Shown: in pieces, positions 1 through 64,000 of the stretch | Numbering within the stretch: position 1 is the first letter of the stretch | How the letters are laid out: every line of letters begins with the position of its first letter | Origin: Bacillus nitratireducens | Lineage (GTDB): Bacteria > Bacillota > Bacilli > Bacillales > Bacillaceae_G | DNA: 64,000 nt | Reading direction: 5' to 3' | Assembly (NCBI RefSeq): GCF_001884135.1 | Contig: NZ_MAOC01000078.1 | Location: 62,001-126,000, forward strand | Position numbers and translations under genes: made by a program | Notes under the pieces: generated by a model | Told to the model about the DNA's origin: nothing | What the model saw: only the letters and a program-made list of their open reading frames with translations | The model's database searches: none

Positions 1-182
1 ATATCGTACACCTTCTCAAGGCATTCACTTCCTCTTTCAATACACTCTAACATAGTAATCGGGATCGTAACCTTTTCCCCTTTTTGTCTTTGCGCTTCTC
101 TTAAATGTAAGACTCTATCTTCCTCTTCAACCACAATACCTACAAATACCTTTTCTTCTTTCTTAGCCGTTACAAAACGCAA
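1..182 (-). CDS. Fumarylacetoacetate hydrolase (FAH) family protein, N-terminal part only
   Basis: The gene runs off the left edge, so only about 60 N-terminal residues are visible. They begin LRFVTAKKEEKVFVGIV and continue with a small beta-rich segment followed by PITMLECIERG, which fits the N-terminal domain of FAH-family hydrolases/isomerases. The start is taken as TTG at 182 because AGGATGGAGAG lies about eight bases upstream; an in-frame GTG at 191 would sit directly on that Shine-Dalgarno sequence. FAH-family enzymes act on acyl-pyruvate type substrates, but the metal ligands and active site are outside the window, so the substrate cannot be inferred. It is transcribed away from the Spo0E-like gene. 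Confidence 0.6.
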   Translation of the reverse strand, partial: MRFVTAKKEEKVFVGIVVEEEDRVLHLREAQRQKGEKVTIPITMLECIERGSECLEKVYD

Positions 183-428
183 TATTTCCACTCTCCATCC
201 TAAAACTCATACCCTTTAATTGTATTCGCATCCTTAAGAAAAAAACCTTCTTATACACGCCAATTTTTACAATATTCACCCATAATTATATTTGTTCCTC
301 ATCCGTTATTTGACATAAAATGTAGAAATTATACTTTTTTTAGCGAAGACGTTTCTTTTTTATGGGATTTTTGTATAATATGTACTACATATATACATAA
401 AATTTATGGAGAGATGGAGCCGATTTCA

Positions 429-608
429 ATGTTTGAGCAAGCTATCGAAAAAAAACGCGAAAAAATGATCTATTTTGCTGAACGCTACGGAATGACTTCT
501 CAAAAAACAGTGGATTGTAGCCAAGAACTGGACAGGCTCTTAAATGTTGTTTGGCATATACACACAGATTGCACACACACTCAAATGTTCGAAACACATA
601 CGCAATAA
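429..608 (+). CDS. Spo0E-like sporulation regulatory protein (aspartyl-phosphate phosphatase)
   Basis: A 59-residue protein with the Spo0E signature SQELDRLLN at about residues 31-39, preceded by a helix (MFEQAIEKKREKMIYFAERYG). Spo0E-family proteins are small helical hairpins that dephosphorylate Spo0A~P and so delay sporulation. The S-Q-E-L-D core with its catalytic Asp is intact. ATG 429 is preferred over the in-frame ATG 414 because GGAG at 417-420 is well spaced from 429 only. The C-terminus is a His/Thr-rich tail (HIHTDCTHTQMFETHTQ), and the stop codon lies in the loop of the terminator hairpin. The gene is monocistronic just upstream of gerP. Confidence 0.75.
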   Translation: MFEQAIEKKREKMIYFAERYGMTSQKTVDCSQELDRLLNVVWHIHTDCTHTQMFETHTQ

Positions 609-625
609 CGTATGTGTTTCTTTTA
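591..625 (+). terminator. Rho-independent terminator of the Spo0E-like gene
   Basis: A 12-bp perfect stem, GAAACACATACG (591-602) with CGTATGTGTTTC (609-620), closes a 6-nt loop and is followed by TTTTATTTC. The upstream gene's TAA is inside the loop. Confidence 0.8.
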
Positions 626-637
626 TTTCAAAAAAAT

Positions 638-667
638 ACACATTTTATTGAAAACGCCCATACAATA
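638..667 (+). promoter_or_regulatory. SigK-type promoter of the gerP operon
   Basis: ACAC at 638-641 is followed after 17 bases by CATACAATA at 659-667. This matches the SigK pattern (AC-rich -35, CATAnnnTA -10) known to drive gerP in the mother cell. It lies about 40 bases before gerPA, past the terminator of the preceding gene. Confidence 0.75.
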
Positions 668-704
668 GTAGAAAAGAAAATTTTAAAAACGAAAGGTGTT
701 TTGT

Positions 705-926
705 ATGCCAGCTATGGTCGGACATATTCGTATCGTTAATATTGGATCAAGTGGTATTTTTCATATTGGAGATGTATTTGCGATTAGGCCTATTAGTTAT
801 TCACGCGCTTTTGCTGGGGCCGGCTCCTTTAATGTTGGGGATAACGTCTCTGTCTACAATTATCAAAGTTCAACGACTGTCAATGATTCAGATGTAATCG
901 ATCAAGCAATAATTGGTTCGAACTAA
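705..926 (+). CDS. gerPA: Spore germination protein GerPA
   Basis: A 73-residue protein starting MPAMVGHIRIVNIG, first gene of the six-gene gerP operon. GerP proteins are deposited in the spore coat and are needed for small germinants to reach receptors in the inner membrane. It is a paralogue of the last gene, gerPF: both share the MP(A/S)(M/V)VG start, a central GAGSFNVGD/GSGASNVGF block and an NDSDV/FDSDV end. ATG 705 follows AAAGGTG with six bases of spacing; the longer GTG frame at 696 overlaps that ribosome-binding site. Confidence 0.92.
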   Translation: MPAMVGHIRIVNIGSSGIFHIGDVFAIRPISYSRAFAGAGSFNVGDNVSVYNYQSSTTVNDSDVIDQAIIGSN

Positions 927-940
927 AGGAGGCGATTGCT

Positions 941-1147
941 TTGAATTTTTATGTGAACCAAAGTATCATCATTAACAGCATTAAAATCGATAGCATTACG
1001 ACCTCTTCCGTTTTTCAAATTGGAACTGCAGGTAGTATTAAGGCTCTTTCTAAATTCTCAAATACTGGCGGATTTACAGAACCTCTTCGCCCTTTACATG
1101 CGAAAGGACAAATTATTTCCATTAAGCCTTCAACTAGTTCTTCTTAG
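941..1147 (+). CDS. gerPB: Spore germination protein GerPB
   Basis: A 68-residue protein starting at a TTG codon, chosen because a full AAAGGAGG (925-932) sits eight bases upstream and the product is then MNFYVNQSIIINSIKID. It contains the GerPB-type SSVFQIGTAGSIKALSKF segment and a Ser/Thr-rich tail. It acts with the other GerP proteins in coat permeability. It lies 14 bases after gerPA and shares the VFQIG core with gerPE, suggesting that the small GerP proteins arose by duplication. Confidence 0.9.
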   Translation: MNFYVNQSIIINSIKIDSITTSSVFQIGTAGSIKALSKFSNTGGFTEPLRPLHAKGQIISIKPSTSSS

Positions 1148-1211
1148 ACCAGCATTATCATAAATATATAGCAGTAATATACCCTCCCTATTGAAAAGGA
1201 GGTTTCACAAA

Positions 1212-1826
1212 ATGAATCAAGATATATATACTTATCTAAACCAACTTCAGCAAGCTCTTCAAATACAGCAGCAAACTATTCTAAATCTTGAAGAACAAGT
1301 TCGCCTACTACAAGAAGAGCTTAATGAGTTAAAAAGTCGTCCCTCCTCTTCTATAGGAAAAGTGGAATATAAATTCGATCAATTAAAAGTAGAAAATTTA
1401 AACGGTACTTTAAATATTGGCTTGAATCCATTTTCAACAAAAGGACAACAAATTGAAGATTTTCAAGTGGATACAGAAACATTAAAAGTAAATCCTGAAA
1501 CAGAAACAAATCCAGACTTTTATCAAGGTATCCTTCAAGAAATGCATCGCTATTTAGATGAAGAAGCATATAGTCGAATTCTCCATTTTGAACAAGAAGA
1601 GAGAACGCCGCTTGATGAGATGTATCGACAAATGATGGTGGATGACATAAAAAAACAGATGGAACATAGACTTCCGTACTATTTATCACAAGTTCAATCG
1701 TATGAGGGTATTTCCACAGATCCCGATTATTTACGAGACATCATTATTCAAGCGATGAAACAAGATATTGACAAGGCGTTCCTTTCCTTTATTCAACACA
1801 TACCGGGCAATTTCCGAAAGGAGTGA
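1212..1826 (+). CDS. gerPC: Spore germination protein GerPC
   Basis: At 204 residues this is the largest member of the operon. Residues 1-45 (MNQDIYTYLNQLQQALQIQQ onward) form a Gln/Leu-rich coiled coil, followed by a beta segment (KVENLNGTLNIGLNPF) resembling the GerPA/GerPF fold and an acidic helical C-terminal half. Length and architecture are typical of GerPC. ATG 1212 is selected because AAAGGAGG (1195-1202) precedes it; the in-frame TTG at 1191 lies upstream of that site. It is essential for GerP function in Bacillus and probably a structural partner of the small GerP proteins. Confidence 0.9.
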   Translation: MNQDIYTYLNQLQQALQIQQQTILNLEEQVRLLQEELNELKSRPSSSIGKVEYKFDQLKVENLNGTLNIGLNPFSTKGQQIEDFQVDTETLKVNPETETNPDFYQGILQEMHRYLDEEAYSRILHFEQEERTPLDEMYRQMMVDDIKKQMEHRLPYYLSQVQSYEGISTDPDYLRDIIIQAMKQDIDKAFLSFIQHIPGNFRKE

Positions 1827-1832
1827 GTATGT

Positions 1833-2027
1833 ATGAATTTAAATGTTGTAAACCGCGAGTTAAAAGTAGGCCAGATTAAAATGAACGGGGTTTCTTCTTC
1901 TGCATTATTTTTAATTGGAGATGCAAACCTTCTCATCCTTTCTTCTATTCTTGATACGCCATTCGAATCCGTTACAGAGGGACCATTTGTACCATTAGTA
2001 ACAGATGTCCCTCCGACTCCAGGTTGA
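1833..2027 (+). CDS. gerPD: Spore germination protein GerPD
   Basis: A 64-residue protein, MNLNVVNRELKVGQIKMNG, with the family core SSSALFLIGDANLLILSS and a Pro-rich end (TDVPPTPG). It starts seven bases after gerPC, and its Shine-Dalgarno (AAAGGAG, 1818-1824) overlaps the end of gerPC, so the two are translationally close. It shares the (L/V)F-x-(I/A)G(D/T)A motif with gerPB and gerPE. The role is coat permeability to germinants. Confidence 0.9.
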   Translation: MNLNVVNRELKVGQIKMNGVSSSALFLIGDANLLILSSILDTPFESVTEGPFVPLVTDVPPTPG

Positions 2028-2041
2028 GGAGAGGAAAAATT

Positions 2042-2428
2042 ATGCTCCGTCATACTTCAATTGTACAAAATGTTTCTATCATTTCTATGGGGGTTGCAGC
2101 TGTCTTCCAGGCCGGGGATGCTAATCAAATAGAATTAAAAAATAGAGCGCTTATCGTTCATCGAGAAATCCCTTGTTATATAAAAGGTGAAGGTCGTTTT
2201 AATGCGTTTGAAATCTTTACAGATGAACACATTACAATTCCAAAGCGAACAACAGATGTAAAAATGAATATTGTAAATGAGTGCCCTTTCATTGAAGTAA
2301 ATGATGTTCACTTGCGAACAATTTTAAATTCCGCGTGCTTCCAAATTGGCAATGTTGACTATGTTTTTAATAATTCTCGTACGCTACAAATCCGCCAATT
2401 TATTACTGATGAACCTTCCTCTAAATAA
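2042..2428 (+). CDS. gerPE: Spore germination protein GerPE
   Basis: A 128-residue protein beginning MLRHTSIVQNVSIISMGVAA with the family core AAVFQAGDANQIELKNRAL. A second FQIGNVDYVFNN copy near the C-terminus suggests an internal repeat of the GerP fold. ATG 2042 is chosen after GAGGAGAGG (2025-2033); the alternative TTG at 2024 overlaps the gerPD stop. It belongs to the gerP operon and the spore coat. Confidence 0.9.
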   Translation: MLRHTSIVQNVSIISMGVAAVFQAGDANQIELKNRALIVHREIPCYIKGEGRFNAFEIFTDEHITIPKRTTDVKMNIVNECPFIEVNDVHLRTILNSACFQIGNVDYVFNNSRTLQIRQFITDEPSSK

Positions 2429-2470
2429 TTCATATAGTAATTAAAAAGCTTAGTAAAGTAGGTGGATGGT

Positions 2471-2686
2471 ATGCCCTCGGTTGTAGGAAATCTCGTCGTT
2501 CAAAACAGTAACGGTTCTTTCAACTTAGGAGATTTTTATAACGTGTCTCCGAAAGAAAATACGAAAGCTTATAACGGGTCTGGAGCTTCCAATGTCGGAT
2601 TTGTCGTCAACACTTTTAACGGCGTTAGTGCAACAAATACATTCGATTCGGACGTTGCAGACCAAGATCAAATTGGAACAGCGTAA
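2471..2686 (+). CDS. gerPF: Spore germination protein GerPF
   Basis: The last gerP gene, 71 residues, starting MPSVVGNLVVQNSNGSFNLG. It is paralogous to GerPA throughout and ends FDSDVADQDQIGTA. ATG 2471 follows a weak GGTGG (2461-2465); the upstream GTG at 2462 would overlap it. The 42-base gap after gerPE is the longest in the operon apart from gerPB-gerPC (64 bases). A strong terminator follows directly. Confidence 0.92.
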   Translation: MPSVVGNLVVQNSNGSFNLGDFYNVSPKENTKAYNGSGASNVGFVVNTFNGVSATNTFDSDVADQDQIGTA

Positions 2687-2688
2687 AA

Positions 2689-2741
2689 AAGAAACAGCTT
2701 TAGCTCTATTTTGTGTAGAGCTAGGGCTGTTTCTTCTATTT
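2689..2741 (+). terminator. Terminator of the gerP operon
   Basis: AAGAAACAGC...TAGCTCTA (2689-2708) pairs with TAGAGCTA...GCTGTTTCTT (2715-2734) and is followed by CTATTTTTA. The T-run reaches the stop codon of the convergent AlkD-like gene at 2742. Confidence 0.85.
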
Positions 2742-3449
2742 TTAGCATCTTACATATTTACGTTTGAATCCGAGTCTTCCTCTATCAAGTTCTTTATGAA
2801 TACTTTCGTAAGCATTTAGAAAGCTGCTTTTCTTGTTGTCCCGTTTTAGCTCCACTATGCCTACTTCCTTTGCCGTTTCAACTGCCTTTTCATGTAGCGG
2901 CACATATGAAATCCCCACGGTGTTTAGAAAATTATTCATAGCGGATTTCGTACGTTCTGGCGCATCGTGAATTGTATTTTTCACAACTTCTAGCATATTG
3001 GCAATCTTACTTTCGGAAAATTCATGGTCTTTTCGATTCCCTAAAAGCCAGCAGTAGCAACTCCAACCCGCTGACATTCTTAGTTCGTCACCACTTGCAA
3101 TCCATTTATCAGCCACGTCTTGTGCAAACTCTGACTCTGATAAAGTTACTGCCACCACATAATCGGATAGCATATAAAAGTACGCCCCATCCATCCAACG
3201 ATCAAAATCCGATTCGTTCATAGTTTTTGGATCTGCAATAATGCCTGCAAAGTACATCGCATCATAGTTACCTGTAGCATAAAGCTCTTCAGCTAAACTT
3301 TGATTGATTTTTATTTTCTTCGCAATTGGTTTCATAGCACCTGTTGCTACACCAAAAAGTGGCTCCTTTGCACCATTGGATATGTATATTTTTTTAGTCC
3401 GCTCCTTGCCGAGAGTTTCAAGCTCTTGCATTACTGTTTCGAAATCCAT
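2742..3449 (-). CDS. DNA alkylation repair protein, AlkD-like HEAT-repeat family
   Basis: At 235 residues this matches the size of the AlkD-type DNA glycosylase family, which excises cationic alkylated bases such as 3- and 7-methylpurines using a superhelix of HEAT-like repeats. It starts MDFETVMQELETLGKERTKK, a typical N-terminus, with helical repeats throughout and an aromatic/acidic stretch (DRWMDGAYFYMLSDYV) in the region expected to line the DNA groove. B. cereus encodes several paralogues of this family; I cannot confirm which one this is or whether all catalytic residues are kept. It is convergent with gerP. The family is clear; activity is inferred. Confidence 0.75.
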   Translation of the reverse strand: MDFETVMQELETLGKERTKKIYISNGAKEPLFGVATGAMKPIAKKIKINQSLAEELYATGNYDAMYFAGIIADPKTMNESDFDRWMDGAYFYMLSDYVVAVTLSESEFAQDVADKWIASGDELRMSAGWSCYCWLLGNRKDHEFSESKIANMLEVVKNTIHDAPERTKSAMNNFLNTVGISYVPLHEKAVETAKEVGIVELKRDNKKSSFLNAYESIHKELDRGRLGFKRKYVRC

Positions 3450-3599
3450 AGTATTGCACTTCCTTTCTTACTATTATAATCAATTCACTTATATTCTTTA
3501 TCAAGTTCTCTACACTTCATAAATTCATCTGTTAAAGCGTTTTGTCCATCGATTTAAGATTTTCAAAATGAGATTTCGTTATATGAGTTTAGTTTTTCT

Positions 3600-3878
3600 T
3601 TATTTAAATGATAATCCCTTATCTGCTAAAGCCGCTCTCAATTTAGGTAAAGATGCTGGCCCTATACCGTGCAGTTTCAAAATTTCTTTTTCACTATACT
3701 TTGAAAGTTCTGCTTCAGTCGTTATTCCATGGTGCTCTAACGCTCGCCTTGCTGGTGCTGAAAGCAGAGAAAGAAAGCCTTCTTTTGGCTTTCTCTCTTT
3801 CTCACAGGTTGGGCAAGTTGGACAATCGCTACTTTTGTAGTACTCGTGTCCTTGATCACAGGTTCTTAACGTCGCCAT
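3600..3878 (-). CDS. Small protein with zinc ribbon and RNAP alpha-CTD-like helix-hairpin-helix domain
   Basis: A 92-residue protein. Residues 7-25 carry CDQGHEYYKSSDCPTCPTC, with Cys and His spaced like a small zinc-binding knuckle. Residues 38-90 (LLSAPARRALEHHGI then LKLHGIGPASLPKLRAAL) form a helix-hairpin-helix domain with the LHGIGPxSLxxLR signature, similar to the C-terminal domain of RNA polymerase alpha. It probably binds nucleic acid or protein; the function is unknown. It lies 23 bases beyond the end of addA with the same orientation, so it is likely co-transcribed with addBA. Confidence 0.7.
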   Translation of the reverse strand: MATLRTCDQGHEYYKSSDCPTCPTCEKERKPKEGFLSLLSAPARRALEHHGITTEAELSKYSEKEILKLHGIGPASLPKLRAALADKGLSFK

Positions 3879-3901
3879 AATCCATAACCCCTCTCTAAGC
3901 T

Positions 3902-6900
3902 CTATTCCTCAATATTTACAACATGATTCCCATCAAAGAAGTATAAACACTTCTCTTTCACAGGATGTTTTAAGCTTTTCTCTAGTGCTTTTGCATATAG
4001 TGAAAGCTGTACTTTGTATCGGTCTTCTAAAGTTGGTTTCGCTTGATCAAATCCGCCTGGAAACTTTCCTTCAATCGTATCTGTTTTAAAGTCGATTAAA
4101 GTAATTCCGTTTTCCTCTTCGATCATACAGTCGATAACCCCTTGGACAAGTATTGATTCGCCTTTCTTCCCTTGCCAATCTTGATACGCTTCTTCTGCTG
4201 AAAGCATCATCGTAAATGGTACTTCGCGCTCAACACTTTTTGCTGCTAATACCCTTTTACCTAAGTCACTGTCAAAGAATGAAATTACCTTTTCAATCGC
4301 TATTTCTTCAGCTTGTTCAAATGTTAATAGTTCTTTATTTACCATTCTTGCAATTTGTTCTTGAAGAACTTCAATCGTAATTGGTTTCTTCAAATCTACA
4401 TGCTGCATAACGGCATGGACTGCTGTCCCTCGCTCTGCGTACGTTAATCCTTTTTTCTCCATAAAGCGCGGACGTGTTTTAATTGGTGCACGAAGTTTTT
4501 TAATAAAGGCATTATCGCTACCTTCTTCAGATTGATAATTTCTCTTTATTTCTGTAACAGATTGTTTCGCACGGTGCGATGTTGCGTCCTCATGCCCGTA
4601 TTCCCACATTAATCTATCGTACACTTCTTCTTTCCGTTCACTTTCTAATGGAACAGCCTTTTTCTCACGAAGCGCTTCTAACAATTCTTGTTTCTCTTCT
4701 TGAACTGGTTCTGGTGCAAGCAAATCTTTTCCGTCAACAACTTCTACTTTCCAGCTAGTGTCATACTCATAAATGTCGACTGGAATATTTCCTTGTCCTA
4801 ATTCAAGAAGCATTTCACTATCACGATGTCTATATAATGAAGGTGCAATCCAGTCTAAATAGCAAGACGCTCCGGCACGTATATGGTCTGGTAATAACCA
4901 TTCACCATGCTCTCTTGCATCGAGCCATTTTTCCATTTCCTTATTTGCATCTTTAACTGTTCCGATTAAAATTAACTTCTCTTTTGCACGCGTTAACGCT
5001 ACGTATAGTACGCGCATTTCTTCCGCAATTAATTCCATCTTCATTTTACGCTTAATCGCTAGTTGCGATAATGTCGTATATTTAATTCGTTTACGAGGAT
5101 CGATAAATTGTGAACCGAAACCGAAATCTTTATGAAGTAAAAAACGCTTCATTAAATCTTGTGTATTAAAACGGCGACCAAGTCCAGCTACAAATACGAC
5201 TGGGAACTCTAGCCCTTTACTTTTATGAATCGTCATAATGCGAACAACGTCTTCTTGTTCACCGAGAGCTCTCGCCGTTCCCATATCATCTCCGCGTTCT
5301 AAAATACGCTCAATAAAACGTAAGAAGCGGAATAATCCTCTAAACGATGTTGCTTCATATTGTCTTGCGCGGTCATATAGTACGCGTAAGTTTGCCTGCC
5401 TTTGCTTTCCGGCTGGTAAACCGCCGACAAAGTCGTAATAGCCTGTCTCACCGTACACTTTCCAAATTAAATCGGAAAGGGATTGTTGTCGCGCAAATTC
5501 ACGCCACCCTTGCAGTAAGTTATAAAACCACTCTAATTTATCATGCAGTTCTTGTTCTTCTTCAAGCGGTGCTCCTTTTAAGAATGAACTCATCACTTCA
5601 TAAAATGAACCTTTCTTTCCATGAGCACGAAGCGTTGCAAGTTCTTCGTCGTTTAGTCCAACGATCGGTGAACGAAGTACAGCTGCAAGCGGAATATCTT
5701 GCATCGGATTATCAATAACACGGAATACGTTCATCATAATATTTACTTCTGTCGCTTCAAAGTAACCAGTCGCAAGGTCAGCATATACCGGAATTCCTTG
5801 TAATTTTAACTCTTCCATAATTTGCGGCGCCCACGGCATGGAGCGAAGTAAAATAACGAAATCACGGTATTGTACTTGGCGCATACTATCAGTTTTACGA
5901 TCATACACTTCATAACCTGAATCGACCATCGCTTTAATACGCTGCGCCATAAGACGAGCTTCAAGCTGCGCTTTTTCTACTTCGGCACCTTCTTCTCCGT
6001 CTTGCACTTCTTCTTCTGTTTGCTGAATACATAATAGCTCTGCCGCTACATCTTCACCTTCTGGATAGCTAGCACCTAGCTTTAATTCAGCGTCAGCATC
6101 ATAATCAATTTCTCCGACTTCTTCGCCCATAATTTGTTTGAAGATAAAGTTCGTACCAGCCAGTACTTCATGACGGCTACGGAAGTTTTTCGCTAAGTCA
6201 ATCTTCATTCCGCCGCCCGATCCTTCTTGTGTGAATCGTTTGTATTTCCCTAAAAACAGTCCTGGTTCTGCTAGTCGGAAACGATAAATTGACTGTTTCA
6301 CGTCACCTACCATGAACAAGTTACCTTCACTCTCAGAATCTTTCGTTACGAATTTAATAATTGATTCCTGTACGAAGTTCGTATCTTGATATTCGTCGAC
6401 TAGTACTTCAGCAAATTTATTACGATATTGAAGTGCTACTGCTGATGGCTTCATTTCACCGTCTTCACTTTGCTCACTTAAAATTTGCAAACAGAAATGC
6501 TCTAAATCTGTGAAATCGACCATTCCTTTATCTCGCTTAATCGCTTGGAAACGCTCTGTAAATACTTTTACAAGCTTCACGAGTTTTTCTAATACAGGAT
6601 GCATATCTTGAAAATCTCGTAAGAAACTTTCAGGTCTGCGGCTAAATAGCTCTTCTTGTAATTTCTTCACTTCATCTTTCGCTTTATTACGAAGAGAATC
6701 TACTTGTTTTACAACATCTTCGTTGTAATCACTTTTCTTAATACGCTTTAGCGTTTGCCACGATACGTTTTGCATCGCTTCATACACACTTGTCCACGAC
6801 TCACAAGCAGCCGATGACAACGTTCCAAGTAAAACTGCATCTGCTTGCAGGGTTTCAACGCGGGGCGCCGGACCGTCAGGAAGCATTGCGAGTTCAGTCG

Positions 6901-7627
6901 CTTTACGAATATGCTCTTCCGCTGTTTCCAGCTGGAATTTCACATCTTCTAATAAGTAAGAAGCGTACACTAAATCTTCAATCGTCTTTCCTTCAACATC
7001 GTATGCTTCTACTAATTTATCAAGCCATTTTTCCGGGTTTGGATGTGCTCTTGATTCTGTATGAAGCGCTAAAATCATTCGTTGTAAGTCATCGTCACTA
7101 CGGTCACTCGTATAACGATCAACTAATTCAAAGAAAATACTATTATCTTCGATTCCATACTCTTCTTCTAATATGTCATCTAGCACTTCTTCTTTTAACA
7201 ATTCATTTTCTGTTTGGTTCGCAATACGGAAACGAGGATCGACATCAAGCATGTAGTAGTATCCTCTAATCACTTGTAAACAAAATGAATGAATGGTAGA
7301 AATGGAAGCTTTATTTAATAAGCTAAGCTGCTTTCTTATATGCTGCGATCCTGGTCCATCAATTAATACTTTTTCTAACGCTTCCCCAATTCTGTTTTTC
7401 ATCTCTTGCGCTGCTGCATTCGTAAATGTTACAACGAGCAGGCGGTCGACATCGACTGGATTTTCCTCACTTATAATCTTTTTAATAATCCGTTCAACTA
7501 ATACTGCTGTTTTCCCTGATCCAGCTGCTGCTGCGACTAAAATATCACGTCCGTTCGCTACAACTGCTTTCCACTGGTCATCTGTCCATTGACTACCTTC
7601 TGGTTTTTTAGGCCAATTTTCTATCAT
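3902..7627 (-). CDS. addA: ATP-dependent helicase/nuclease subunit AddA
   Basis: A 1241-residue subunit of the AddAB helicase-nuclease that resects double-strand ends for RecA-dependent repair. It has a UvrD-type superfamily 1 helicase with Walker A AAGSGKT (Lys39), DEYQDTN (Walker B region), [11 protein letters not shown] and the C-terminal helicase motif [11 protein letters not shown] RecB-family nuclease domain with LIDFKTD lies near residue 1170. Length is full for the family. The start ATG overlaps the addB stop (ATGA, 7624-7627), the usual coupling of this pair. A 23-base gap leads to the small HhH gene. Confidence 0.96.
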
Positions 7628-10600
7628 TCTCCGCCAACCTCCTCTCTAATTTTCTCCATTGCTTCGCTATCTTTCATATCTTTTAACGTACGGAATTGAT
7701 TATCTTCAAGTGATTCATCAAACTGACAAACAGATTTAAAGTTACAGAACGTACAAGCCGCTTTATTCCCCTTTTTGTAAGGAGCAATATCGATAACACC
7801 TTCTGTGATGTCTTTTCCGATATTTTCAAACGAGTGGTGTACATATTTTTGAAGTACGTTAAATTCTTGTTCACTTGCAATGCTAGAACGCGCACTAAAA
7901 CTACCATCTTTTTTCAGACCAGCAGAAATAATATCAGAGCTTCCTGTTGAAAGTTTATTATCCATTAAACGAACAACGTCAGCATCTCCTAGTACGAGCC
8001 CTTTCATTTTAAATTTCTTTAAAATTTCTTTCTCAATTTCTTCTTCAGATGCATCGCCTTTCATCTCAACAATCGGGTTATGAATATGGAAATACAATAC
8101 ACCCGCCGGTGATGCAGTGCCACCCTTTTTCATCCACGTATGTGCATTTGAAGTAACAACATCTAAATACGTTAACATTTGAAGCGCGAGTCCGTAATAC
8201 ACTTCTGTTAAATCTAACGCTTTCGAACTTGATTTATAGTCAATAATACGAAGGAACGTACCACTCTCATCTTCCGCCTTATCAACACGGTCAATACGGC
8301 CCACTACTTCCATCTTCACACCATTTGGCAACGCAAATTCCATTGGCGGAAGCGATCCAGTCCCGCCCATACCGAACGGTACCTCTAAATCAACTGGTAC
8401 AAAACCACTAGACTTCGCATGTTCACGAAGAATAAGTGATGTACGGAAAATGATTTGTTGTAGTTTTTGTTTTAAATAGAAATGACGGTTTGAACTTAAT
8501 AAAATTTGTCTTTGTAATAATGGTGCAATTTCTTCTATTACTAAAGTAGAAAGATGCTCACACTCTTTTATTGATAAATCTGCCCAAGTACGGTTTTCAC
8601 GTAATAGCCTGTCTGCAATTCTTTTCAGCGCTGCATGGAATAGTTCACCGATATCTGGCGCATCAAGTTTGAAAATATCACGCTCTCTTAGCGATAAACC
8701 GTGCTGCGCGAAATGAGCGTACGCACAACGGTTAAATAATTCCATACGAGAAACGCTTCCCTTAATTGTATCTCCATATAAATCCCTACTTACAGCTGTA
8801 CTTAATTTCTGTGCACGATTTCGGTAGAATAAACTTGATAACACACGGCTACTTTTTTGCTTCCATTCATCGGAAGTAACGTAGAAGTTATATACATCCC
8901 ACCAAAAGTCTAAATTACCTTCAAATCCGTATCGCTTCCATGTTTGCAGCTGCTGCATGACATAAGACAATGTCACTTCTGGCGTTGCTACGTATGAAAT
9001 TTGTTCCGAACGTGATAAGTCATTTACGTCATTTGTAATAAATGATTCTTTCACATCAGGGAACATTCTTTTTATTTTCTTAATAAAGCTAGACGCAAGT
9101 AACGTCTTCCCTTCCTCATCTGCAAGCGGACAAGAAATGTATAACTTCTCAGATGCTCTCGTCACCATTTGATACATAACGAACTGTTCTTCTAATAAAG
9201 TTTGTCTTGTCGTTGGTGCTAATTCGATACCTGCAGCGGTGAGAACATTTCTTTCCTCATCAGAAAGCATACCTTCATCCATAGGCGCTGCTGGAATCAC
9301 ACCTTCGTTTACTCCAATAATGAACGTCGCTTTAATATCTGATAATCTAGAATGATCAATATTAGCAACTAACACTTGATCTAGTGACGGCGGAATGTTC
9401 GCAAATTGAAGTGCCTCAAGACCTGTCGACATAACCTCCGTGAACATAGATAGTGACATCTTCTCTTCGCCAAGCATCTCAACGAACGTATCAAGAAGAT
9501 TCATCACTTCTTCCCATACTTGTTCATGGTCTGTCGCAAATAAGAAATCTCCATTTTCTTCTGCACGAACACGTAATTCTTCTAGTTTTTTCGGAACGTC
9601 AAGCTCCTCTAAAAATAAATATACCGCTTCGCACATTTGCATAACTGTTCCAGCACGCTTCAGTCTTTTTTGCATACGAATAACTGGCGTTCTTACAACG
9701 TCGCGAAGTCGATTTATTTTCTCTTCCATTTCACGCTCACTGTCTGTTATCATTTCGCTCGCATCATCAAGAGAACGATAACGACGATACATCCACGGAT
9801 CTTCAGAAGTCCATCTCTTCCCTTGTACACCATACGCTAAACAGTAGTTTTCAAACTCATCCATCTCTTCGCGCATCGCTTCTTTTCTTACGTCTAATGG
9901 ATATAAAAGCTCTGTTTTCACGCAGCGGAACACTGCATCATAACGCCAATTCCCACTAATAATTTCTAATGCAGAACGAATGCATTCTACTAACGGATGA
10001 TGTGACATTGGGCGTTTTTCATCGATGAAATGCGGGATATTATAATCCGTAAATAACGTTCGCATTACGTCGTAATAACTTTCTCCATTACGAAGAAGGA
10101 CTGCGATATCTCGGTAACGATAGTCTTCATCCGCCACAAGTCTTCTAATTTCACGAGCTACACCTTCTACTTCAGCTCGTAAATTAGCTGCTGTACTGAT
10201 TGTCACACTCGCTTCACCATGAAATTTTTCATTTGGACGTGCTTCGTAGTGCGTTTCTAAATGTGCTAATGCTTGCGAATGAAAACGCGGCTGTTCCATC
10301 AGCGGAATTGTTTTTTCAATTTCTATTTTCTCTTCACGCGCTACTTGTTTTATTCGTTCATACGTTAACGTCGTTTCATAAAATAAATCTAGTTCATTCA
10401 CTGGCTGCGCTAACGTTTTTTCATCTATCGTTAATGTTATTGTTACTCTAGTTCCTAATTTCATTAACCCTCTAACAATTTCTAGCTCTTGAGGGGAAAA
10501 CGAATGGAATCCATCTATATAAATTTCCGCGCCTTTTACATACTCAGAGTCTGAAAGCTTCTCAATTAATAATTGTAAGTAGTCTTCTGAATCTAAATAT

Positions 10601-11139
10601 TTTCCGATTAAAGCACGTTCGAAATCATCATATAATAACTGTAAATCATACACTTTATTCGCTAGCAGCTTTTGCTCTGCACTACTACTATGCGCATCTA
10701 ATTGTTGCCACATTTCATATACGTTAGATGGCGTCACATTATAACGTTTAAACTCCGCAATCATACTACCAAGATGTTCAAAGAAACCGTTTTGCTCCGC
10801 TGCTTTTTGAAACACCGATAATCCATCTTTACGAGATTCTACAATTTTACGAAGTAACATATGTACACCGGCTTCATCAATATGAAGACGACTCGCTCCG
10901 CCAACTTCTTGCAGCACCTTCCACGCTAACCGTGAAAAACTAAAAACTTGTGCCCGAATAGAACCTCTAACATCCTCACTACCAATTAACGCCTGCTGCG
11001 TTTGGAATGTCATCTGTTCTGGCACAAGATATAATATTGTTTTCCCTCTTGGGCGCTGCTTTAACTCTTCTTGCACTTCGTGTAAACAAAGTGTACTTTT
11101 TCCACTTCCAGCTCTACCAATCACAAATCGAAGTGACAT
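7624..11139 (-). CDS. addB: ATP-dependent helicase/nuclease subunit AddB
   Basis: A 1171-residue partner of AddA. An intact N-terminal Walker A (GRAGSGKST) precedes a largely inactive helicase-like core that in Bacillus recognises Chi. The C-terminal nuclease domain has LRIIDYKSS and an iron-sulfur cluster formed by NRCAYAHF plus [10 protein letters not shown] near the end. All four cysteines are present. ATG 11139 follows AAAGGTGGGG. In B. subtilis sipV and other genes lie upstream; here a T7SS-like cassette lies between addB and the signal peptidase gene. Confidence 0.96.
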
Positions 11140-11274
11140 GTAACCCCACCTTTCACTTACATAACGAACGTTAGTTTGCTACCATAATTGTATTATAGGA
11201 CACGAAAAAAGACAAACATGTATAATGACGATACCCCATCTCAAAACATAAAAATACAACCGCTAAAGTATTTA

Positions 11275-11320
11275 ATTACATAGAAAAAGCTGCTCATATA
11301 AGCAGCTTTTTCTATGTAAT
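11275..11320 (-). terminator. Perfect 20-bp stem terminator of the T7SS-like operon
   Basis: ATTACATAGAAAAAGCTGCT (11275-11294) is exactly complementary to 11301-11320 across a 6-nt loop. It lies five bases after the DUF4176 gene stop, and the stem contains runs of A and T on both strands, so it could also terminate in the opposite direction. Confidence 0.85.
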
Positions 11321-11325
11321 ATTTC

Positions 11326-11592
11326 TTACTCCACTTTAGACAATATCTTTTGTTGAAAAGCTCTTTCTTCCTCATCTTTATATCCACTTGATACAACTTC
11401 TTGAATATCGTCATGGTTAAATAAATAAGTAAAATCAGGACTAATATAGCCCTCTGGGTAAAAACATCCCATATAGTCAAATTTTTTCACTTTATCTGTT
11501 TCTACTTGTTGTTTACGCCCATAAATCATGAGTTTCTTGGTTCCTTCTTTTAAGATTACGATAGAGCCTATAGGTAGAAGATGTGAATTCAT
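11326..11592 (-). CDS. DUF4176 family protein (T7SS-associated)
   Basis: An 88-residue protein, MNSHLLPIGSIVILKEGTKK, with LPIGSIVxLKxGTKKLMIxGR and the later GCFYPEGY and FNHDDIQEVV segments typical of DUF4176. Such proteins are encoded with LXG/WXG effectors of type VII secretion, and some have been reported as effector-specific export chaperones. Its ATG overlaps the stop of the upstream membrane protein (ATGA at 11589-11592), so it is translationally coupled in the operon 14097-11326. Assignment to DUF4176 is by sequence pattern; its role as targeting factor for the effector at 12315-13301 is inferred. Confidence 0.72.
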   Translation of the reverse strand: MNSHLLPIGSIVILKEGTKKLMIYGRKQQVETDKVKKFDYMGCFYPEGYISPDFTYLFNHDDIQEVVSSGYKDEEERAFQQKILSKVE

Positions 11593-12296
11593 TTCCTTCT
11601 CCTTTCCTTTCTTGTAAGATTAGATTTTTGTTGAACCTGTTTCATTTTTGAATGCCCTGTAATGATAAGATGTTTTTTAAAATCAAAATAAAAATACACA
11701 TGGACACTCGCAAACAAGAAAATAACCGAGAAAAATGACAGTAAGATAATTAGCAAAATCGCTAGAGAATCTTGACTTAAAATTCCTATACTAATTTGAC
11801 CAACAATGTAGCCTACTCCTGAAAAAACACCGACTTTTGAAAATTTCACCTTCTGATCATTTATACCCATTAAACGAGCTGTAAAATATTTAATCCACAA
11901 TTGTCCGGATTTATAAACAACCAAACAGTATACTATAAATGATAGAATAAAAAATAAAGGTGATTCCAATCCTATTAACTCGTAAGCTATTTTTTGAACA
12001 CCTATAAAACTACAAAATGAAATGCTAGTTCCAACAAATCCAGAATATAGTAAATGTTGTAATTGAGGCTGCTTAGGTTTGTTAATAAAAATCCAAATTC
12101 CCCACAAGTTACATACTATAAAAAATGGAAGCGCCAAGTAAAAATACACATTATATATTGGTGGAAATACAAAAATTATAATCAATAACAAAAAATTCAT
12201 AATAAACCATACAAAGGCTCCGACAATATTTCTTATATCAAATGGTAGTAATATTCGTATGCCATCATCTATATTTTTAAAGTTATATTTATCCAT
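11589..12296 (-). CDS. Six-TM membrane protein, candidate immunity protein of the T7SS effector
   Basis: A 235-residue, very hydrophobic protein with about six membrane segments (near residues 23-45, 50-70, 82-105, 112-135, 152-172 and 176-203) and a basic C-terminal tail ending RKERRRK. ATG 12296 follows GAGGTG; the ATG 12 bases upstream has no ribosome-binding site. I do not recognise a named family. It sits directly after a WXG-type protein with a membrane-active glycine zipper and is coupled to a DUF4176 gene. This is where a cognate polytopic immunity protein would be expected, as for the pore-forming T7SS effectors TspA and TelE. Function is inferred from position only. Confidence 0.6.
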   Translation of the reverse strand: MDKYNFKNIDDGIRILLPFDIRNIVGAFVWFIMNFLLLIIIFVFPPIYNVYFYLALPFFIVCNLWGIWIFINKPKQPQLQHLLYSGFVGTSISFCSFIGVQKIAYELIGLESPLFFILSFIVYCLVVYKSGQLWIKYFTARLMGINDQKVKFSKVGVFSGVGYIVGQISIGILSQDSLAILLIILLSFFSVIFLFASVHVYFYFDFKKHLIITGHSKMKQVQQKSNLTRKERRRK

Positions 12297-12314
12297 TATG
12301 CACCTCATAGAAAA

Positions 12315-13301
12315 TTAAAAGATTTCATCTAAAGCAGAGCCTATTCCAGATTTAATCCGGTCTTTTATAGAGTCTTTTTCACCATCATTATTCCAGTCCC
12401 CTTTATCGAACTTAATTCCATCCGTTATTATGCTAGATACTACAGAAGCGGTAAAACCTACACCAGCCCCAATCACAGTTCCAATGGGTCCTCCAATTGC
12501 TGTACCGACTGCAGCACCCGCCCAAGTACTAGCAGCAGTAGAACCTACTCCAACCGCTACATCACCAACAATGTCTCCTACAATTTTACTACTGCTTGCA
12601 TTACTTTCCAAATTTTCTTTCGTATCTTTAAAGACATCTAAACCGGTACTTATATATCCTAATGCGTTATTTTTTAACGATAATGATTCTTTTAATAATG
12701 CACCTGGTTTTAACGCATAACGTTTTACTTCATCAATTGTTTTAGCTTCCTCTAATGGTAGCTTTGTTCTTCTAATAACGTTATTACCATCTTTTCCTTT
12801 AATAAGTGTACGATTTTCAAATCGCACCATAGGTTTTCCTTGATTATTTGTATATGGTGTCGCGCGAAAACCCTGGTTATGCCTTTGAGCAATTTGGTAT
12901 GCCTCTTGACCATCTTTAAAGGTTCCAAATGCGGTTAATCCGGCTCCCATGGGGTTTTCTTTCCATTCATCAATGCCTCCCCCAAAAGGACTTAATAAGT
13001 CAACACTATCTATTTTCCAATCTCCTAATGAAACTTCTTGTTGATCAGTTTTCTCAAAACGATCAGCAATGCTTCTTAATGATTTGCTATGAGTTTTTAA
13101 ATCATTCGTTACGCCCTCTAACATTGAACCTGCATATAAAGCCTGATTCAATACAGCATCCCTTCCAGATACTTGAAAGGGTAAATCCATTAATTGCTGA
13201 CTCAAACGTTTATGTGTTTCAAATACTTCATGAGCTGCACGCTCTATATTAGAAGCTAACCCCCTTAAAAGGGCAGGAGTAACTTTAATTTCTTTACTCA
13301 T
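12315..13301 (-). CDS. WXG100-fold T7SS effector-like protein with C-terminal glycine zipper
   Basis: 328 residues. Residues 1-90 (MSKEIKVTPALLRGLASNIE onward) form a helical hairpin of the WXG100/ESAT-6 type without the canonical WxG. The middle (about 100-235) is a soluble linker. Residues 236-295 are Gly/Ala-rich, with G-rich repeats such as GAAVGTAIGGPIGTVIG that form a glycine zipper. The last 35 residues contain DWNNDGEKD, spaced like a calcium-binding EF-hand/dockerin loop. There is no signal peptide, as expected for T7SS export. Glycine-zipper effectors of this class permeabilise membranes, so a pore-forming antibacterial toxin is the leading guess. The neighbours are a DUF5081-like gene upstream and candidate immunity and DUF4176 genes downstream. 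Confidence 0.65.
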   Translation of the reverse strand: MSKEIKVTPALLRGLASNIERAAHEVFETHKRLSQQLMDLPFQVSGRDAVLNQALYAGSMLEGVTNDLKTHSKSLRSIADRFEKTDQQEVSLGDWKIDSVDLLSPFGGGIDEWKENPMGAGLTAFGTFKDGQEAYQIAQRHNQGFRATPYTNNQGKPMVRFENRTLIKGKDGNNVIRRTKLPLEEAKTIDEVKRYALKPGALLKESLSLKNNALGYISTGLDVFKDTKENLESNASSSKIVGDIVGDVAVGVGSTAASTWAGAAVGTAIGGPIGTVIGAGVGFTASVVSSIITDGIKFDKGDWNNDGEKDSIKDRIKSGIGSALDEIF

Positions 13302-13335
13302 TTTGATTCACCACCTATTGATTTAAGGTACAGAA

Positions 13336-14097
13336 TCATTTTTTGATTTCTTCGATAATTGCAAAAATATCTAGACAAATAACATTCGTTTGCTTCTCTC
13401 CCCTGTCTAATATTTTTTGGATAAGCCAATATTGGTTTTGACTATACATATACTGAATACTATCGGTATACCATGCATCCTTTATATAATAATGAGTTTT
13501 AATTGTATTTAACTCTTCACGGTCACATATAATATTCACTAATTCTTTAACATCATCATCCGAATAATATCCGAATAATTCCGATAAATCCTTTTCTGAT
13601 TGATTTAAAAAATCTTTTTCATATACGGCGCAAGGAAGTTTAAATGTATAATTCGAATGTGGAAAAGTATTTTTAGACTGCAACGCTTGATATATAAATT
13701 GCCATGCTACCTCAGGTATTCCACACTCTCTAAATATACATTGTTTTTCACCGTTAACATCTGTTATTCTGTTATGTATAACTTTTTTATCAGTAAAATA
13801 AAAGACGTTTTTTTCTTTAATGTCGTTTTTGTTTATCTGTACTTCAATAACAAAACCTGTAGTTAGACAAATACTAAAATATTCTACAAGTTGTTGTTCA
13901 CAAAATACTTCGTCTTCTTTTATTATGAGTAATTCTTTTTCCCTCCAGTGGTCATACATTATATCTAATTCTTTATCTATTTCTTCGTCTAACCAATTTT
14001 CAAATGGATTCTCAATTCCAATCATTGTTTCATGATCAAATATACCCGTTAATACATATACTTCTTTGCTCGATAACGTAAGGGGCTCAATATTCAA
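13336..14097 (-). CDS. DUF5081-like / EspG-like T7SS-associated protein
   Basis: 253 residues, starting MNIEPLTLSSKEVYVLTGIF. The pattern (an ExLxLxxxEVYVLxG start, an FENWLDEE helix, alternating beta strands and helices, and a C-terminal IFAIIEEI) is what I remember of DUF5081 proteins, found next to WXG100 genes in Firmicute T7SS loci and similar in layout to the mycobacterial chaperone EspG. No membrane segment or signal peptide is present. It is the first gene of the four-gene operon and ends 34 bases before the effector. A chaperone role is inferred; the family assignment is moderate. Confidence 0.5.
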   Translation of the reverse strand: MNIEPLTLSSKEVYVLTGIFDHETMIGIENPFENWLDEEIDKELDIMYDHWREKELLIIKEDEVFCEQQLVEYFSICLTTGFVIEVQINKNDIKEKNVFYFTDKKVIHNRITDVNGEKQCIFRECGIPEVAWQFIYQALQSKNTFPHSNYTFKLPCAVYEKDFLNQSEKDLSELFGYYSDDDVKELVNIICDREELNTIKTHYYIKDAWYTDSIQYMYSQNQYWLIQKILDRGEKQTNVICLDIFAIIEEIKK

Positions 14098-14185
14098 ACA
14101 TCCCCACTCCCTAGCTTAATATACGGTCCCTAAAAATTATAATACAATAAAAAAATAATTGTATCTAGTAATCATTAATTCATAA

Positions 14186-14488
14186 AAAGTATCTTACTCG
14201 CTAATTACAAATTACGATTTTATTGAAATTCATTCCAAAGTAAGTCTACCTTATAGTAAAAAGGTTAACCAACAAATAGTAGAAACGTTCAAAGAAGTAC
14301 AGATTAAACATGAAAATTTTAGAAGTTATCATTACCAATTATATAACGATATAAAATTTTTTTATCCTTGGTCACGATACCAGCTAAACATTCTCATTAG
14401 CAATAGATTGAAAAAATATAAAGTAAAAAAAGACAAACATAATTGTTTGCCTTTTACTATACTTCTACCTATTATATCAACCTTTTGA
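14186..14488 (+). pseudogene. Headless remnant of an unknown plus-strand gene
   Basis: A stop-free frame of 100 codons without a usable start runs from just after TAA 14183-14185 to TGA 14486-14488. It reads as protein-like sequence (YDFIEIHSKVSLPYSKKV, then RSYHYQLYNDIKFFYPWSR), with no hydrophobic bias and normal residue usage. In DNA this AT-rich a chance frame of that length is unlikely. The 3' end runs into the terminator and last codons of the signal peptidase gene on the other strand, so the true C-terminus is probably lost too. The product is not recognised. It sits at the border of the T7SS-like cassette. Confidence 0.45.
14423..14460 (-). terminator. Terminator of the signal peptidase gene
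   Basis: On the minus strand GGCAAACA-attA-TGTTTGTC forms an 8-bp stem followed by TTTTTTTAC, about 20 bases beyond the signal peptidase stop. Confidence 0.6.
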
Positions 14489-15040
14489 AAAATTCGTTTG
14501 CACCTCTCGAATCGGCCAATATCGTAAATCAACTTTACCGACAACTGTATCAGCTTTCACAAAACCGAAGTGCCTACTATCCCAGCTACCGAGGCGGTTG
14601 TCGCCAACTACAAAAATAGAACCAGGTGGTACAAACTTTTCTTTCGTTAATTCTTCTAATTTAAAATCACCTGTTAATTGCCTTCCATTTATCTCTTTCT
14701 TATACGCCTCTAAATAAGGTTCCTCCACGAATTGTCCGTTTATATATAGTTTATCATGCTTATATTCGATATGATCCCCAGGTAAACCGATAATTCGCTT
14801 TACATAGTCCTCTTTTTTATTCGCATGAAAAACGACGACATCAAATCGATTCAAGTCCCCTACTTGATAACTCACCTTATTCACAACGAGCATATTGCCA
14901 TCTTGCAATGTCGGCATCATTGACTTCCCCTCTACAACGTACGTTGAAAAGAAAAACGTTCGAAAAAATATAGCTAATAGTACACCAATTAAAATTGTTC
15001 TTATCCACTCTAGCCCTTCTTTTTTCAAAGTTTTCTTCAT
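14477..15040 (-). CDS. lepB: Type I signal peptidase (SipV/SipS-like)
   Basis: 187 residues with one N-terminal membrane anchor (about 13-33) and an extracytoplasmic catalytic domain that removes signal peptides from exported proteins. The catalytic Ser is S40 in EGKSMMPTL and the general base Lys is K81 in YVKRIIGLPGD; the box GDNRLGSWDSRHFG is intact. Length matches the short Gram-positive enzymes. By synteny with the B. subtilis yhjE-sipV(yhjF)-addBA region it corresponds to SipV. ATG 15040 is preceded by GGGAGAAG. Confidence 0.92.
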   Translation of the reverse strand: MKKTLKKEGLEWIRTILIGVLLAIFFRTFFFSTYVVEGKSMMPTLQDGNMLVVNKVSYQVGDLNRFDVVVFHANKKEDYVKRIIGLPGDHIEYKHDKLYINGQFVEEPYLEAYKKEINGRQLTGDFKLEELTKEKFVPPGSIFVVGDNRLGSWDSRHFGFVKADTVVGKVDLRYWPIREVQTNFSKG

Positions 15041-15076
15041 TCGCTTCTCCCCTCGCCCTTTAATGATGAAGCTTGT

Positions 15077-15238
15077 ATTTATAAAGTGAAACTTAATCGG
15101 TGGGGGTTTTGTTCATCCCCCACCGATTATTAGTTGAACCAATCGGGCATTTACGGGCAGTTTGATCTCCCACCTAACTTCTTTACTTCAGTCGAATTTT
15201 TTGGTGGGAGTTTTACTGCCCGTTAATGCGGGACAAAG
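15077..15238. repeat. bcr-like dispersed repeat (longest copy in the window)
   Basis: About 160 bases between the signal peptidase and TVP38 genes. The head is ATAAAGTGAAACTTAATCGG, followed by a hairpin of GGTGGGGG with CCCCCACC, then TTAGTTGAACCAATCGGGCA, a second interleaved pair (GGGCAG...CTGCCC and TCCCACC...GGTGGGA), and the end AATGCGGGACAAAG. Shorter or eroded relatives occur at 43002, 51218, 52697 and 59422. This resembles the B. cereus-group bcr elements; I cannot assign the class number without a search. Confidence 0.65.
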
Positions 15239-15248
15239 AAGACTTTTC

Positions 15249-15842
15249 CTAATGTAGTTCTAACTTTACTTCAATTTTTTTACCTACATACCATAAAATA
15301 AAAATAACAACGCCCACAATAACTGATTTCAACGGCTTATGAATAAACGACATTAAATCATGACCGATATACGTTAAAATAAAGATCATAACAAGCTTTC
15401 CGAATGCTAATGCTAGTCCAAACTGTTTTACGCTAACGCGAGACAAACCAGCTACAACGTTTATAAGCGCAGATGGTGTGAACGGAAAACAAAATATAAC
15501 AAAGATTGGCGCGAATCCTTTTCTTTCAATCCATCCCATCGCTTTTCGCACTCTCTCATGCTTATTTACAAAAGAAAAGAAACGACTTCTTCCAAAGCTA
15601 CGAATGATGAAAAATACAAGCATTGCACCAATTACCGATCCAAGCCACGAATAAAGAAAACCGAACCAAAAACCAAATGCAACAGCATTCGCCAGTACAA
15701 ACACAATGAGAGGCAATGCTGGAATAAGCGCCTCTATCATCGGTAAACCAATCCCAAGAAGCGGCCCGAATGCTTTATAACTTTCAACAATGTGATCCAT
15801 ATTTTTTGGTGAAAAATATTCTTTGATTGTCTGAAAATCCAT
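15249..15842 (-). CDS. TVP38/TMEM64 (VTT/DedA-type) membrane protein, YhjE-like
   Basis: 197 residues with about six hydrophobic segments and the VTT-domain features: re-entrant helix region PLIVFVLANAVAFGFWFGF, GSVIGAMLVFFIIRSFGR, and FCFPFTPSALINVVAGLSR with the conserved F-x-P-x-x-P/G pattern. Members are proposed lipid scramblases or flippases. It lies next to the signal peptidase gene as yhjE lies next to sipV in B. subtilis. ATG 15842 follows AAAGGGG. Confidence 0.85.
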   Translation of the reverse strand: MDFQTIKEYFSPKNMDHIVESYKAFGPLLGIGLPMIEALIPALPLIVFVLANAVAFGFWFGFLYSWLGSVIGAMLVFFIIRSFGRSRFFSFVNKHERVRKAMGWIERKGFAPIFVIFCFPFTPSALINVVAGLSRVSVKQFGLALAFGKLVMIFILTYIGHDLMSFIHKPLKSVIVGVVIFILWYVGKKIEVKLELH

Positions 15843-16180
15843 TCTACACTTTACCCCTTTACTCTAATTACTACCCCTACTGTATCATTGCTTATATGAA
15901 AGAGGAAATGGTAGATATGTCATATGGAGATGTAATTATTAAGTTTCCATATCTTCCTCTAGAATTCCTTCATTATTATGCTATGATAATCTTTCAATAT
16001 TCGACAAGACATGAGAATAGTTTAGACACCACGCACAGATTATAACTTAACGGTTACACATTATAAAAAAGAAGAAACTACAGAAGGTGTCAATCTGTAG
16101 TGTCAAAAAAATCCGCTTACTACCTGTATGGAAATGAGTAATGACAAATAATTGTTGTACCTTCAAACAATTATCCTTTT
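15843..16180. other. Gap without a supported gene
   Basis: A 50-codon frame from ATG 15897 has no ribosome-binding site and no recognisable product. The only clear structure is the inverted repeat ACTACAGA...TCTGTAGT at 16077-16101, which on the minus strand is followed by TTTCTTCTTTTTT and probably terminates the membrane protein gene to the right. Confidence 0.5.
16077..16101 (-). terminator. Terminator of the duplicated membrane protein gene
   Basis: An 8-bp stem ACTACAGA/TCTGTAGT with a 9-nt loop. On the minus strand the downstream sequence is TTTCTTCTTTTTTA. It lies about 80 bases after the gene stop. Confidence 0.55.
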
Positions 16181-16777
16181 CTAATGACTAGTTCTTACAA
16201 GAAACCTTTTTAGTAAGCGCATACTATCAATCACGATAAGTATTAATAAATATAAGAAAGATAGTATTAATACTGTACTCGGAATAGGTAACATTCGAAA
16301 TTTGTATAAAAACTTATCAATCGTATATATATCTTGCTCATCAGTTATCGTGCTAGGAGTGAATATAAGGTAATCCTTCCAATTATCTATCCAAGTTAAA
16401 CTAACCGCGGAAAATTGCATTATTCCAAACCACAAGTAAATAAAAATTGGTATAAGAATCATATATTGCAAACTATGTAATATCTTTCTTTTCTTCTTAC
16501 ATTCAATAATTTGAAAGACAATAAGTGTCAGTACGTACACAATCGATAGCAGAAATACTATGGTGACAACTGGCTGAATTGAAAAAGCAAATAGCAATTT
16601 ATCAATTTCACTAATTTGACTATATTCTGTTGCATTTTGAGGCGTAAAAATAAAATGTTGTTTATCAGCACCTATCATTAACTGACTACCAACGAAACCA
16701 GTAAACATAAAGGTAAGAAATAATATAGGCAAAACAAGGATATATTGCGCCCAAAATAACATAGTCCTTTTCAACAT
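16181..16777 (-). CDS. Membrane protein of unknown function with an internal duplication
   Basis: 198 residues from ATG 16777 (AAGGAG upstream), with four membrane helices arranged as two copies of one unit. Unit 1 reads HFIFTPQNATEYSQ then IDKLLFAF then TIVFLLSIVYVLTLIVFQII. Unit 2 reads YLIFTPSTITDEQD then IDKFLYKF then TVLILSFLYLLILIVIDSM. Each unit is a helix, an extracytoplasmic loop with IFTP and IDK(L/F)L, and a second helix. A longer frame starts 66 bases upstream but has no ribosome-binding site. No family is recognised. Confidence 0.6.
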   Translation of the reverse strand: MLKRTMLFWAQYILVLPILFLTFMFTGFVGSQLMIGADKQHFIFTPQNATEYSQISEIDKLLFAFSIQPVVTIVFLLSIVYVLTLIVFQIIECKKKRKILHSLQYMILIPIFIYLWFGIMQFSAVSLTWIDNWKDYLIFTPSTITDEQDIYTIDKFLYKFRMLPIPSTVLILSFLYLLILIVIDSMRLLKRFLVRTSH

Positions 16778-16990
16778 ACCATCTCCTTCTTTATACAATA
16801 AGGTAAGAAATATCATGTATACCGCAAATGTTAAATGATGCATATTAACATCGCGATAAATATATATAGTAAAATTACCCTTATATTGTAATTTTACACT
16901 CCTTTAAGCTATTAAAGAACAAAAAATCCGTAAATTTTTCTCGTTTTATTTATGAACCTTACAGCGTAACGATATATATAATGAAATCAA

Positions 16991-17017
16991 AAAAAGGATG
17001 AGTCCCCCCATCCTTTT
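16991..17017 (-). terminator. Terminator of comK
   Basis: AAAAGGATG (16992-17000) pairs with CATCCTTTT (17009-17017) five bases beyond the comK stop; on the minus strand it is followed by a T-rich stretch. Confidence 0.7.
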
Positions 17018-17021
17018 CCTC

Positions 17022-17603
17022 TCAAACTTCGCCTTCCCTTACAAAATACACTTTCTCATAGGCTGGCGTTAATTTAGATTCATCCCTTTTATCAATCTCT
17101 TTAAAACAAGGACTTCCTTGTTTTTTCTTACGGTCTTCATACTCTGTCCTTAATTTTGCTGTACGATTTTGCTGATTTTCAAAGCTGCTTTTGGATATTT
17201 CTAATTTCACAGCGAAACCATTTATAAATCTAATAATAAGATTTCCATCTTTTAATTCTTTATTATTTTCAATATGAAAATGAGACAACCACGCACACTC
17301 TTTTCGAGAATAAGAATACGTAGGGAAAAAATAAAGTTGATCTGTCGGGCTAATTGCGATAGGAGCTTTATGTGTAATACGAGTTAACTCCTTCGTCCCT
17401 TCTTTTCTTCCAAAAAAACTAGAACCATGTTTCCGGCAACTTCTCTCTATAATATCGAGAGGTTTTTGAAACACGAAAAAAGAATCCTCCATTTCAACAA
17501 TTCGCGTAACCACTTGCTTTTCTCCTAGAACAACAGGAAGTAAGGCCATCGTTTTTTTACTTACAACATAATTTTCGACATAACGTTCTACTTTACTTTC
17601 CAT
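17022..17603 (-). CDS. comK: Competence transcription factor ComK
   Basis: 193 residues with the ComK-family pattern: N-terminal VENYVVSKKTMALLP, a central IERSCRKHGSSFFGRKEGTK followed by LTRITHKAPIAISP, and FPTYSYSRKECAWLS. ComK is the master activator of DNA uptake genes and binds AAAA-N5-TTTT boxes. B. cereus carries two ComK paralogues; this copy is at the position corresponding to B. subtilis comK near yhjE-sipV. The C-terminal tail, rich in Lys/Glu, is longer and more charged than I would expect. Whether it still activates competence cannot be judged from sequence. Confidence 0.88.
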   Translation of the reverse strand: MESKVERYVENYVVSKKTMALLPVVLGEKQVVTRIVEMEDSFFVFQKPLDIIERSCRKHGSSFFGRKEGTKELTRITHKAPIAISPTDQLYFFPTYSYSRKECAWLSHFHIENNKELKDGNLIIRFINGFAVKLEISKSSFENQQNRTAKLRTEYEDRKKKQGSPCFKEIDKRDESKLTPAYEKVYFVREGEV

Positions 17604-17885
17604 ATTCTACTATCTCCCTTTTCTATTTATAGTAGCAGCTGCATATATAATTTTAGCACCTATGAAAAGGAAATGCTTTACAGATTTCCCTTTTTTACAA
17701 TACTTTATCATTTATCAAATATTTATTAAATTTAAAAGTAACTATATAATAATAAAATAATTCAAACCTGTACAAAAAATATTTATACTATCTATAAATA
17801 TTTATAATCGCTTCCTCTTTTCACATCATTACAACAATTAACTTTGCTATAATTAAAATATAAATCAAATATACGGAGGTCTCTC

Positions 17886-18071
17886 ATGGAAGAAAAGCAA
17901 GATCATCCAACAATTCAAATGAAAAACAGTAGCATTGTTATCGTAAAAAATTCAGCGAGTATTATATTCGGTTTATTTTTTATTTTACTGTTCTTCGCGA
18001 AGCCTTTTCGTAAATCTAAATGTCCAGAATGCAAGAAACGCGCAAAGAAAAAAGTTGGAAAAGAAGAGTAA
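17886..18071 (+). CDS. Small membrane protein with C-terminal CxxC
   Basis: 61 residues: a polar N-terminus with MEEKQDHPTIQMKNSS, one membrane helix (about 24-42, ASIIFGLFFILLFFA), then a basic tail carrying CPECKK, a possible half zinc-binding site. ATG 17886 follows ACGGAGG (17873-17879). No family is recognised. The ribosome-binding site and a shared terminator support it as real. It is convergent with the gene at 18098. Confidence 0.6.
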   Translation: MEEKQDHPTIQMKNSSIVIVKNSASIIFGLFFILLFFAKPFRKSKCPECKKRAKKKVGKEE

Positions 18072-18107
18072 AAGGCCTTCCTTTTTTGGAAAGTCTTTTA
18101 CTCTTCT
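18063..18107. terminator. Bidirectional terminator between two convergent small genes
   Basis: GAAGAGTAAAAG plus TTCC on the left pairs with GGAA plus CTTTTACTCTTC on the right, about 19 bp with two mismatches. The stem spans both stop codons. Confidence 0.75.
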
Positions 18108-18373
18108 TCATCTTCAAAAAAACCGACTATTTTTTCTTCTTCATATTCATACTTTCTTCCGAGATTTTCTGTATCTCTTTCAATTTGTAATGTGATTATA
18201 TATCGTTCTTCATCTAAAACATGAGAATGAGATTTTTTCAGATCAATTAACGTCACTTTATCATTTTCATAAGTTTTCGCGTACGCCTTTATCTCTTCAA
18301 TTGTATTTTTTAAGTCCTCTTCATTACCTCTACGAACATCGAGTATTACTTCATTTATATACTTTTCCATCAT
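18098..18373 (-). CDS. Conserved-looking small acidic protein, unknown function
   Basis: 91 residues from ATG 18373, beginning MMEKYINEVILDVRRGNEED with an alternating alpha/beta pattern and a very acidic C-terminus (EYEEEKIVGFFEDEEE). AAGGCGG sits eight bases before the start; the longer frame to 18445 runs back into the cold-shock gene's terminator and is rejected. No signal peptide, membrane segment or known motif is seen. It lies downstream of the cold-shock gene in the same direction but is separated from it by a strong terminator. Confidence 0.55.
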   Translation of the reverse strand: MMEKYINEVILDVRRGNEEDLKNTIEEIKAYAKTYENDKVTLIDLKKSHSHVLDEERYIITLQIERDTENLGRKYEYEEEKIVGFFEDEEE

Positions 18374-18430
18374 ATATATATCCGCCTTCTTCCCCAATAT
18401 AATCGTTATGTTTGTATATTTCAACAACAA

Positions 18431-18460
18431 AAAAAAGGATGGCATAAGCCATCCTTTTTT
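18431..18460 (-). terminator. Terminator of the cold-shock gene
   Basis: AAAAAAGGATGGC (18431-18443) pairs perfectly with GCCATCCTTTTTT (18448-18460) across a 4-nt loop, about 20 bases after the cold-shock gene stop. Confidence 0.88.
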
Positions 18461-18478
18461 CTATAATAAACTATAAAA

Positions 18479-18682
18479 TTATAGTTTGATTACGTTTTTA
18501 GCTTGAGGTCCACGGTTGCCTTCTTCGATTTCGAAGCTAACTTTTTGACCTTCTTCTAAAGATTTGAAACCTTCAGTTTCGATTGCAGAGAAATGTACGA
18601 ATACATCGTTTTCGCCTGGAACTTCGATGAAACCGAAGCCTTTTTCGTTGTTAAACCATTTTACTTGTCCTGTAACTGTCAT
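18479..18682 (-). CDS. Major cold-shock protein (CspA-like)
   Basis: A 67-residue single cold-shock domain, starting [23 protein letters not shown]1 (KGFGFIEV) and RNP2 (VFVHFSAI) are intact, and the protein ends [10 protein letters not shown]. It is an RNA chaperone that melts structured mRNA at low temperature and is abundant at all temperatures in B. cereus. TAGGAGG lies eight bases before the ATG. The transcript has a leader of about 165 bases with a large hairpin (18740-18825), typical of csp genes. The sequence is closest to my memory of B. cereus CspA, but the paralogues are too similar to name it with certainty. Confidence 0.93.
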
Positions 18683-18739
18683 AATTATTTCCTCCTAAGA
18701 AAATACATTTTATTATTTAGTCTTCATGTATAAAAAAAG

Positions 18740-18825
18740 AATCCACACATTATCAAATACGAAACATAAACTAGTTCTCACATACTTTTTCTCGTTCGTT
18801 TTCGGCACTTGATAATATATGGATT
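18740..18825 (-). promoter_or_regulatory. Structured 5' leader of the cold-shock gene
   Basis: AATCCACACATTATCAAATA...CGAA (18740-18763) is complementary to TTCGGCACTTGATAATATAT...GGATT (18801-18825) over about 25 bases with few mismatches and a 37-nt loop. The stem sits between the promoter and the ribosome-binding site. In other bacteria csp leaders of this length control mRNA stability and translation with temperature; that role is inferred here. Confidence 0.65.
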
Positions 18826-18852
18826 GCTTAATTTAATTATTCAACTGGTATT

Positions 18853-18882
18853 ATCATAGCATACTTAAAATAGAATGTACAA
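18853..18882 (-). promoter_or_regulatory. SigA-type promoter of the cold-shock gene
   Basis: On the minus strand TTGTAC (18882-18877), an 18-base spacer and TATGAT (18858-18853) give a plausible vegetative promoter, placing the transcript start near 18846. Confidence 0.55.
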
Positions 18883-18962
18883 TCCTTTTTAAAAATAAAA
18901 TTTCTAAATTTTATTATTTCTTATAAAATATAACCACACCTATTCTAATAAAGGAGGATTAC

Positions 18963-19454
18963 ATGGTAGAAATAATCCCTGAAAAAACATTAAAGAAAAT
19001 TGAAAAAGATATTGAAAATAACAACCTCGGAAAAGCAAGAGATAGAGTACACGGATTAATCGCTACTTATCCGAATGAGTTAGAACTTAGAAAAAAACTC
19101 GGTGATATTTACTTTACATTACAATACCCCGAAATGGCTGGACGATATTGGTATCTTGAAAAAGAAAAAACAGATGTTATGCACGCGGCATGTCGACAGT
19201 TTGAAAAATCGATGGGAAATGATCCTTATCATATTGTACGTGCTTTAAAATTCAAAGGAGATCATGACATTATTACAGGACTACATACGGAACATCCATT
19301 ACAGAAAAAAGTGGTAGAAAAACTCATTGATGATGATGATGATGAAGAAACATGGAAAGACAAGCTATTGGTATGGGGCTGTCTAGCATTATTCGCATTC
19401 CTTCTTTTTACTGCTACTATTGGTATATTCACTATAGTGAATTGGATATTATAA
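18963..19454 (+). CDS. DUF6584-like TPR protein with C-terminal membrane anchor
   Basis: 163 residues. The N-terminal 70 residues (LKKIEKDIENNNLGKARDRV onward) form TPR-like helical pairs with the pattern LGKARxRxxGLIxxYPxxLExRxxLGDIY, followed by GRYWYLE, as in the DUF6584 family. An acidic patch DDDDDEE precedes a single membrane helix at the C-terminus, so the TPR domain would face the cytoplasm. GGAGG lies seven bases before ATG 18963. Function is unknown. It is convergent with aceA and shares its terminator. Confidence 0.65.
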   Translation: MVEIIPEKTLKKIEKDIENNNLGKARDRVHGLIATYPNELELRKKLGDIYFTLQYPEMAGRYWYLEKEKTDVMHAACRQFEKSMGNDPYHIVRALKFKGDHDIITGLHTEHPLQKKVVEKLIDDDDDEETWKDKLLVWGCLALFAFLLFTATIGIFTIVNWIL

Positions 19455-19491
19455 ATAAAAGTAGGTGCCTATTATAGACACCTACTTTTAT
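19455..19491. terminator. Bidirectional terminator between the DUF6584-like gene and aceA
   Basis: ATAAAAGTAGGTG...CACCTACTTTTAT, a 14-bp near-perfect stem with A/T runs on both sides, placed between two convergent stops. Confidence 0.88.
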
Positions 19492-19493
19492 CT

Positions 19494-20771
19494 TTATTTC
19501 GTAAACTGTTCTTCTTCCGTAGATCCTTTTAGTGCAGTCGTTGATGAAGTACCGCCTGTAATAACTTGTGCTACTTCATCAAAATATCCTGTTCCTACTT
19601 CGCGTTGATGGCGCGTTGCAGAGTAACCATCTTTTTCTGCTGCGAACTCTGCTTGCTGTAATTCAGAGTACGCTGCCATGCCGCGCTCTTTATAACCACG
19701 CGCTAATTCAAACATGCCGTAATTTAATGAATGGAATCCAGCAAGCGTTACGAACTGGAATTTATAACCGTATGATGCAATTTCTTTTTGGAAGCTTGCA
19801 ATCGTTTTTTCATCTAACTTTTGTTTCCAGTTAAATGAAGGGGAGCAGTTGTAAGCGAGTAGCTTCCCTGGATATTTCTTATGAATTGCGTCCGCAAAGC
19901 GTTTTGCATCTTCTAAATTTGGCTCCGACGTTTCACACCAAACGAGATCTGCATACGGCGCATACGCTAAACCACGTGCAATTGCTTGATCAAGACCTGC
20001 TTTCGTACGATAAAACCCTTCTGGTGTTCTTTCACCTGTAATAAACTCTTGATCAACCGGATCGATATCACTCGTAATTAAATCTGCAGCATCTGCATCT
20101 GTTCTTGCGACGATAATTGTTGGTACACCCATTACATCCGCAGCAAGACGTGCCGAAATTAAATTACGCACCGCTGTTTGCGTCGGTAATAATACTTTTC
20201 CGCCTAAATGCCCGCATTTTTTCTCTGAAGATAATTGGTCTTCAAAGTGTACGCCAGATGCACCAGCTTCAATCATCCCTTTCATTAGTTCAAATACGTT
20301 TAATTGTCCACCAAACCCCGCTTCAGCATCCGCCACAATTGGTACAAAATAATCCGTATCACCATTTCCTTCCATATGCTGAATTTGATCAGCACGTTGA
20401 AGCGTTTGGTTAATTCGCTTTACAACAGCTGGTACGCTGTTCGCTGGGTATAAGCTTTGATCAGGATACATATGTCCAGAAAGATTCGCATCTGCCGCTA
20501 CTTGCCAACCACTTAAATAAATTGCTTTTAATCCAGCCTTCACTTGTTGCATCGCTTGGTTTCCTGTTAATGCGCCAAGTGCATTAATATAATCTTCTGT
20601 ATGAAGTGATTTCCAAAGCTTCTCTGCACCGTAGCGCGCTAACGTATGTTCAATATCAATCGATCCGCGCAGACGAATTACATCTTCAGCTGAATATGGA
20701 CGTGTGATCCCTTTCCAGCGTGTATCTAACTCCCAGCTTTCTTGCAATGTATCAATTCTTTCGTTTTTCAT
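19494..20771 (-). CDS. aceA: Isocitrate lyase
   Basis: 425 residues. It cleaves isocitrate to glyoxylate and succinate, the first step of the glyoxylate shunt used for growth on acetate or fatty acids and during sporulation. The catalytic signature KKCGHLGGK is intact, with [12 protein letters not shown] and [11 protein letters not shown] as metal/substrate-binding segments. ATG 20771 ([13 protein letters not shown]) is preferred because AAAAGGGG precedes it; the longer frame to 20810 overlaps aceB. It lies 25 bases after aceB in one operon. Confidence 0.96.
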
Positions 20772-20796
20772 ATGTTCCATCCCCTTTTCTTGTTTT

Positions 20797-22386
20797 TTAT
20801 AAAATTTCATAACCCGGTAATGTTAAAAACGGCATGAACTCGTTATTGCGAACAAGGTTTGTAAACAGTTTTGTAGCTTCTGCAAATCTCCCTTTCTTAA
20901 ACGCTTCCTTACCAATCTCTCTTTCTATTTTTGCTAGCTCTTCTTCTTTCAATTCTTCCATCAATTTAAAAGTGATATCACGGCCATCACTTAACTTTCC
21001 ACCCTCATGACGAATCCACTGCCATACTTGTGCTCTTGATATTTCCGCTGTTGCTGCATCTTCCATTAAGTTATAAATTGGAGCTGCTCCCCGCCCGCTT
21101 AACCAAGATGCAATATATTGAATACCAACGTTAATATTCGTGCGAAGACCACTTTCTGTAATCGTTCCCATCGGTACTTCTAATAAATCCTTTTCTGTTA
21201 CACGTATTTCTTCACGCTTTCTAAAAATTTGATTTGGCGTTTTCATTATGTGATTAAATACTTCCATTGCAACCGGTACAAGTCCCGGGTGGGCAACCCA
21301 AGTCCCGTCATGTCCATCTAAAGCTTCGCGCTCCTTATCAGCACGCACTTTTTCAAAAGCTGCTTCATTCGCTTCTGGATTGTTTTTAATCGGAATTTGT
21401 GCTGCCATTCCTCCAATAGCTGGTGCATTACGGCGGTGGCACGTTTGAATAACTTTCAAAGAATACGCGCGCATAAACGGTGCTGTCATCGTGACTTGCG
21501 CTCTATCTGGGAGTAAAAATTCATTATGATTTCGGAAACTCTTTAAGAAACTAAATATATAATCCCATCGCCCGCAGTTTAAACCAGCAGAATGATCTCT
21601 TAGTTCATACAAAATTTCATCCATTTCAAATGAAGCGTGAATCGTTTCTATTAACACAGTCGCTTTAATCGTTCCGTTCGGAATACCGATATACTTTTGA
21701 GCAAATACGAAAACGTCATTCCATAATCTTGCCTCTAAGTAACTTTCCATTTTCGGTAAGTAAAAGTATGGACCACTTCCTTTTGCTAAAAGCGTCTTCG
21801 CATTATGGAAAAAGTACAATCCAAAATCCACCAAACTGCCAGACATGTTCTTGCCGTCAACTTGCATATGCTTTTCTTCTAAATGCCACCCTCTCGGACG
21901 CACAATTAAGACAGCTGTTTTACTATTTAAACGATATTCTTTTCCGTTCTCATTTTTATGTGAGATCGTTCCCCTAGTAGCATCTCGTAAGTTAATTTGA
22001 CCTTCAACAGCATTTCTCCAAGTTGGTGCATTCGAATCTTCAAAGTCTGCCATAAAAAGATGTGCTCCTGAATTTAAAGCGTTAATGACCATCTTTCTAT
22101 CTACCGGTCCAGTAATCTCCACACGGCGATCCTCTAAATCTTTCGGAAGCTCAGCGATTGTCCAATCCCCTTCACGTATATGCTTTGTTTCTTCTAAGAA
22201 CGTAGGAAACTCCCCTGCATCAATTCTTTTTTGTTTCTCCACACGCTTTTGTAAAAGTTCTGTGCGGCGTTCATTGAAATTTCCATGTAGTTCCTTTAAA
22301 AAGCTAAGCGCCTCAGGTGTCAATATTTCGTTGTACGCTGGTAACATTTCTCCAGGCAATGTAACCCGTGAAGTTTGCGTCGACAT
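20797..22386 (-). CDS. aceB: Malate synthase A
   Basis: A 529-residue enzyme of the A type, condensing glyoxylate with acetyl-CoA to malate. Recognisable segments include [33 protein letters not shown] (catalytic/metal glutamate) and [18 protein letters not shown] 22386 follows AAAAAGGGG. Upstream, TTATATAAT and a short CTGTT-ataa-AACAG repeat near 22405-22430 may belong to the promoter/operator, but this is weak. It is first in the aceB-aceA operon. Confidence 0.96.
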
Positions 22387-22528
22387 ATTAGCATCCCCTT
22401 TTTAAACTGTTTTATAACAGATTTGATTTTATGTTTTATATTATATAACAAATCTTCAGAAAAGGAAGTTTTTTTTGGAAATTTAATGATTTTTTTACAA
22501 AACTGTGTTTATCCATTATGATTTCAAC

Positions 22529-22567
22529 AAAAAAAGAGTCAGTGTTATATAACACTGACTCTTTTTT
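22529..22567 (-). terminator. Terminator of the first SLH gene
   Basis: A perfect palindrome: AAAAAAGAGTCAGTGTTAT followed by its complement through TCTTTTTT, five bases from the SLH gene stop. Confidence 0.9.
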
Positions 22568-22572
22568 ATTAT

Positions 22573-23238
22573 TTATTCAAAAATTGTCTTAAATAAGAAC
22601 TGCGCATATTGTTCACGTGTTACTTTCATGTTTGGAGCAAAGTTTCCAGTTCCATCTCCTACAGAAATACCATTTGAACCTACTGCATTAATCGCATTGT
22701 ATGCCCAATGTCCTTTCGGTACATCTTTAAATCCTTGTGTTCCTTTTACCTCTAACTCATATGCTACTGTAAGCACTTGAGCCATTTCTGCACGTGTTAG
22801 TGTATCTTTCGGTCTAAAGTTTCCAGTTCCATCACCGTTAAAGATACCTACCTCTGTTAATACTAAAATTTCTTCTATGAACATTGTTGATTTTTCATTA
22901 ATATCTTTGTATGGATTCTCAAGGATATCGCCTTCCTCGAATACTTCACTGAAATCGATAGTACGATAAATCAAAGCAGCTACTTGTTCACGAGTTATGT
23001 TATGTCCAAAACCGAACACGCCATTTCCATAACCAAGCATAATTTCTTCTTCTGCTAAAGTTTGAATTGCTTCGTAAGACCAATGTCCTGCTGGTACATC
23101 TTTAAAGATAGCCTGACTTGCTTGTTGTGGCTTAGACTTAGCAGCTACTTCAGCATTCGCTGTAGCGCCTTCAGCACTAAATGCAACTCCACCCATAATT
23201 GTTAAAGCTGTTGCTACTTTTAAAATCTTTTTCTTCAC
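22573..23238 (-). CDS. Secreted SLH-only protein 1
   Basis: 221 residues from GTG 23238 (AGGGAGAG upstream). An N-terminal signal peptide of about 30 residues (KKKILKVATALTIMGGVAFS) is followed by three SLH domains that fill the rest, each with the pattern F-x-D-V-P-x-G-H-W-(A/S)-Y and TR-(E/A)-(Q/E)-x-A-x-(V/L). SLH triplets bind pyruvylated secondary cell-wall polysaccharide. No extra catalytic domain is present, so it can only decorate or compete for the wall. It is one of three tandem paralogues. Confidence 0.85.
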   Translation of the reverse strand: MKKKILKVATALTIMGGVAFSAEGATANAEVAAKSKPQQASQAIFKDVPAGHWSYEAIQTLAEEEIMLGYGNGVFGFGHNITREQVAALIYRTIDFSEVFEEGDILENPYKDINEKSTMFIEEILVLTEVGIFNGDGTGNFRPKDTLTRAEMAQVLTVAYELEVKGTQGFKDVPKGHWAYNAINAVGSNGISVGDGTGNFAPNMKVTREQYAQFLFKTIFE

Positions 23239-23564
23239 TGTATTCTCTCCCTAAAAAAAACATATTTTTTTCTAATATAAAGAATTAACGGAAAAGTAAC
23301 AATACACTTATCCATATAAGTTTTGTCTAATTTGTGAACTGTATTTTATATACTTATCTTTATACTTAGTGAACAATGAAGTTACTAAACCATACTTTTT
23401 AAACATAAAAAGTAACTAAGATTATCCTATTTTTTCCATTCTATACTATTCACCCCACTGTTAACATCAGAATAAATATACAAATAAACAATTTAAAATA
23501 AGAAAAAAGCGCGTTATCTTCGCGCTTTCTTTCAAAAAATATACTATATCAATATAATTTATTG
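23239..23564. other. Gap between SLH genes 1 and 2
   Basis: No coding frame is supported. The stretch holds the upstream region of SLH gene 1 and, at 23502-23533, a GC-rich stem (AAAAAAGCGCG/CGCGCTTTCTTT) that is the terminator of SLH gene 2. Confidence 0.6.
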
Positions 23565-24215
23565 TTATTCATTTTTTAAATGAAAGTTAATAATAGCTTT
23601 ATATAAAAATGTTGCATATTGCTCACGTGTTACAATTTTATTCGGTTCAAACTTTCCATTTCCTGTTCCTACTATGACATTATTAGATTGCAAGGCACTA
23701 ATTGCATTTTTCGCCCAGTAATTATTTGGTACATCTTTAAATGTATGCTGTTGCTTCACTTCAAAGGAATATGCCTGTGTAAGAACTTGCGCTACTTCTG
23801 CACGTGTTATTGTTTCTCTGGGTCTAAAGTTCCCCTTCTCATCACCTTTAAAAATACCGCGTTCTGTTAATGCTAAAATTTCATTTGGAAACATTGTTGA
23901 TCTTTCAGAAATATCATTATACGGATTTTTTAACGGTCCTTCATGTTTTATATTAAGTGCGCGATATAGTACTGCCGCCACTTGTTCACGTGTTACGTTA
24001 TCACCTACACCAAACTTTCCATTTCCATAACCTAGCATAATTTTATTATATGCCGCATCTAGAATATAATCATATGCCCAATGGTTTACTGGGACATCGT
24101 CAAATACAATCATTTCAGGATATTCTTCTGCTTTTATGTTAGGAACATTTGCACTTACCAATAATCCACCCATAATAGTCGCTGCCGCCATTACACGGAA
24201 CATTTTTTTCTTCAT
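23565..24215 (-). CDS. Secreted SLH-only protein 2
   Basis: 216 residues: a signal peptide (MKKKMFRVMAAATIMGGLLV) followed by three SLH domains (about 36-85, 95-150 and 158-208) with HWAYDYIL, TREQVAAVLYRAL and HTFKDVPNNYWAKNAIS blocks. AAGGAG precedes ATG 24215 by nine bases. It is closer to protein 3 than to protein 1, sharing LGYGNGKFGVGDNVTREQ-like and LQSNxVxVGTGxGKFEP segments, so this pair reflects the more recent duplication. It is cell-wall bound by family rule. Confidence 0.85.
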   Translation of the reverse strand: MKKKMFRVMAAATIMGGLLVSANVPNIKAEEYPEMIVFDDVPVNHWAYDYILDAAYNKIMLGYGNGKFGVGDNVTREQVAAVLYRALNIKHEGPLKNPYNDISERSTMFPNEILALTERGIFKGDEKGNFRPRETITRAEVAQVLTQAYSFEVKQQHTFKDVPNNYWAKNAISALQSNNVIVGTGNGKFEPNKIVTREQYATFLYKAIINFHLKNE

Positions 24216-24704
24216 TGTCCTCGCTCCTTCATTTCCACTTTATTAAAAGTGGAACATAATAGACTAAATTCTTTCCCCATATTACATATGCTGTATTTGC
24301 AAGCCCTATGTAATATATTGCATTTTTAATATCTATTATTTTGAAGATTACTAGGAGAGCCAATTCGCTCTCAATTCCAATTGGTATTCTGAATTGCATG
24401 CAAATCATTTGAAGATATATTCTCATCTTTTCGCTCTAGTTTCTCTGTTTGATTTTCAAAAAGGATAAACAAAAGCTTTTGCAAAGATGTTATATATAAA
24501 ATATTCTACTATCTACTAATCAAGTCCTTCACTTATAAAAATTTCACTTTCTAGACAAAAAAAGCGCAAATATCATATTTGCGCTTTTTCCAGCTTCATT
24601 GATTAATCGTTTAAATAGAATCTAAAAATTGCATTATGTAAAAACTTTACCTTTCAGACAAAAAGCACAAGTATAATCTACTTGTACTTTTTTTATACTC
24701 TTAT
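24216..24704. other. Gap with two tandem terminators
   Basis: No supported gene is present. Two similar hairpins, 24557-24590 (AAAAAGCGCAAATA stem) and 24661-24692 (AAAAGCACAAGTA stem), are each preceded by AGACAAAAA. The second terminates SLH gene 3. The first has no gene of its own and may mark a deleted SLH copy. Confidence 0.5.
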
Positions 24705-25367
24705 TTATTCCCATTTCCCTGGTGAATTATCAATTGATCGCTGTAAAAACTTCGCAAATTGCCCACGTGTAACGAGCATTTCAGGCTCGAACTTGCCATC
24801 TCCCGTTCCTACCGCAACTTTATTAGACTGCAATGCGCTAATTGCATCTCTTGCCCAATGGTTTTCTGGTATATCTGTAAATGTATGTGGACGCTTCGCT
24901 TTTAACTCATATGCTTTCGTTAAAATTTGTGCTAATTCTGCACGAGTCAGTGTATCTTTCGGACGGAAATTTCCATTTTCGTCCCCTTTAAAAATACCGT
25001 TATTTGTTAAATGAAGAATTTCATAAGGAAACATTGTTGATTTCCCACTAATATCTCCATATGGATTTTCATTAAACACACTTCGCTTTAAATGAAGTGC
25101 ACGATGTAGCACTGCCGCTGCCTGTTCACGTGTTATATTATCTTCTACACCAAACTTACCATTTCCATATCCATACATAATTCGATGATATACTAAATTC
25201 GTAATTTCATCATATGCCCAATGACCTGTTGTTACATCATCAAACTCTATCATAATATCAGGACCAGATTTTTGGATAACATCTGTATTTGCAGATACAC
25301 CATTTGCACTTACAAATATTCCCGCCATTAACGTTAATGATGTAGCTACTTTTAATAACTTCTTCAT
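24705..25367 (-). CDS. Secreted SLH-only protein 3
   Basis: 220 residues from ATG 25367 (MKKLLKVATSLTLMAGIFVS signal peptide). Three SLH domains follow, with EFDDVTTGHWAYDE, TREQAAAVLHRAL and TFTDIPENHWARDAIS as the landmark segments. The start is placed at MKKLLK because GGTGG is nine bases upstream; the longer frame to 25421 begins with non-signal sequence. It is most similar to protein 2 and the first of the three in the direction of transcription; each gene has its own terminator, so they are separate units. Confidence 0.85.
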   Translation of the reverse strand: MKKLLKVATSLTLMAGIFVSANGVSANTDVIQKSGPDIMIEFDDVTTGHWAYDEITNLVYHRIMYGYGNGKFGVEDNITREQAAAVLHRALHLKRSVFNENPYGDISGKSTMFPYEILHLTNNGIFKGDENGNFRPKDTLTRAELAQILTKAYELKAKRPHTFTDIPENHWARDAISALQSNKVAVGTGDGKFEPEMLVTRGQFAKFLQRSIDNSPGKWE

Positions 25368-25459
25368 TTTAGTCATCCACCTTTTTTCTTTATTCACCTC
25401 TTTTTCGATTATATTGAACACTCTAAATATTTACAATATTATTCAATTATTGGAATAAA

Positions 25460-26356
25460 TCATGCTTCTGAGCATACTTGTACTCTTTCATCTCGCGGCT
25501 TCCGAAAAGTAAATGCCATTCCTACAAATATAAGGATAATCCCCACTACTTGCATACTAGTCGGTCTAAATCCGGTAAAGACTGTATCTAATAGTATTGC
25601 AACCGCAGGATCTAAAAACACTAATACCGAAATTAATCTCGTCGATAAATCTCTTAAACTGTCAAAAAATAAGTAATATACAAATCCCGTATGTATAAGT
25701 CCTGTCGCTGTGATCATCATCCAGTTCATCTCTGTTAATCCTTGAAACTTCCCGAAGTCTACGAATGGTAGCAATAAAAATATACCTAAAAACGTTTGTA
25801 AAAATGTCATCGCATATGCACTTGTATGCTTAATTCCTTTTCCGAGCAACGTTGTAAATGCATAAAATAAAGCTGCAAGAAGCGCCCACACCATTCCAGA
25901 CGACATAAGTTTCTCAAGCGACATACTTCCATCTACCCCAGCTACTAAAACTGTACCGATGAAACATATGGCAATGGACAGAACCGCAAATGCTGTTAAC
26001 CTCTCTTTAAATACAATACTACCAATTATTAATACGATGATCGGTGCAAGATGATACACAGAAATCGCAATTGTAATCGACATGACTTCAAACGCTTTAA
26101 ATAAAAATACCCAGTTAAAAACGAGAAATACACCACAAGCTAATATTTGTATGGTCTCTTTTTTGTTCCATTTCTCACTTTTGTATTGCCCTGTTACGAA
26201 CCAACATAATGCTAAAAATAAAGTCGCACAAATACAACGAACGAATACTAATTCAAAAGACGGTAAACCTGTCTGAACAGAAAAAAATCCAATCGATCCG
26301 AAAATAGACATCGAAAGAATCATTTTTATAGCCGGCATTGATTTTGAATGAAACAA
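25460..26356 (-). CDS. EamA/DMT-family transporter
   Basis: 298 residues with ten predicted membrane helices in two EamA repeats (about 8-135 and 150-287), typical of drug/metabolite transporters that export amino acids or small metabolites. Characteristic segments are ILACGVFLVFNWVFLFKAFE and SVYHLAPIIVLIIGSIVFKE, and in the second half VLVFLDPAVAILLDTVF. TTG 26356 is the start because AGGAGG sits eight bases upstream. The substrate cannot be inferred. Confidence 0.85.
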   Translation of the reverse strand: MFHSKSMPAIKMILSMSIFGSIGFFSVQTGLPSFELVFVRCICATLFLALCWFVTGQYKSEKWNKKETIQILACGVFLVFNWVFLFKAFEVMSITIAISVYHLAPIIVLIIGSIVFKERLTAFAVLSIAICFIGTVLVAGVDGSMSLEKLMSSGMVWALLAALFYAFTTLLGKGIKHTSAYAMTFLQTFLGIFLLLPFVDFGKFQGLTEMNWMMITATGLIHTGFVYYLFFDSLRDLSTRLISVLVFLDPAVAILLDTVFTGFRPTSMQVVGIILIFVGMAFTFRKPRDERVQVCSEA

Positions 26357-26436
26357 AATATTAACCTCCTAAACATTCCACTGAATATCCCATATATTAT
26401 ACACTATAATTTTCCAAAACTCGAATGACCCATGAA

Positions 26437-26468
26437 AAAAAGAAGCAGTACACTACTGCTTCTTTTCT
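26437..26468 (-). terminator. Terminator overlapping the end of the Ste24-like gene
   Basis: GAAGCAGTA and TACTGCTTC pair across a 3-nt loop, with A-runs on the left. The stem includes the stop codon of the protease gene; it also faces the EamA gene's upstream region. Confidence 0.75.
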
Positions 26469-27718
26469 TTTTTATATTGTTCAAACGTATGAATTCTTTC
26501 GAAAATTGGTGGATGGGTATATAAGAAAAACTTCACTAACGCAGGTGGATTTACTTGGCTTAAGCTCGTTTTTGATAAATATTGAAAAGTTTTTACGCCA
26601 GATTCCCCATCTTTTGTCATATCTAAAGCGTATTGATCTGCCGCTCGTTCTTCTATACGAGAAACGTAGTTTGTTGCTGGTTGTGACGCAAACGATAATA
26701 CAGAGGAAATTAAGAAAAATAAAGGTAAAATTGAAAAACATGCCATTTTGGAAATTTGCAGCGTATCTCCCCATTTTCGAATACACATATTTAAAATACG
26801 ACTAATTAAATACATACCTATAAACGATATGAAAATATAACTCGCAACGCCCCAATATATATGTTTCATTACGTAATGTCCCATTTCATGGGCCATAATA
26901 AATAAAATCTCTTTATCTTTTAATTGCTGAAGTGTTGTATCCCACATTACAATACGAAGGTTTTTTCCAATTCCTGTTACATATGCATTTAACGCATTTG
27001 TTTTTTCCGACATATTTACTTCATATACATGTTCAGATGGAATATCAGCTTTATCTGCGATTGCTAAGATTTTCGTTTCTAATTCCTTATTTTTCAGCGT
27101 TGAAAAATCATTATAAAGTGGATCAATTACAACAGGTTGCACGAACGTTAAAAAAATTGTAAACGGTACAGAGAGTGCCCACCCTGCTAGCCACCATCTC
27201 TTCGGGAATTTACGGATGAGCCATAAAAGAACTGTAACAATGAGTAACATAGTCGCATAATTCACCCAAAAATCGATAACATGATCTTTTATCCAGCTTT
27301 GTGTACTTTGCGTGGAAATACCGTAATCAACCGACACTTTACGCCCAATCCATTGCATCGGTAATGCAAGAACTGTTGTCAGTAATGATAAATAAAAGAA
27401 ATAAATCGCAACTTGTAAGACATTTATTTTGGTCGTTTCCTTCGACCATTTCTCAAACTTTTTTGAAATACCGAGCACAAGTACAAACAATAAAATAATC
27501 CATTCAAGAGGCGTCGCTAAAAAGTACAGTAAGTTTTTCACGCGCGAATAATCTTGGCTTAGCGTAAGCTCCCTCGCATTCATAAAAGTCTCTGGATCTG
27601 CCCTCGTTCCTTTATACATGTCCGGAATGAGTTCATGATTCCATCCAAATAAATACCAATATATAAGTAACGCAAACCCAACGTACAAAAAAAGCGACCA
27701 TCCAATAACTTTCCTCAC
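26453..27718 (-). CDS. M48-family membrane metalloprotease (YhfN-like, Ste24/CAAX protease type)
   Basis: 421 residues with about seven membrane helices and the zinc motif HEMGH at residues 277-281; the third ligand is probably Glu in the IEERAADQYAL segment. The architecture (N-terminal membrane bundle, a VVIDPLYNDFSTL segment, then a catalytic domain) is that of Ste24-type peptidases. It corresponds to yhfN of B. subtilis, which also lies near lcfB and comK. GTG 27718 follows GAGGGA. The substrate in bacteria is unknown. Confidence 0.88.
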   Translation of the reverse strand: MRKVIGWSLFLYVGFALLIYWYLFGWNHELIPDMYKGTRADPETFMNARELTLSQDYSRVKNLLYFLATPLEWIILLFVLVLGISKKFEKWSKETTKINVLQVAIYFFYLSLLTTVLALPMQWIGRKVSVDYGISTQSTQSWIKDHVIDFWVNYATMLLIVTVLLWLIRKFPKRWWLAGWALSVPFTIFLTFVQPVVIDPLYNDFSTLKNKELETKILAIADKADIPSEHVYEVNMSEKTNALNAYVTGIGKNLRIVMWDTTLQQLKDKEILFIMAHEMGHYVMKHIYWGVASYIFISFIGMYLISRILNMCIRKWGDTLQISKMACFSILPLFFLISSVLSFASQPATNYVSRIEERAADQYALDMTKDGESGVKTFQYLSKTSLSQVNPPALVKFFLYTHPPIFERIHTFEQYKKEKKQ

Positions 27719-27776
27719 GCTATTCCCTCCTCTATGCTGCCTGTCTATTATTATTGTAAGTTCGTACTTTCAAAAT

Positions 27777-27806
27777 TAGAACAAGCTAATCGTGAGAATT
27801 GTTCTA
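27777..27806. promoter_or_regulatory. Inverted repeat upstream of the Ste24-like protease gene
   Basis: TAGAACAA (27777-27784) and TTGTTCTA (27799-27806) are a perfect 8-bp inverted repeat with a 14-base spacer, about 60 bases before the protease start. It could be an operator; there is no independent support. Confidence 0.3.
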
Positions 27807-27827
27807 GCTCGTTCCATTTACATAAAA

Positions 27828-27958
27828 AAACTCTTCTATTACAAGAAGAGTTTCACCTGTTTTTAAATATTTTCTTCGGCTCATAATCTGGTATAGGAAA
27901 TGTACTTACAAACCAGCGCCTTTTACATATCGTATATATTCATAGTCCTTAAAATCCT
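27828..27958 (-). pseudogene. Terminator with the C-terminal tail of a lost gene upstream
   Basis: AAACTCTTCT/AGAAGAGTTT at 27828-27853 is a good terminator on the minus strand (TTTTTTATG follows). Directly upstream of it, a short open frame ends CKRRWFVSTFPIPDYEPKK... then TGA, which looks like a real protein tail, but it has no start and is cut off by an in-frame TGA about 27 codons earlier. A degraded small gene is the simplest reading; the product is not recognised. Confidence 0.3.
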
Positions 27959-27960
27959 TC

Positions 27961-28260
27961 TTAAGGAAGCACATCTATTAATAAACTAAAATCTTGCAAA
28001 GAAAATGAACTATATTTCATAATACCTTGTACAGTTAAAAGTAAAATAAGACCCATCACACACATATAATTAATACTTTCTTCATGCTTTTTCTCAGCAA
28101 CTACTCCGCCCGTTATGCATAAAATCCCTAATAAATGGAGCGCTAAATACATAAAAAAGTAAGCTTCCTCCCAGCGAAGAACAACATTTACTGTCGTAAT
28201 CAATACTAAACTCAGTACAATCAAATAAAAAAACTTATTTGACGATATTGTTTCATTCAT
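27961..28260 (-). CDS. Small membrane protein, unknown function
   Basis: 99 residues with three strongly hydrophobic segments (about 10-28, 34-54 and 66-84): FFYLIVLSLVLITTVNVVL, YLALHLLGILCITGGVV and YMCVMGLILLLTVQGI. It starts MNETISSNKF at ATG 28260, with AAGGGATG about ten bases upstream. No family is recognised. It lies downstream of the frameshifted small gene and CPBP gene in the same direction. Confidence 0.5.
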   Translation of the reverse strand: MNETISSNKFFYLIVLSLVLITTVNVVLRWEEAYFFMYLALHLLGILCITGGVVAEKKHEESINYMCVMGLILLLTVQGIMKYSSFSLQDFSLLIDVLP

Positions 28261-28309
28261 ATAATTTTATACATCCCTTTCAAATTTCGAATTAATGATG
28301 ATTTAGTTT

Positions 28310-28536
28310 TCATAAAATAAAAGTCCCCACTACTTTCTCAAACATTTTATGAGCCCTAACATAATTTTCTTCGTTCTTTACATACTGTCTGAAGATACGC
28401 CTCATCATTTCTTCCACAATAAAGCTAACTATTATTAATGTCCCTAACACGATAAGATGAAATCATTATTGATGGAGAAGTACTTACGTCTAATAGAGGT
28501 GGAATCTATCATTTCCTTCAATATTTCCTCAAACAT
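28310..28536 (-). pseudogene. Frameshifted small membrane protein gene next to the CPBP protease
   Basis: From ATG 28536 (AAGGTAG upstream, ten bases after the CPBP stop) frame 1 reads MFEEILKEMIDSTSIRRKYF then SINNDFIL and hits TAG. In another frame the sequence continues as LIVLGTLIIVSFIVEEMMRR then a basic helix ending EKVVGTFIL and a stop at 28310. The total of 227 bases is one short of 76 codons, so one lost base near 28450-28470 explains it. The intact product would be a one-TM protein of about 75 residues. Either a true frameshift or an assembly error is possible. Confidence 0.5.
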
Positions 28537-28546
28537 CTTCTCTACC

Positions 28547-29401
28547 TTACTTATCCCCCACTATGCTCGAAAAGCTCTTTTCCTTCTCCTCATATATAAC
28601 AGGCACTTCTTTACTCCAATATTTGCGATTCACAAATAAAAAGATGAGTACTAAGTTTAATCCTGCTATAAAAATAATTAATCCTGGAAAGAATGTCGTA
28701 TAGTTCGAAAAATCGGCAAAACTCATTATCTTTTCTCTGCTTACTAAAAAAGAAGCACTAAGCACAAACGCATTGTTTAACATATGAATGGCAATTGGCA
28801 TGAGTAAGCTTTTCGTACGAATATATACAATTGATAGTACGATGCTAAACACAACTGCACCAAGGAAATCAACATGTAAGCACGCAAATAAAAGTGCTAC
28901 AACGACCATTGCTATACTAGTACCCCATTTCGCTGCAAAACGCTGTAGTAAAAATCCTCGAAAAACAAATTCTCCGACAATAGGCGCGATAAATACGACC
29001 ATAATAAATTGATATACATATCCCCCGGTACTATCTATAATCGGTTCATGCAAGGCATTCATAATAAAATCTGGTGTAATCCATGCAAAGCTGTACATAT
29101 ACAGAATAAGATAGCCGTAACTAAAAATACATAGCATAATTGCGATATACAAAACTTGCACTAGGTTAAATGTTTCGTTTCGATTAATAAATAATGAAAA
29201 TGAAACACGATGCTTTCTATATCCGTAAAACAGCCATATTATTGGAAGGATATAAAATATAAGAATATTTATTAAAGATGAATTCTGTATATGAAATGTA
29301 TTTTCTAGCACTTCATTACTACTTCGTGCTACTAAAATTAATAATGCAAATACAATTAAAAAATATCTAGCTCGCATCGTTTGAAACGGATTCACATTCA
29401 T
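28547..29401 (-). CDS. CPBP-family intramembrane metalloprotease
   Basis: 284 residues with about eight membrane helices and the ABI/CPBP motifs: GEFVFRGFLLQRF (motif 1, with Gly in place of the first of the usual two Glu), CLHVDF (motif 2 His) and IAIHMLNNAFV (motif 3, HxxxN). Relatives include Rce1-type proteases and Abi/bacteriocin-immunity proteins. ATG 29401 is close to GGGGAGGAG; GTG six bases on is an alternative. The Glu-to-Gly change is moderate; the second Glu, Arg and both His remain. Confidence 0.82.
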   Translation of the reverse strand: MNVNPFQTMRARYFLIVFALLILVARSSNEVLENTFHIQNSSLINILIFYILPIIWLFYGYRKHRVSFSLFINRNETFNLVQVLYIAIMLCIFSYGYLILYMYSFAWITPDFIMNALHEPIIDSTGGYVYQFIMVVFIAPIVGEFVFRGFLLQRFAAKWGTSIAMVVVALLFACLHVDFLGAVVFSIVLSIVYIRTKSLLMPIAIHMLNNAFVLSASFLVSREKIMSFADFSNYTTFFPGLIIFIAGLNLVLIFLFVNRKYWSKEVPVIYEEKEKSFSSIVGDK

Positions 29402-29538
29402 CTCCTCCCCATGTTACTTTTATCATATCATTTGAATCTTAATTTTTTGTGAAAGAAAACCTTAAAATTTCCTTAAAAATTCCATAAGTTACAAAAAGAT
29501 GATATGATATTCGAGGAAATTAGGAGGGATTCATATAT

Positions 29539-30240
29539 ATGTATCACGCAAATATTTTACTTGTTGATGATGAAACAGCAATTTTACAATTACTAACCAC
29601 CATTCTTAAAAAAGAAGGTTTTTCTCATATTACAACTGCAACATCTGCGGAACTAGCCTTATCTCTCACCGAGCAAAACAATTACGATTTAATCATTTTA
29701 GATGTGATGCTTCCTGGACAGTCCGGTTTTGACATTTGTCCAATCATTCGCCAAAAAACGGATTGCCCCATCTTCTTTCTAACAGCGAAAACTTCTGATT
29801 TAGATAAAGTATCTGGATTTTCATACGGTGCGGATGATTACATTACGAAGCCATTTAATCCGCTAGAAGTAGTGGCTCGTATGAAAGCCCAACTTCGAAG
29901 ACATATGCAGCAAAGCGTACAAGAACAAAAAACGCACTCCATTTCATTTGGGAGATTTGAAATTGATCAACATTCTGCGGAACTAACAGTAGATGGAAAC
30001 GTTGTCGAATGTTCGGCTCAGCTCTTTCAACTACTACTCTTCTTTTGTGAGAATCCGAACTACGTATTTTCGAAAGAAGAAATATATGAAAAAGTTTGGG
30101 GAGCACCTGCCTATAATGGAGATGATAATACTGTTATGGTTCACATTCGAAAGCTACGTGAAAAAATTGAACAAGATCCAAGTAAACCAGAATACATAAA
30201 AACAGTTCGTGGACTTGGCTATAAGTTCATTACAAAGTAG
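29539..30240 (+). CDS. OmpR/PhoB-family response regulator
   Basis: 233 residues. The receiver domain (1-115) has the acidic pocket D10/D11, phospho-acceptor D55 in IILDVMLPG, T82 and K104. The winged-helix DNA-binding domain (about 135-230) has VFSKEEIYEKVWG, NTVMVHIRKLREKI and the terminal TVRGLGYKF. GGAGGG lies about ten bases before ATG 29539. It is co-transcribed with the kinase nine bases downstream. The target genes are unknown; the nearest plausible one is the divergent CPBP gene. Confidence 0.93.
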   Translation: MYHANILLVDDETAILQLLTTILKKEGFSHITTATSAELALSLTEQNNYDLIILDVMLPGQSGFDICPIIRQKTDCPIFFLTAKTSDLDKVSGFSYGADDYITKPFNPLEVVARMKAQLRRHMQQSVQEQKTHSISFGRFEIDQHSAELTVDGNVVECSAQLFQLLLFFCENPNYVFSKEEIYEKVWGAPAYNGDDNTVMVHIRKLREKIEQDPSKPEYIKTVRGLGYKFITK

Positions 30241-30249
30241 GTTAACGAT

Positions 30250-31986
30250 ATGAATTTTAATAAACGACTTATAATACAGTTTATTTTACAACACGTTTTT
30301 GTCTTAGTTACGTTACTTATCGCAGTAGTCGCTTCTTTTTCTTATTTAATTTTTCTTCTTAATAGTACTTTATATGAACCTAATATTTCTGATTATGATA
30401 CCTTTACAATCTCCGAATATATTTCTTCTGAAGACAATAACATTACTTTAAAATCTAAGGTAAAAGATTTAATAAAAGAAAAGAGTGATTGGCTTCAAAT
30501 TGTAGATGAAGATGGAAAGGTCCTTTACAACTTTAATACGCCTAACGATGTTCCTACCTCTTACACAAAGACATCCTTACTTACGTATTTACAGAATAGC
30601 AGCAACAGTATTTATAAATTTAACTATTGGGAAATTAAATTAGAAGAGAAACCAGTGATCGTTATTTACGGTGCCAAACTAAAAAGTAATGCTTTACTAA
30701 AAACGATACAACAAGGGCATCCTTCTTTATCATTAAATGAATTTGCACTAACTGAACAAGAAAAACAATTAATTTCTAAAGAAAAAGCAACACTGCAAGT
30801 ATTTAATAACAATGGCGAAGAAGTTTTTTCCTATCCAACTGGGAAGAAAAAAACATTTTCGGCTATAAAAACGGCTCTTAATGAAAAAGAACCGTGGAAT
30901 TATAAAGAAAATACATCTAGTTTTTACGATTCAAATAGCGGTCATCTCGTCGTTGTATCCGCCCCAAACGCTCATTATTATCCAGATGATGAATTAGATG
31001 ATATATTTACCAAAAAACTTCTAATCGGATGCAGCTTAATCCTCCTTATTGTGTTTGTTTATTTAGTCATTCTTTCAATTTGGTATGGAAATAAGTTTGG
31101 AAAGCCTTTATTACACACGATGCGCTGGCTTAAAAACATAGCCGGAGGAAAATATGAAGAACCTGTTAGTAAAAAAGGAAAACCTGTTCGATTCCGGCGC
31201 TCCGGTAAAGAAAAATGGTCGTTCCGTATATTTAAAGATGTTACAAACTCACTAGAGCACCTTTCTATTACTTTGAAAAAGAACGATGCAATGAGAAAAG
31301 TACTGCAACAAACACGTGAAGAGTGGATTAGCGGCCTGACGCATGATCTAAAAACACCGCTTAGCTCTATATACGGCTATGCACTATTACTAGAATCGAA
31401 GCAATATAATTGGACTGATCAAGACATTCAACAATTTGGCCATGTAATGAAAGAAAAATCTCAATATATGACTACATTAATTGACGACTTAAGCTTAACA
31501 TATCAATTAAAAAATGATACTCTGCCTGCGCAACACGTAAATGTTGAAATTAATCATTTCGTCCAAAAAGTATTATTACAATTTATTAATAACCCGACAC
31601 TACAAAATCAAAACATTGAATTTGTGCCAAGTTCAAGCAAAATCCAATATTTTATTGAAGAAAAATGGTTCCAACGTATTATCGAAAACCTACTCGCAAA
31701 CGCTGTAAAACATAATAATGAAACAACAAACGTAATCGTAAAACTTTCGCAAAATGCAAATTCATTTACACTATCTATTTCAGATGATGGAAAAGGTATG
31801 GATGATAAAACGAAAGAGCTTCTATTCGAGCGATATTACAGAGGAACGAATACAGAAGAAAGCAACATCGGAACTGGACTTGGCCTCGCCATTACAAAAC
31901 AGCTCGTTCATGCTCATAACGGAACGATCTCCATTGATAGTGAACTTGGAAAGGGAACGACGATTATACTTGTGTTTCCAGTGTAG
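30250..31986 (+). CDS. Sensor histidine kinase, partner of the preceding regulator
   Basis: 578 residues: membrane helix 1 (about 9-37), a large extracytoplasmic sensor domain of about 220 residues, helix 2 (about 257-279), a HAMP-like linker, then the dimerisation/phosphoacceptor domain with H365 in LTHDLKTPLSS and the ATPase domain with NLLANAVKHN, DDGKGM and GTGLGLAIT. All kinase boxes are intact. The sensor has no sequence I recognise. There is no ABC transporter next to it, unlike the Bce-type systems. Confidence 0.93.
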   Translation: MNFNKRLIIQFILQHVFVLVTLLIAVVASFSYLIFLLNSTLYEPNISDYDTFTISEYISSEDNNITLKSKVKDLIKEKSDWLQIVDEDGKVLYNFNTPNDVPTSYTKTSLLTYLQNSSNSIYKFNYWEIKLEEKPVIVIYGAKLKSNALLKTIQQGHPSLSLNEFALTEQEKQLISKEKATLQVFNNNGEEVFSYPTGKKKTFSAIKTALNEKEPWNYKENTSSFYDSNSGHLVVVSAPNAHYYPDDELDDIFTKKLLIGCSLILLIVFVYLVILSIWYGNKFGKPLLHTMRWLKNIAGGKYEEPVSKKGKPVRFRRSGKEKWSFRIFKDVTNSLEHLSITLKKNDAMRKVLQQTREEWISGLTHDLKTPLSSIYGYALLLESKQYNWTDQDIQQFGHVMKEKSQYMTTLIDDLSLTYQLKNDTLPAQHVNVEINHFVQKVLLQFINNPTLQNQNIEFVPSSSKIQYFIEEKWFQRIIENLLANAVKHNNETTNVIVKLSQNANSFTLSISDDGKGMDDKTKELLFERYYRGTNTEESNIGTGLGLAITKQLVHAHNGTISIDSELGKGTTIILVFPV

Positions 31987-32073
31987 CATGCTAGTAAATG
32001 AAATGATATCGTACACAACTCCCATTATATCGACTTAACTACAAAATACGACAGTAGTAGCAACCTATTAATA

Positions 32074-32113
32074 AAAGAAGACCGTCCAAAAATACCTTTT
32101 GGACGGTCTTTCT
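32074..32113. terminator. Bidirectional terminator between the kinase and the AraC gene
   Basis: AAAGAAGACCGTCCAAAA pairs with TTTTGGACGGTCTTTCTTT across a 6-nt loop, between convergent genes. Confidence 0.88.
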
Positions 32114-32118
32114 TTCTA

Positions 32119-33021
32119 TTATTTCTTCTTCACCGGTATCCAAAGTTCAATTTGAGCGAACTCACTTTTATCTGCATGGGAACGTTCATCGTATAGCTCA
32201 AACTCATTAACGCCGCAATGTTCGTATCCTGAATGCGGGAACCACTCTGAGAATACAGCATTCCACGTTTGATGAATAGACGATACCATTTCTTCATGAG
32301 GAACTTTCGGCGTTGTAAATACTGCATATGTCGCGGCTGGGAATGTACGCTTTGCAACTGCATTTGGTACATTTTCAAAGTCTGTAACTTCCATTCCAAT
32401 AATATAAGTGAAGTCCCCTGTTTCTAAATTAAAATCAGTACATAATCCTAGCTCTACCCATTGGCTCGTATCTTTACGATTCGGAATCGTCGTTCCAAGA
32501 TCTTTTTGTAAATATTCTTGCCAAAATGCTGGGATATCTTGATGGTTTTTTCCTTCTTTACTTGTCGTCTTCAGCTCATAACCCGCCATTAAAAATTCTG
32601 GTTTATTTACAATACGATATTCCATTTGTATGCCCCCTAAATATGGATTTAATTTTCTTTGTTTTACATTCACTCTATAATACATTGGTGTTTCAATTTC
32701 TTGTTTTCGATATTCACTTGGTGTCATTTGAAATAATTTTTTAAAGGCTCTCGTGAACGTTTCGTGAGATTGAAAGCCATGCTCAAATGCGACATCAATA
32801 ACTTTTTCATCCGTATGAGAAAGTTGATAAGCTGCCCGGGCTAACCTCCTCTTTCGAACATACTCCATTACTGTATCGCCTACTAACGCCTGGAATACAC
32901 GATGAAAATGCGACTCAGAAAAACCTGCAACACGTGCTAAATTACGCAGCGTTTGTTTTTCCATTACATCTTCCTCAATATAATCAATTGACCTTTGAAT
33001 TTGTGTTTCATAGCTTTCCAT
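32119..33021 (-). CDS. AraC-family regulator with GyrI-like effector-binding domain
   Basis: 300 residues. Two helix-turn-helix motifs occupy residues 8-105 (LRNLARVAGFSESHFHRVFQ and VAFEHGFQSHETFTRAFKK), and a GyrI-like/SRPBCC small-molecule-binding domain fills 120-300 (EFLMAGYELKTTS to ELWIPVKKK). Proteins of this layout (Rob, BmrR-related) sense hydrophobic compounds and control efflux or stress genes. It is divergent from the ECF sigma gene, 136 bases apart. Confidence 0.88.
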   Translation of the reverse strand: MESYETQIQRSIDYIEEDVMEKQTLRNLARVAGFSESHFHRVFQALVGDTVMEYVRKRRLARAAYQLSHTDEKVIDVAFEHGFQSHETFTRAFKKLFQMTPSEYRKQEIETPMYYRVNVKQRKLNPYLGGIQMEYRIVNKPEFLMAGYELKTTSKEGKNHQDIPAFWQEYLQKDLGTTIPNRKDTSQWVELGLCTDFNLETGDFTYIIGMEVTDFENVPNAVAKRTFPAATYAVFTTPKVPHEEMVSSIHQTWNAVFSEWFPHSGYEHCGVNEFELYDERSHADKSEFAQIELWIPVKKK

Positions 33022-33105
33022 CTCTGTTCACCCGCCTTATATGTATTATGATAAAAGAGAATCCTATCCAATTCTTGACGTTTTTTACTATAATTCCGTA
33101 AAAAT

Positions 33106-33130
33106 TGTAACTTTTTTATATGTATTTCGT
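33106..33130 (+). promoter_or_regulatory. ECF-type promoter upstream of the sigma factor gene
   Basis: TGTAAC (33106-33111), a 16-base spacer and CGT (33128-33130) fit the -35 xGxAAC and -10 CGT pattern of ECF sigma factors, suggesting that the gene activates itself. It is located about 28 bases before the start codon. Confidence 0.55.
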
Positions 33131-33157
33131 TGTTATGTATGAAGGGAGGGAAATGTA

Positions 33158-33643
33158 GTGAAGCGCAAACAATCATTAGAAGAAATTTACTCAGAGCATA
33201 TGCAAGATTTATTTCGCTATCTTCTCTCCCTAACCGGAGATTCTCATAGTGCTGAAGATCTCATGCAAGAAACATTTTACCGAATGCTCGTCCATATTGA
33301 CTATTATAAAGGAGAGGAAATTAGGCCATGGTTATTTACAATCGCCTACAACGCCTTTATCGATTGGTACCGAAAAGAAAAGAAGTATAAAACAACGCAA
33401 ATTGAAGAATTCCATTTACCAAACGTGCCAAGTACAGAACACTCTTATTTCGTAAAACATGAGATTACTAGTTGGTTACAAAGTATATCCTCACTTCCGC
33501 TCGAAAGACGAAATGTGTTGCTACTACGAGATTACTACGGATTCTCCTATAAGGAAATAGCAGAAATGACTAACCTCTCGTTAGCAAAAGTAAAAATTGA
33601 ATTACACCGAGGACGAAAAGAAACGAAAAGCATAAAGGAGTGA
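33158..33643 (+). CDS. ECF RNA polymerase sigma factor
   Basis: 161 residues with region 2 (YSEHMQDLFRYLLSLTGDSH to EDLMQETFYRML and WLFTIAYNAFIDWYR) and region 4 (LPLERRNVLLLRDYYGFSYK, MTNLSLAKVKIELHRGRK). GTG 33158 follows AGGGAGG by about nine bases. The next gene, whose start overlaps the end of this frame region, encodes its anti-sigma. It is a group IV sigma factor of the SigM/SigV class, but the stress it senses is not evident. Confidence 0.92.
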   Translation: MKRKQSLEEIYSEHMQDLFRYLLSLTGDSHSAEDLMQETFYRMLVHIDYYKGEEIRPWLFTIAYNAFIDWYRKEKKYKTTQIEEFHLPNVPSTEHSYFVKHEITSWLQSISSLPLERRNVLLLRDYYGFSYKEIAEMTNLSLAKVKIELHRGRKETKSIKE

Positions 33644-33648
33644 TACAG

Positions 33649-34773
33649 ATGGGTTGTACAGAGTTTAAAAAACTGTGGGAGAAATACGAAAAAGGAACTC
33701 TCACACATGATGAACAAGAACGGTTAGAAAGTCATATTGAGACTTGCGAAGAGTGTGAAGTGCACTTGGATGAATTGCTTGCGAAGAGTGAACCAGTAAA
33801 GAAAAGGTTGCCTCCAAAAGATCTTAAAGTTCCATTTTGGAGGATTAAGTGGAAACATCGATTACAAACGGTTGGTTTTATACTAGCAATTTGTATCGTT
33901 ATATATATGATTGGCGGAGCATTATCTGCCTTTTATTTTCAAGCTGATAATGATAAACGACTAAAAGAAATACGAGATGTTCCTTCTCTTGCACTTGAAG
34001 CAACTATCCCAAATAGCCGCGTCATGGGGGGCGGAACAAGTGTAGAAGCTTTCTTTCGAACAAACAGCCAATTTGATTTAGTCAAAACGATTGGTAAAAA
34101 AGAAATGCCACTCGGTACAATAGAAACAAGCAGCTTCTTATCTTCTTTAAATATCACACATAAATCTTGGGTGAATATGCACTATCAACCGAACATCCAC
34201 TTTGTTCATCCAAAAATCAAGCAAGGTGATTATTTGAAAGATGCATCTCAAAAGGTTTGGGATACACTCGCAAAGGTACATGAGGGAACCGTTGCAGAAG
34301 TAGCAATATCTTTTGACAAACCTTACACTTTACAAGAATTAGAACCACTTTTATATAGCGTATTTGAAGCACAAGAAATCCCTCCAACTCCTGTATGGTA
34401 CGCTTTAGATACGGGACAAGAAAGAATAAACGAAGAAGATTTCATCCTATCTGGGGGCGACTTTATAGGATTTCCAGAACATATAGGATTCCTTGATGAT
34501 GAAACAGAAAATCTGAAAACACAAGAGGCTAAAGTAATTGAAATGATGCGTATTCTTTCTACGCATGAAAAAACTGTAAATAAAGTAGCTATGCTTCCTG
34601 AGGATCAGCTGAACTTAGATAAACGTTATAAATATGTAAAAGATAACGGCGTAAAAGTATACGGAATGGTCATTACTGGCCCGTCGAAAGAATTATTAAA
34701 ATTACAAAACTCCCCGCACGTACGCTATGCGACTCTTGGAGATATTGAGGTTTGGAATTGGTTTGATCATTAA
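33649..34773 (+). CDS. Membrane anti-sigma factor of the ECF sigma
   Basis: 374 residues. Residues 1-50 form a zinc-binding anti-sigma domain (zf-HC2 type) with CTEFKKLWEKY, H and C-E-E-C in HIETCEECEVHLDELL. One membrane helix (about 78-98, LQTVGFILAICIVIYMIGGA) is followed by a large extracytoplasmic part with the 'sigma factor regulator' C-terminal pattern (EVAISFDKPYTLQELEPLL). ATG 33649 has AAAGGAG eight bases upstream; the GTG at 33640 is inside that site. It holds the sigma factor at the membrane until a surface signal frees it. Confidence 0.85.
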   Translation: MGCTEFKKLWEKYEKGTLTHDEQERLESHIETCEECEVHLDELLAKSEPVKKRLPPKDLKVPFWRIKWKHRLQTVGFILAICIVIYMIGGALSAFYFQADNDKRLKEIRDVPSLALEATIPNSRVMGGGTSVEAFFRTNSQFDLVKTIGKKEMPLGTIETSSFLSSLNITHKSWVNMHYQPNIHFVHPKIKQGDYLKDASQKVWDTLAKVHEGTVAEVAISFDKPYTLQELEPLLYSVFEAQEIPPTPVWYALDTGQERINEEDFILSGGDFIGFPEHIGFLDDETENLKTQEAKVIEMMRILSTHEKTVNKVAMLPEDQLNLDKRYKYVKDNGVKVYGMVITGPSKELLKLQNSPHVRYATLGDIEVWNWFDH

Positions 34774-34777
34774 TGAG

Positions 34778-34817
34778 AAAAAGGTAGAGCATCCCTATTG
34801 GATGCTCTACCTTTTTT
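34778..34817. terminator. Bidirectional terminator after the anti-sigma gene
   Basis: AAAAAGGTAGAGCATCC (34779-34795) pairs perfectly with GGATGCTCTACCTTTTT across a 5-nt loop; it abuts the convergent HD gene. Confidence 0.9.
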
Positions 34818-35793
34818 ACTCAGAAATCACTTTCACATACATCCCTCTTATCGCCTTTTCATAAGCGATATCGCTCATCTGTCTTATTTTTTCTGATACG
34901 ACAGACGCCTGAACGATTTTCCCTTCACGAAGTAAGGGCGGGTCAATAAGACGCACTTTATTTTTCTGATGTAGATCATACTCATTTCTATCTTCTTTTA
35001 CTTCTATACTTGGATGAACTTTTCTTAATAAAGCATCTACTTCTTGATCTTTACATAGCTGCAATTTCGTAATAAGCTCATAATCTTCAAGGAGAAAGTC
35101 ATCTGCATGAATAACCTTTTTATGAAGAGCTAATTTTAACGTTTTAGCTAACATATCGTTTCCGTAAATGTTCATTGGCTTCATAAAGAAATCGATTACC
35201 TCTTTGTAATACGTTTCTGTAAACCATTCTGCTATTTCGATATTTTGAATGACCATTTTCCCATCTACTTCGATTACATCCTCTAAAAAACTATGAACTT
35301 CTTCTAAAGAAATATATCCATATGTAAACATATCCCGTAATGTGTAATCCACTCGGTCTGCACATAATTCTGGCGCAGATCTTTCAAGTAAAGTCCACTT
35401 CGAATCATCTAACAAAATATCTTCATAGTTATAACCATGTTTTGAAAGAATCGCCGGGATTTCCGAGTTTTTCACGACAGAACTAAATATTTCTTCATGA
35501 TAACTTTCATTTTCGCTATCAAAAACATAATCAATCACATGAGAAAAAGCAGTATGCGATACGTCATGCAGTAAACCAGCAATCTGTTCTTCTACTGAAC
35601 CACCAAGTTTTTTAATTAACAACATAGCACCAACTGAATGATCAAAGCGCGTTACATTCCATTTCTCATTCATTAAGTAACTTGCTCCGGCTTGATGAAT
35701 CCCTTTCAGCCTTTGCACAGGTTTACTTAAAATTAAGTCTTCTAACACTTTATCTACTTTAAACTCACCGTATATGACATCTGATATGATCAC
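34816..35793 (-). CDS. HD-domain phosphohydrolase
   Basis: 325 residues with an HD-superfamily metal site: H in RFDHSVGAMLL, the HD pair in GLLHDVSHTAFSHV and a later Asp in CADRVDYTLRDM. The pattern is like the dNTPase/YwfO group, which hydrolyses nucleotides. GTG 35793 is the start (GGGGGA upstream). No other domain is seen. The substrate is not known; dNTP or an alarmone is possible. Confidence 0.82.
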   Translation of the reverse strand: MIISDVIYGEFKVDKVLEDLILSKPVQRLKGIHQAGASYLMNEKWNVTRFDHSVGAMLLIKKLGGSVEEQIAGLLHDVSHTAFSHVIDYVFDSENESYHEEIFSSVVKNSEIPAILSKHGYNYEDILLDDSKWTLLERSAPELCADRVDYTLRDMFTYGYISLEEVHSFLEDVIEVDGKMVIQNIEIAEWFTETYYKEVIDFFMKPMNIYGNDMLAKTLKLALHKKVIHADDFLLEDYELITKLQLCKDQEVDALLRKVHPSIEVKEDRNEYDLHQKNKVRLIDPPLLREGKIVQASVVSEKIRQMSDIAYEKAIRGMYVKVISE

Positions 35794-35900
35794 TTAAAAT
35801 CCCCCTTTTTAAGCAGCGTCTTCTTATAGTATCTCTTTTTCCAAAGAGAGTAAATACGGACATTTCGCCCTCTTATATCTATAATTAAAAATATATTGAT

Positions 35901-35990
35901 TTTACATTTATTTTTATGTATATTATAAATGTCTGTTATTTGTTTTAATTCATTTGTTTTTATTGAGCGCTCCTTATATGGAGCCTTTTT
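35901..35990 (+). ncRNA. Candidate small transcript (promoter plus terminator without an ORF)
   Basis: TTTACA (35901-35906), a 17-base spacer and TATAAA (35924-35929) look like a promoter. About 35 bases on, GCTCC-ttatat-GGAGC (35969-35984) is followed by CTTTTTTC, a plus-strand terminator. No plus-strand gene lies upstream that it could serve (the HD gene reads the other way). The predicted RNA would be about 55 nt. The stem is only 5 bp. Confidence 0.3.
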
Positions 35991-36000
35991 TCATTTTTAA

Positions 36001-36029
36001 AAATAGAGAGCACTCAGCTCTCTATTTCA
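36001..36029 (-). terminator. Terminator of the metallophosphoesterase gene
   Basis: On the minus strand AGAGAGC-TGAGT-GCTCTCT is followed by ATTTTTAAAAATG, five bases beyond the gene stop. Confidence 0.8.
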
Positions 36030-36034
36030 TAATC

Positions 36035-37141
36035 CTATTCAAATGTAACTTCAACCTGAACAATCTCAGATCTACTTCCCAGTCTAAGCGGTGGTCCCCA
36101 GAATCCAAACCCAGAAGAAACAATCGCGTGGAATGCACCTTTTTGTGCGTATCCCCAGTCTAGTTCGTACATTCTTCTCGTTACAATATGATTCGGTGCC
36201 ATTTGTCCGCGGTGCGTGTGACCGGATAGTAGTAAATCCACGCCAGCATCCGCTGCTTGTTTCAATTCAAATGGTTGGTGATCCATTGCGATAACAGGAA
36301 GCGATTTATCTACCGTACTCATTAGATTTTCAAAGCTTTGACGATCACGCTCTGTTTTATCCCTTCTTCCAACGAGATAAAAATCATCTTCAATTGTAAT
36401 GACTTCATCTAAAAGAATACGAATATCAATCTTATCCATCTCTTGTAAAAACTCAGGAACAGCTCGGCCGTAATACTCATGGTTTCCTAACACACCATAT
36501 ACGCCTAATGGAGCTTTCATTTGTTTCATAATTGGTCCCATATTTTTTTGAATGAACACACCTGGATGATCATCGATAATATCTCCTGGCAATAAAATAA
36601 TATCCGGCTCCATCTCATTTACATGACGAACGAGTCTCTTTAAATGAGCAACTCCAGACAGTTTACCGAAATGCATATCAGAGGCCATCGCAATGCGTAA
36701 ACTTTTACGCCCTTCTACTTTTTTCGGTATGTGCACTTCGTACTTTCTTACTACTGGACTATATGCGTTGAATACTCCATACGCAAAAATTAAGATGAAC
36801 GCAAGTAACACGGCCGATCCTGTCCAAATAATTGCCGCTTCTTTCTCCACTGAAAACTGTAAAAGAAAGACCATAATATCAGCTAACGGTAATAACATAA
36901 GTGCGTATTGTATGACCGCAAACCAAATTGAACCGACCGTTCGTAAAAATGGCAAGAACTTAAACACTTGTACGAGAATATACGCATATGAAATGAAGCC
37001 AACTACGAAAGCGTAATATCCCCAAGATTCCCAGCCGAACACCGTACTGAGCCAAACCCATCCGTTCCAGCCGATGTAAAACATGAGTAGTGTGTATACA
37101 ATTAAAATAGTGAATATATTGAGATAACGAAAATTTTTCAC
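36035..37141 (-). CDS. Membrane-anchored calcineurin-like metallophosphoesterase
   Basis: 368 residues: about four N-terminal membrane helices (1-125), then a metallophosphoesterase domain with MASDMHFGK, LLPGDIIDDHPG, GVLGNHEYYGR, MDHQPF and LLSGHTHRGQ, i.e. all five metal-binding motifs. This layout occurs in YkuE/YpbG-like enzymes acting on cell-surface or lipid phosphates. GTG 37141 has GGAGG seven bases upstream. The substrate is unknown. Confidence 0.9.
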   Translation of the reverse strand: MKNFRYLNIFTILIVYTLLMFYIGWNGWVWLSTVFGWESWGYYAFVVGFISYAYILVQVFKFLPFLRTVGSIWFAVIQYALMLLPLADIMVFLLQFSVEKEAAIIWTGSAVLLAFILIFAYGVFNAYSPVVRKYEVHIPKKVEGRKSLRIAMASDMHFGKLSGVAHLKRLVRHVNEMEPDIILLPGDIIDDHPGVFIQKNMGPIMKQMKAPLGVYGVLGNHEYYGRAVPEFLQEMDKIDIRILLDEVITIEDDFYLVGRRDKTERDRQSFENLMSTVDKSLPVIAMDHQPFELKQAADAGVDLLLSGHTHRGQMAPNHIVTRRMYELDWGYAQKGAFHAIVSSGFGFWGPPLRLGSRSEIVQVEVTFE

Positions 37142-37310
37142 TGCTAGCCTCCTTATTGATTTCTTCTATTATAACTTGTTATGTGCCTAGAACGTAAATA
37201 GTAAGCAAATCAAAGTGATTTTCTTCTTACTTGTAATCTTCCCGCATTATCATACACTTCTCTTTGTAACCGCTATATTCAAAGCACCTTTATTTTTCTG
37301 TTTTACACTT

Positions 37311-37328
37311 GTGAGAGTTAATACTCAC
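37311..37328. promoter_or_regulatory. Candidate operator 1 upstream of the TetR gene
   Basis: GTGAGAGTTAATACTCAC is an 18-bp near-palindrome (two mismatched pairs) with half-sites GTGAG and CTCAC. It lies 110 bases before the TetR start, in a region that also serves the divergent metallophosphoesterase. Confidence 0.4.
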
Positions 37329-37391
37329 GTGTATATTTATAATAAAGTGAGCATGAATCCGTTTCAATGACCACATTTAATTATTCGAGTA

Positions 37392-37423
37392 TTAATACAC
37401 ACATTACAAGATTTGTGTATTAA
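37392..37423. promoter_or_regulatory. Candidate operator 2 (palindrome) directly before the TetR gene
   Basis: TTAATACACA (37392-37401) and TGTGTATTAA (37414-37423) form a perfect 10-bp inverted repeat with a 12-base spacer, eight bases before the ribosome-binding site. TetR regulators commonly bind such repeats in their own promoters. Confidence 0.55.
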
Positions 37424-37438
37424 AGAACGGAGGAACAT

Positions 37439-37984
37439 ATGGAGAAAATCGATAGAAGAATTATAAAATCACAAACCGCAATTCAATCTGCATTTATAGA
37501 AATGTTAATTGAAGATGGCTTTGACGAAATTACAGTAAAAAACATTACAGAAAAAGCAAACATCGGGAGAAAAACCTTCTACCTACACTACCTAGATAAA
37601 TACAATTTATTAGACAAAATTGTGGACAACCATTTAAATCAATTAAGAGAAATATGCGATATAAAACAAACAAAAGGTTATATAGAAGGAACTGTCATAT
37701 GGTTTGAATACTTCAAAGAACACAAACCATTTTTCGCAGCGTTATTTAGAAGCAACAGCACATTATTATTTCAGAAAAAGTTACTAACTTTTATCATGGG
37801 TGAACTAGAGAAAAAACTAAATACAAATACGTCAGTGAATAAAAACATTGATACACACATCGTTTTAAAATTTTTAGGAACTGCTGTAATGGGCATTTTA
37901 GAATCTTACGTATTAGACGAAATTGATAATGATGTTGAGTATGTTGCGACGCAAGTCGGGGAATTGATGAAGAGGAATATATAA
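37439..37984 (+). CDS. TetR/AcrR-family transcriptional regulator
   Basis: 181 residues. The N-terminal helix-turn-helix (ITVKNITEKANIGRKTFYLH at about 30-49) is typical TetR, and the helical C-terminal domain includes GTAVMGILESYV. ATG 37439 follows ACGGAGGA. Two palindromes upstream suggest autoregulation. It is divergent from the metallophosphoesterase gene (297 bases), a possible target. The ligand is unknown. Confidence 0.88.
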   Translation: MEKIDRRIIKSQTAIQSAFIEMLIEDGFDEITVKNITEKANIGRKTFYLHYLDKYNLLDKIVDNHLNQLREICDIKQTKGYIEGTVIWFEYFKEHKPFFAALFRSNSTLLFQKKLLTFIMGELEKKLNTNTSVNKNIDTHIVLKFLGTAVMGILESYVLDEIDNDVEYVATQVGELMKRNI

Positions 37985-37992
37985 CGGTTATG

Positions 37993-38026
37993 AAAAAGTG
38001 CACCCGAATTGTTGGGTGCACTTTTT
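37993..38026. terminator. Bidirectional terminator between the TetR gene and the propeller-like gene
   Basis: AAAAAGTGCACCC and GGGTGCACTTTTT, a perfect 13-bp stem with an 8-nt loop. Confidence 0.9.
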
Positions 38027-38030
38027 ATAT

Positions 38031-38876
38031 TTATTTAAGTAACTCAACATAATACAGCGTATCATCCGTCTGAAAATACATAACAGATCCGCGGCTATAA
38101 TAAGTAACAAATTGAATCGGTTCTCCTAGTTCATTACGAAGATTCATATCATGCACATGATTATTATTTAAATCATAAACAACCAACTTTTTATCTCGAG
38201 TAATGAATACTACTTTATCTTGAGCGACCGCAAAACTTTCCGACCATATTTCCTTAATTACATTTATTTCATTCCATGACATATGAATTTTTTTATCTTT
38301 CATTTGAACTAAAGGAAATTCTGAATAATAATAGAGCCAAACGTCTCCATCTATAACGTTCATTGCATAACAATCATCTATAGGAGGTACATTAAACCTT
38401 TCTACATATTGATCATAACTATCAAAAATCAATTGACCTTTAGAGTCACAAGCAACTATACCATTTACTCCAATTGGGCACTCTCCGAAAACCCCTTCAT
38501 CACAATAACTAACCCATATATCTTCATTCACATCAACCTGACAATCTTGAATCCCTTCTCCGGCATAAAACTTACAATGTTCACTTCCGTCCGAATTATA
38601 AATAACCGCATTATCTTCTTCATAATTAAATATAAGTAACCATCTCTCTCCAATTCGTTGCATACATTGGACAGATTCAACATCGATATCTACGTTTAAA
38701 TTGAAACTCTTTCTATTTACATTATTTTTATCCAAATAAATAATACAAGGTCGATTCTGCTTGTCTTGTACTAGTAACATTACATTTTGTTTATAATCCA
38801 AACTCATTTTTTTAAACTGATAGGCTTCAACAATAGACTTAAAACTTATTAACTCTTTACATATAATACCTTTCAT
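38031..38876 (-). CDS. Beta-propeller-like protein, paralogue of the next gene
   Basis: 281 residues from ATG 38876 (MKGIICKELISFKSIVEAYQ). There are repeated beta-strand units with W-x-x-Y/F and D-x-x-x-V-F patterns and no signal peptide or membrane helix. It shares a diagnostic stretch with the gene at 38975: GEGIQDCQVDVNEDIWVSYC here, GNGIKYFQVDEEEHLLVGYS there. The end (YSRGSVMYFQTDDTLYYVEL versus FSRDQTIYAVKGKRIFCWEQ) also aligns. A longer frame reaches 38924 without a ribosome-binding site; the start is uncertain. It is the last gene of the minus-strand immunity-like array; the function is unknown. Confidence 0.6.
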   Translation of the reverse strand: MKGIICKELISFKSIVEAYQFKKMSLDYKQNVMLLVQDKQNRPCIIYLDKNNVNRKSFNLNVDIDVESVQCMQRIGERWLLIFNYEEDNAVIYNSDGSEHCKFYAGEGIQDCQVDVNEDIWVSYCDEGVFGECPIGVNGIVACDSKGQLIFDSYDQYVERFNVPPIDDCYAMNVIDGDVWLYYYSEFPLVQMKDKKIHMSWNEINVIKEIWSESFAVAQDKVVFITRDKKLVVYDLNNNHVHDMNLRNELGEPIQFVTYYSRGSVMYFQTDDTLYYVELLK

Positions 38877-38917
38877 ATAGATGAAAATCCTCTCATTGAT
38901 TCTAAACATAAAAATAA

Positions 38918-38952
38918 GCGTCAAACTTCTATACTTTTAATAAGTTTGACGC
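38918..38952 (-). terminator. Terminator between the two propeller-like paralogues
   Basis: GCGTCAAACTT (38918-38928) pairs with AAGTTTGACGC (38942-38952); on the minus strand TTATTTTTATG follows. Confidence 0.8.
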
Positions 38953-38974
38953 TCGCTCTCAATCACTTCTCTAT

Positions 38975-39904
38975 TTATTCTCCCTCTTCTAAAATCCCAT
39001 ATTGCTCCCAACAAAATATTCGTTTCCCTTTAACAGCATATATTGTTTGATCCCTTGAAAAAATATACTCAAATTGAATAGGCTTTCCATCGCTATCTAC
39101 TGTTAACAGAGTTGCTAATTTTTTATTTACAAGTGAATATGCATGTATTTGATTGTTATCTACACCAAAGATAATATTATTTTGTACTTTTAAATATAGT
39201 GATGTATGATTCAATGTTGTTTCATACAGAATAACTTGTTCGCACCGTTCTTTATTAATTTGTGTGAATGTATACGTTCCTTGCTCGTTATAGTAAGACA
39301 TTAAAATATCACCTGTCTTCTGTATATGTATCGCTGTACAATCACAGATAGATTTATTTATTGAATTATTAAATTCATTAGTAATTAAATCGCCATTCTT
39401 AGAAAAAATAGCTAATCCGCTCTTTTCAAATTTATTAATATCATATATATTTTCCCAATCTATCGAATCAAATTCTTCATCTGAAATAAACAATTCCTCT
39501 ACAGAAGTAAATATACCTTCTTCACTATATCCAACCAATAAATGTTCTTCTTCATCAACTTGAAAATATTTTATTCCATTTCCTAAGTAATATGAAGCAA
39601 CGATATTTCCTTTTTTATCAAAAATTGTAGCCGTTGTATCGTCCTTTTTCTCAACGAAACTTTTAACCAAAACCCAATCTTCTCCTAAAGGTTGAATGAA
39701 GTTAAAATATTGATTATTTTCTATAGTATAGTGTTTCAAAACGCCAGATTTCAACGAGTGTATAATTTTATAATGATAAATGTCTGTAACCTTTTTATCC
39801 AATACTAAAATTATAATATCTTGTTTATTTCCCGTTGTAATGCAGAGAATTTCTCCTTCTATATATGAAAAATCCATCCGCTTATTAAATACTAGTTTTC
39901 CCAC
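38975..39904 (-). CDS. Beta-propeller-like protein, tandem paralogue
   Basis: 309 residues from GTG 39904, chosen because GGAGG is ten bases upstream; the in-frame TTG at 39913 is too close. Beta-rich throughout, without signal peptide or membrane helix. It aligns along most of its length with the gene at 38031 but carries an acidic insertion (VEELFISDEEFDSIDWENIY). It lies directly downstream of a YD-repeat toxin remnant (39972-40151), the expected place for an immunity gene. A named family is not recognised. Confidence 0.6.
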   Translation of the reverse strand: MGKLVFNKRMDFSYIEGEILCITTGNKQDIIILVLDKKVTDIYHYKIIHSLKSGVLKHYTIENNQYFNFIQPLGEDWVLVKSFVEKKDDTTATIFDKKGNIVASYYLGNGIKYFQVDEEEHLLVGYSEEGIFTSVEELFISDEEFDSIDWENIYDINKFEKSGLAIFSKNGDLITNEFNNSINKSICDCTAIHIQKTGDILMSYYNEQGTYTFTQINKERCEQVILYETTLNHTSLYLKVQNNIIFGVDNNQIHAYSLVNKKLATLLTVDSDGKPIQFEYIFSRDQTIYAVKGKRIFCWEQYGILEEGE

Positions 39905-39971
39905 AACTAACAAACCTCCAATGAATCAATAACAATCTAATTCCTATCACTCCTGGAAACCTTCTTTTTAT

Positions 39972-40151
39972 TTATACTTTTACAATCGATCCAAGCTGCT
40001 TCCCATCACTGAATGTTGCTGTTACAGACTTTATTTCTTTTCCACTCTCTACAACTTTAACACTTGTACGGTTTCTAAAACTATCATATATGCAAGATTC
40101 ACTTCTTCCCTCTTGTAATGTCGCGTTTAAAACGTTAGTGCATTGGATCAT
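39972..40151 (-). pseudogene. RHS/YD-repeat toxin remnant 1
   Basis: A 59-codon frame reads VLNATLQEGRSESCIYDSF then RNRTSVKVVESGKEIKSVTA and TFSDGKQL before a stop. This is a worn copy of YD-repeat sequence as found in B. cereus RHS proteins (ETLQNGT, YTYDGFGNRTSVKVVENGKE, TFNDGNQL). No ribosome-binding site precedes it and no toxin tip follows. It matches remnant 2 at 41928, and both sit just upstream of an immunity-like gene. Confidence 0.7.
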
Positions 40152-40160
40152 AATCCATAA

Positions 40161-40193
40161 AAAAAGAAGAACCTACGTCAGCTCTTCTTTTTA
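40161..40193 (-). terminator. Terminator of the TPR-like gene
   Basis: AAAAAGAAGA and TCTTCTTTTT pair around a GC-containing inner stem (AACCTACGTCAGC). It lies about 50 bases after the stop at 40244. Confidence 0.7.
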
Positions 40194-40243
40194 GAAATCA
40201 CGTTTCTATTATGAATTTAAATATTCAACTGAACATCCATTTT

Positions 40244-40681
40244 TCATAAATTCTCTTTTATATAATTTTTAGCTACTTCATTATTTGGGTCATCTTTTAA
40301 TATTTCTTTTGCCCAATTCATAGCTGATTTTTCTTCAAAAACATTCTCTGGAATACCAGCAAAAAACAATAGAAACTCTCTATATTGCATATTATTAGGT
40401 TCCAATTCTATACACTTCTTTGCATGATAAAAAGCAGCTACATATGCCCCCTCTAAATGACATAGTGGATGACATAAAATATCTGATGCTAGTGAATGTA
40501 ATCTAACATCACTTCGACTCTCTAAATAACTAGTCAAGAAAGTGTATACAATAATATTCGGTTCATTAAAAGACCATTCCATTAATAAGTCTTCTAATTC
40601 CTCAATACTTATTTTATTTGCATGTGCTATCGCATTTCCAATATCTCCTCGATAAATTTCATCTTTTAACAAATCATGCAT
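40244..40681 (-). CDS. TPR-like helical protein, candidate immunity protein
   Basis: 145 residues from ATG 40681 (GGTGG upstream). All-helical, with a TPR-like pair near the C-terminus (AYVAAFYHAKKCIELEPNNM, AMNWAKEILKDDPNNEVAKN). No signal peptide is present. It is part of the minus-strand array of unrelated small cytosolic proteins that follow toxin remnants, so an immunity role is inferred from context; nothing in the protein proves it. Confidence 0.6.
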   Translation of the reverse strand: MHDLLKDEIYRGDIGNAIAHANKISIEELEDLLMEWSFNEPNIIVYTFLTSYLESRSDVRLHSLASDILCHPLCHLEGAYVAAFYHAKKCIELEPNNMQYREFLLFFAGIPENVFEEKSAMNWAKEILKDDPNNEVAKNYIKENL

Positions 40682-40961
40682 TATTTCACCACCCATTCGA
40701 TATATATCTTCTCTTCTTCACATACGTAACCGTTACCTGTTTCCCTTTTACTTTCATTTATTTTTATTAATAATAAGACGAAGCTCTATTTCTTTTAAGT
40801 TTTTAGAAAGATATTTAAAACGATAAAAAAAAGCGTAGTAGTTACTACTACAACACTTTTAATCCATTCAAATCTATTTCATAAAAAATAAACACATTAA
40901 TTATCTAAATAATACTGTGATGCACTTATAAATAGTTCTAATTTTATACTCCTACTGCTAT

Positions 40962-41123
40962 TTATTCCATAATACGTTCTTCCGCATAACAAACAAATAC
41001 TTGCTTTTCCGAACGTAAAGATACTATATAATACTCATTTTCAAAATTATCATGTACATCTAACACTAGAAAATATTCGTTATTTTCCGTTGCAGGTTTG
41101 TGTATTTCAATGTATGTGTCCAT
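40962..41123 (-). CDS. 53-residue small protein in the immunity-like array
   Basis: ATG 41123 has AAGGAGA seven bases upstream. The product begins MDTYIEIHKPATENNEYFLV, continues LDVHDNFENEYYIVSLRS and ends CYAEERIME: an acidic beta-rich small domain with alternating hydrophobic residues. It is too short for a 60-residue cutoff, but the ribosome-binding site and composition support it. No family is recognised. It lies between the TPR-like gene and a 22-bp palindromic terminator. Confidence 0.5.
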   Translation of the reverse strand: MDTYIEIHKPATENNEYFLVLDVHDNFENEYYIVSLRSEKQVFVCYAEERIME

Positions 41124-41174
41124 GGTTTCTCCTTAAAAATAATTTTTTACATCACCATGACATATATAAAGAGA

Positions 41175-41196
41175 GAAGAGCTTATATAAGCTCTTC
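41175..41196 (-). terminator. Palindromic terminator in the immunity-like array
   Basis: GAAGAGCTTA-TA-TAAGCTCTTC, a perfect palindrome followed by T-rich sequence on either strand. The same core recurs at 43109-43138, marking duplicated unit borders. Confidence 0.75.
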
Positions 41197-41245
41197 TTTC
41201 TAAAAATCATTTCTCTATTTATTTCCCCTCATACTTCACACCTTC

Positions 41246-41479
41246 TCACGAAAGTTCTCCAGTAAAGAATAAATAAACTATTATAACGCCTAAACCTATC
41301 GAAAATATTCTAAACAAATAATAACTTATAGTTAGAATAATTGGAAACGCACTTGTCAAACTGAACAATGCAATAAACATACGATTTTCTTTATAAGTCT
41401 TTTTATCTATTTTTAATCCTAACCATATAAAACTAATACCTATAAAAAAAGCACACAAATCTAAAAGAAAATCTATCAT
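41246..41479 (-). CDS. Small two-to-three-TM membrane protein (paralogue A)
   Basis: 77 residues: MIDFLLDLCAFFIGISFIWL, a short basic loop (GLKIDKKTYKENR), then two hydrophobic stretches ending VYLFFTGELS. It aligns with the protein at 42168 along its length: G-x-x-I-D-K-(K/E)-T-(Y/F)-K, FSLxxxFPIxLxxSxYLF(R/K)-x-FSIG. Its ATG overlaps the stop of the Imm44-like gene (41476-41479), so the two are coupled. Confidence 0.65.
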   Translation of the reverse strand: MIDFLLDLCAFFIGISFIWLGLKIDKKTYKENRMFIALFSLTSAFPIILTISYYLFRIFSIGLGVIIVYLFFTGELS

Positions 41480-41901
41480 AATTCGAGAAAACTCGCTTTA
41501 ATATCAAAAACTTGTAAAATATCTTGTTCTAACTTTATTGCATTAAAATCAGACTTTGCCCTCTTACCCAATATCCTAATAGATTGAATAATGTTTTTGA
41601 TTATTAATATTTTTCTCCCTGAATCATCTGCCAACAAAAATGTTTCATAATCAATCCTTAATCTAAAATCTGCTTCTTTACTCTTCCTTTTAAAGAGCTT
41701 TCTTTCTTTATGAAAACCCGCATCTTCATATTCCGGATTTATGTTAACTACTATAGGGATTATAGCTATTTCTTCTACTTCGCTACCATAATTATTACTA
41801 TTTAATTTTTCAAGGTCACTACTGATTTCTGAAATTATATTTATAAATTCCTCAGCAATGTCTCCTTCTAATTCACCACTTAAAAAAAACCTCATAATCA
41901 C
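41476..41901 (-). CDS. Imm44-like candidate immunity protein
   Basis: 141 residues. It begins MIMRFFLSGELEGDIAEEFI, then has IAIIPIVVNI, FRLRIDYETFLLADDSGRK and an ILxxIxxSIRIL helix. The F(L/M)SGE start, the central IPI strand and the RLxIDY strand fit what I recall of the immunity protein 44 family that protects against polymorphic toxins. The assignment is tentative. It lies 26 bases beyond YD-repeat remnant 2, exactly where a cognate immunity gene would follow a toxin, and is coupled to a membrane protein gene. Confidence 0.5.
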   Translation of the reverse strand: MIMRFFLSGELEGDIAEEFINIISEISSDLEKLNSNNYGSEVEEIAIIPIVVNINPEYEDAGFHKERKLFKRKSKEADFRLRIDYETFLLADDSGRKILIIKNIIQSIRILGKRAKSDFNAIKLEQDILQVFDIKASFLEL

Positions 41902-41927
41902 TCACCCTTTTCAATAATCGCTTTTAT

Positions 41928-42026
41928 TTAGCGGGGGACGATTTCCATTTTAACACTAGTACGGTTTCCAAATCCATCGTATGTGTATGATTTACTTGTT
42001 CCATTTTGTAATGTCTCGTTTAAAAT
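41928..42026 (-). pseudogene. RHS/YD-repeat toxin remnant 2
   Basis: A short open stretch reads ILNETLQNGTSKSYTYDGFG then NRTSVKMEIVPR and a stop: an unmistakable YD-repeat unit with TYDGFGNRTSVK. A TAA lies immediately upstream in frame, so no complete gene is possible. The first 24 residues match remnant 1 at 39972 apart from substitutions, so both came from related RHS genes. Confidence 0.75.
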
Positions 42027-42050
42027 TTAATTCATTGAATCACGATTCAA

Positions 42051-42086
42051 AAAGAAAGAAGAGCCACTTTCAGCTCTTCTTTCTTT
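42051..42086 (-). terminator. Terminator of the second membrane-protein unit
   Basis: AAAGAAAGAAGAGC and GCTCTTCTTTCTTT form a perfect 14-bp stem with an 8-nt loop. Confidence 0.85.
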
Positions 42087-42167
42087 ACAAATCTCTATAT
42101 TATCATCAATAATTATTTTCTTCTTAACCTCTCAAGTACTTACACACTAAGTAATAATAAATTATAA

Positions 42168-42407
42168 CTAAAAATAACTATATACATCATAAAAAATCGA
42201 ATATAATATAGCTGCTCCTACACCGATCGAAAATACCTTAAACAAATAAAAACTGAAAGACAGTACGATTGGGAATGGTGTTAATAAAGAAAATAGCAGT
42301 GAGTTAACACGCTGCTTTTTAAAAGTTTCTTTATCTATTATAATTCCAAAAATTATAATTCCACAGGCTATAAAAAAACACAGTACCATAAAAAAAATGT
42401 CTTCCAT
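42168..42407 (-). CDS. Small two-to-three-TM membrane protein (paralogue B)
   Basis: 79 residues: MEDIFFMVLCFFIACGIIIF, then GIIIDKETFKKQR and two hydrophobic stretches (LLFSLLTPFPIVLSFSFYLF and FSIGVGAAILYSIF). It is homologous to the protein at 41246, which follows a different candidate immunity gene. AGGAGAG precedes ATG 42407. Two copies behind two unrelated partners suggest that the membrane protein is a common accessory or that units were duplicated and re-partnered. Confidence 0.65.
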   Translation of the reverse strand: MEDIFFMVLCFFIACGIIIFGIIIDKETFKKQRVNSLLFSLLTPFPIVLSFSFYLFKVFSIGVGAAILYSIFYDVYSYF

Positions 42408-42470
42408 ATATCTCTCCTACTTTATTATTATTTTTTAAAGGACCTTATCTATATTTTTAGTAGGCTCTAC

Positions 42471-42935
42471 TTACAATCCATTCGGTAACATAACAGCCAT
42501 AAACAAGTCACTTCTCTCACCTGGTGCTATATATATTCCTTCTGCATCTAAATATTCAATGGAAAAGGCTGCTAGCTCATACGCCATTTCTTGATCGCAT
42601 TCAAAAAGTGAATTTATAAAAACCTCACTTCCTGTAATCTTTTGTAAATCTTTCAAACAGTTAGACTTACTTCTTGCATAATCAGCCACATTCTCATTAG
42701 CCCAAGACCACATCCAACTGTTACTCTTTCCAGACCAAGAACCTATAAAAACAACACTAAATTCAAGTAACACTTGACCATTTTTTTTAAACTGTAATAT
42801 ACATTGATCTTGATCATACCAATACTCATCAAAGTTATAGATATTATAATCCGAAATGAATTTTTGCTGTTTACTTTCTAATTTGTCATAACACATACCA
42901 AGATAATTCTCGAATTGTTCATCCGTCATTGTCAA
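42471..42935 (-). CDS. DUF6882-like candidate immunity protein
   Basis: 154 residues from TTG 42935 (AAAGGAG ten bases upstream). It has helical flanks with a central beta segment and the pattern VVFIGSWSGKSNSWMWSWAN followed by a C-terminal ITGSEVFINSLFECDQEMAY, which fits DUF6882 as I remember it. Proteins of this group are often encoded near polymorphic toxins. It is soluble, with no signal peptide. It sits upstream of membrane paralogue B with a 63-base gap. Confidence 0.55.
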   Translation of the reverse strand: MTMTDEQFENYLGMCYDKLESKQQKFISDYNIYNFDEYWYDQDQCILQFKKNGQVLLEFSVVFIGSWSGKSNSWMWSWANENVADYARSKSNCLKDLQKITGSEVFINSLFECDQEMAYELAAFSIEYLDAEGIYIAPGERSDLFMAVMLPNGL

Positions 42936-43001
42936 TTATCACACGCTCCTTTACTTCAAGATTCCCGCTACAAACAATATATCTTACTCTCTCAAAACCT
43001 A

Positions 43002-43061
43002 TATAAAGTGAAACTTTAATCAGCCCTCACCAATTGGGCTTTTATGGGCAGACTGTCCCCC
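43002..43061. repeat. Eroded bcr-like repeat
   Basis: ATAAAGTGAAACTTTAATCA is followed after a deletion by CACCAATTGGGCTTTTATGG, GCAGACTGTC and CCCCCAC. The order matches the 15077 copy, missing its first hairpin and its end. Confidence 0.5.
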
Positions 43062-43108
43062 ACATATCATATACGTTTCTACCACTAAGCTATCTTAATA
43101 TATACAAA

Positions 43109-43138
43109 GAAACAAGAGCTTATATAAGCTCTTGTTTC
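43109..43138 (-). terminator. 30-bp perfect palindrome, likely terminator of the RraB-like unit
   Basis: GAAACAAGAGCTTA and its complement around a central TA. It shares AAGAGCTTATATAAGCTCTT with 41175-41196. Confidence 0.7.
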
Positions 43139-43195
43139 CATAAATAGTTTCTTTACTCAGTCTAATTTATTTTATCACGATAAGTAAATTCACTA

Positions 43196-43513
43196 TTACA
43201 CAAATGTCCCCCAACCATCTGTATATCCACCAAACTCTTCACCCAGTTTATTCAATTCCTTTTGCATCTCTACAATATCCTCATAAATTAAGAACATTTC
43301 TTTAGAACAAGTACAAGTCCAATCTTCAAATTCTTCATTATAATCTAATTCACAATTTAAGCCCTGCTCTTGTAATTTGCCAATTATTTTTTCTCCATTA
43401 CCTTAATCAGGAATTGCAATAAAGAAATCCACTATATGTTTTTTATTAAAATCTATACCTTGTTTATATAACATATTTAATACTTATCCATCTTCATCTT
43501 TTGGGAATTTCAT
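43196..43513 (-). pseudogene. RraB-like (regulator of ribonuclease activity B) gene with two in-frame ochre stops
   Basis: One frame of 106 codons from ATG 43513 (AAAGGAG upstream) reads MKFPKDEDG-stop-VLNMLYKQGIDFNKKHIVDFF-stop region-GEKIIGKLQEQGLNCELDY...EEFGGYTDGWGTFV, with TAA at 43486-43484 and 43405-43403 and no frameshift. FPxDEDGxVLxxLxxxGxD and the end GGxxDGWGTxV are RraB/DUF-type signatures. The first TAA probably replaced CAA (Gln). Everything else is conserved, so loss is recent, or both sites are sequence errors. Confidence 0.7.
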
Positions 43514-43528
43514 TTTTTTCTCCTTTCA

Positions 43529-44380
43529 TTATACCTTTTTAAAAGATAACTTTTTATGTGAATAATGTTTCTTATCTGTAAAGCTCACATATTCTATTCC
43601 TTCACAAAAACTTAAATCTCCATCGACAACAGTACTACCTACAAAAGAAAAACAATTTAGTTCTTTTAATTTTTTTATAAAACCTATTGTTGGTATATCT
43701 CCGCAGTCTAATAAACGTAATATTTCTAGAGACTCTAAATATTGAATACTACAGAATGTTTCTATATTTTTACACATCTCAATTTCCAAACTAGTCAATT
43801 TTTCACTTGTATATTTTAGAGATTCTATTGATTTTAATGTACGAAGATAAAATAATTGTAAAGACTTTAAATTTCCGAAACTTTCAATTCCACTAAGTGA
43901 ATCAATTTTTGATTGAGTAATTTTAAAGTATTCTAGCCCTCGTAATTTTTCTAATTCCTTCAAGTCTCTATTTTTAGGATTGTATTTCCATAAAGAAAGT
44001 GATTTTAAATTCGTTAGTTCCTCTAAGCCTGTCACTTTTTTATCACAGTACATCGCCAAGCTCTCTAAGTTTGTTAATTTATTTAACTCTAATTTAAAAT
44101 TAGAGTCTATTACTGCTATATCTTGAAGTTTATTCAAATTATATATACTAGATACATCTTTTAAAAACATGTTATCTAACATTAAATGGGTAATATTTTC
44201 ACACTCACTTAAAAAGTTAATATCTTCCAATTCATAGTACATATCAGATATTTGCACTCCAGAAATATTAAACATATTAATATATTCTATACATTCACCT
44301 AAGTTTTTTTGAGATACTAATACAGTTTCCCCATGTTCATCTTCTCTTACATAAAAACCATTTTTGTATTTTAAGTTCAT
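43529..44380 (-). CDS. Leucine-rich-repeat protein, candidate immunity protein
   Basis: 283 residues with about eight irregular LRRs (L-x-x-L-x-x-L with 20-24 residue spacing, e.g. LNKLTNLESLAMYCDKKVTG, LEELTNLKSLSLWKYNPKNR, SLSGIESFGNLKSLQLF). It begins MNLKYKNGFYVREDEHGETV. No signal peptide or anchor is present, so it is cytosolic, unlike internalin-type LRR proteins. Cytosolic LRR proteins of this size occur among toxin-immunity neighbourhoods. It is 15 bases upstream of the RraB-like pseudogene in the same direction. Confidence 0.7.
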   Translation of the reverse strand: MNLKYKNGFYVREDEHGETVLVSQKNLGECIEYINMFNISGVQISDMYYELEDINFLSECENITHLMLDNMFLKDVSSIYNLNKLQDIAVIDSNFKLELNKLTNLESLAMYCDKKVTGLEELTNLKSLSLWKYNPKNRDLKELEKLRGLEYFKITQSKIDSLSGIESFGNLKSLQLFYLRTLKSIESLKYTSEKLTSLEIEMCKNIETFCSIQYLESLEILRLLDCGDIPTIGFIKKLKELNCFSFVGSTVVDGDLSFCEGIEYVSFTDKKHYSHKKLSFKKV

Positions 44381-44818
44381 CTACTACTCCTTAATATCAT
44401 GTTTATGTGTCGTATGTTCTATAAAAAAATAATTACTATACAAATGAGGTTATTCTCCTCATTATACTTATTTTCACAAATAGAATGGCATATTAATTCA
44501 TTTTATATCATCTTAATAGCAATAATCCAAACACCTATTTTCACAATAAAAAGACTATCTAAAATTTAATTTAAAATAGTCTTTCATTATATATTACCCT
44601 ACAACTTGCGTTCCTCATCCATCATAACTAACATATATATAGATTTAGAATAGGGTGATAACACTTTTATTTTAGAACTTACTCCTGATTTCAAGACATT
44701 CATTAACAATCTATATTAACTATTGCTGATAGATATTAGTTCTCACCGTTTTTTTATTTGTAAAAAGAGAAGCTGCACAGTTTGAACTATACAGCTTCTC
44801 TTTTTTCTAAATACCTTG
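44381..44818. other. Gap with two terminators and a possible gene tail
   Basis: 44550-44585 (AAAGACTAT/ATAGTCTTT) and 44762-44806 (AAAAAGAGAAGCTG/CAGCTTCTCTTTTTT) are hairpins; the second ends the 556-residue gene. Between them a 34-codon minus frame (44703-44599) reads MNVLKSGVSSKIKVLSPYSK then SIYMLVMMDEERKL, which resembles a real protein end without its beginning. Nothing else is supported. Confidence 0.4.
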
Positions 44819-46489
44819 TTATCTTTCGCGTACTTCAAACACATTTCCACTAATACAAGTAAAATACAATAAGTTATTTGTTTTAATGACCTCATATATG
44901 GAATCAGAATCCAAAATAAACTTTGGTAAATATAATGTGAATTCTACCTTACCAGATTTTATGTCTAAGCATTTTACTTCAAGTTCATGTGAAGACATAT
45001 AGATCTTACCTTCCACATATCTCGGAGCTCTTATCACGTCATGTCCAAACCTTGTTTCCCACTTAATTTGGTTATGTACTAAATCTATACAATAGACTTT
45101 TCCATTCTTCATAACTGCAACACACATATTATCAACTAAGTTAGGTTCAAGTTGTATTTCACCTGATAATAAGCATTTATATATTTCTTTGCCATCGTCT
45201 ACTCCAAAAAATTGAAGACATGTTTTCCGTTCTGCTTCATCGTCCATATCAGGTATATGTCTAACCAAACCTATCTTTAAGTTATCAGCTATCACATATA
45301 AATAATCCTCTTCTTCAATCTCTATCTCAAAGATTAATTCTGGTGATTCTTTTTTCAAATTCCACCTTTGAATACGCTCCATTCCCACTATTAAAGCCAT
45401 ATGATTTTCTATATATGTAGGAGTATTGGGGCGACAATCAATATTTTCTCTCCATAAAATATTACTATTTAAGTCAACAGCTGTCATACAAACTATATAG
45501 GGATCAATTATTTCTCCTTCTTCATAACATTCTCCTATCAGAACATAATAATCAGAAAACAGTCGCACCTTCAAATTTTCTCCACCAATTCCAGTATATA
45601 CAGTCTGTTTCTCTTTTCCTGTTTGAATATCTAATATGATGTTCAAACCGTAATCCATCACAACCATTACGTCTAATACATTATTTGGTAGGAGATAAAC
45701 CCCTTTTATTTCTCCTTCCAATTCTAACTCCCATAATTTCTTTCCATCTTTTGCAGACATGCACACAAGTTTTGATTCTTCCTCTTCTCTACTAATATCT
45801 CCTACAAAAACCTTATCATCTTGTTGACAGAATACAATTCCACTCTCAACAAAATTGAGATGTTCCGTCCAAAGTGTTTTTTTATTCAACATGTCTATTT
45901 TACTAAACTTATGCGCTGGTCCATTTCCAACATATAAAAAGTCGTTGTCACTTGAGAATTGAGGAAGAATTTCTATATTCCTTTCATTTTTCAGGTCACT
46001 CCAGCTTATTTCATAACGACTTTCACTTGAATATTTCCGATAAACATTCAAGTTTCCATTAGTAATGAAGTCCTCATCTAGATTTTCTAAGTCAATTATC
46101 TGTTTATAAGCGGCATTCAAATTAAAATCTTCTGGTACTTTACTAATTAATTTCTCTATATGCTCCTTACAAAAATCAAATACAACATTAAAAAACTGTA
46201 CTCTTTCAACTGAAATAATTTCTTTACTACTACTAATATTAATCATATTTTCTTGTTGAATAAATCTTAGAGTCTTCTCATAGTTATCTAAGAATAATGT
46301 AGCCTCTTTATACTTTAAAAGATTTACCCACACATCAAAAAATTGTATTAAGGGCTCTATAATATTAGTCTCTTCTTCATAAATGATTTTTTCATCTATG
46401 AGGAAAATTATTTTACCTCTTAACATTTCCAACTCGTCTTCATTAAAATATTCCAGTTTTATATTAAATCCTTCTTTTATTTTCCCCAT
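44819..46489 (-). CDS. PQQ-type beta-propeller protein, candidate immunity protein of the WHH nuclease
   Basis: 556 residues: an N-terminal helical domain of about 140 residues (MGKIKEGFNIKLEYFNEDEL onward), then seven to eight propeller blades with the PQQ/quinoprotein-like pattern (DKVFVGDISREEEESKLVCM followed by SAKDGKKLWELEL; IDLVHNQIKWETRFG; LDIKSGKVEFTLYL). No signal peptide, so not a periplasmic dehydrogenase. It starts 29 bases after the WHH toxin fragment, the usual place for the cognate immunity gene. Binding of the nuclease is inferred. Confidence 0.65.
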   Translation of the reverse strand: MGKIKEGFNIKLEYFNEDELEMLRGKIIFLIDEKIIYEEETNIIEPLIQFFDVWVNLLKYKEATLFLDNYEKTLRFIQQENMINISSSKEIISVERVQFFNVVFDFCKEHIEKLISKVPEDFNLNAAYKQIIDLENLDEDFITNGNLNVYRKYSSESRYEISWSDLKNERNIEILPQFSSDNDFLYVGNGPAHKFSKIDMLNKKTLWTEHLNFVESGIVFCQQDDKVFVGDISREEEESKLVCMSAKDGKKLWELELEGEIKGVYLLPNNVLDVMVVMDYGLNIILDIQTGKEKQTVYTGIGGENLKVRLFSDYYVLIGECYEEGEIIDPYIVCMTAVDLNSNILWRENIDCRPNTPTYIENHMALIVGMERIQRWNLKKESPELIFEIEIEEEDYLYVIADNLKIGLVRHIPDMDDEAERKTCLQFFGVDDGKEIYKCLLSGEIQLEPNLVDNMCVAVMKNGKVYCIDLVHNQIKWETRFGHDVIRAPRYVEGKIYMSSHELEVKCLDIKSGKVEFTLYLPKFILDSDSIYEVIKTNNLLYFTCISGNVFEVRER

Positions 46490-46518
46490 AATGCCCTACC
46501 TCCAGTATGGCCAGTTTT

Positions 46519-46859
46519 TTAATGTGTCCAAGTATTAACTAATTGCATGTCTCCTGGATTTTGATGGTGATGCCACGTATAACTTTTTGGATTTTTTCCA
46601 GACCGTATTAGTTTTAACTCAGCTATATTAAACTTACTTTGATATTTCTTATATGCTTCTTTATTTAAATAATCAAATTGGGATGCATTACTTTTTTCCA
46701 ATAATATTGTGGAAGCTTCATAAACTCCCTGCATATGTATGCAACAACCTCTCCTGATTGTTGATTCATATTTGACTCATTCTTATACGATTTCGGTAAT
46801 ACAAAGACATCTTCTTTCTTCTTATCTAAGAATTTAATGAATTTTAGAAAGAAACTCAA
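46519..46859 (-). pseudogene. Broken WHH-type nuclease toxin tip (polymorphic toxin C-terminus)
   Basis: Two overlapping frames together read as one toxin end. Frame 1 (from 46859) has VLPKSYKNESNMNQQSGEVV then AYI; frame 2 (from 46734) has MQGVYEASTILLEKSNASQF, YKKYQSKFNIAELKLI and SYTWHHHQNPGDMQLVNTW. The WHHHQ-P-G-MQLV motif is the core of the WHH family in the HNH/Endo VII superfamily, found at the tips of RHS/LXG toxins. There is no upstream delivery domain, and a frameshift lies near 46735. The catalytic His pair is still present. Confidence 0.65.
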
Positions 46860-47180
46860 TTAAAAAAATGGAAGATTTTAAAGAAAGATATCAATTCCGA
46901 CTCTTTATCGACAATTTTCCATTTTCTATTCCATAATTCATTACATTTAATTAAAATATATTTATATACAAATAATTATTAAACAAGGTGTACTATCTAC
47001 CTTATTTACGTTTAATAAATAAGGGGAATACAAGAAATTAAACCCATAAAATCTCTTTCCTTCATTACCTATTCCCCTTAATATACCGATCAGTAGCATC
47101 AATTTCTTCTAAAAATCCTTATCCCAAAAACAAAAAAATGCAGCCCCTATACGTACTCATATAGGGACTGCACCTTATTA
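46860..47180. other. Gap upstream of the toxin fragment
   Basis: No gene is seen. It contains a hairpin-like pair CCTTATTTA/TAAATAAGG (47000-47024), a loose A/T-rich inverted repeat around 46862-46925 (AATGGAAGATTTT/AATTTTCCATT), and the cys operon terminator at 47139-47172. The rest of the toxin gene is missing from here. Confidence 0.45.
47139..47172 (-). terminator. Terminator of the sulfate ABC operon
   Basis: On the minus strand TGCAGTCCCTAT pairs with ATAGGGGCTGCA and is followed by TTTTTTTG; it lies eight bases from the cysA stop. Confidence 0.88.
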
Positions 47181-48254
47181 TTAAATCACAAAATCCTCCG
47201 GAATAAACACCTTCACTTCTCTCGGATGTACATATACAAACTCACCTGTTTGAATGTTAAGCTTTCTAAACTGTTCTTTACTAATTTCCGCTTCTAAATA
47301 TTCATCTGTTCCGTCTCGCTTCAATTCTACATATACGACAGGGCCAACTGCGTGAGAGTATGTTACTTTCGCCGGGATGGCATCTATACTTTGTTTCGTA
47401 CGATCGATTGATAAGTGATGTGGTCTTACGTATCCCACTCCGTCTACGTTTGAAACGTGCTTATGCTCTGGTGCTTCTAGTTCCACTGATCCTACATTTA
47501 GCTTACCTTTATGAACGCGGCCGTGAAATAAATTCACGTTTCCTAAAAAGTCATATACGAACGGACTTGCTGGTTTTTCATACACTTCTTCCGGTGTTCC
47601 CATTTGTTCAATGCGCCCTTCATTCATTACAACGATGCGGTCCGCAACGTCTAGCGCTTCTTCTTGATCATGCGTTACGAATACGCTCGTAATTTGAAAT
47701 TCGTCATGTAGTTTCCGGAGCCATCTTCGCAATTCTTTCCGTACTTTTGCATCAAGTGCACCAAACGGTTCATCTAACAATAAAATTTTCGGTTCTACTG
47801 CAAGTGCCCGGGCTAGCGCGATACGTTGACGTTGTCCGCCAGATAATTGCGCTGGATAACGTTTTGCGAAACCATCCATTTTTACTAGCTTCAATAGTTC
47901 TGTTACTTTTTCTTCTATTACTTCTGCTGAGGGCCTTATACTTTTCTTTCTTACTTTTAAACCGAAAGCGACATTTTCAAATACATTCATATGTTTAAAA
48001 AGTGCATAGTGCTGAAAAACAAAACCGACTTGCCTGTTTTTCACGTGAATATTTGTTAAATCTTCTCCATCAAATGAAATAGTGCCTCCATCCGCTTCTT
48101 CTAATCCTGCAATAATTCGTAATAACGTCGTTTTCCCAGAACCTGATGGGCCTAATAAAGCGACCAGTTCACCTTTTGGAATATCCAAATGAATGTCTGT
48201 CAGCGCTTGAAATGTACCATATTGTTTTGACACATTTTGAATTTGAATACTCAT
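47181..48254 (-). CDS. cysA: Sulfate/thiosulfate ABC transporter ATP-binding protein
   Basis: 357 residues from ATG 48254. Walker [12 protein letters not shown], signature [15 protein letters not shown] and Walker [16 protein letters not shown] are intact; a TOBE-type regulatory domain fills the C-terminal 110 residues. It energises sulfate import through CysT-CysW. The start is placed after AAGGGGTG; the GTG nine bases upstream lies within that site. It lies 12 bases from cysW, the last gene of the sbp-cysT-cysW-cysA operon. Confidence 0.93.
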
Positions 48255-48266
48255 CGCACTCACCCC

Positions 48267-49124
48267 TTATTGTCGTTTTTCCATTCTCCATTCAATCCAG
48301 TTTTTTATAACGAGCGTAAAAACTGCGATGAGTGACATTAAAGTCGCCACAGCGAACGCTGCTGAAAATTGATATTCATTGTACAAAATTTCAATATGAA
48401 GCGGCATCGTATTTGTAACGCCGCGCACGTGACCAGACACAACGGAAACCGCTCCGAATTCACCAATGGCCCGGGCGTTACATAAAATCATGCCGTATAA
48501 AAGGCCCCATTTTATATTAGGTAATGTAACGCGCCAAAACATTTTCCAGCCGCTTGCGCCAAGTGATAGAGCTGCTTCTTCTTCACTCTTTCCTTGCGCC
48601 TGCATAACCGGGATTAATTCACGCGCAACGAACGGAAACGTAACAAAGATTGTCGCAATGATAATACCGGGGACAGAGAAGATGAGTTTTATCCCATGTT
48701 CCATTAACCATCCGCCAAAGGCTGCACGAGGTGTAAAAAGTAAAACAAATACTAATCCCGCAATGACTGGTGATACAGCAAACGGCAGTTCAATAAGAGA
48801 TAATAATAGTTGCTTTCCTTTAAACTGAAACTTTGTAATAAGCCAAGCCGCTGCTATTCCGAATATCGTATTCAGCGGCACAACGATTAAAGCAACGAGA
48901 AGTGTTAACCTGATTGCCAAAAATGCTTCTTGATCTGTTACAGCGGCAATATATACATCAATTCCTCGTTCGAACGCTTTCATAAAAATTGTCACGAGCG
49001 GCAGTAATAGAAAGAGAGATAAAAATAAAATTGTTATCGTAATGAATAAAATTGGTACAAACTTAGATTCTTTTTTAACTGATACGCTTTTTACTATTTT
49101 CTTTTCTAATAATGTTGGTTCCAT
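48267..49124 (-). CDS. cysW: Sulfate ABC transporter permease CysW
   Basis: 285 residues with six membrane helices and the binding-protein-dependent permease EAA loop (EEEAALSLGASGWKMFWRVT-LP), plus the CysW-type RAIGEFGAVSVVSG segment. It pairs with CysT to form the sulfate channel. A TOBE/ATPase partner (cysA) follows, and cysT is 11 bases upstream. Confidence 0.92.
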   Translation of the reverse strand: MEPTLLEKKIVKSVSVKKESKFVPILFITITILFLSLFLLLPLVTIFMKAFERGIDVYIAAVTDQEAFLAIRLTLLVALIVVPLNTIFGIAAAWLITKFQFKGKQLLLSLIELPFAVSPVIAGLVFVLLFTPRAAFGGWLMEHGIKLIFSVPGIIIATIFVTFPFVARELIPVMQAQGKSEEEAALSLGASGWKMFWRVTLPNIKWGLLYGMILCNARAIGEFGAVSVVSGHVRGVTNTMPLHIEILYNEYQFSAAFAVATLMSLIAVFTLVIKNWIEWRMEKRQ

Positions 49125-49135
49125 TTTCTCCCCTC

Positions 49136-49963
49136 CTATTCGCTTTTCAGTTCATGCCTTCTACTCCAAGTTTGAATCATATTAATAAGTAGTAGGAAAA
49201 GGAGAGAAATAATAAGCATCACAGCCGCTACAGCTGTTGCGCCTGCATAATCATATTGTTCTAGTTTCGTCATAATCATAAGCGGTGCAATTTCTGTTTT
49301 CATTGGCATATTACCTGCAATGAACACGACAGATCCATATTCTCCTAACGCCCGCGCAAAGGCGAGTGAAAAACCAGCAAGTAGAGCCGGGAATATTTCT
49401 GGTAAAATGATTTTCAAAAATATTTGGAAGCGTGATGCCCCTAGACTAGAAGCTGCTTCTTCTACTTCTTTATCAATACTTTGCAGCACTGGTTGCACCA
49501 TCCGAACGACAAAGGGCAAGCCAATAAACGTAAGCGCAACAATAATGCCGAGCGGAGTAAAAGCTACTTTTATATGAAACACACTAAATATTTTTCCGAT
49601 CCAACCATTTTCCGCATAAAGCGTCGTAAGTGTAATACCAGCTACTGCAGTCGGAAGAGCGAATGGTAAATCGATTAGTCCGTCTAATAACCGCTTCCCT
49701 GGAAATGTGTAGCGGACGAGTACCCAGGCAATTAATAAACCGAAAATGGCATTTACGATTGCCGCTACAAGTGAAGTTGTGAGACTTATTTGATAGGAAT
49801 GCAACACGCGCTCACTCGTTATAACTTGTGCGAACTTCTTCCAGCCTAGCTGCGAAGTTTGAATAAATACGATAGAAAGTGGTATAAGTACGAATAAACT
49901 CATATATAGCATTGTAAATCCAAGAGATAATCCAAACCCTGGTAAAACACGCTTCTTCCTCAT
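49136..49963 (-). CDS. cysT: Sulfate ABC transporter permease CysT
   Basis: 275 residues with six membrane helices, the EAA motif EVEEAASSLGASRFQIFLKI and the ARALGEYGSVVFIAGN segment diagnostic of CysT. It is homologous to the CysW gene next to it. ATG 49963 follows AGGTGACG. Second gene in the operon. Confidence 0.92.
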   Translation of the reverse strand: MRKKRVLPGFGLSLGFTMLYMSLFVLIPLSIVFIQTSQLGWKKFAQVITSERVLHSYQISLTTSLVAAIVNAIFGLLIAWVLVRYTFPGKRLLDGLIDLPFALPTAVAGITLTTLYAENGWIGKIFSVFHIKVAFTPLGIIVALTFIGLPFVVRMVQPVLQSIDKEVEEAASSLGASRFQIFLKIILPEIFPALLAGFSLAFARALGEYGSVVFIAGNMPMKTEIAPLMIMTKLEQYDYAGATAVAAVMLIISLLFLLLINMIQTWSRRHELKSE

Positions 49964-49984
49964 ATAACGTCACCTCATCCCCCC

Positions 49985-51040
49985 TTATTTTTTATACATT
50001 TGATCGAATACGCCGCCATCATTAAAATGCTTTTCTTGTGCTTTTTTCCAGCCTCCAAATAGTTCATCAACTGTAAATAATTGAACTTTCGGAAATTGTG
50101 ATACATACTTCTCTGCTACTTTTTCATTACGAGGGCGATAAAAGTTTTTCGCCGCAATTTCTTGCCCTTTTTCTGAATACAAATATTCAAGATATCCTTC
50201 TGCTACTTTTTTCGTTCCTTTTTTATCAACGACTTTGTCTACAACTGCTACTGGCGGCTCGGCAAGTATACTAATCGAAGGTGTTACAATTTCAAATTTA
50301 TCTTTTCCAAGTTCTTTTTGTGATAATAACGCTTCATTTTCCCAAGCGATTAACACATCACCAATTCCTTTTTCAACGAAAGTTGTTGTTGCCCCACGTG
50401 CCCCTGAATCTAGTACTTCTACATTTTTATAAATTTGGCCGACAAACTCTTTCGCTTTGTCTTCACTATTGTCATACTTCTTCAGCGCATATCCCCACGC
50501 ACCTAAATAGTTCCAACGTGCTCCTCCAGATGTTTTTGGATTCGGTGTAATGACAGACACACCTTTTTTCGTTAAATCATCCCAATCTTTAATTCCTTTC
50601 GGGTTTCCTTTCCTCACAAGAAATACAATTGTTGATGTGTACGGCGTAGAATTATCCGCAAGCCGCTTCTGCCAATCTTCTGCTAGTTGTTTCTTCTTAC
50701 TAATTGCATCAATATCATAAGCGAGTGCGAGCGTTACAACATCCGCTTCTAAACCATCAATAACGGAGCGCGCCTGACTTCCAGATCCCCCGTGTGATTG
50801 CTTTACATTCACTGTTTGCCCATGTTTCTCTTTCCAATACTTCGCAAAGTCTTTATTGAAGTCCTGATACAACTCACGCGTCGGGTCATATGAAACATTT
50901 AAAAGCTCAACTGTCTTCTTATCTCCGCCCCCTTCAGAATTACTAGTGGATGTTGCCGAACCACACCCTGATAAAAGAACAATTGCTGACAATAAGACAC
51001 CTGTACTTTTCATAAATGCTGTCTTACCCCACTGTTTCAT
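49985..51040 (-). CDS. Sulfate-binding lipoprotein of the ABC transporter
   Basis: 351 residues from ATG 51040 (AAGGGGGC upstream). A lipoprotein signal peptide ([20 protein letters not shown] to LLSGCG) puts the lipidated Cys at residue 26. The mature part is a periplasmic-type binding protein with [40 protein letters not shown] and [20 protein letters not shown], all hallmarks of Sbp/CysP. First gene of the operon, expressed from a leader with a terminator. Confidence 0.9.
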
Positions 51041-51074
51041 ATATAAAGCCCCCTTAGTTTGTACAATAGAAAAA

Positions 51075-51112
51075 GGCACACAATCTATTCACAAAAGTGA
51101 ACGTTGTGCGCC
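51075..51112 (-). promoter_or_regulatory. Leader terminator/attenuator of the sulfate operon
   Basis: On the minus strand GGCGCACAAC pairs with TTGTGTGCC around an inner hairpin (GTTCAC-TTTT-GTGAAT) and is followed by TTTTTC. It lies between promoter and first gene, so it must be read through or avoided for sbp-cysTWA to be expressed. No known riboswitch core is visible in the roughly 42 bases before it. Confidence 0.6.
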
Positions 51113-51160
51113 TTCAGTTTCTCTGATGAGCTTCTATTGTATTCTGTTTGATTTCTTTTC

Positions 51161-51189
51161 ATTTTAATTCCGTAATTCATATGTGTCAA
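51161..51189 (-). promoter_or_regulatory. SigA promoter of the sulfate operon
   Basis: On the minus strand TTGACA (51189-51184), a 17-base spacer and TAAAAT (51166-51161). ATTCC and GGAAT half-sites flank it (near 51198 and 51172), which may be regulator sites. Confidence 0.7.
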
Positions 51190-51217
51190 CTTGGAATTTA
51201 TTTTTTCTTAATAAATT

Positions 51218-51266
51218 AAAATCAGTGAGGATAGTCCCCCACTGATTTTAGTTTCAACTTTATCTC
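51218..51266 (-). terminator. bcr-like hairpin used as terminator of the NEAT-SLH gene
   Basis: AAAATCAGTG...CACTGATTTT with a CCCCC-containing apex; the right flank AGTTTCAACTTTAT mirrors the ATAAAGTGAAACTT head of the other bcr-like copies, in reverse orientation. It overlaps the end of the gene. Confidence 0.6.
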
Positions 51267-52291
51267 TTCAACTTATCAGTCTTCGCAATAAATTGAGCTG
51301 CTTCTGCGCGGCTTACCGATTTATCTGGAGCCCAGCCATTATCTGTTCCAACTGAAATGTTTTCTTGGATTAAAATATTGGCATACTTCGTACCCCAATG
51401 ATTATTTAAGTCAGCAAATTCTTTTGGGAGTTTAATATTTTCATTTCTTTCTAATTTATATGCATTCACAAGCATAGAAGCCATTGATGCACGGTTAATT
51501 AGCCCGCTCGGATTAAAGTTACCCTTATCATCACCTTTTACAATGCCGGCTTTTTCAACTGCTGCGATGTAAGGTGTAGCCCAATGATTTTGAGCATCGC
51601 GGAATGATGGCTTCGCATCTTTATTAATTTCTAACCCTAAAACAGTAGCTAATATTTTTGCTGCTGAACCACGATCGATATTTTCAGCGGGTGCAAATGT
51701 ACCATCTGGCTTACCGTGTACTGCCTCTTTCTCTACTAAATATTGCACTGACTCTTGTGCCCAAGTCGGTACATCTGAGAACTTAGGTTTCTTTTCAATT
51801 GCACTCGCATCGATTTCAAACTGCACTTGATATTTATGATCATATTTAATTGCTGGAATTAATATATGCATTTGCATATATTATTTTTTCGAGAATTCAC
51901 CGATTTCAAATTGAACAACTTTCGTACCATTATTCGCTTTATCTTCAGAAATTACTTTTACATCATGGAATGTCCCTAATTGATTCTGATCTTCTACTCT
52001 AAGATACTGGAAATAGCTACTATCTTGCACTGTTAACGTCACGATTTTTTTATCGCCTTGTATTGTTACTTTTGCATTTTTTAAATATGTTGAAGCAACC
52101 GATGTTTCATTCGTTTTATCTTTATAAGTTTTTAAAATAACGTCATATGTACCATCTGCATGTTTGCTATTTGCTTTCATTTCTACTGCCGCTTCTGCTT
52201 TCGCAATCGGTGCCATAATACCGCTAAATGGAACTGCTAAAGTTGCTGCTATAACGAACGCATTAACATATTTTTTCTTAATCATTATCAA
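51260..52291 (-). pseudogene. NEAT + triple-SLH surface heme protein (BslK-like) split by one TAA
   Basis: A single frame spans 52291-51260 except for TAA at 51883-51881. Upstream part (136 residues): signal peptide (IKKKYVNAFVIAATLAVPFS) and the front of a NEAT domain (SSYFQYL helix, FHDVKVISEDKANNGTKVVQ). Downstream part: the last NEAT strands with the heme-ligand motif IKYDHKYQVQFEI (YxxxY) and three SLH domains. Termination therefore removes both the heme tyrosines and the wall anchor. In B. anthracis the intact protein (BslK) binds heme at the surface. Start TTG 52291 follows AAAGGAG. Confidence 0.8.
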
Positions 52292-52330
52292 TACGACATC
52301 TCCTTTTATATGAATATACCCAACATAACT

Positions 52331-52359
52331 ATCATATTGATAATGATTATCAATGTCAA
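52331..52359 (-). promoter_or_regulatory. Promoter with a perfect Fur box as its spacer
   Basis: On the minus strand TTGACA (52359-52354) and TATGAT (52336-52331) are separated by exactly 17 bases, TTGATAATCATTATCAA, a perfect 7-1-7 Fur box (TGATAATnATTATCA). Fur bound there would cover the polymerase site, giving iron repression of the NEAT-SLH locus. Confidence 0.85.
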
Positions 52360-52374
52360 ATAAAATTAATAATA

Positions 52375-52650
52375 CTATTTCCTACATAAGTACGCCTTCC
52401 GCTCGTTTTTAAAAAGTAAATAATGCGCCGTGTGAACTTTTCTTTCCAAATAATCAATAGAATACGAGCTTGATGGATCAACTAAATCACCTATCGCCCC
52501 TGAAAGGTGATCAATTACCTTTTGCAATATTTCTAAGTTCTTCTTTTCACTCTCCATATTCATTTCATCCATAATGTCACAAATAAGATATTGCACTTTC
52601 CGTAAGCGTAATTCCTTCTGCTCCACGTATATCTCCTCCTTATTAGTCAT
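52375..52650 (-). CDS. Small helical protein of unknown function
   Basis: 91 residues from ATG 52650 (AAGGAGGAGA upstream): MTNKEEIYVEQKELRLRKVQ, an amphipathic helical bundle (LEILQKVIDHLSGAIGDLVD) and a basic C-terminus ending AYLCRK. No signal peptide, membrane segment or known motif. It lies 84 bases upstream of the start of the NEAT-SLH gene with the same orientation; the Fur-box promoter between them suggests separate control. Confidence 0.6.
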   Translation of the reverse strand: MTNKEEIYVEQKELRLRKVQYLICDIMDEMNMESEKKNLEILQKVIDHLSGAIGDLVDPSSSYSIDYLERKVHTAHYLLFKNERKAYLCRK

Positions 52651-52696
52651 ATTACGGTTTAAATATATGGGCTTATAGCTTAACCAATTCTAAAAA

Positions 52697-52756
52697 TAAC
52701 GTGAAACTTTAATTAGTAGGAATTTTGTCCATCCAAACTAATCCAGCTTTTTTGGG
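52697..52756. repeat. Short bcr-like repeat
   Basis: ATAACGTGAAACTTTAATTA, then GTAGGAATTTTGTCCATCC and GGGACAAAA, i.e. head and tail of the 15077 copy with the middle removed. Confidence 0.5.
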
Positions 52757-52760
52757 ACAA

Positions 52761-52806
52761 AAAGATATCCATCTCTATACATGTAGTCATAGTGATGGAT
52801 ATCTTT
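52761..52806 (-). terminator. Terminator of the acyl-CoA ligase gene
   Basis: AAAGATATCCATC (52761-52773) pairs with GATGGATATCTTT (52794-52806), a perfect 13-bp stem with a 20-nt loop; TTTGTCC follows on the minus strand. Confidence 0.75.
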
Positions 52807-52810
52807 ATTT

Positions 52811-54343
52811 TTATACTTGCAATGCCTTCTCTCTCAAAGCTCTTCGTAACAACTTACCCGTTGTATTCTTCGGCAATTCTGTTAAAAACTCAATGCTCTT
52901 TGGCACTTTGTATTTCGCTAAATGCAGCGTGCAGTAATGCGTAAGCTCCTCTTCTGTTACGTTCGTTTGCTTCAGAACGACGTAAGCTCGCACTGCTTCT
53001 CCTAAGTTTTCATCCGGTACACCAATTACGACAACTTCAGCCACAGATTCGTGAGTATATAATACTTCTTCTACTTCACGAGGGTATACGTTATAACCAC
53101 CAACTAGGACGATATCTTTTTTGCGATCGACGATATAGAAGTAACCTTCTTCATCCATTTTCGCTAAGTCACCTGTATATAGCCAGCCGTCTTTAAGTGT
53201 CGCAGCTGTATCTTCTGGCGCATTATAGTAACCCTTCATAACGTTAGGTCCGCGAACAATTAACTCCCCAACTGCACCGACAGGTACTTCTTCCCCAAGT
53301 TCATTCACAATTTTATTTTCTACATGCCAAATATTTGTACCAATCGAACCTGGTTTACGAGGACGATCTAACGGATTAAAACAAGTAACTGGCGATGCTT
53401 CTGATAAGCCGTATCCTTCTGAAACAATCACATCAAAACGTTTTTCAAAGTTTTGCAGAAGGGCAACAGGCATTGACGCACCACCTGAAATACAGAGACG
53501 AAGCGTCTTTACATCTTCTGCGCTTGCTTCTTCAAATAAATATAAGTAATTGTACATCGTCGGCACACCAGCAAAAATCGTTGGTTCATACGTACGACAA
53601 ATACGGAATACTTCTTTCGGACTAAACCTCGGTACCATTAAAATCGTTGCCCCGTTCACAATCGGCGCATTTACTGCAACTGTTAAACAGAACACATGGA
53701 ACATCGGCAATGCCGCAACGACGCGATCATCAGCAGTATATTGTAAATATGACGCAACATCGCTTGCATTACTATATAAGTTTTTATGTGTTAACATAGC
53801 GCCTTTTGGCTTTCCAGTTGTACCTGAAGTGTATAAAATAACAGCTACATCTTCTTCATCTAGTTCAGGACCTTCGTAAGTTATATCTCCAGTTCCTATA
53901 AAACTAGTAAACGTTTTCATTTTTTCCGTTTCTGTATGAGTAAAATCTGATGAGGTTTCGCATATGATGATGTTTTCAAGTGAAGGAAGTCTTGTTGTAA
54001 GAGATTGTATAACAGGTAGAAGGACGTCGAGTACAATGATTGTTTTTACATCTCCATTTTGTAAAATATAATGTATTTCGTCTGCTGTATAAATTGGATT
54101 AATCGGAATGACAGTTGCTCCGGCTTTCATCGTTCCGTATAAACCGACTAAAAAATGTGGTGAATTTCCAACAGCTAATGCGACATTGTCCCCTTTTCCA
54201 ATGCCCATTTTTGCTAAATTGCTAGAAAACCTAGTGACCACTTTGTTTAATTGGTCATACGAGACCGACTGATCCATAAATATGTATGCCGGTTTATCCC
54301 CCTTATTTTTTGCCGTTTCAGCCAAAGATTGAACGAGATTCAC
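52811..54343 (-). CDS. lcfB: Long-chain fatty-acid-CoA ligase (LcfB/YhfL-like)
   Basis: 510 residues of the adenylate-forming superfamily: P-loop YTSGTTGKPKGAM, AMP-binding GYGLSEASP, YTGDLAKMDEEGYFYIVDRK with the hinge aspartate region, and the catalytic Lys in PKNTTGKLLRRAL. It activates long-chain fatty acids to acyl-CoA for beta-oxidation. It corresponds by synteny to B. subtilis lcfB (yhfL), near lplJ, yhfI and yhfH. TGGGA precedes the GTG/ATG start region; the start at 54343 is a GTG. Confidence 0.9.
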   Translation of the reverse strand: MNLVQSLAETAKNKGDKPAYIFMDQSVSYDQLNKVVTRFSSNLAKMGIGKGDNVALAVGNSPHFLVGLYGTMKAGATVIPINPIYTADEIHYILQNGDVKTIIVLDVLLPVIQSLTTRLPSLENIIICETSSDFTHTETEKMKTFTSFIGTGDITYEGPELDEEDVAVILYTSGTTGKPKGAMLTHKNLYSNASDVASYLQYTADDRVVAALPMFHVFCLTVAVNAPIVNGATILMVPRFSPKEVFRICRTYEPTIFAGVPTMYNYLYLFEEASAEDVKTLRLCISGGASMPVALLQNFEKRFDVIVSEGYGLSEASPVTCFNPLDRPRKPGSIGTNIWHVENKIVNELGEEVPVGAVGELIVRGPNVMKGYYNAPEDTAATLKDGWLYTGDLAKMDEEGYFYIVDRKKDIVLVGGYNVYPREVEEVLYTHESVAEVVVIGVPDENLGEAVRAYVVLKQTNVTEEELTHYCTLHLAKYKVPKSIEFLTELPKNTTGKLLRRALREKALQV

Positions 54344-54507
54344 ACAAATCCCACCTTTATAAAATTTAGAATATTTAAAAATTCTAAATTAATTATATTA
54401 AAAGAAAATTAAAGTGGCAAGTGATATTCCATTAACTGCATATACACGGAGCATCTTCTGTTGAATTTATTTGGGAGGATAAGGGAATTCCACTTACCAG
54501 CAAATTA

Positions 54508-54933
54508 TTAAACGAGGACAGAAATCATTTTAGGATAATATGCGCTCATCTTTTCACTAAGTTTTTTTAGTTCCTCTTTATTCAAGCTCGTATGCTCCCC
54601 ATACAAGTTGATTGCCTCCGCTCCGTTTTCATGAAAGAACAATGTAACATACAATGTCGGTAACCCGCCATTGCCCTCATCTATTGACAAGACAAGATCT
54701 GGTGTTTTATTCACAGTACTAAACGTTTCATTCCTTTTCCATTTCTTATTTTGAAACATAGTTTGTATATCATCTATCTTTCGTTTGTTATCTGTATGCG
54801 TAAAATATATGACATTATCCTTCGCAGGCTTTCCAATCGATAAAAGTGTGCGACTTGAGGACGTTTCATCGTTACAAGCTGTCATTCCGATGACGAAGCT
54901 GAGCAATAATACAACGCACATTACTCTTTTCAT
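54508..54933 (-). CDS. Small lipoprotein, possibly YhfM-like
   Basis: 141 residues with a lipobox (MKRVMCVVLLLSFVIGMTAC, lipidated Cys20) and an alpha/beta mature domain (SIGKPAKDNVIYFTHTDNKR, TFSTVNKTPDLVLSIDEG, LPTLYVTLFFHENGAEAINL). AAAGGAGG precedes ATG 54933. In B. subtilis a lipoprotein gene, yhfM, lies next to lcfB; correspondence is suggested by position only. Confidence 0.75.
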   Translation of the reverse strand: MKRVMCVVLLLSFVIGMTACNDETSSSRTLLSIGKPAKDNVIYFTHTDNKRKIDDIQTMFQNKKWKRNETFSTVNKTPDLVLSIDEGNGGLPTLYVTLFFHENGAEAINLYGEHTSLNKEELKKLSEKMSAYYPKMISVLV

Positions 54934-55070
54934 TTCGATTCGCCTCCTTTTGAATATATATATTCCTTTACGAGGGGCAAATGTCCTGTGATTTTATGGT
55001 GAATGAAATTATATAAGCGATTTTTAAAATATATCGACTTACCGATAAAACGTGACAATCTACGCAAAAA

Positions 55071-55096
55071 AGAGGCTGCCCGTTACGGCAGCCTCC
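55071..55096 (-). terminator. Terminator of the lplJ operon
   Basis: AGAGGCTGCC and GGCAGCCTCC pair across a 6-nt loop; on the minus strand TTTTTTG follows. It lies eight bases from the lplJ stop. Confidence 0.88.
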
Positions 55097-55103
55097 CTCA
55101 TTT

Positions 55104-56093
55104 TTAGAAGAATAAATGTAAGAAATCTTCTGTTGTAATATTACCAAAGTAGCGCGCGATATCTACACCTTCTAAAGCTACAGTGAATGCATCTTTATCA
55201 AATTGTACGCCTGTTAGACGCTCTTCAATGTCATGAACATCTAGTGATCCGAAGAAGTCACCGTAAATTTTACATTCTGTTACTGTTCCTTTTTTCACTT
55301 CAAGACGAACGTCAACTTGTCCAACTGGGAAGCGGTGTGAATGTTGTAAGTTGAACTTCGGAGATTTTCCGTAGTTCCAGTCCCAATTTTGGTAGCGCTC
55401 TTCAGAAAGTTTATGGATTTCTTTCCAATCATTTTCTGTTAATTCGTACGTTGGAATTTCTGTCTCACCTTCGAAAATTGTTTCTAGAAGAAGTTGTCTA
55501 AACTCTTCTGTCGTCATTTTTTCGTTTAAGAACTCTGTAATGTTCGCAACGCGACTACGGATTGATTTAATGCCTTTTGATTGAATCTTATCCATTTTCA
55601 CTTTTAGTGCTGATACAACGTGATCGATTTCAGAATCAAATAGTAACGTACCGTGACTGAACATACGACCTTTCGTTGAGAACTGCGCGTTACCTGAAAT
55701 TTTTCTACCTTCAGCTAAAATGTCGTTACGACCACTTAGCTCTGCATTTACGCCTAATTTACCAAGCGCTTTCGTTACAGGCTCTGTGAACTTTTTGAAG
55801 TTGCTAAAACTGTCTCCGTCATCTTTCGTAATAAAGCTGAAGTTTAAGTTTCCTAAATCATGATATACTGCGCCTCCGCCTGATAGACGACGAACGACAT
55901 GAATTCCTTGTTCTTTTACGTAATCTGCATTAATTTCTTCTACTGTGTTTTGGTTTTTACCAATGATAATCGAAGGTTTGTTAATGTAGAACAGTAAATA
56001 TGTTTCGTTAATATCTAAATTCTTCACACAATATTCTTCAATTGCTAAGTTTATTCTAGGATCTGTAATCCCTTTATTATCAATAAATAACAT
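55104..56093 (-). CDS. lplJ: Lipoate-protein ligase
   Basis: 329 residues with the lipoyl-ligase signatures RRLSGGGAVYHDLGNLNFSF, SGRNDILAEGRKISGNAQ and SHGTLLFDS, plus the C-terminal accessory domain (VDVRLEVKKGTVTECKIYGD) of LplA/LplJ. It attaches scavenged lipoate to the E2 and GcvH lipoyl domains. Nine bases after the upstream yhfI-like gene; the pair is one operon, as in B. subtilis. Confidence 0.93.
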   Translation of the reverse strand: MLFIDNKGITDPRINLAIEEYCVKNLDINETYLLFYINKPSIIIGKNQNTVEEINADYVKEQGIHVVRRLSGGGAVYHDLGNLNFSFITKDDGDSFSNFKKFTEPVTKALGKLGVNAELSGRNDILAEGRKISGNAQFSTKGRMFSHGTLLFDSEIDHVVSALKVKMDKIQSKGIKSIRSRVANITEFLNEKMTTEEFRQLLLETIFEGETEIPTYELTENDWKEIHKLSEERYQNWDWNYGKSPKFNLQHSHRFPVGQVDVRLEVKKGTVTECKIYGDFFGSLDVHDIEERLTGVQFDKDAFTVALEGVDIARYFGNITTEDFLHLFF

Positions 56094-56102
56094 CGTATCA
56101 CC

Positions 56103-56837
56103 TCATGAATTCCATACGTAGCCACTATGCGCTAGCGTAATATGGCCACTGAAAATTTGTTTTGCTTCTGTTACTAAATCAGATGGGTTTCCTGTATGCG
56201 GTAAGTGCGTTAATAAAAGTTCTTTTACATTTGCATCTTTCGCAATACTTGCCACTTCTGTACTATTCATATGCCCTGCTTTTGCAGCCTCTTGATGTGC
56301 ATACATATTACACTCACAAATGAAAAGATCAGCATCTTTTGTGAATGGAATAAATTCAGGAATATAACTGGAATCAGCGCTATATACTACAGCGTCATCA
56401 CCCGCTGTAATGCGCATCGCAAAGCATGTAACAGGATGAACAGTTTTTAAGAATGAAATGGAGAACGGTCCAACTTGAAGTGTTTCTTCTGGATTGTACG
56501 CGATTCCTTTCGTATGCGGTGCATGCGTTAAAGAATGGAATCCATTCTCATCAAACGAATGACCGTATATTGGTAACTCCGGTAGTTGTCCCTTTGCCCC
56601 GCTCATAATTAATCTCGCATATTGCAATACCCCAATGTCTGCAACATGATCGTGATGATAGTGCGACAGTACAACTGCATCTATATCAGATGGTGTTATA
56701 TATTTTTGAAGCTGTGCTAGTACACCACTGCCACAGTCTACAAGTAAACGAAAACCATCGTGTTCAAACAAATACCCCGACGTTGCTTCTCCCGCTTCTG
56801 GAAAGCCGCCCCAAAAGCCAACAACAGTCATTTTCAT
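56103..56837 (-). CDS. yhfI: MBL-fold hydrolase (YhfI-like)
   Basis: 244 residues with the metallo-beta-lactamase motif HYHHDHVAD (about 59-67), DSSYIPEF (metal bridging Asp region), HMNSTEVASIA and the terminal LTLAHSGYVW. It resembles the tRNase Z/phosphodiesterase-like MBL group; the substrate is unknown. Located directly before lplJ as yhfI is in B. subtilis. Confidence 0.88.
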   Translation of the reverse strand: MKMTVVGFWGGFPEAGEATSGYLFEHDGFRLLVDCGSGVLAQLQKYITPSDIDAVVLSHYHHDHVADIGVLQYARLIMSGAKGQLPELPIYGHSFDENGFHSLTHAPHTKGIAYNPEETLQVGPFSISFLKTVHPVTCFAMRITAGDDAVVYSADSSYIPEFIPFTKDADLFICECNMYAHQEAAKAGHMNSTEVASIAKDANVKELLLTHLPHTGNPSDLVTEAKQIFSGHITLAHSGYVWNS

Positions 56838-56957
56838 ATGTATCCATCCTTTCTAAAACCGAGTAGGAATGCATGTTTTACGTACATCCTACATTGTTAA
56901 CTATAATCCATTTCCTAAACTTTTTCATTAATTTTCAATTTTGTTATAAAACAGTTG

Positions 56958-56986
56958 TTGACTTTTGTTTTTTGTACTAATACAAT
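56958..56986 (+). promoter_or_regulatory. SigA promoter of the yhfH-like gene
   Basis: TTGACT (56958-56963), a 17-base spacer and TACAAT (56981-56986), about 30 bases before the start codon. Confidence 0.75.
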
Positions 56987-57017
56987 GATAGTAAGAAATG
57001 GAAATGGAGGGATTGAC

Positions 57018-57146
57018 ATGATCGATCAACCAATGGAGTTTTTCAGAAATTTACCGACGAAAACTTGTGCGCACTGCGGGAAAGAAATTGATGAGCAGCA
57101 CGAAGCATACCATAACAAATGTGACGATTGCGTTCACGAAGAATAG
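57018..57146 (+). CDS. yhfH: YhfH-family small zinc-binding protein
   Basis: 42 residues (MIDQPMEFFRNLPTKTCAHC...) with two CxxC pairs, CAHC and CDDC, and a central His-rich helix (EQHEAYHNKCDDC), so a small zinc knuckle. ATG 57018 is chosen after GGAGGG; the longer frame from 56955 starts inside the promoter. Divergent from yhfI as in B. subtilis. The function is unknown. Confidence 0.8.
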   Translation: MIDQPMEFFRNLPTKTCAHCGKEIDEQHEAYHNKCDDCVHEE

Positions 57147-57167
57147 TAGTTTGTGAACATAAAAAAA

Positions 57168-57190
57168 CCTAGCAGACATAGTCTACTAGG
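57168..57190. terminator. Bidirectional terminator between the yhfH-like and LacI genes
   Basis: CCTAGCAGAC and GTCTACTAGG pair (one mismatch) across ATA; A-run upstream serves the minus strand. Confidence 0.8.
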
Positions 57191-58199
57191 CTAATAACAT
57201 CGTATCCTTCATCGTTGAACCTTTCACCAAGAGCTCCAGTTCAAACTCATACAATTCTTTTTGTCGATAATTTTTCGTATGGATTTTATCCATCATCAGA
57301 TCGACAACTTTTCGGGCCATCTCATCGATTGGCTGTTCAATTGTCGTAATACCTGGTTCTGTAATTTGTGATAAAATTTGATTATCAAAACCGATAACAG
57401 CGAGATCCTCTGGGATACTCCAATTATGACGTTTCGCCTCTGAGATAATTCCAGCTGCAACCTCGTCGCCTCCTGCCAAAATCGCGGTAGGATTTTTTTT
57501 GTCCTTTAATACTTCATGGAATATTCGTTTTCCATCGTCCCAAGAGAAAGCGTTTTCAAGAAAGTCGATCGCTTCTACTTCTCTACTCTTTTCAGTGATA
57601 GCGCGTAAAAAGCCCATTTTTCGCTGTTGGCTAACTACTTTTGTTTCGTTACCACGGCAAAAAATAAGATTACGATAGCCTTGTTCTAACACATGATTAG
57701 CAGCTATGTATGCACCTTGCGCATGATCAAACTTCACTGTCGGAACATTTGCTTCCTCAATATATTCATTACATAACACGATTGGACCGTGTTGTAAGTA
57801 TGGCTCTACATCTTCCCACGGATTTTCTAGTGAACATAGAATAATCCCATCTACTTGTTTCGTAGATAATAACTGTAAATACTCCATCTCTTTTTCCGGT
57901 AAATATCTTGTTTGACAAATAATCAGTTTATATTTATGTTCAGAAGCAGCAATCTCGATTGCTTCAATAAATCTACTGAAGAAAGGATTTGTAATCCTTG
58001 GAACTAGCACCGCAATTGTTTCCGTTTTTTGTTTACGAAGCCTTCTCGCCGCAGAATTAGGAACGAAGCCTAAATGCTTCATCGCTAATTGAACCCTTTT
58101 TTTCTTCTCATCTGAAACATATGGATGATTATTAATCACCCTAGAAACCGTTGTCCTTGATAACCCCGCTAATTTCGCCACGTCCTCGATAGTCGACAC
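57186..58199 (-). CDS. LacI/GalR-family transcriptional regulator
   Basis: 337 residues from GTG 58199 (AAAGGGGG upstream). The HTH is STIEDVAKLAGLSRTTVSRV with the hinge helix VPNSAARRLRKQ; a periplasmic-binding-like effector domain fills 60-330. The longer frame to 58268 crosses the operator and is rejected. A GAAAACGTTTTC palindrome 20 bases upstream suggests autoregulation. Neighbours give no hint of the sugar ligand; the protein resembles the DegA group. Confidence 0.88.
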   Translation of the reverse strand: MSTIEDVAKLAGLSRTTVSRVINNHPYVSDEKKKRVQLAMKHLGFVPNSAARRLRKQKTETIAVLVPRITNPFFSRFIEAIEIAASEHKYKLIICQTRYLPEKEMEYLQLLSTKQVDGIILCSLENPWEDVEPYLQHGPIVLCNEYIEEANVPTVKFDHAQGAYIAANHVLEQGYRNLIFCRGNETKVVSQQRKMGFLRAITEKSREVEAIDFLENAFSWDDGKRIFHEVLKDKKNPTAILAGGDEVAAGIISEAKRHNWSIPEDLAVIGFDNQILSQITEPGITTIEQPIDEMARKVVDLMMDKIHTKNYRQKELYEFELELLVKGSTMKDTMLLA

Positions 58200-58219
58200 G
58201 AAATTTTCCCCCTTTGCAT

Positions 58220-58231
58220 GAAAACGTTTTC
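58220..58231. promoter_or_regulatory. LacI-type operator upstream of its own gene
   Basis: GAAAACGTTTTC is a perfect 12-bp palindrome with the central CG of LacI/GalR (and cre) operators, placed 21 bases before the start codon. Confidence 0.7.
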
Positions 58232-58424
58232 TTATCCTGATTATATAGTATATTATTGGAAACTGCAATATGGGTTCTTATGATTTTACTATATTAATAT
58301 TATACATAGGGAAAAGTCTGTTAATGGGGAGGAATTATATAATACTTTTTTAATTTTACAGTATGCATATAAAAAAAGATGTACATACCATAACGCATAT
58401 ACACCTTCTTAATTAATAGGAATT

Positions 58425-58934
58425 CTATTCAATATAAAAGCCCATCAATACGTCGTCTCCATATGATCCATCTTCATATTTAATTTGCTTTCTTTGTCTC
58501 CCTTCTTCTACAAATCCCATACGTTTATACACTTTAATCGCCCGATTATTAATAGAAACTACGCCTAAGCAAATTTTCTCTAAACCTCTCTGCCCTTTAG
58601 CCCAACGAATAAGAAATTCAATTAGTTTCGTACCAATTCCTTGATTACAATACGCCTCCCTAATCCCCATTCCCATTGTGCCTGCATGTCGTAACCGTTC
58701 TAGTTCATATCGATTGAAAAGTAAAAAGCCAACCACCTTACTATCTACTTCATACACGATGTAAAGATTACCTTTCTCATTGCTTTTCCGTATCTTTTCT
58801 CTTTCTGCGTCAATATCATTTGGTAATTTATTTGGAGATACTATAAAAAATTTTGTAGTAGTTTCCGATAATATAATTTCTTTTCTAATATCCATAATTG
58901 ATTCCGCATCAACCTCTTTTGCTAATCGTATCAC
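58425..58934 (-). CDS. GNAT-family N-acetyltransferase
   Basis: 169 residues with the acetyl-CoA loop MGIREAYCNQGIGTKLIEFL (R/Q-x-x-G-x-G/A type), the YxVxxxVVGFLLFNRYE strand pair and GVVSINNRAIKVYKRMGFVE with the catalytic/structural Asn-Tyr segment. It is a family member close to ribosomal-protein or small-molecule acetyltransferases. ATG 58934 follows AGAGGTG. The substrate is unknown. Confidence 0.88.
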   Translation of the reverse strand: MIRLAKEVDAESIMDIRKEIILSETTTKFFIVSPNKLPNDIDAEREKIRKSNEKGNLYIVYEVDSKVVGFLLFNRYELERLRHAGTMGMGIREAYCNQGIGTKLIEFLIRWAKGQRGLEKICLGVVSINNRAIKVYKRMGFVEEGRQRKQIKYEDGSYGDDVLMGFYIE

Positions 58935-58985
58935 CGAATCACCTCTTACCTTTTTCTTAAAAAAATAATACTAAGAACCTCTAAA

Positions 58986-59017
58986 ATGCTCAATATGCAA
59001 TATTGCATATTGAGCAT
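58986..59017. repeat. 32-bp perfect palindrome
   Basis: ATGCTCAATATGCAAT followed by its exact reverse complement, with no loop, then CTTTTCACTTTTG. It lies 52 bases from the divergent acetyltransferase start and 53 from the PH-domain gene. It could be a terminator, a binding site or a cruciform. Confidence 0.7.
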
Positions 59018-59069
59018 CTTTTCACTTTTGATACAATATCCTTACATCTATATAAAAGGAATGTATACA

Positions 59070-59423
59070 ATGAATCCAATTTTAACAGCTGCAAAACAAA
59101 TACTACATAAAGAAGAAAAGATTTTATCTACTTTAAAATGCTCACTTACTGACTATATAAATACGCATAAGGTCCCATATCCAGGCATGCTACTTGCTAC
59201 TAATAGAAGACTTCTCTTTTTTAGCCAATATAAAAATATATTAATTGCCGAATTTGAATATAAAAAAATTGTATCTATAGAAACGAAGAGAAGAATTTTT
59301 GATAAAAAAATAATATTTTATTATGAAGATGAATATATAACGGTAGGATACATGACAAGTTCAAATATTGAAGAGTTCATAGACTTACTACAGAGAAAAT
59401 GCAAAACTAGCACGGACTCATAA
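59070..59423 (+). CDS. Bacterial PH-domain protein (YokE-like)
   Basis: 117 residues from ATG 59070 (AAAGGA nine bases upstream). A short N-terminal helix (MNPILTAAKQILHKEEKILS) leads into a PH-like beta sandwich with PGMLLATNRRLLFFSQYKNI and IVSIETKRRIFDKKIIFYYE, then a C-terminal helix (NIEEFIDLLQRK). The xxLLATNRRLLFF pattern is the hallmark of bPH domains. The role is unknown. The longer frame from 58986 starts inside the palindrome. Confidence 0.7.
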   Translation: MNPILTAAKQILHKEEKILSTLKCSLTDYINTHKVPYPGMLLATNRRLLFFSQYKNILIAEFEYKKIVSIETKRRIFDKKIIFYYEDEYITVGYMTSSNIEEFIDLLQRKCKTSTDS

Positions 59424-59447
59424 TCAGTGGGGCTCTCCCCGCTGATT
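59422..59447. terminator. bcr-like core hairpin between convergent genes
   Basis: AATCAGTGGGG and CCCCGCTGATT (one G-T pair) with a CTCT loop; same core as the bcr-like copies at 15077 and 51218. Confidence 0.7.
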
Positions 59448-59449
59448 CG

Positions 59450-59755
59450 TTATTTTAACTCCTCCCACTTCGTCCATATTTCTCTCCCGTTTATTTTGTA
59501 CATATTACCGTCTCGATTCATAAACCCATGCACGATAAATTCTCGTCTAATCGTACAAAAATCATCATGATATTGTTTTATGAATGTATTAATTTCTTTT
59601 TCCGTATACTGATTTTCAGCATTTAATTTGCTAACTAAATGCTCTAACAATACTAGTTTTTTCTTCTTTTGACCTGGAATCGATTTTAGACGATCCTCCT
59701 TATCGAAAAAGTTACGAATGGTCGTATCTCTGAATTTCATTTCACTTTCGATCAT
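59450..59755 (-). CDS. DUF2087 family protein
   Basis: 101 residues from ATG 59755 (GGAGG upstream). A winged-helix-like fold with RLKSIPGQKKKKLVLLEHLV, YTEKEINTFIKQYHDDFCTI and RREFIVHGFMNRDGNMY, which matches the DUF2087 signature (IPxxxKKxxxLLxxL, FHDDxCxIRRxLVxxGxLxR). Members are often fused to or paired with regulators and probably bind DNA. It stands alone here. Confidence 0.8.
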   Translation of the reverse strand: MIESEMKFRDTTIRNFFDKEDRLKSIPGQKKKKLVLLEHLVSKLNAENQYTEKEINTFIKQYHDDFCTIRREFIVHGFMNRDGNMYKINGREIWTKWEELK

Positions 59756-59791
59756 TTTATTGTCCTCCATCAGTTTTTGTGTAATAAAACT

Positions 59792-60007
59792 TTATTGTTT
59801 GTCCTTACTATTCTTCTTCATTCTTTTACTTACAACATCCATAAAGTAATACCCACTAATTAGCACATAGTAAACTACAAGTATTCCTAGTGCATCTTTC
59901 ATATTTGTATATTTTTCTTTATGAAACAAGATAGGTGAAAGGGCGTAAACAAGAAAGATGATTAGCGGATTTACGATAAAATAATAGGTAAGATTTCCTT
60001 TCATCAT
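59792..60007 (-). CDS. Small two-TM membrane protein
   Basis: 71 residues: MMKGNLTYYFIVNPLIIFLV (TM1), a loop with ILFHKEKYTNMKDA, then TM2 (LGILVVYYVLISGYYFMDVV) and a basic tail. GAGGAGC lies a few bases before the tandem ATGs. It is in the same direction as the DUF2087 gene, 36 bases upstream of it, so possibly co-transcribed. No family is recognised. Confidence 0.55.
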   Translation of the reverse strand: MMKGNLTYYFIVNPLIIFLVYALSPILFHKEKYTNMKDALGILVVYYVLISGYYFMDVVSKRMKKNSKDKQ

Positions 60008-60352
60008 ATCAGCTCCTCTATTCTAGTTTTCTCTGTAAATTGTTGTAATTCCTTTTCTTTTGTTTAGACTGCAATTAGAAATTAAAAGCAAGAACTCCAA
60101 GGACAAATTGATTGAGCCTCTGGAATAGCCGAATTAATAAAGAAAATAAAAAATCTATTTTCTAAAACATTGTTGTTATTGCAAAGAGCTTTTGTATTAT
60201 AGATGTATAGTAAAAAATTTATAGGAGTATAAGTAAATAGAATACGAAATTGTGGATAAAGGAAAAAATTCAAAGAAACATTCGTTGCCATTTATGAAGG
60301 AAGATGTTCAAATTTCGAGTTAATTTTAAATATAATGAATGGAGAATACATA
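60008..60352. other. Gap with a possible toxin-gene tail
   Basis: A plus-strand frame open from 60237 to TAA 60321-60323 reads IEYEIVDKGKNSKKHSLPFM then KEDVQISS, with no start codon or ribosome-binding site; it ends 29 bases before the SMI1/HEAT-like gene. It may be the last residues of a lost toxin. The minus-strand frame across 60082-60291 looks random. Confidence 0.3.
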
Positions 60353-61066
60353 ATGGACAATTTATTTAATCAAATTGCAACTTTTTTAAACATATCATTA
60401 TCTCAAGAAATAACGAATGCTTTCAAAGATCCAATCTATTTGAAGCACAAGAATGATTTTTCAATACGTTTATTATCCTTTGAAGAAGCCACAGAAGTGT
60501 ATGTAGACCTACATGAAAATGTTAATATTTCAGAAGTTTTCCCATTATGGACAGATGATAATTCCAATTATATAGCTGTTTACATGTTAGGACCACTAAC
60601 AGGCAAAGTTTGTTTTATAGACCATGAGGAAATAGATTTGTCCCCAGTATATCCTAGTGTACAAACGTTAATAAACACTCTATTAGAAAGTCCTGAAATC
60701 GATTGGTATGAACTTCCAAAATATTATCCTTGTTCCAAAGAAAATGCGGATGAACGACAACAAGATGTACACACCATTAAAGAATTGAAGAACCTTCTTA
60801 AACAACCTGAATTAACTGAAGAAAAACGAGCTCATTATTTATTTTCAATTATGGCTTTAACTCCTTATACACACTTACATGAAATAATTCCCTTCTTGGA
60901 AGAATCGGATATGTGGGTACAAGAGAGAGCCGCTGAAATTCTAGGCTTCCATAGATATGTGCCAGCTAGAGAGAAACTAAATTGGGTTAAAGAACACGGG
61001 CAATATAACGGGAAAATGGCAGCTGAATTAGCATTAAAAAGAATAGAAATGGAATTAAAGAACTAA
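60353..61066 (+). CDS. SMI1/KNR4-like plus HEAT-repeat protein, orphan candidate immunity gene
   Basis: 237 residues from ATG 60353 (TGGAG upstream). Residues 1-130 have a pattern of strands and helices with PLWTDDNSNYIAVYMLGPLT as in SMI1/KNR4-type SUKH domains, followed by HEAT-like helices (AHYLFSIMALTPYTHLHEII, WVQERAAEILGFHRYVPARE). SUKH proteins are a main class of polymorphic-toxin immunity proteins. Cytosolic, with no signal. No toxin is next to it except a possible tail just upstream. The SUKH assignment is tentative. Confidence 0.55.
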   Translation: MDNLFNQIATFLNISLSQEITNAFKDPIYLKHKNDFSIRLLSFEEATEVYVDLHENVNISEVFPLWTDDNSNYIAVYMLGPLTGKVCFIDHEEIDLSPVYPSVQTLINTLLESPEIDWYELPKYYPCSKENADERQQDVHTIKELKNLLKQPELTEEKRAHYLFSIMALTPYTHLHEIIPFLEESDMWVQERAAEILGFHRYVPAREKLNWVKEHGQYNGKMAAELALKRIEMELKN

Positions 61067-61120
61067 AATAAAAAAAACACTAACATAGTAGACTGACCTA
61101 TACAAACGATAAGTTAAAAT

Positions 61121-61146
61121 AAAAAAGCACCAAAAAGGTGCTTTTT
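61121..61146. terminator. Terminator between the SUKH-like gene and the yhgE-like gene
   Basis: AAAAAAGCACC and GGTGCTTTTT pair across a 5-nt A-loop; usable in both directions between convergent genes. Confidence 0.85.
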
Positions 61147-61149
61147 CCC

Positions 61150-63927
61150 CTACGCTTCAACCGATTGATTCTCAGCAATATTTTTAAACTGTCGTTTGTG
61201 CATCCAAGTTAATGAAGCAATTGTTCCAAGTGATAATACAACGATAAAGATCATTAGTATCCCTATATTTTGCCACATGAAGTTAAAATCACCGCTTGAT
61301 ACGACTGCTTTAAATCCTGATACAGAGTATGTCATCGGTAGCCAAGCATTAAATGGTTGTAAAAACTTAGGAATCAATTCTAACGGGAATGTTCCAGCAC
61401 TTGTTGTAAGCTGCATAATTAATGTTATGATGGCGATGAAACGCCCTGCATCACCGAAAGCTGTTACTAAACATTGAATTAATGCGATGAATGCTAAACT
61501 TGTAACGATGCTAAAGAGTATGAAGTATGGAATGCTTTGTACTTCTACACCTAATCCGAACAGTAATATGACATCTGCTACTATTGCTTGAATAATACCG
61601 ACTGATAGTAAAACGCCGAACTTACTAATAAACCAACTAAATCCTGATTTCGGAACACCGACTGTATCGCGTAATGGGTATACAATAGATAATAGTAATG
61701 CCCCAACGAATAAGCCGAGCGATAAGAAGTACGGCGTAAATCCTGTTCCGTAGTTTGGAACTTCCGCCATTTTCTCTACCTTTACTTTTACAGGACTTGC
61801 AAACATATCATACGTTTTATCCGTTCCTTTTACTTCCCCTGTTTTTTCTGCCCCTTCACCAAGTTTCTCAGCAAGTTCACCTGAACCATCGTTTACTTTC
61901 ACAAGTCCATCTGTCACTTTTCCGGATCCATCTGTTAGTTTATTTACTCCATCGATTAGTTGGGTTGAGCCAGTTGACATTTTATTTAGGCCACCATTTA
62001 GAGTACCTAAGCCAGTTGTTACTTGCCCTGATCCATCTGCTAATTGATTTACGCCACCTATCATTTGGTTTGTTCCTACAGATAATGTTCCTAAACCGCC
62101 TGTTACTTGGTTTGAACCGTCTTCTAATTTGGTTACTACTAGAGATACTGTGCCTAAACCACCTGTTACTTGACTTGAGCCATCTGCTAATTGAGTGATT
62201 CCACCTGCCATTTGGTTTGCTCCTACAGATAATGCACCTAACCCTTCTGTTACCTTTCCAGATCCATCTAATAATTGATTTACCCCATCAATTAATTGTC
62301 CTGATCCGTTTTTTAATTTATCTGCACCTACTTTAGCATTACCTAATCCTTCACCTAATCCATGAAACTTACTTACAAATTCGTTTTGCGCATTCGTTAA
62401 TTTCTTAATACCACTCGTTAAATTTCCCACCTCCTCTGGATTCGGCATTTTGCTTTGCATTCCACTTGTCTTTTCACCGATTTCACCTTTTAATTGTTTT
62501 ACTTCTTCATTTAATTTGTTTGTTCCACCTGCTACTCCGGCAGCTTTCTGCTGAACTGTCGCCGTACTTTTTGCAGCATTTGTTATAAATGGCTGTAACT
62601 GCTCTTGGTATTCTTTCGGTAAACTTTCAATTTGCTTTTGTAAATTCGCAACATCTTGCGCTGCAGTTTTTGCATCCCCTGCTGTTGATTGAGTGAGTTC
62701 ATTTAACTGATTTACATTTTCTCCAGCTCCATCTATTTTCTCATTTACTGTATTCAATATAGAAGGAACTTTCGACTGCATTTCCCCTAATCCTGCAACA
62801 GAGTTTTGTACTTTATTATTTAACTCTTGCAAACCCTTTTGAATCTCCTGAGAACCTTTCTCTAATTGACTTTGCCCTCCCGCAAGTTTTTCCATACCAT
62901 TTGATAGTTCAGTTGTTCCTGTTTTTAATTCATCTGTTTTACTTACCATTGTGTTCAAACCGTTTGTTACTTTCTCAGATCCACTTCGCAATTCGCCAAT
63001 TCCTTTTTGCATCTCACCCGTTTTGCCATTTAATACATTTAAACCATCTGTTACTTTTCCAGATCCATCTTGTAATTTCCCTATACCTGTTTTGCCATTT
63101 AACGTATTTAAACCTGCTGTTACTTTTCCAGATCCATCTTGCAATTTCCCGATACCTATTTGCATTTCACCTGTTTTGCTATTTAGCGTATTTAAACCGT
63201 TTGTTACTTTGCCTGACCCATCTACTAATTTATTAGATCCATCTGCTAATTTCTGAACTCCATCCTTCATCTCCTCAGATTTCCCTTGAAGTGTATGAAG
63301 ACCATCCGTCACTTTACTTGATCCATCATGCAGCTCACTTGATCCGTCATGTAGTTTATTTGCTCCGTCCGCTCCATCTGCTAATCCTTTTGAGACATCT
63401 TTAATGGAATCAAACATTTTCTCTGCATATGTTTTCGTTAACGTGCTTGATACTTCACTTTTAATTTTTTCAATGGCTGTTCCGCCAATTTGTGAAGATA
63501 AGAAGTTCAAACTTTCATTTGGAATATATTCTAAGTTCAATGGTTTCGGATCGTCTTTTAATAACGTTGTAGCGTTACTTGAGAAGTCATCTGGAATACG
63601 GACTAACATGTAATACTTTCTGCCTTCCATTCCCTCTTTCGCTTCTTTTTCACTTACAAATTCCCATTTAAAACTTTTATTATCTTTTAAATTATCAACG
63701 AGCCCTTTCCCGACCTCAATTGGTTTCCCATCAAGTTCTGCACCTTTATCTAAATTGACTACCGCAACTGGTAAGTCATCTAGCTGTTCATACGGATCCC
63801 AAAAAGCCCATAAAAACATACCCGCATATAAAATCGGTACAAATAAAACCGCAATGATTGGGATTAATATTTTTTTACTTTTTATAATCTCTGCAAATTC
63901 TTTGCTAAGCAACTTATGCCATTTCAT
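61150..63927 (-). CDS. YhgE/Pip-family membrane protein with long heptad-like repeats
   Basis: 925 residues. An N-terminal membrane helix (about 18-40) with DPYEQLDDLPVAVVNLDKGA, then a very long extracytoplasmic segment (about 180-740) of repeats of the type L-x-D-G-S-(G/S)-K-V-T-x-G-L-N-x-L-N-x-K/G, and finally about five C-terminal helices (GFTPYFLSLGLFVGALLLSI onward). This is the YhgE/Pip architecture: Pip is the phage c2 receptor of Lactococcus, and relatives belong to the ABC-2/MmpL-like export group. Located as yhgE is in B. subtilis, with a palindromic operator upstream. Confidence 0.9.
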   Translation of the reverse strand: MKWHKLLSKEFAEIIKSKKILIPIIAVLFVPILYAGMFLWAFWDPYEQLDDLPVAVVNLDKGAELDGKPIEVGKGLVDNLKDNKSFKWEFVSEKEAKEGMEGRKYYMLVRIPDDFSSNATTLLKDDPKPLNLEYIPNESLNFLSSQIGGTAIEKIKSEVSSTLTKTYAEKMFDSIKDVSKGLADGADGANKLHDGSSELHDGSSKVTDGLHTLQGKSEEMKDGVQKLADGSNKLVDGSGKVTNGLNTLNSKTGEMQIGIGKLQDGSGKVTAGLNTLNGKTGIGKLQDGSGKVTDGLNVLNGKTGEMQKGIGELRSGSEKVTNGLNTMVSKTDELKTGTTELSNGMEKLAGGQSQLEKGSQEIQKGLQELNNKVQNSVAGLGEMQSKVPSILNTVNEKIDGAGENVNQLNELTQSTAGDAKTAAQDVANLQKQIESLPKEYQEQLQPFITNAAKSTATVQQKAAGVAGGTNKLNEEVKQLKGEIGEKTSGMQSKMPNPEEVGNLTSGIKKLTNAQNEFVSKFHGLGEGLGNAKVGADKLKNGSGQLIDGVNQLLDGSGKVTEGLGALSVGANQMAGGITQLADGSSQVTGGLGTVSLVVTKLEDGSNQVTGGLGTLSVGTNQMIGGVNQLADGSGQVTTGLGTLNGGLNKMSTGSTQLIDGVNKLTDGSGKVTDGLVKVNDGSGELAEKLGEGAEKTGEVKGTDKTYDMFASPVKVKVEKMAEVPNYGTGFTPYFLSLGLFVGALLLSIVYPLRDTVGVPKSGFSWFISKFGVLLSVGIIQAIVADVILLFGLGVEVQSIPYFILFSIVTSLAFIALIQCLVTAFGDAGRFIAIITLIMQLTTSAGTFPLELIPKFLQPFNAWLPMTYSVSGFKAVVSSGDFNFMWQNIGILMIFIVVLSLGTIASLTWMHKRQFKNIAENQSVEA
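61900..63330 (-). repeat. Tandem coding repeats within the YhgE-like gene
   Basis: Recurrent 18-24-codon units containing GATGGATC(A/T)GG(A/C)...GTAACAG, i.e. D-G-S-x-x-V-T, occur at least a dozen times in two blocks (about 61900-62300 and 62930-63330) separated by a coiled-coil stretch. Such repeats can change in number by slippage or recombination. Confidence 0.7.
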
Positions 63928-63944
63928 AATTTATCCCCCTTTTC

Positions 63945-63977
63945 AAAAATGACCAAAATGTCTTTTCGGTCATTTTT
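63945..63977. promoter_or_regulatory. Palindromic operator upstream of the yhgE-like gene
   Basis: AAAAATGACC (63945-63954) and GGTCATTTTT (63968-63977) form a perfect 10-bp inverted repeat with a 13-base spacer, typical of TetR sites. In B. subtilis a TetR gene, yhgD, precedes yhgE; here the neighbour is outside the window. Confidence 0.6.
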
Positions 63978-64000
63978 ACCCAAATAAAAAGGCTATATCT

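What the first reader, a model, noticed from the sequence alone, without database searches (positions are those of the whole stretch)
38031..46859. Graveyard of polymorphic toxins with an intact array of immunity-like genes
Seen: nine intact small minus-strand genes without sequence relation to one another (except two paralogue pairs), two YD-repeat scraps, one frameshifted WHH nuclease tip and one RraB-like pseudogene, each group closed by its own palindromic terminator. Known: RHS toxins diversify by replacing their C-terminal tip, leaving behind immunity genes ('orphan' modules). Inference: successive tip replacements at an RHS locus left these genes, and those retained still protect against siblings. 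Several proteins here (TPR-like, LRR, 53-aa, the propeller pair) match no immunity family I can name and could be new ones.
Basis: partly seen in the sequence, partly recalled or inferred. Interest (0 to 1): 0.75.

Follow-up and report, generated by a model that had tools for sequence, protein, structure and literature searches.

The report
Orphan immunity-gene array beside toxin scraps
A row of intact small genes that look like antidotes to bacterial contact toxins, left standing after the toxin genes beside them decayed; this is a known kind of locus, but two of its protein families look like antidote families not yet catalogued.

Summary
A 9-kb minus-strand stretch carries ten intact genes, two YD-repeat stubs, a broken WHH nuclease tip and an RraB-like gene with two internal stops, in units each closed by a predicted hairpin. 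Both stubs map to the same YD repeat of long RHS genes, 214-217 residues before the conserved ARYY core (9 of 10 best hits), and share one ~160-nt terminator-plus-stub segment; five RHS queries found no other convincing RHS trace in the window. Relatives support an immunity reading for four families: Imm44 directly follows a long RHS frame; LRR follows RHS-type GIY-YIG toxins; the 150-aa family stands directly behind Ntox35 sequence in 6 of 14 genomes; propeller homologues lie near RHS cores more often than chance (5 of 33 genomes; 0.09 expected), though 28 of 33 do not. The BamB-like propeller protein starts just after the broken WHH tip. The 53-aa protein, the membrane pair and DUF6882 stay unassigned. 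Best explanation: displaced toxin-immunity cassettes whose toxins were lost while immunity genes stayed. The mechanism is known (Zhang 2012; Kirchberger 2017). New here: an Ntox35 partner family, a propeller family, and toxin stubs caught between the immunity genes.

The parts
46519..46776 (-). C-terminal remnant of a WHH / colicin-DNase-type nuclease tip; frame broken
   Evidence: Pfam Colicin-DNase 5.8e-12, WHH 8.8e-9; 19 of 249 genomes have relatives, whose frames run on through an HTGG/HSGG-type tail in 19 of 19 (by eye)
46665..46859 (-).
   Evidence: no family hit
44819..46489 (-). 556-aa protein, helical N-part plus PQQ/BamB-like propeller; positional immunity partner of the WHH tip
   Evidence: PQQ_2 2.2e-13, over cut-off; BamB chains 2e-4; starts 29 nt after the stop of the WHH frame; no match at E 1e-20 in 249 genomes or at 1e-5 in the plasmid collection
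44757..44810 (-). hairpin closing the WHH/propeller unit
   Evidence: I8; -29.6 kcal/mol, z -8.5
43529..44380 (-). 283-aa leucine-rich-repeat protein (Imm-LRR type)
   Evidence: homologues directly behind RHS/YD-type GIY-YIG toxins in L164 and L166 and in the array behind an RHS gene, L138
43196..43483 (-). RraB-like pseudogene with in-frame stops
   Evidence: PF06877 on both pieces; two internal stops; intact relatives in arrays with SUKH and other immunity-type genes in L029, L035, L036, not in L034
43108..43139 (-). terminator-like hairpin, shared stem family
42471..42935 (-). 154-aa DUF6882 protein
   Evidence: PF21813 2.4e-29; 2 of 239 genomes; no toxin seen beside it by eye in L031-L033
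42168..42407 (-). 79-aa membrane-type protein, paralogue of 41246-41479
   Evidence: hydrophobicity judged by eye
42053..42095 (-). terminator-like hairpin, shared stem family
41928..42026 (-). YD-repeat stub b, remnant of an RHS gene
   Evidence: RHS_repeat 4.7e-5; 214-217 aa before the ARYY core of 5 of 5 RHS genes compared
41476..41901 (-). Imm44 immunity protein
   Evidence: PF15571 5.5e-51; 59% identical homologue 23 nt behind a 1276-aa RHS frame in L030
41246..41479 (-). 77-aa membrane-type protein
   Evidence: hydrophobicity judged by eye
41174..41201 (-). terminator-like hairpin, shared stem family
40962..41123 (-). 53-aa protein, unassigned
   Evidence: no match in Pfam or NCBIfam, in 30 genomes or in plasmids
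40834..40852 (-). terminator-like hairpin behind the 53-aa gene
40244..40696 (-). 150-aa protein; family found behind Ntox35 toxin domains
40163..40190 (-). terminator-like hairpin, shared stem family
39972..40151 (-). YD-repeat stub a, remnant of an RHS gene
   Evidence: 217 aa before the core in 4 of 5 RHS genes; shares the ~160-nt terminator-plus-stub segment with stub b
38975..39913 (-). 312-aa propeller-like protein 2
38031..38924 (-). 297-aa propeller-like protein 1
   Evidence: homologues 38-41% identical; strand-rich low-confidence model whose top structural hits are propellers
37993..38026 (-). hairpin closing the array, between it and the converging TetR-type gene

Best explanation
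This is an array of orphan (displaced) immunity genes from an RHS-type polymorphic toxin locus. Each unit once was a cassette: an end-piece of an RHS gene with its toxin tip, then the cognate immunity gene, then a terminator. New tips arriving at the RHS gene pushed older cassettes downstream. Later the tips and RHS core were lost, in two units down to one YD repeat, in one unit to a broken WHH nuclease, while the immunity genes stayed open, most likely because they protect against toxins still made by neighbours. Shown: RHS origin of the stubs, shared stub boundary, repeated terminator-stub segment, and toxin-adjacent homologues of Imm44, LRR, the 150-aa family and the propeller family. Inferred: the order of events, protection today, and the pairing of each gene with a lost toxin. 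The 150-aa protein most likely neutralises Ntox35-type RNases, the LRR protein GIY-YIG nucleases, the 556-aa protein the WHH nuclease.
For: YD stubs: best hit is the same repeat in 5 long RHS genes carrying 9-12 YD motifs each in the stretch held; offset to the ARYY core -217 or -214 in 9 of 10 best hits. No other RHS trace in the window (tblastn of 5 RHS genes; next hits E 0.70 and 0.90). Terminator plus stub is one repeated segment. Living counterparts: L030, a 1276-aa RHS frame, Imm44 23 nt later, then an orphan RHS piece with an HNH-like end and a partner gene; L138, RHS gene followed by two DUF7003, a propeller, DUF4240, WapI, SUKH-like (just under cut-off) and LRR genes on one strand; L136, propeller gene 56 nt behind an RHS stop, with two more propeller paralogues downstream; L135, propeller gene 138 nt behind an orphan RHS tip. 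Ntox35 directly upstream of the 150-aa gene: by Pfam in L037, L046, L049, L050, L051, frames overlapping by 1-13 nt, and by tblastn also in L044 and L053. Propeller-RHS proximity: 5 of 33 genomes against 0.086 expected, P 8e-9. L081: one open frame joins half a propeller to a WapI immunity domain. No anti-phage model matches any of 10 proteins.
Against: 28 of 33 genomes carry the propeller gene more than 7 kb from any RHS core, and 8 of 14 genome loci of the 150-aa family show no Ntox35. In one of the five near cases, G131, the core is 6.4 kb away and has a stop inside. Imm44 and DUF6882 are too rare in the sample for statistics. The window has no main RHS gene, so the source locus is inferred. 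Four of ten intact genes have no toxin link. The 7-kb limit was chosen after seeing the loci.
Confidence: 0.82

Rival explanations
1. A true heterogeneous polyimmunity locus: immunity genes gathered one by one from elsewhere by recombination, the toxin scraps being hitch-hikers. (Not exclusive of the best explanation.)
For: Such loci are described for bacilli, including Imm44 and LRR genes (PMC3482391); related arrays without a toxin gene seen by eye exist in L029 and L035/L036.
Against: Scraps stand where the toxin of a unit would stand, two of them with one common boundary; units are closed by separate hairpins, unlike the single message proposed for polyimmunity loci.
Confidence: 0.2
2. Unrelated accessory genes of mixed function that share an insertion hot spot; only Imm44, LRR and the stubs belong to toxin biology.
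For: Propeller and 150-aa relatives are often lone genes between housekeeping-type genes (by eye); DUF6882, the 53-aa and the membrane proteins have no toxin neighbours in the loci seen.
Against: Propeller-RHS enrichment, propeller-WapI fusion, overlapping Ntox35 pairs.
Confidence: 0.12
3. A defence island against phages.
For: Cluster of small unrelated genes, one with LRRs.
Against: No PADLOC model matches any of 10 proteins at E 0.01.
Confidence: 0.03

Closest known systems
Immunity-gene arrays by sequential effector displacement (Vibrio cholerae T6SS; PMC5361080, passages seen)
   Same: Strings of unrelated orphan immunity genes left by repeated cassette insertion with loss of the older effector.
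   Different: Here an RHS/YD protein of a Bacillus-like host (host not told); effector stubs and separate hairpins remain between the genes; no main effector gene in view.
Orphan Rhs toxin/immunity modules (Salmonella PMC3967940, passages seen; rhs C-terminal displacement PMC2935791, listing only)
   Same: Displaced RHS end-pieces with partial core sequence upstream of an immunity gene.
   Different: The tips are gone or broken here; only one YD repeat remains in each stub, against 522 bp shared with the main gene in Salmonella.
Heterogeneous polyimmunity loci (PMC3482391, passages seen)
   Same: Co-directional genes of unrelated immunity families, Imm44 and LRR among them.
   Different: Described as never interrupted by toxin cassettes and as probably one message; here toxin remnants and predicted terminators interrupt.
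PefE of Proteus mirabilis T6SS (PMC5714391, passages seen)
   Same: An immunity protein predicted to be a bladed propeller.
   Different: Other secretion system; sequence relation to the window's propellers was not tested.

Membership tests
Orphan RHS immunity array (sequential displacement) | RHS core remnants at the head of units, upstream of an immunity gene | tested here: met
   two stubs, same repeat and boundary, ahead of Imm44 and of the propeller pair
Orphan RHS immunity array (sequential displacement) | Array genes belong to families that stand behind toxin tips elsewhere | tested here: met
   met for Imm44, LRR, 150-aa and propeller families; not for 53-aa, membrane pair and DUF6882
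Orphan RHS immunity array (sequential displacement) | Main rhs gene in the same locus | tested here: not met
   no RHS gene in the 64 kb; it may be lost or elsewhere, so the array is called a relic of such a locus, not a complete one
Heterogeneous polyimmunity locus | Four or more tandem, co-directional immunity genes of unrelated families | tested here: met
   and the relatives above; immunity function itself inferred
Heterogeneous polyimmunity locus | Not interrupted by toxin genes or cassettes | tested here: not met
   YD stubs lie between the genes; the WHH remnant lies at the head of the array
Heterogeneous polyimmunity locus | Short spacing, probably one message | tested here: inconclusive
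   seven predicted hairpins at unit ends speak against one message; transcription was not measured
Heterogeneous polyimmunity locus | Content differs between strains of a species | not testable with these tools
   no close relative held
Imm44 (PF15571) | Profile score over the curated cut-off | tested here: met
   172.5 bits against 25
Ntox35 immunity partner (150-aa family) | Gene directly behind the Ntox35 domain | tested here: met
   for relatives in 6 of 14 genomes and 1 of 4 plasmids; the window copy has no Ntox35 beside it
Ntox35 immunity partner (150-aa family) | Neutralises the toxin | not testable with these tools
   bench assay needed
Beta-propeller fold (propeller pair) | Bladed four-stranded repeats | tested here: inconclusive
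   model pLDDT 55; the top Foldseek hits are WD40, NHL and BamB propeller chains at TM ~0.4; weak profile hit to a designed propeller, E 0.014

The most novel reading that the evidence does not exclude
The array contains two immunity families without a model in Pfam-A or NCBIfam as searched: a ~150-aa family that pairs with Ntox35 RNase toxins, for which the 2012 catalogue lists no immunity protein, and a ~290-aa propeller family used as RHS immunity protein and in one case fused to WapI. The locus also catches the change from toxin cassettes to a pure immunity array half way.
Probability: 0.6. Interest if true: 0.55.

Novelty: new member of a known kind. Interest (0 to 1): 0.42.

Why it matters
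Immunity-gene strings have been explained as leftovers of tip replacement, while polyimmunity loci were described as free of toxin cassettes between the genes. A locus with matching toxin stubs at one fixed boundary supports the leftover model directly. The two unnamed families would extend the list of antidotes to bacterial contact toxins, and the Ntox35 pairs in plasmid and chromosomal relatives are short enough for a standard neutralisation test.

Tried and rejected
Own genome: not held. A genome-contig scan with the flanking TetR gene gave 5 loci, the best 65% identical, from other genera by record title; their synteny was not examined. Plasmid and phage DNA searches with the whole array: no match. 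Viral contigs with the propeller alignment, the 150-aa and the 556-aa proteins: none confirmed. Plasmids with Imm44, the 53-aa, one membrane protein and the 556-aa protein: no match. Rfam on 34000-50000: nothing. Structure of the 556-aa protein: pLDDT 39, not used. A claim that propeller immunity proteins are unknown was dropped after PefE was found; two more papers were checked for 'propeller' and gave nothing of the kind. A tree of 41 propellers puts neither the seven RHS-linked rows nor the two window copies in one clade, and three long rows are unsure. dN and dS of the membrane pair, 0.50 and 1.20, and of the propeller pair, 0.84 and 2.0, are too near saturation to prove selection. Loci with an ORF of two or more YD motifs: 4 of 35 propeller loci against 0 of 20 control loci, too few controls to stand alone; a 36th locus, L139, gave no propeller ORF and was left out. 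The rival odds are not exclusive and do not sum to one.
Full report
What is there. The stretch 38031-46776 on the minus strand holds ten intact genes: propeller pair (297 and 312 aa), 150 aa, 53 aa, membrane-type pair (77 and 79 aa), Imm44 (141 aa), DUF6882 (154 aa), LRR (283 aa) and a 556-aa protein with PQQ/BamB-like blades. Among them lie two YD stubs, an RraB-like gene with two in-frame stops and, at the head, a broken WHH/colicin-DNase tip. Seven unit ends form predicted hairpins, z from -2.8 to -8.5. Four hairpins share one stem that occurs nowhere else in the 64 kb.

The stubs are RHS remnants. Five long RHS genes from other genomes were compared (L030, L122, L135, L136, L138; open frames 1332 to 2359 aa, some cut in the stretch held), each with 9 to 12 YD motifs in that stretch. 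The best hit of stub b is the same repeat in 5 of 5 and that of stub a in 4 of 5; the repeat begins 217 residues (214 in L122) before the conserved ARYY core. The exception, stub a against L122, picks another repeat at E 0.029. Both stubs sit behind the same terminator in a shared segment of about 160 nt, so they go back to one junction. In relatives, DNA similarity of orphan RHS pieces to their main gene starts at other points: worked out from those coordinates, 16 to 180 residues before the core. Apart from the stubs the five RHS genes hit the window only at E 0.70 and 0.90.

Imm44. The window protein passes the Imm44 cut-off widely. Its 59% identical homologue in L030 starts 23 nt behind a 1276-aa RHS frame, followed on the same strand by a displaced RHS piece with an HNH-like end (profile score under cut-off) and a partner gene without a Pfam match, a living version of the layout seen here.

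The 150-aa family. Homologues were found in 14 of 259 genomes and 4 plasmids. Ntox35 sequence lies directly upstream in 6 of 14 (L044, L046, L049, L050, L051, L053) and 1 of 4 (L037); Pfam confirms five of these (L037, L046, L049, L050, L051), whose frames overlap the 150-aa gene by 1 to 13 nt. L044 and L053 were not scanned with Pfam. The toxin frames of L046 and L050 are short (95 and 73 aa). L046, L049, L050 and L053 are alike, as are L037 and L051, so these are about three lineages, not seven independent cases. No Pfam or NCBIfam model reaches its cut-off on the window protein, and NCBIfam gave nothing for two relatives. The 2012 catalogue gives no immunity protein for Ntox35; the only paper found with 'Ntox35' and 'immunity' is that catalogue.

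The propeller family. Found in 33 of 348 genomes. Rhs core domains occur in 11 of those 33. In 5 of 33 the propeller gene lies within 7 kb of a core, with 0.086 expected (the limit was set after looking; in G131 the core has a stop and is 6.4 kb off). In L136 the gene starts 56 nt behind the RHS stop and two paralogues follow downstream (E 1.8e-48 and 5.4e-16 with a profile made without the L136 rows); in L135 it follows an orphan RHS tip by 138 nt; in L138 and L122 it lies in the array behind an RHS gene. In L081 half a propeller is joined in one open frame to a WapI immunity domain; this was seen in one genome. Against this, 28 of 33 genomes have it elsewhere. The fold rests on weak evidence: model pLDDT 55 with propeller chains as top Foldseek hits and a profile hit of E 0.014 to a designed propeller. 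Of 22 members scanned, Pfam matched one to Reg_prop at E 0.003 and one to an unrelated phage family at 0.0075.

LRR, RraB, WHH and the 556-aa protein. LRR homologues occur in 8 of 150 genomes (9 places); in L164 and L166 they directly follow toxin genes with RHS or YD-shell parts and a GIY-YIG tip (the L166 tip scores under cut-off), and L138 has one in its RHS array. RraB-like genes stand beside a SUKH gene in L029 and among SUKH, LRR-like and WapI genes in L035/L036, which are alike; in L034 they do not. WHH relatives occur in 19 of 249 genomes; 7 of 19 loci hold a SUKH-like gene, as does a B. velezensis plasmid by annotation. The window's WHH remnant has the 556-aa protein there instead, starting 29 nt after the stop of the nuclease frame; it has no match at E 1e-20 in 249 genomes, so its role rests on position alone.

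Unassigned. DUF6882 was found in 2 of 239 genomes and three loci in all, without a toxin seen beside it. The 53-aa gene gave nothing. One of the two membrane-type proteins was searched in plasmids and gave nothing.

Prior knowledge. Zhang et al. 2012 (PMC3482391, passages) describe strings of immunity genes as remnants of tip replacement, polyimmunity loci without toxin cassettes, Imm44 and LRR genes in such loci, and an excess of immunity genes in B. cereus and relatives; they had found no propeller among immunity proteins. PefE of Proteus, an immunity protein, was later predicted to be a propeller (PMC5714391, passages). Kirchberger et al. 2017 (PMC5361080, passages; author name recalled) give the displacement model for Vibrio. 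Koskiniemi et al. 2014 (PMC3967940, passages) show orphan Rhs modules. Garrett et al. 2022 (PMC9484751, abstract and outline) treat recombination among tandem T7SS immunity genes. Jackson et al. 2009 (PMC2935791) was seen as a listing only.

Verdict. The locus is a relic orphan immunity array of an RHS system, not a strict polyimmunity locus. The kind is known; the added value lies in two unnamed candidate immunity families and in the preserved toxin stubs.

Noticed in passing
window 12315-14097, minus strand: A 328-aa protein with a WXG100-like head (PF06013 8.1e-6, just under its cut-off) followed by an unnamed 253-aa gene: possibly a second, T7SS-type toxin-immunity pair about 24 kb from the array.
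   Followed up: partly
L136:4989-11274: Three propeller paralogues in one RHS locus, with DUF7003 between them and a YxiJ gene next.
   Followed up: partly
L081:1033-1899: One open frame joining half a propeller to a WapI immunity domain.
   Followed up: partly
L138:3521-4936: Two DUF7003 genes directly behind an RHS gene; DUF7003 may be an immunity family.
   Followed up: no
L030:7104-7778 and L029:13223-13978: An unnamed ~225-250 aa family, alike by eye, behind an orphan RHS tip in L030 and in an immunity-type array in L029; no Pfam match.
   Followed up: no
L044:1941-2117 and L053:1935-2192: Ntox35 sequence in front of the 150-aa-family gene found only by tblastn; whether the toxin frames are open there was not checked.
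   Followed up: no
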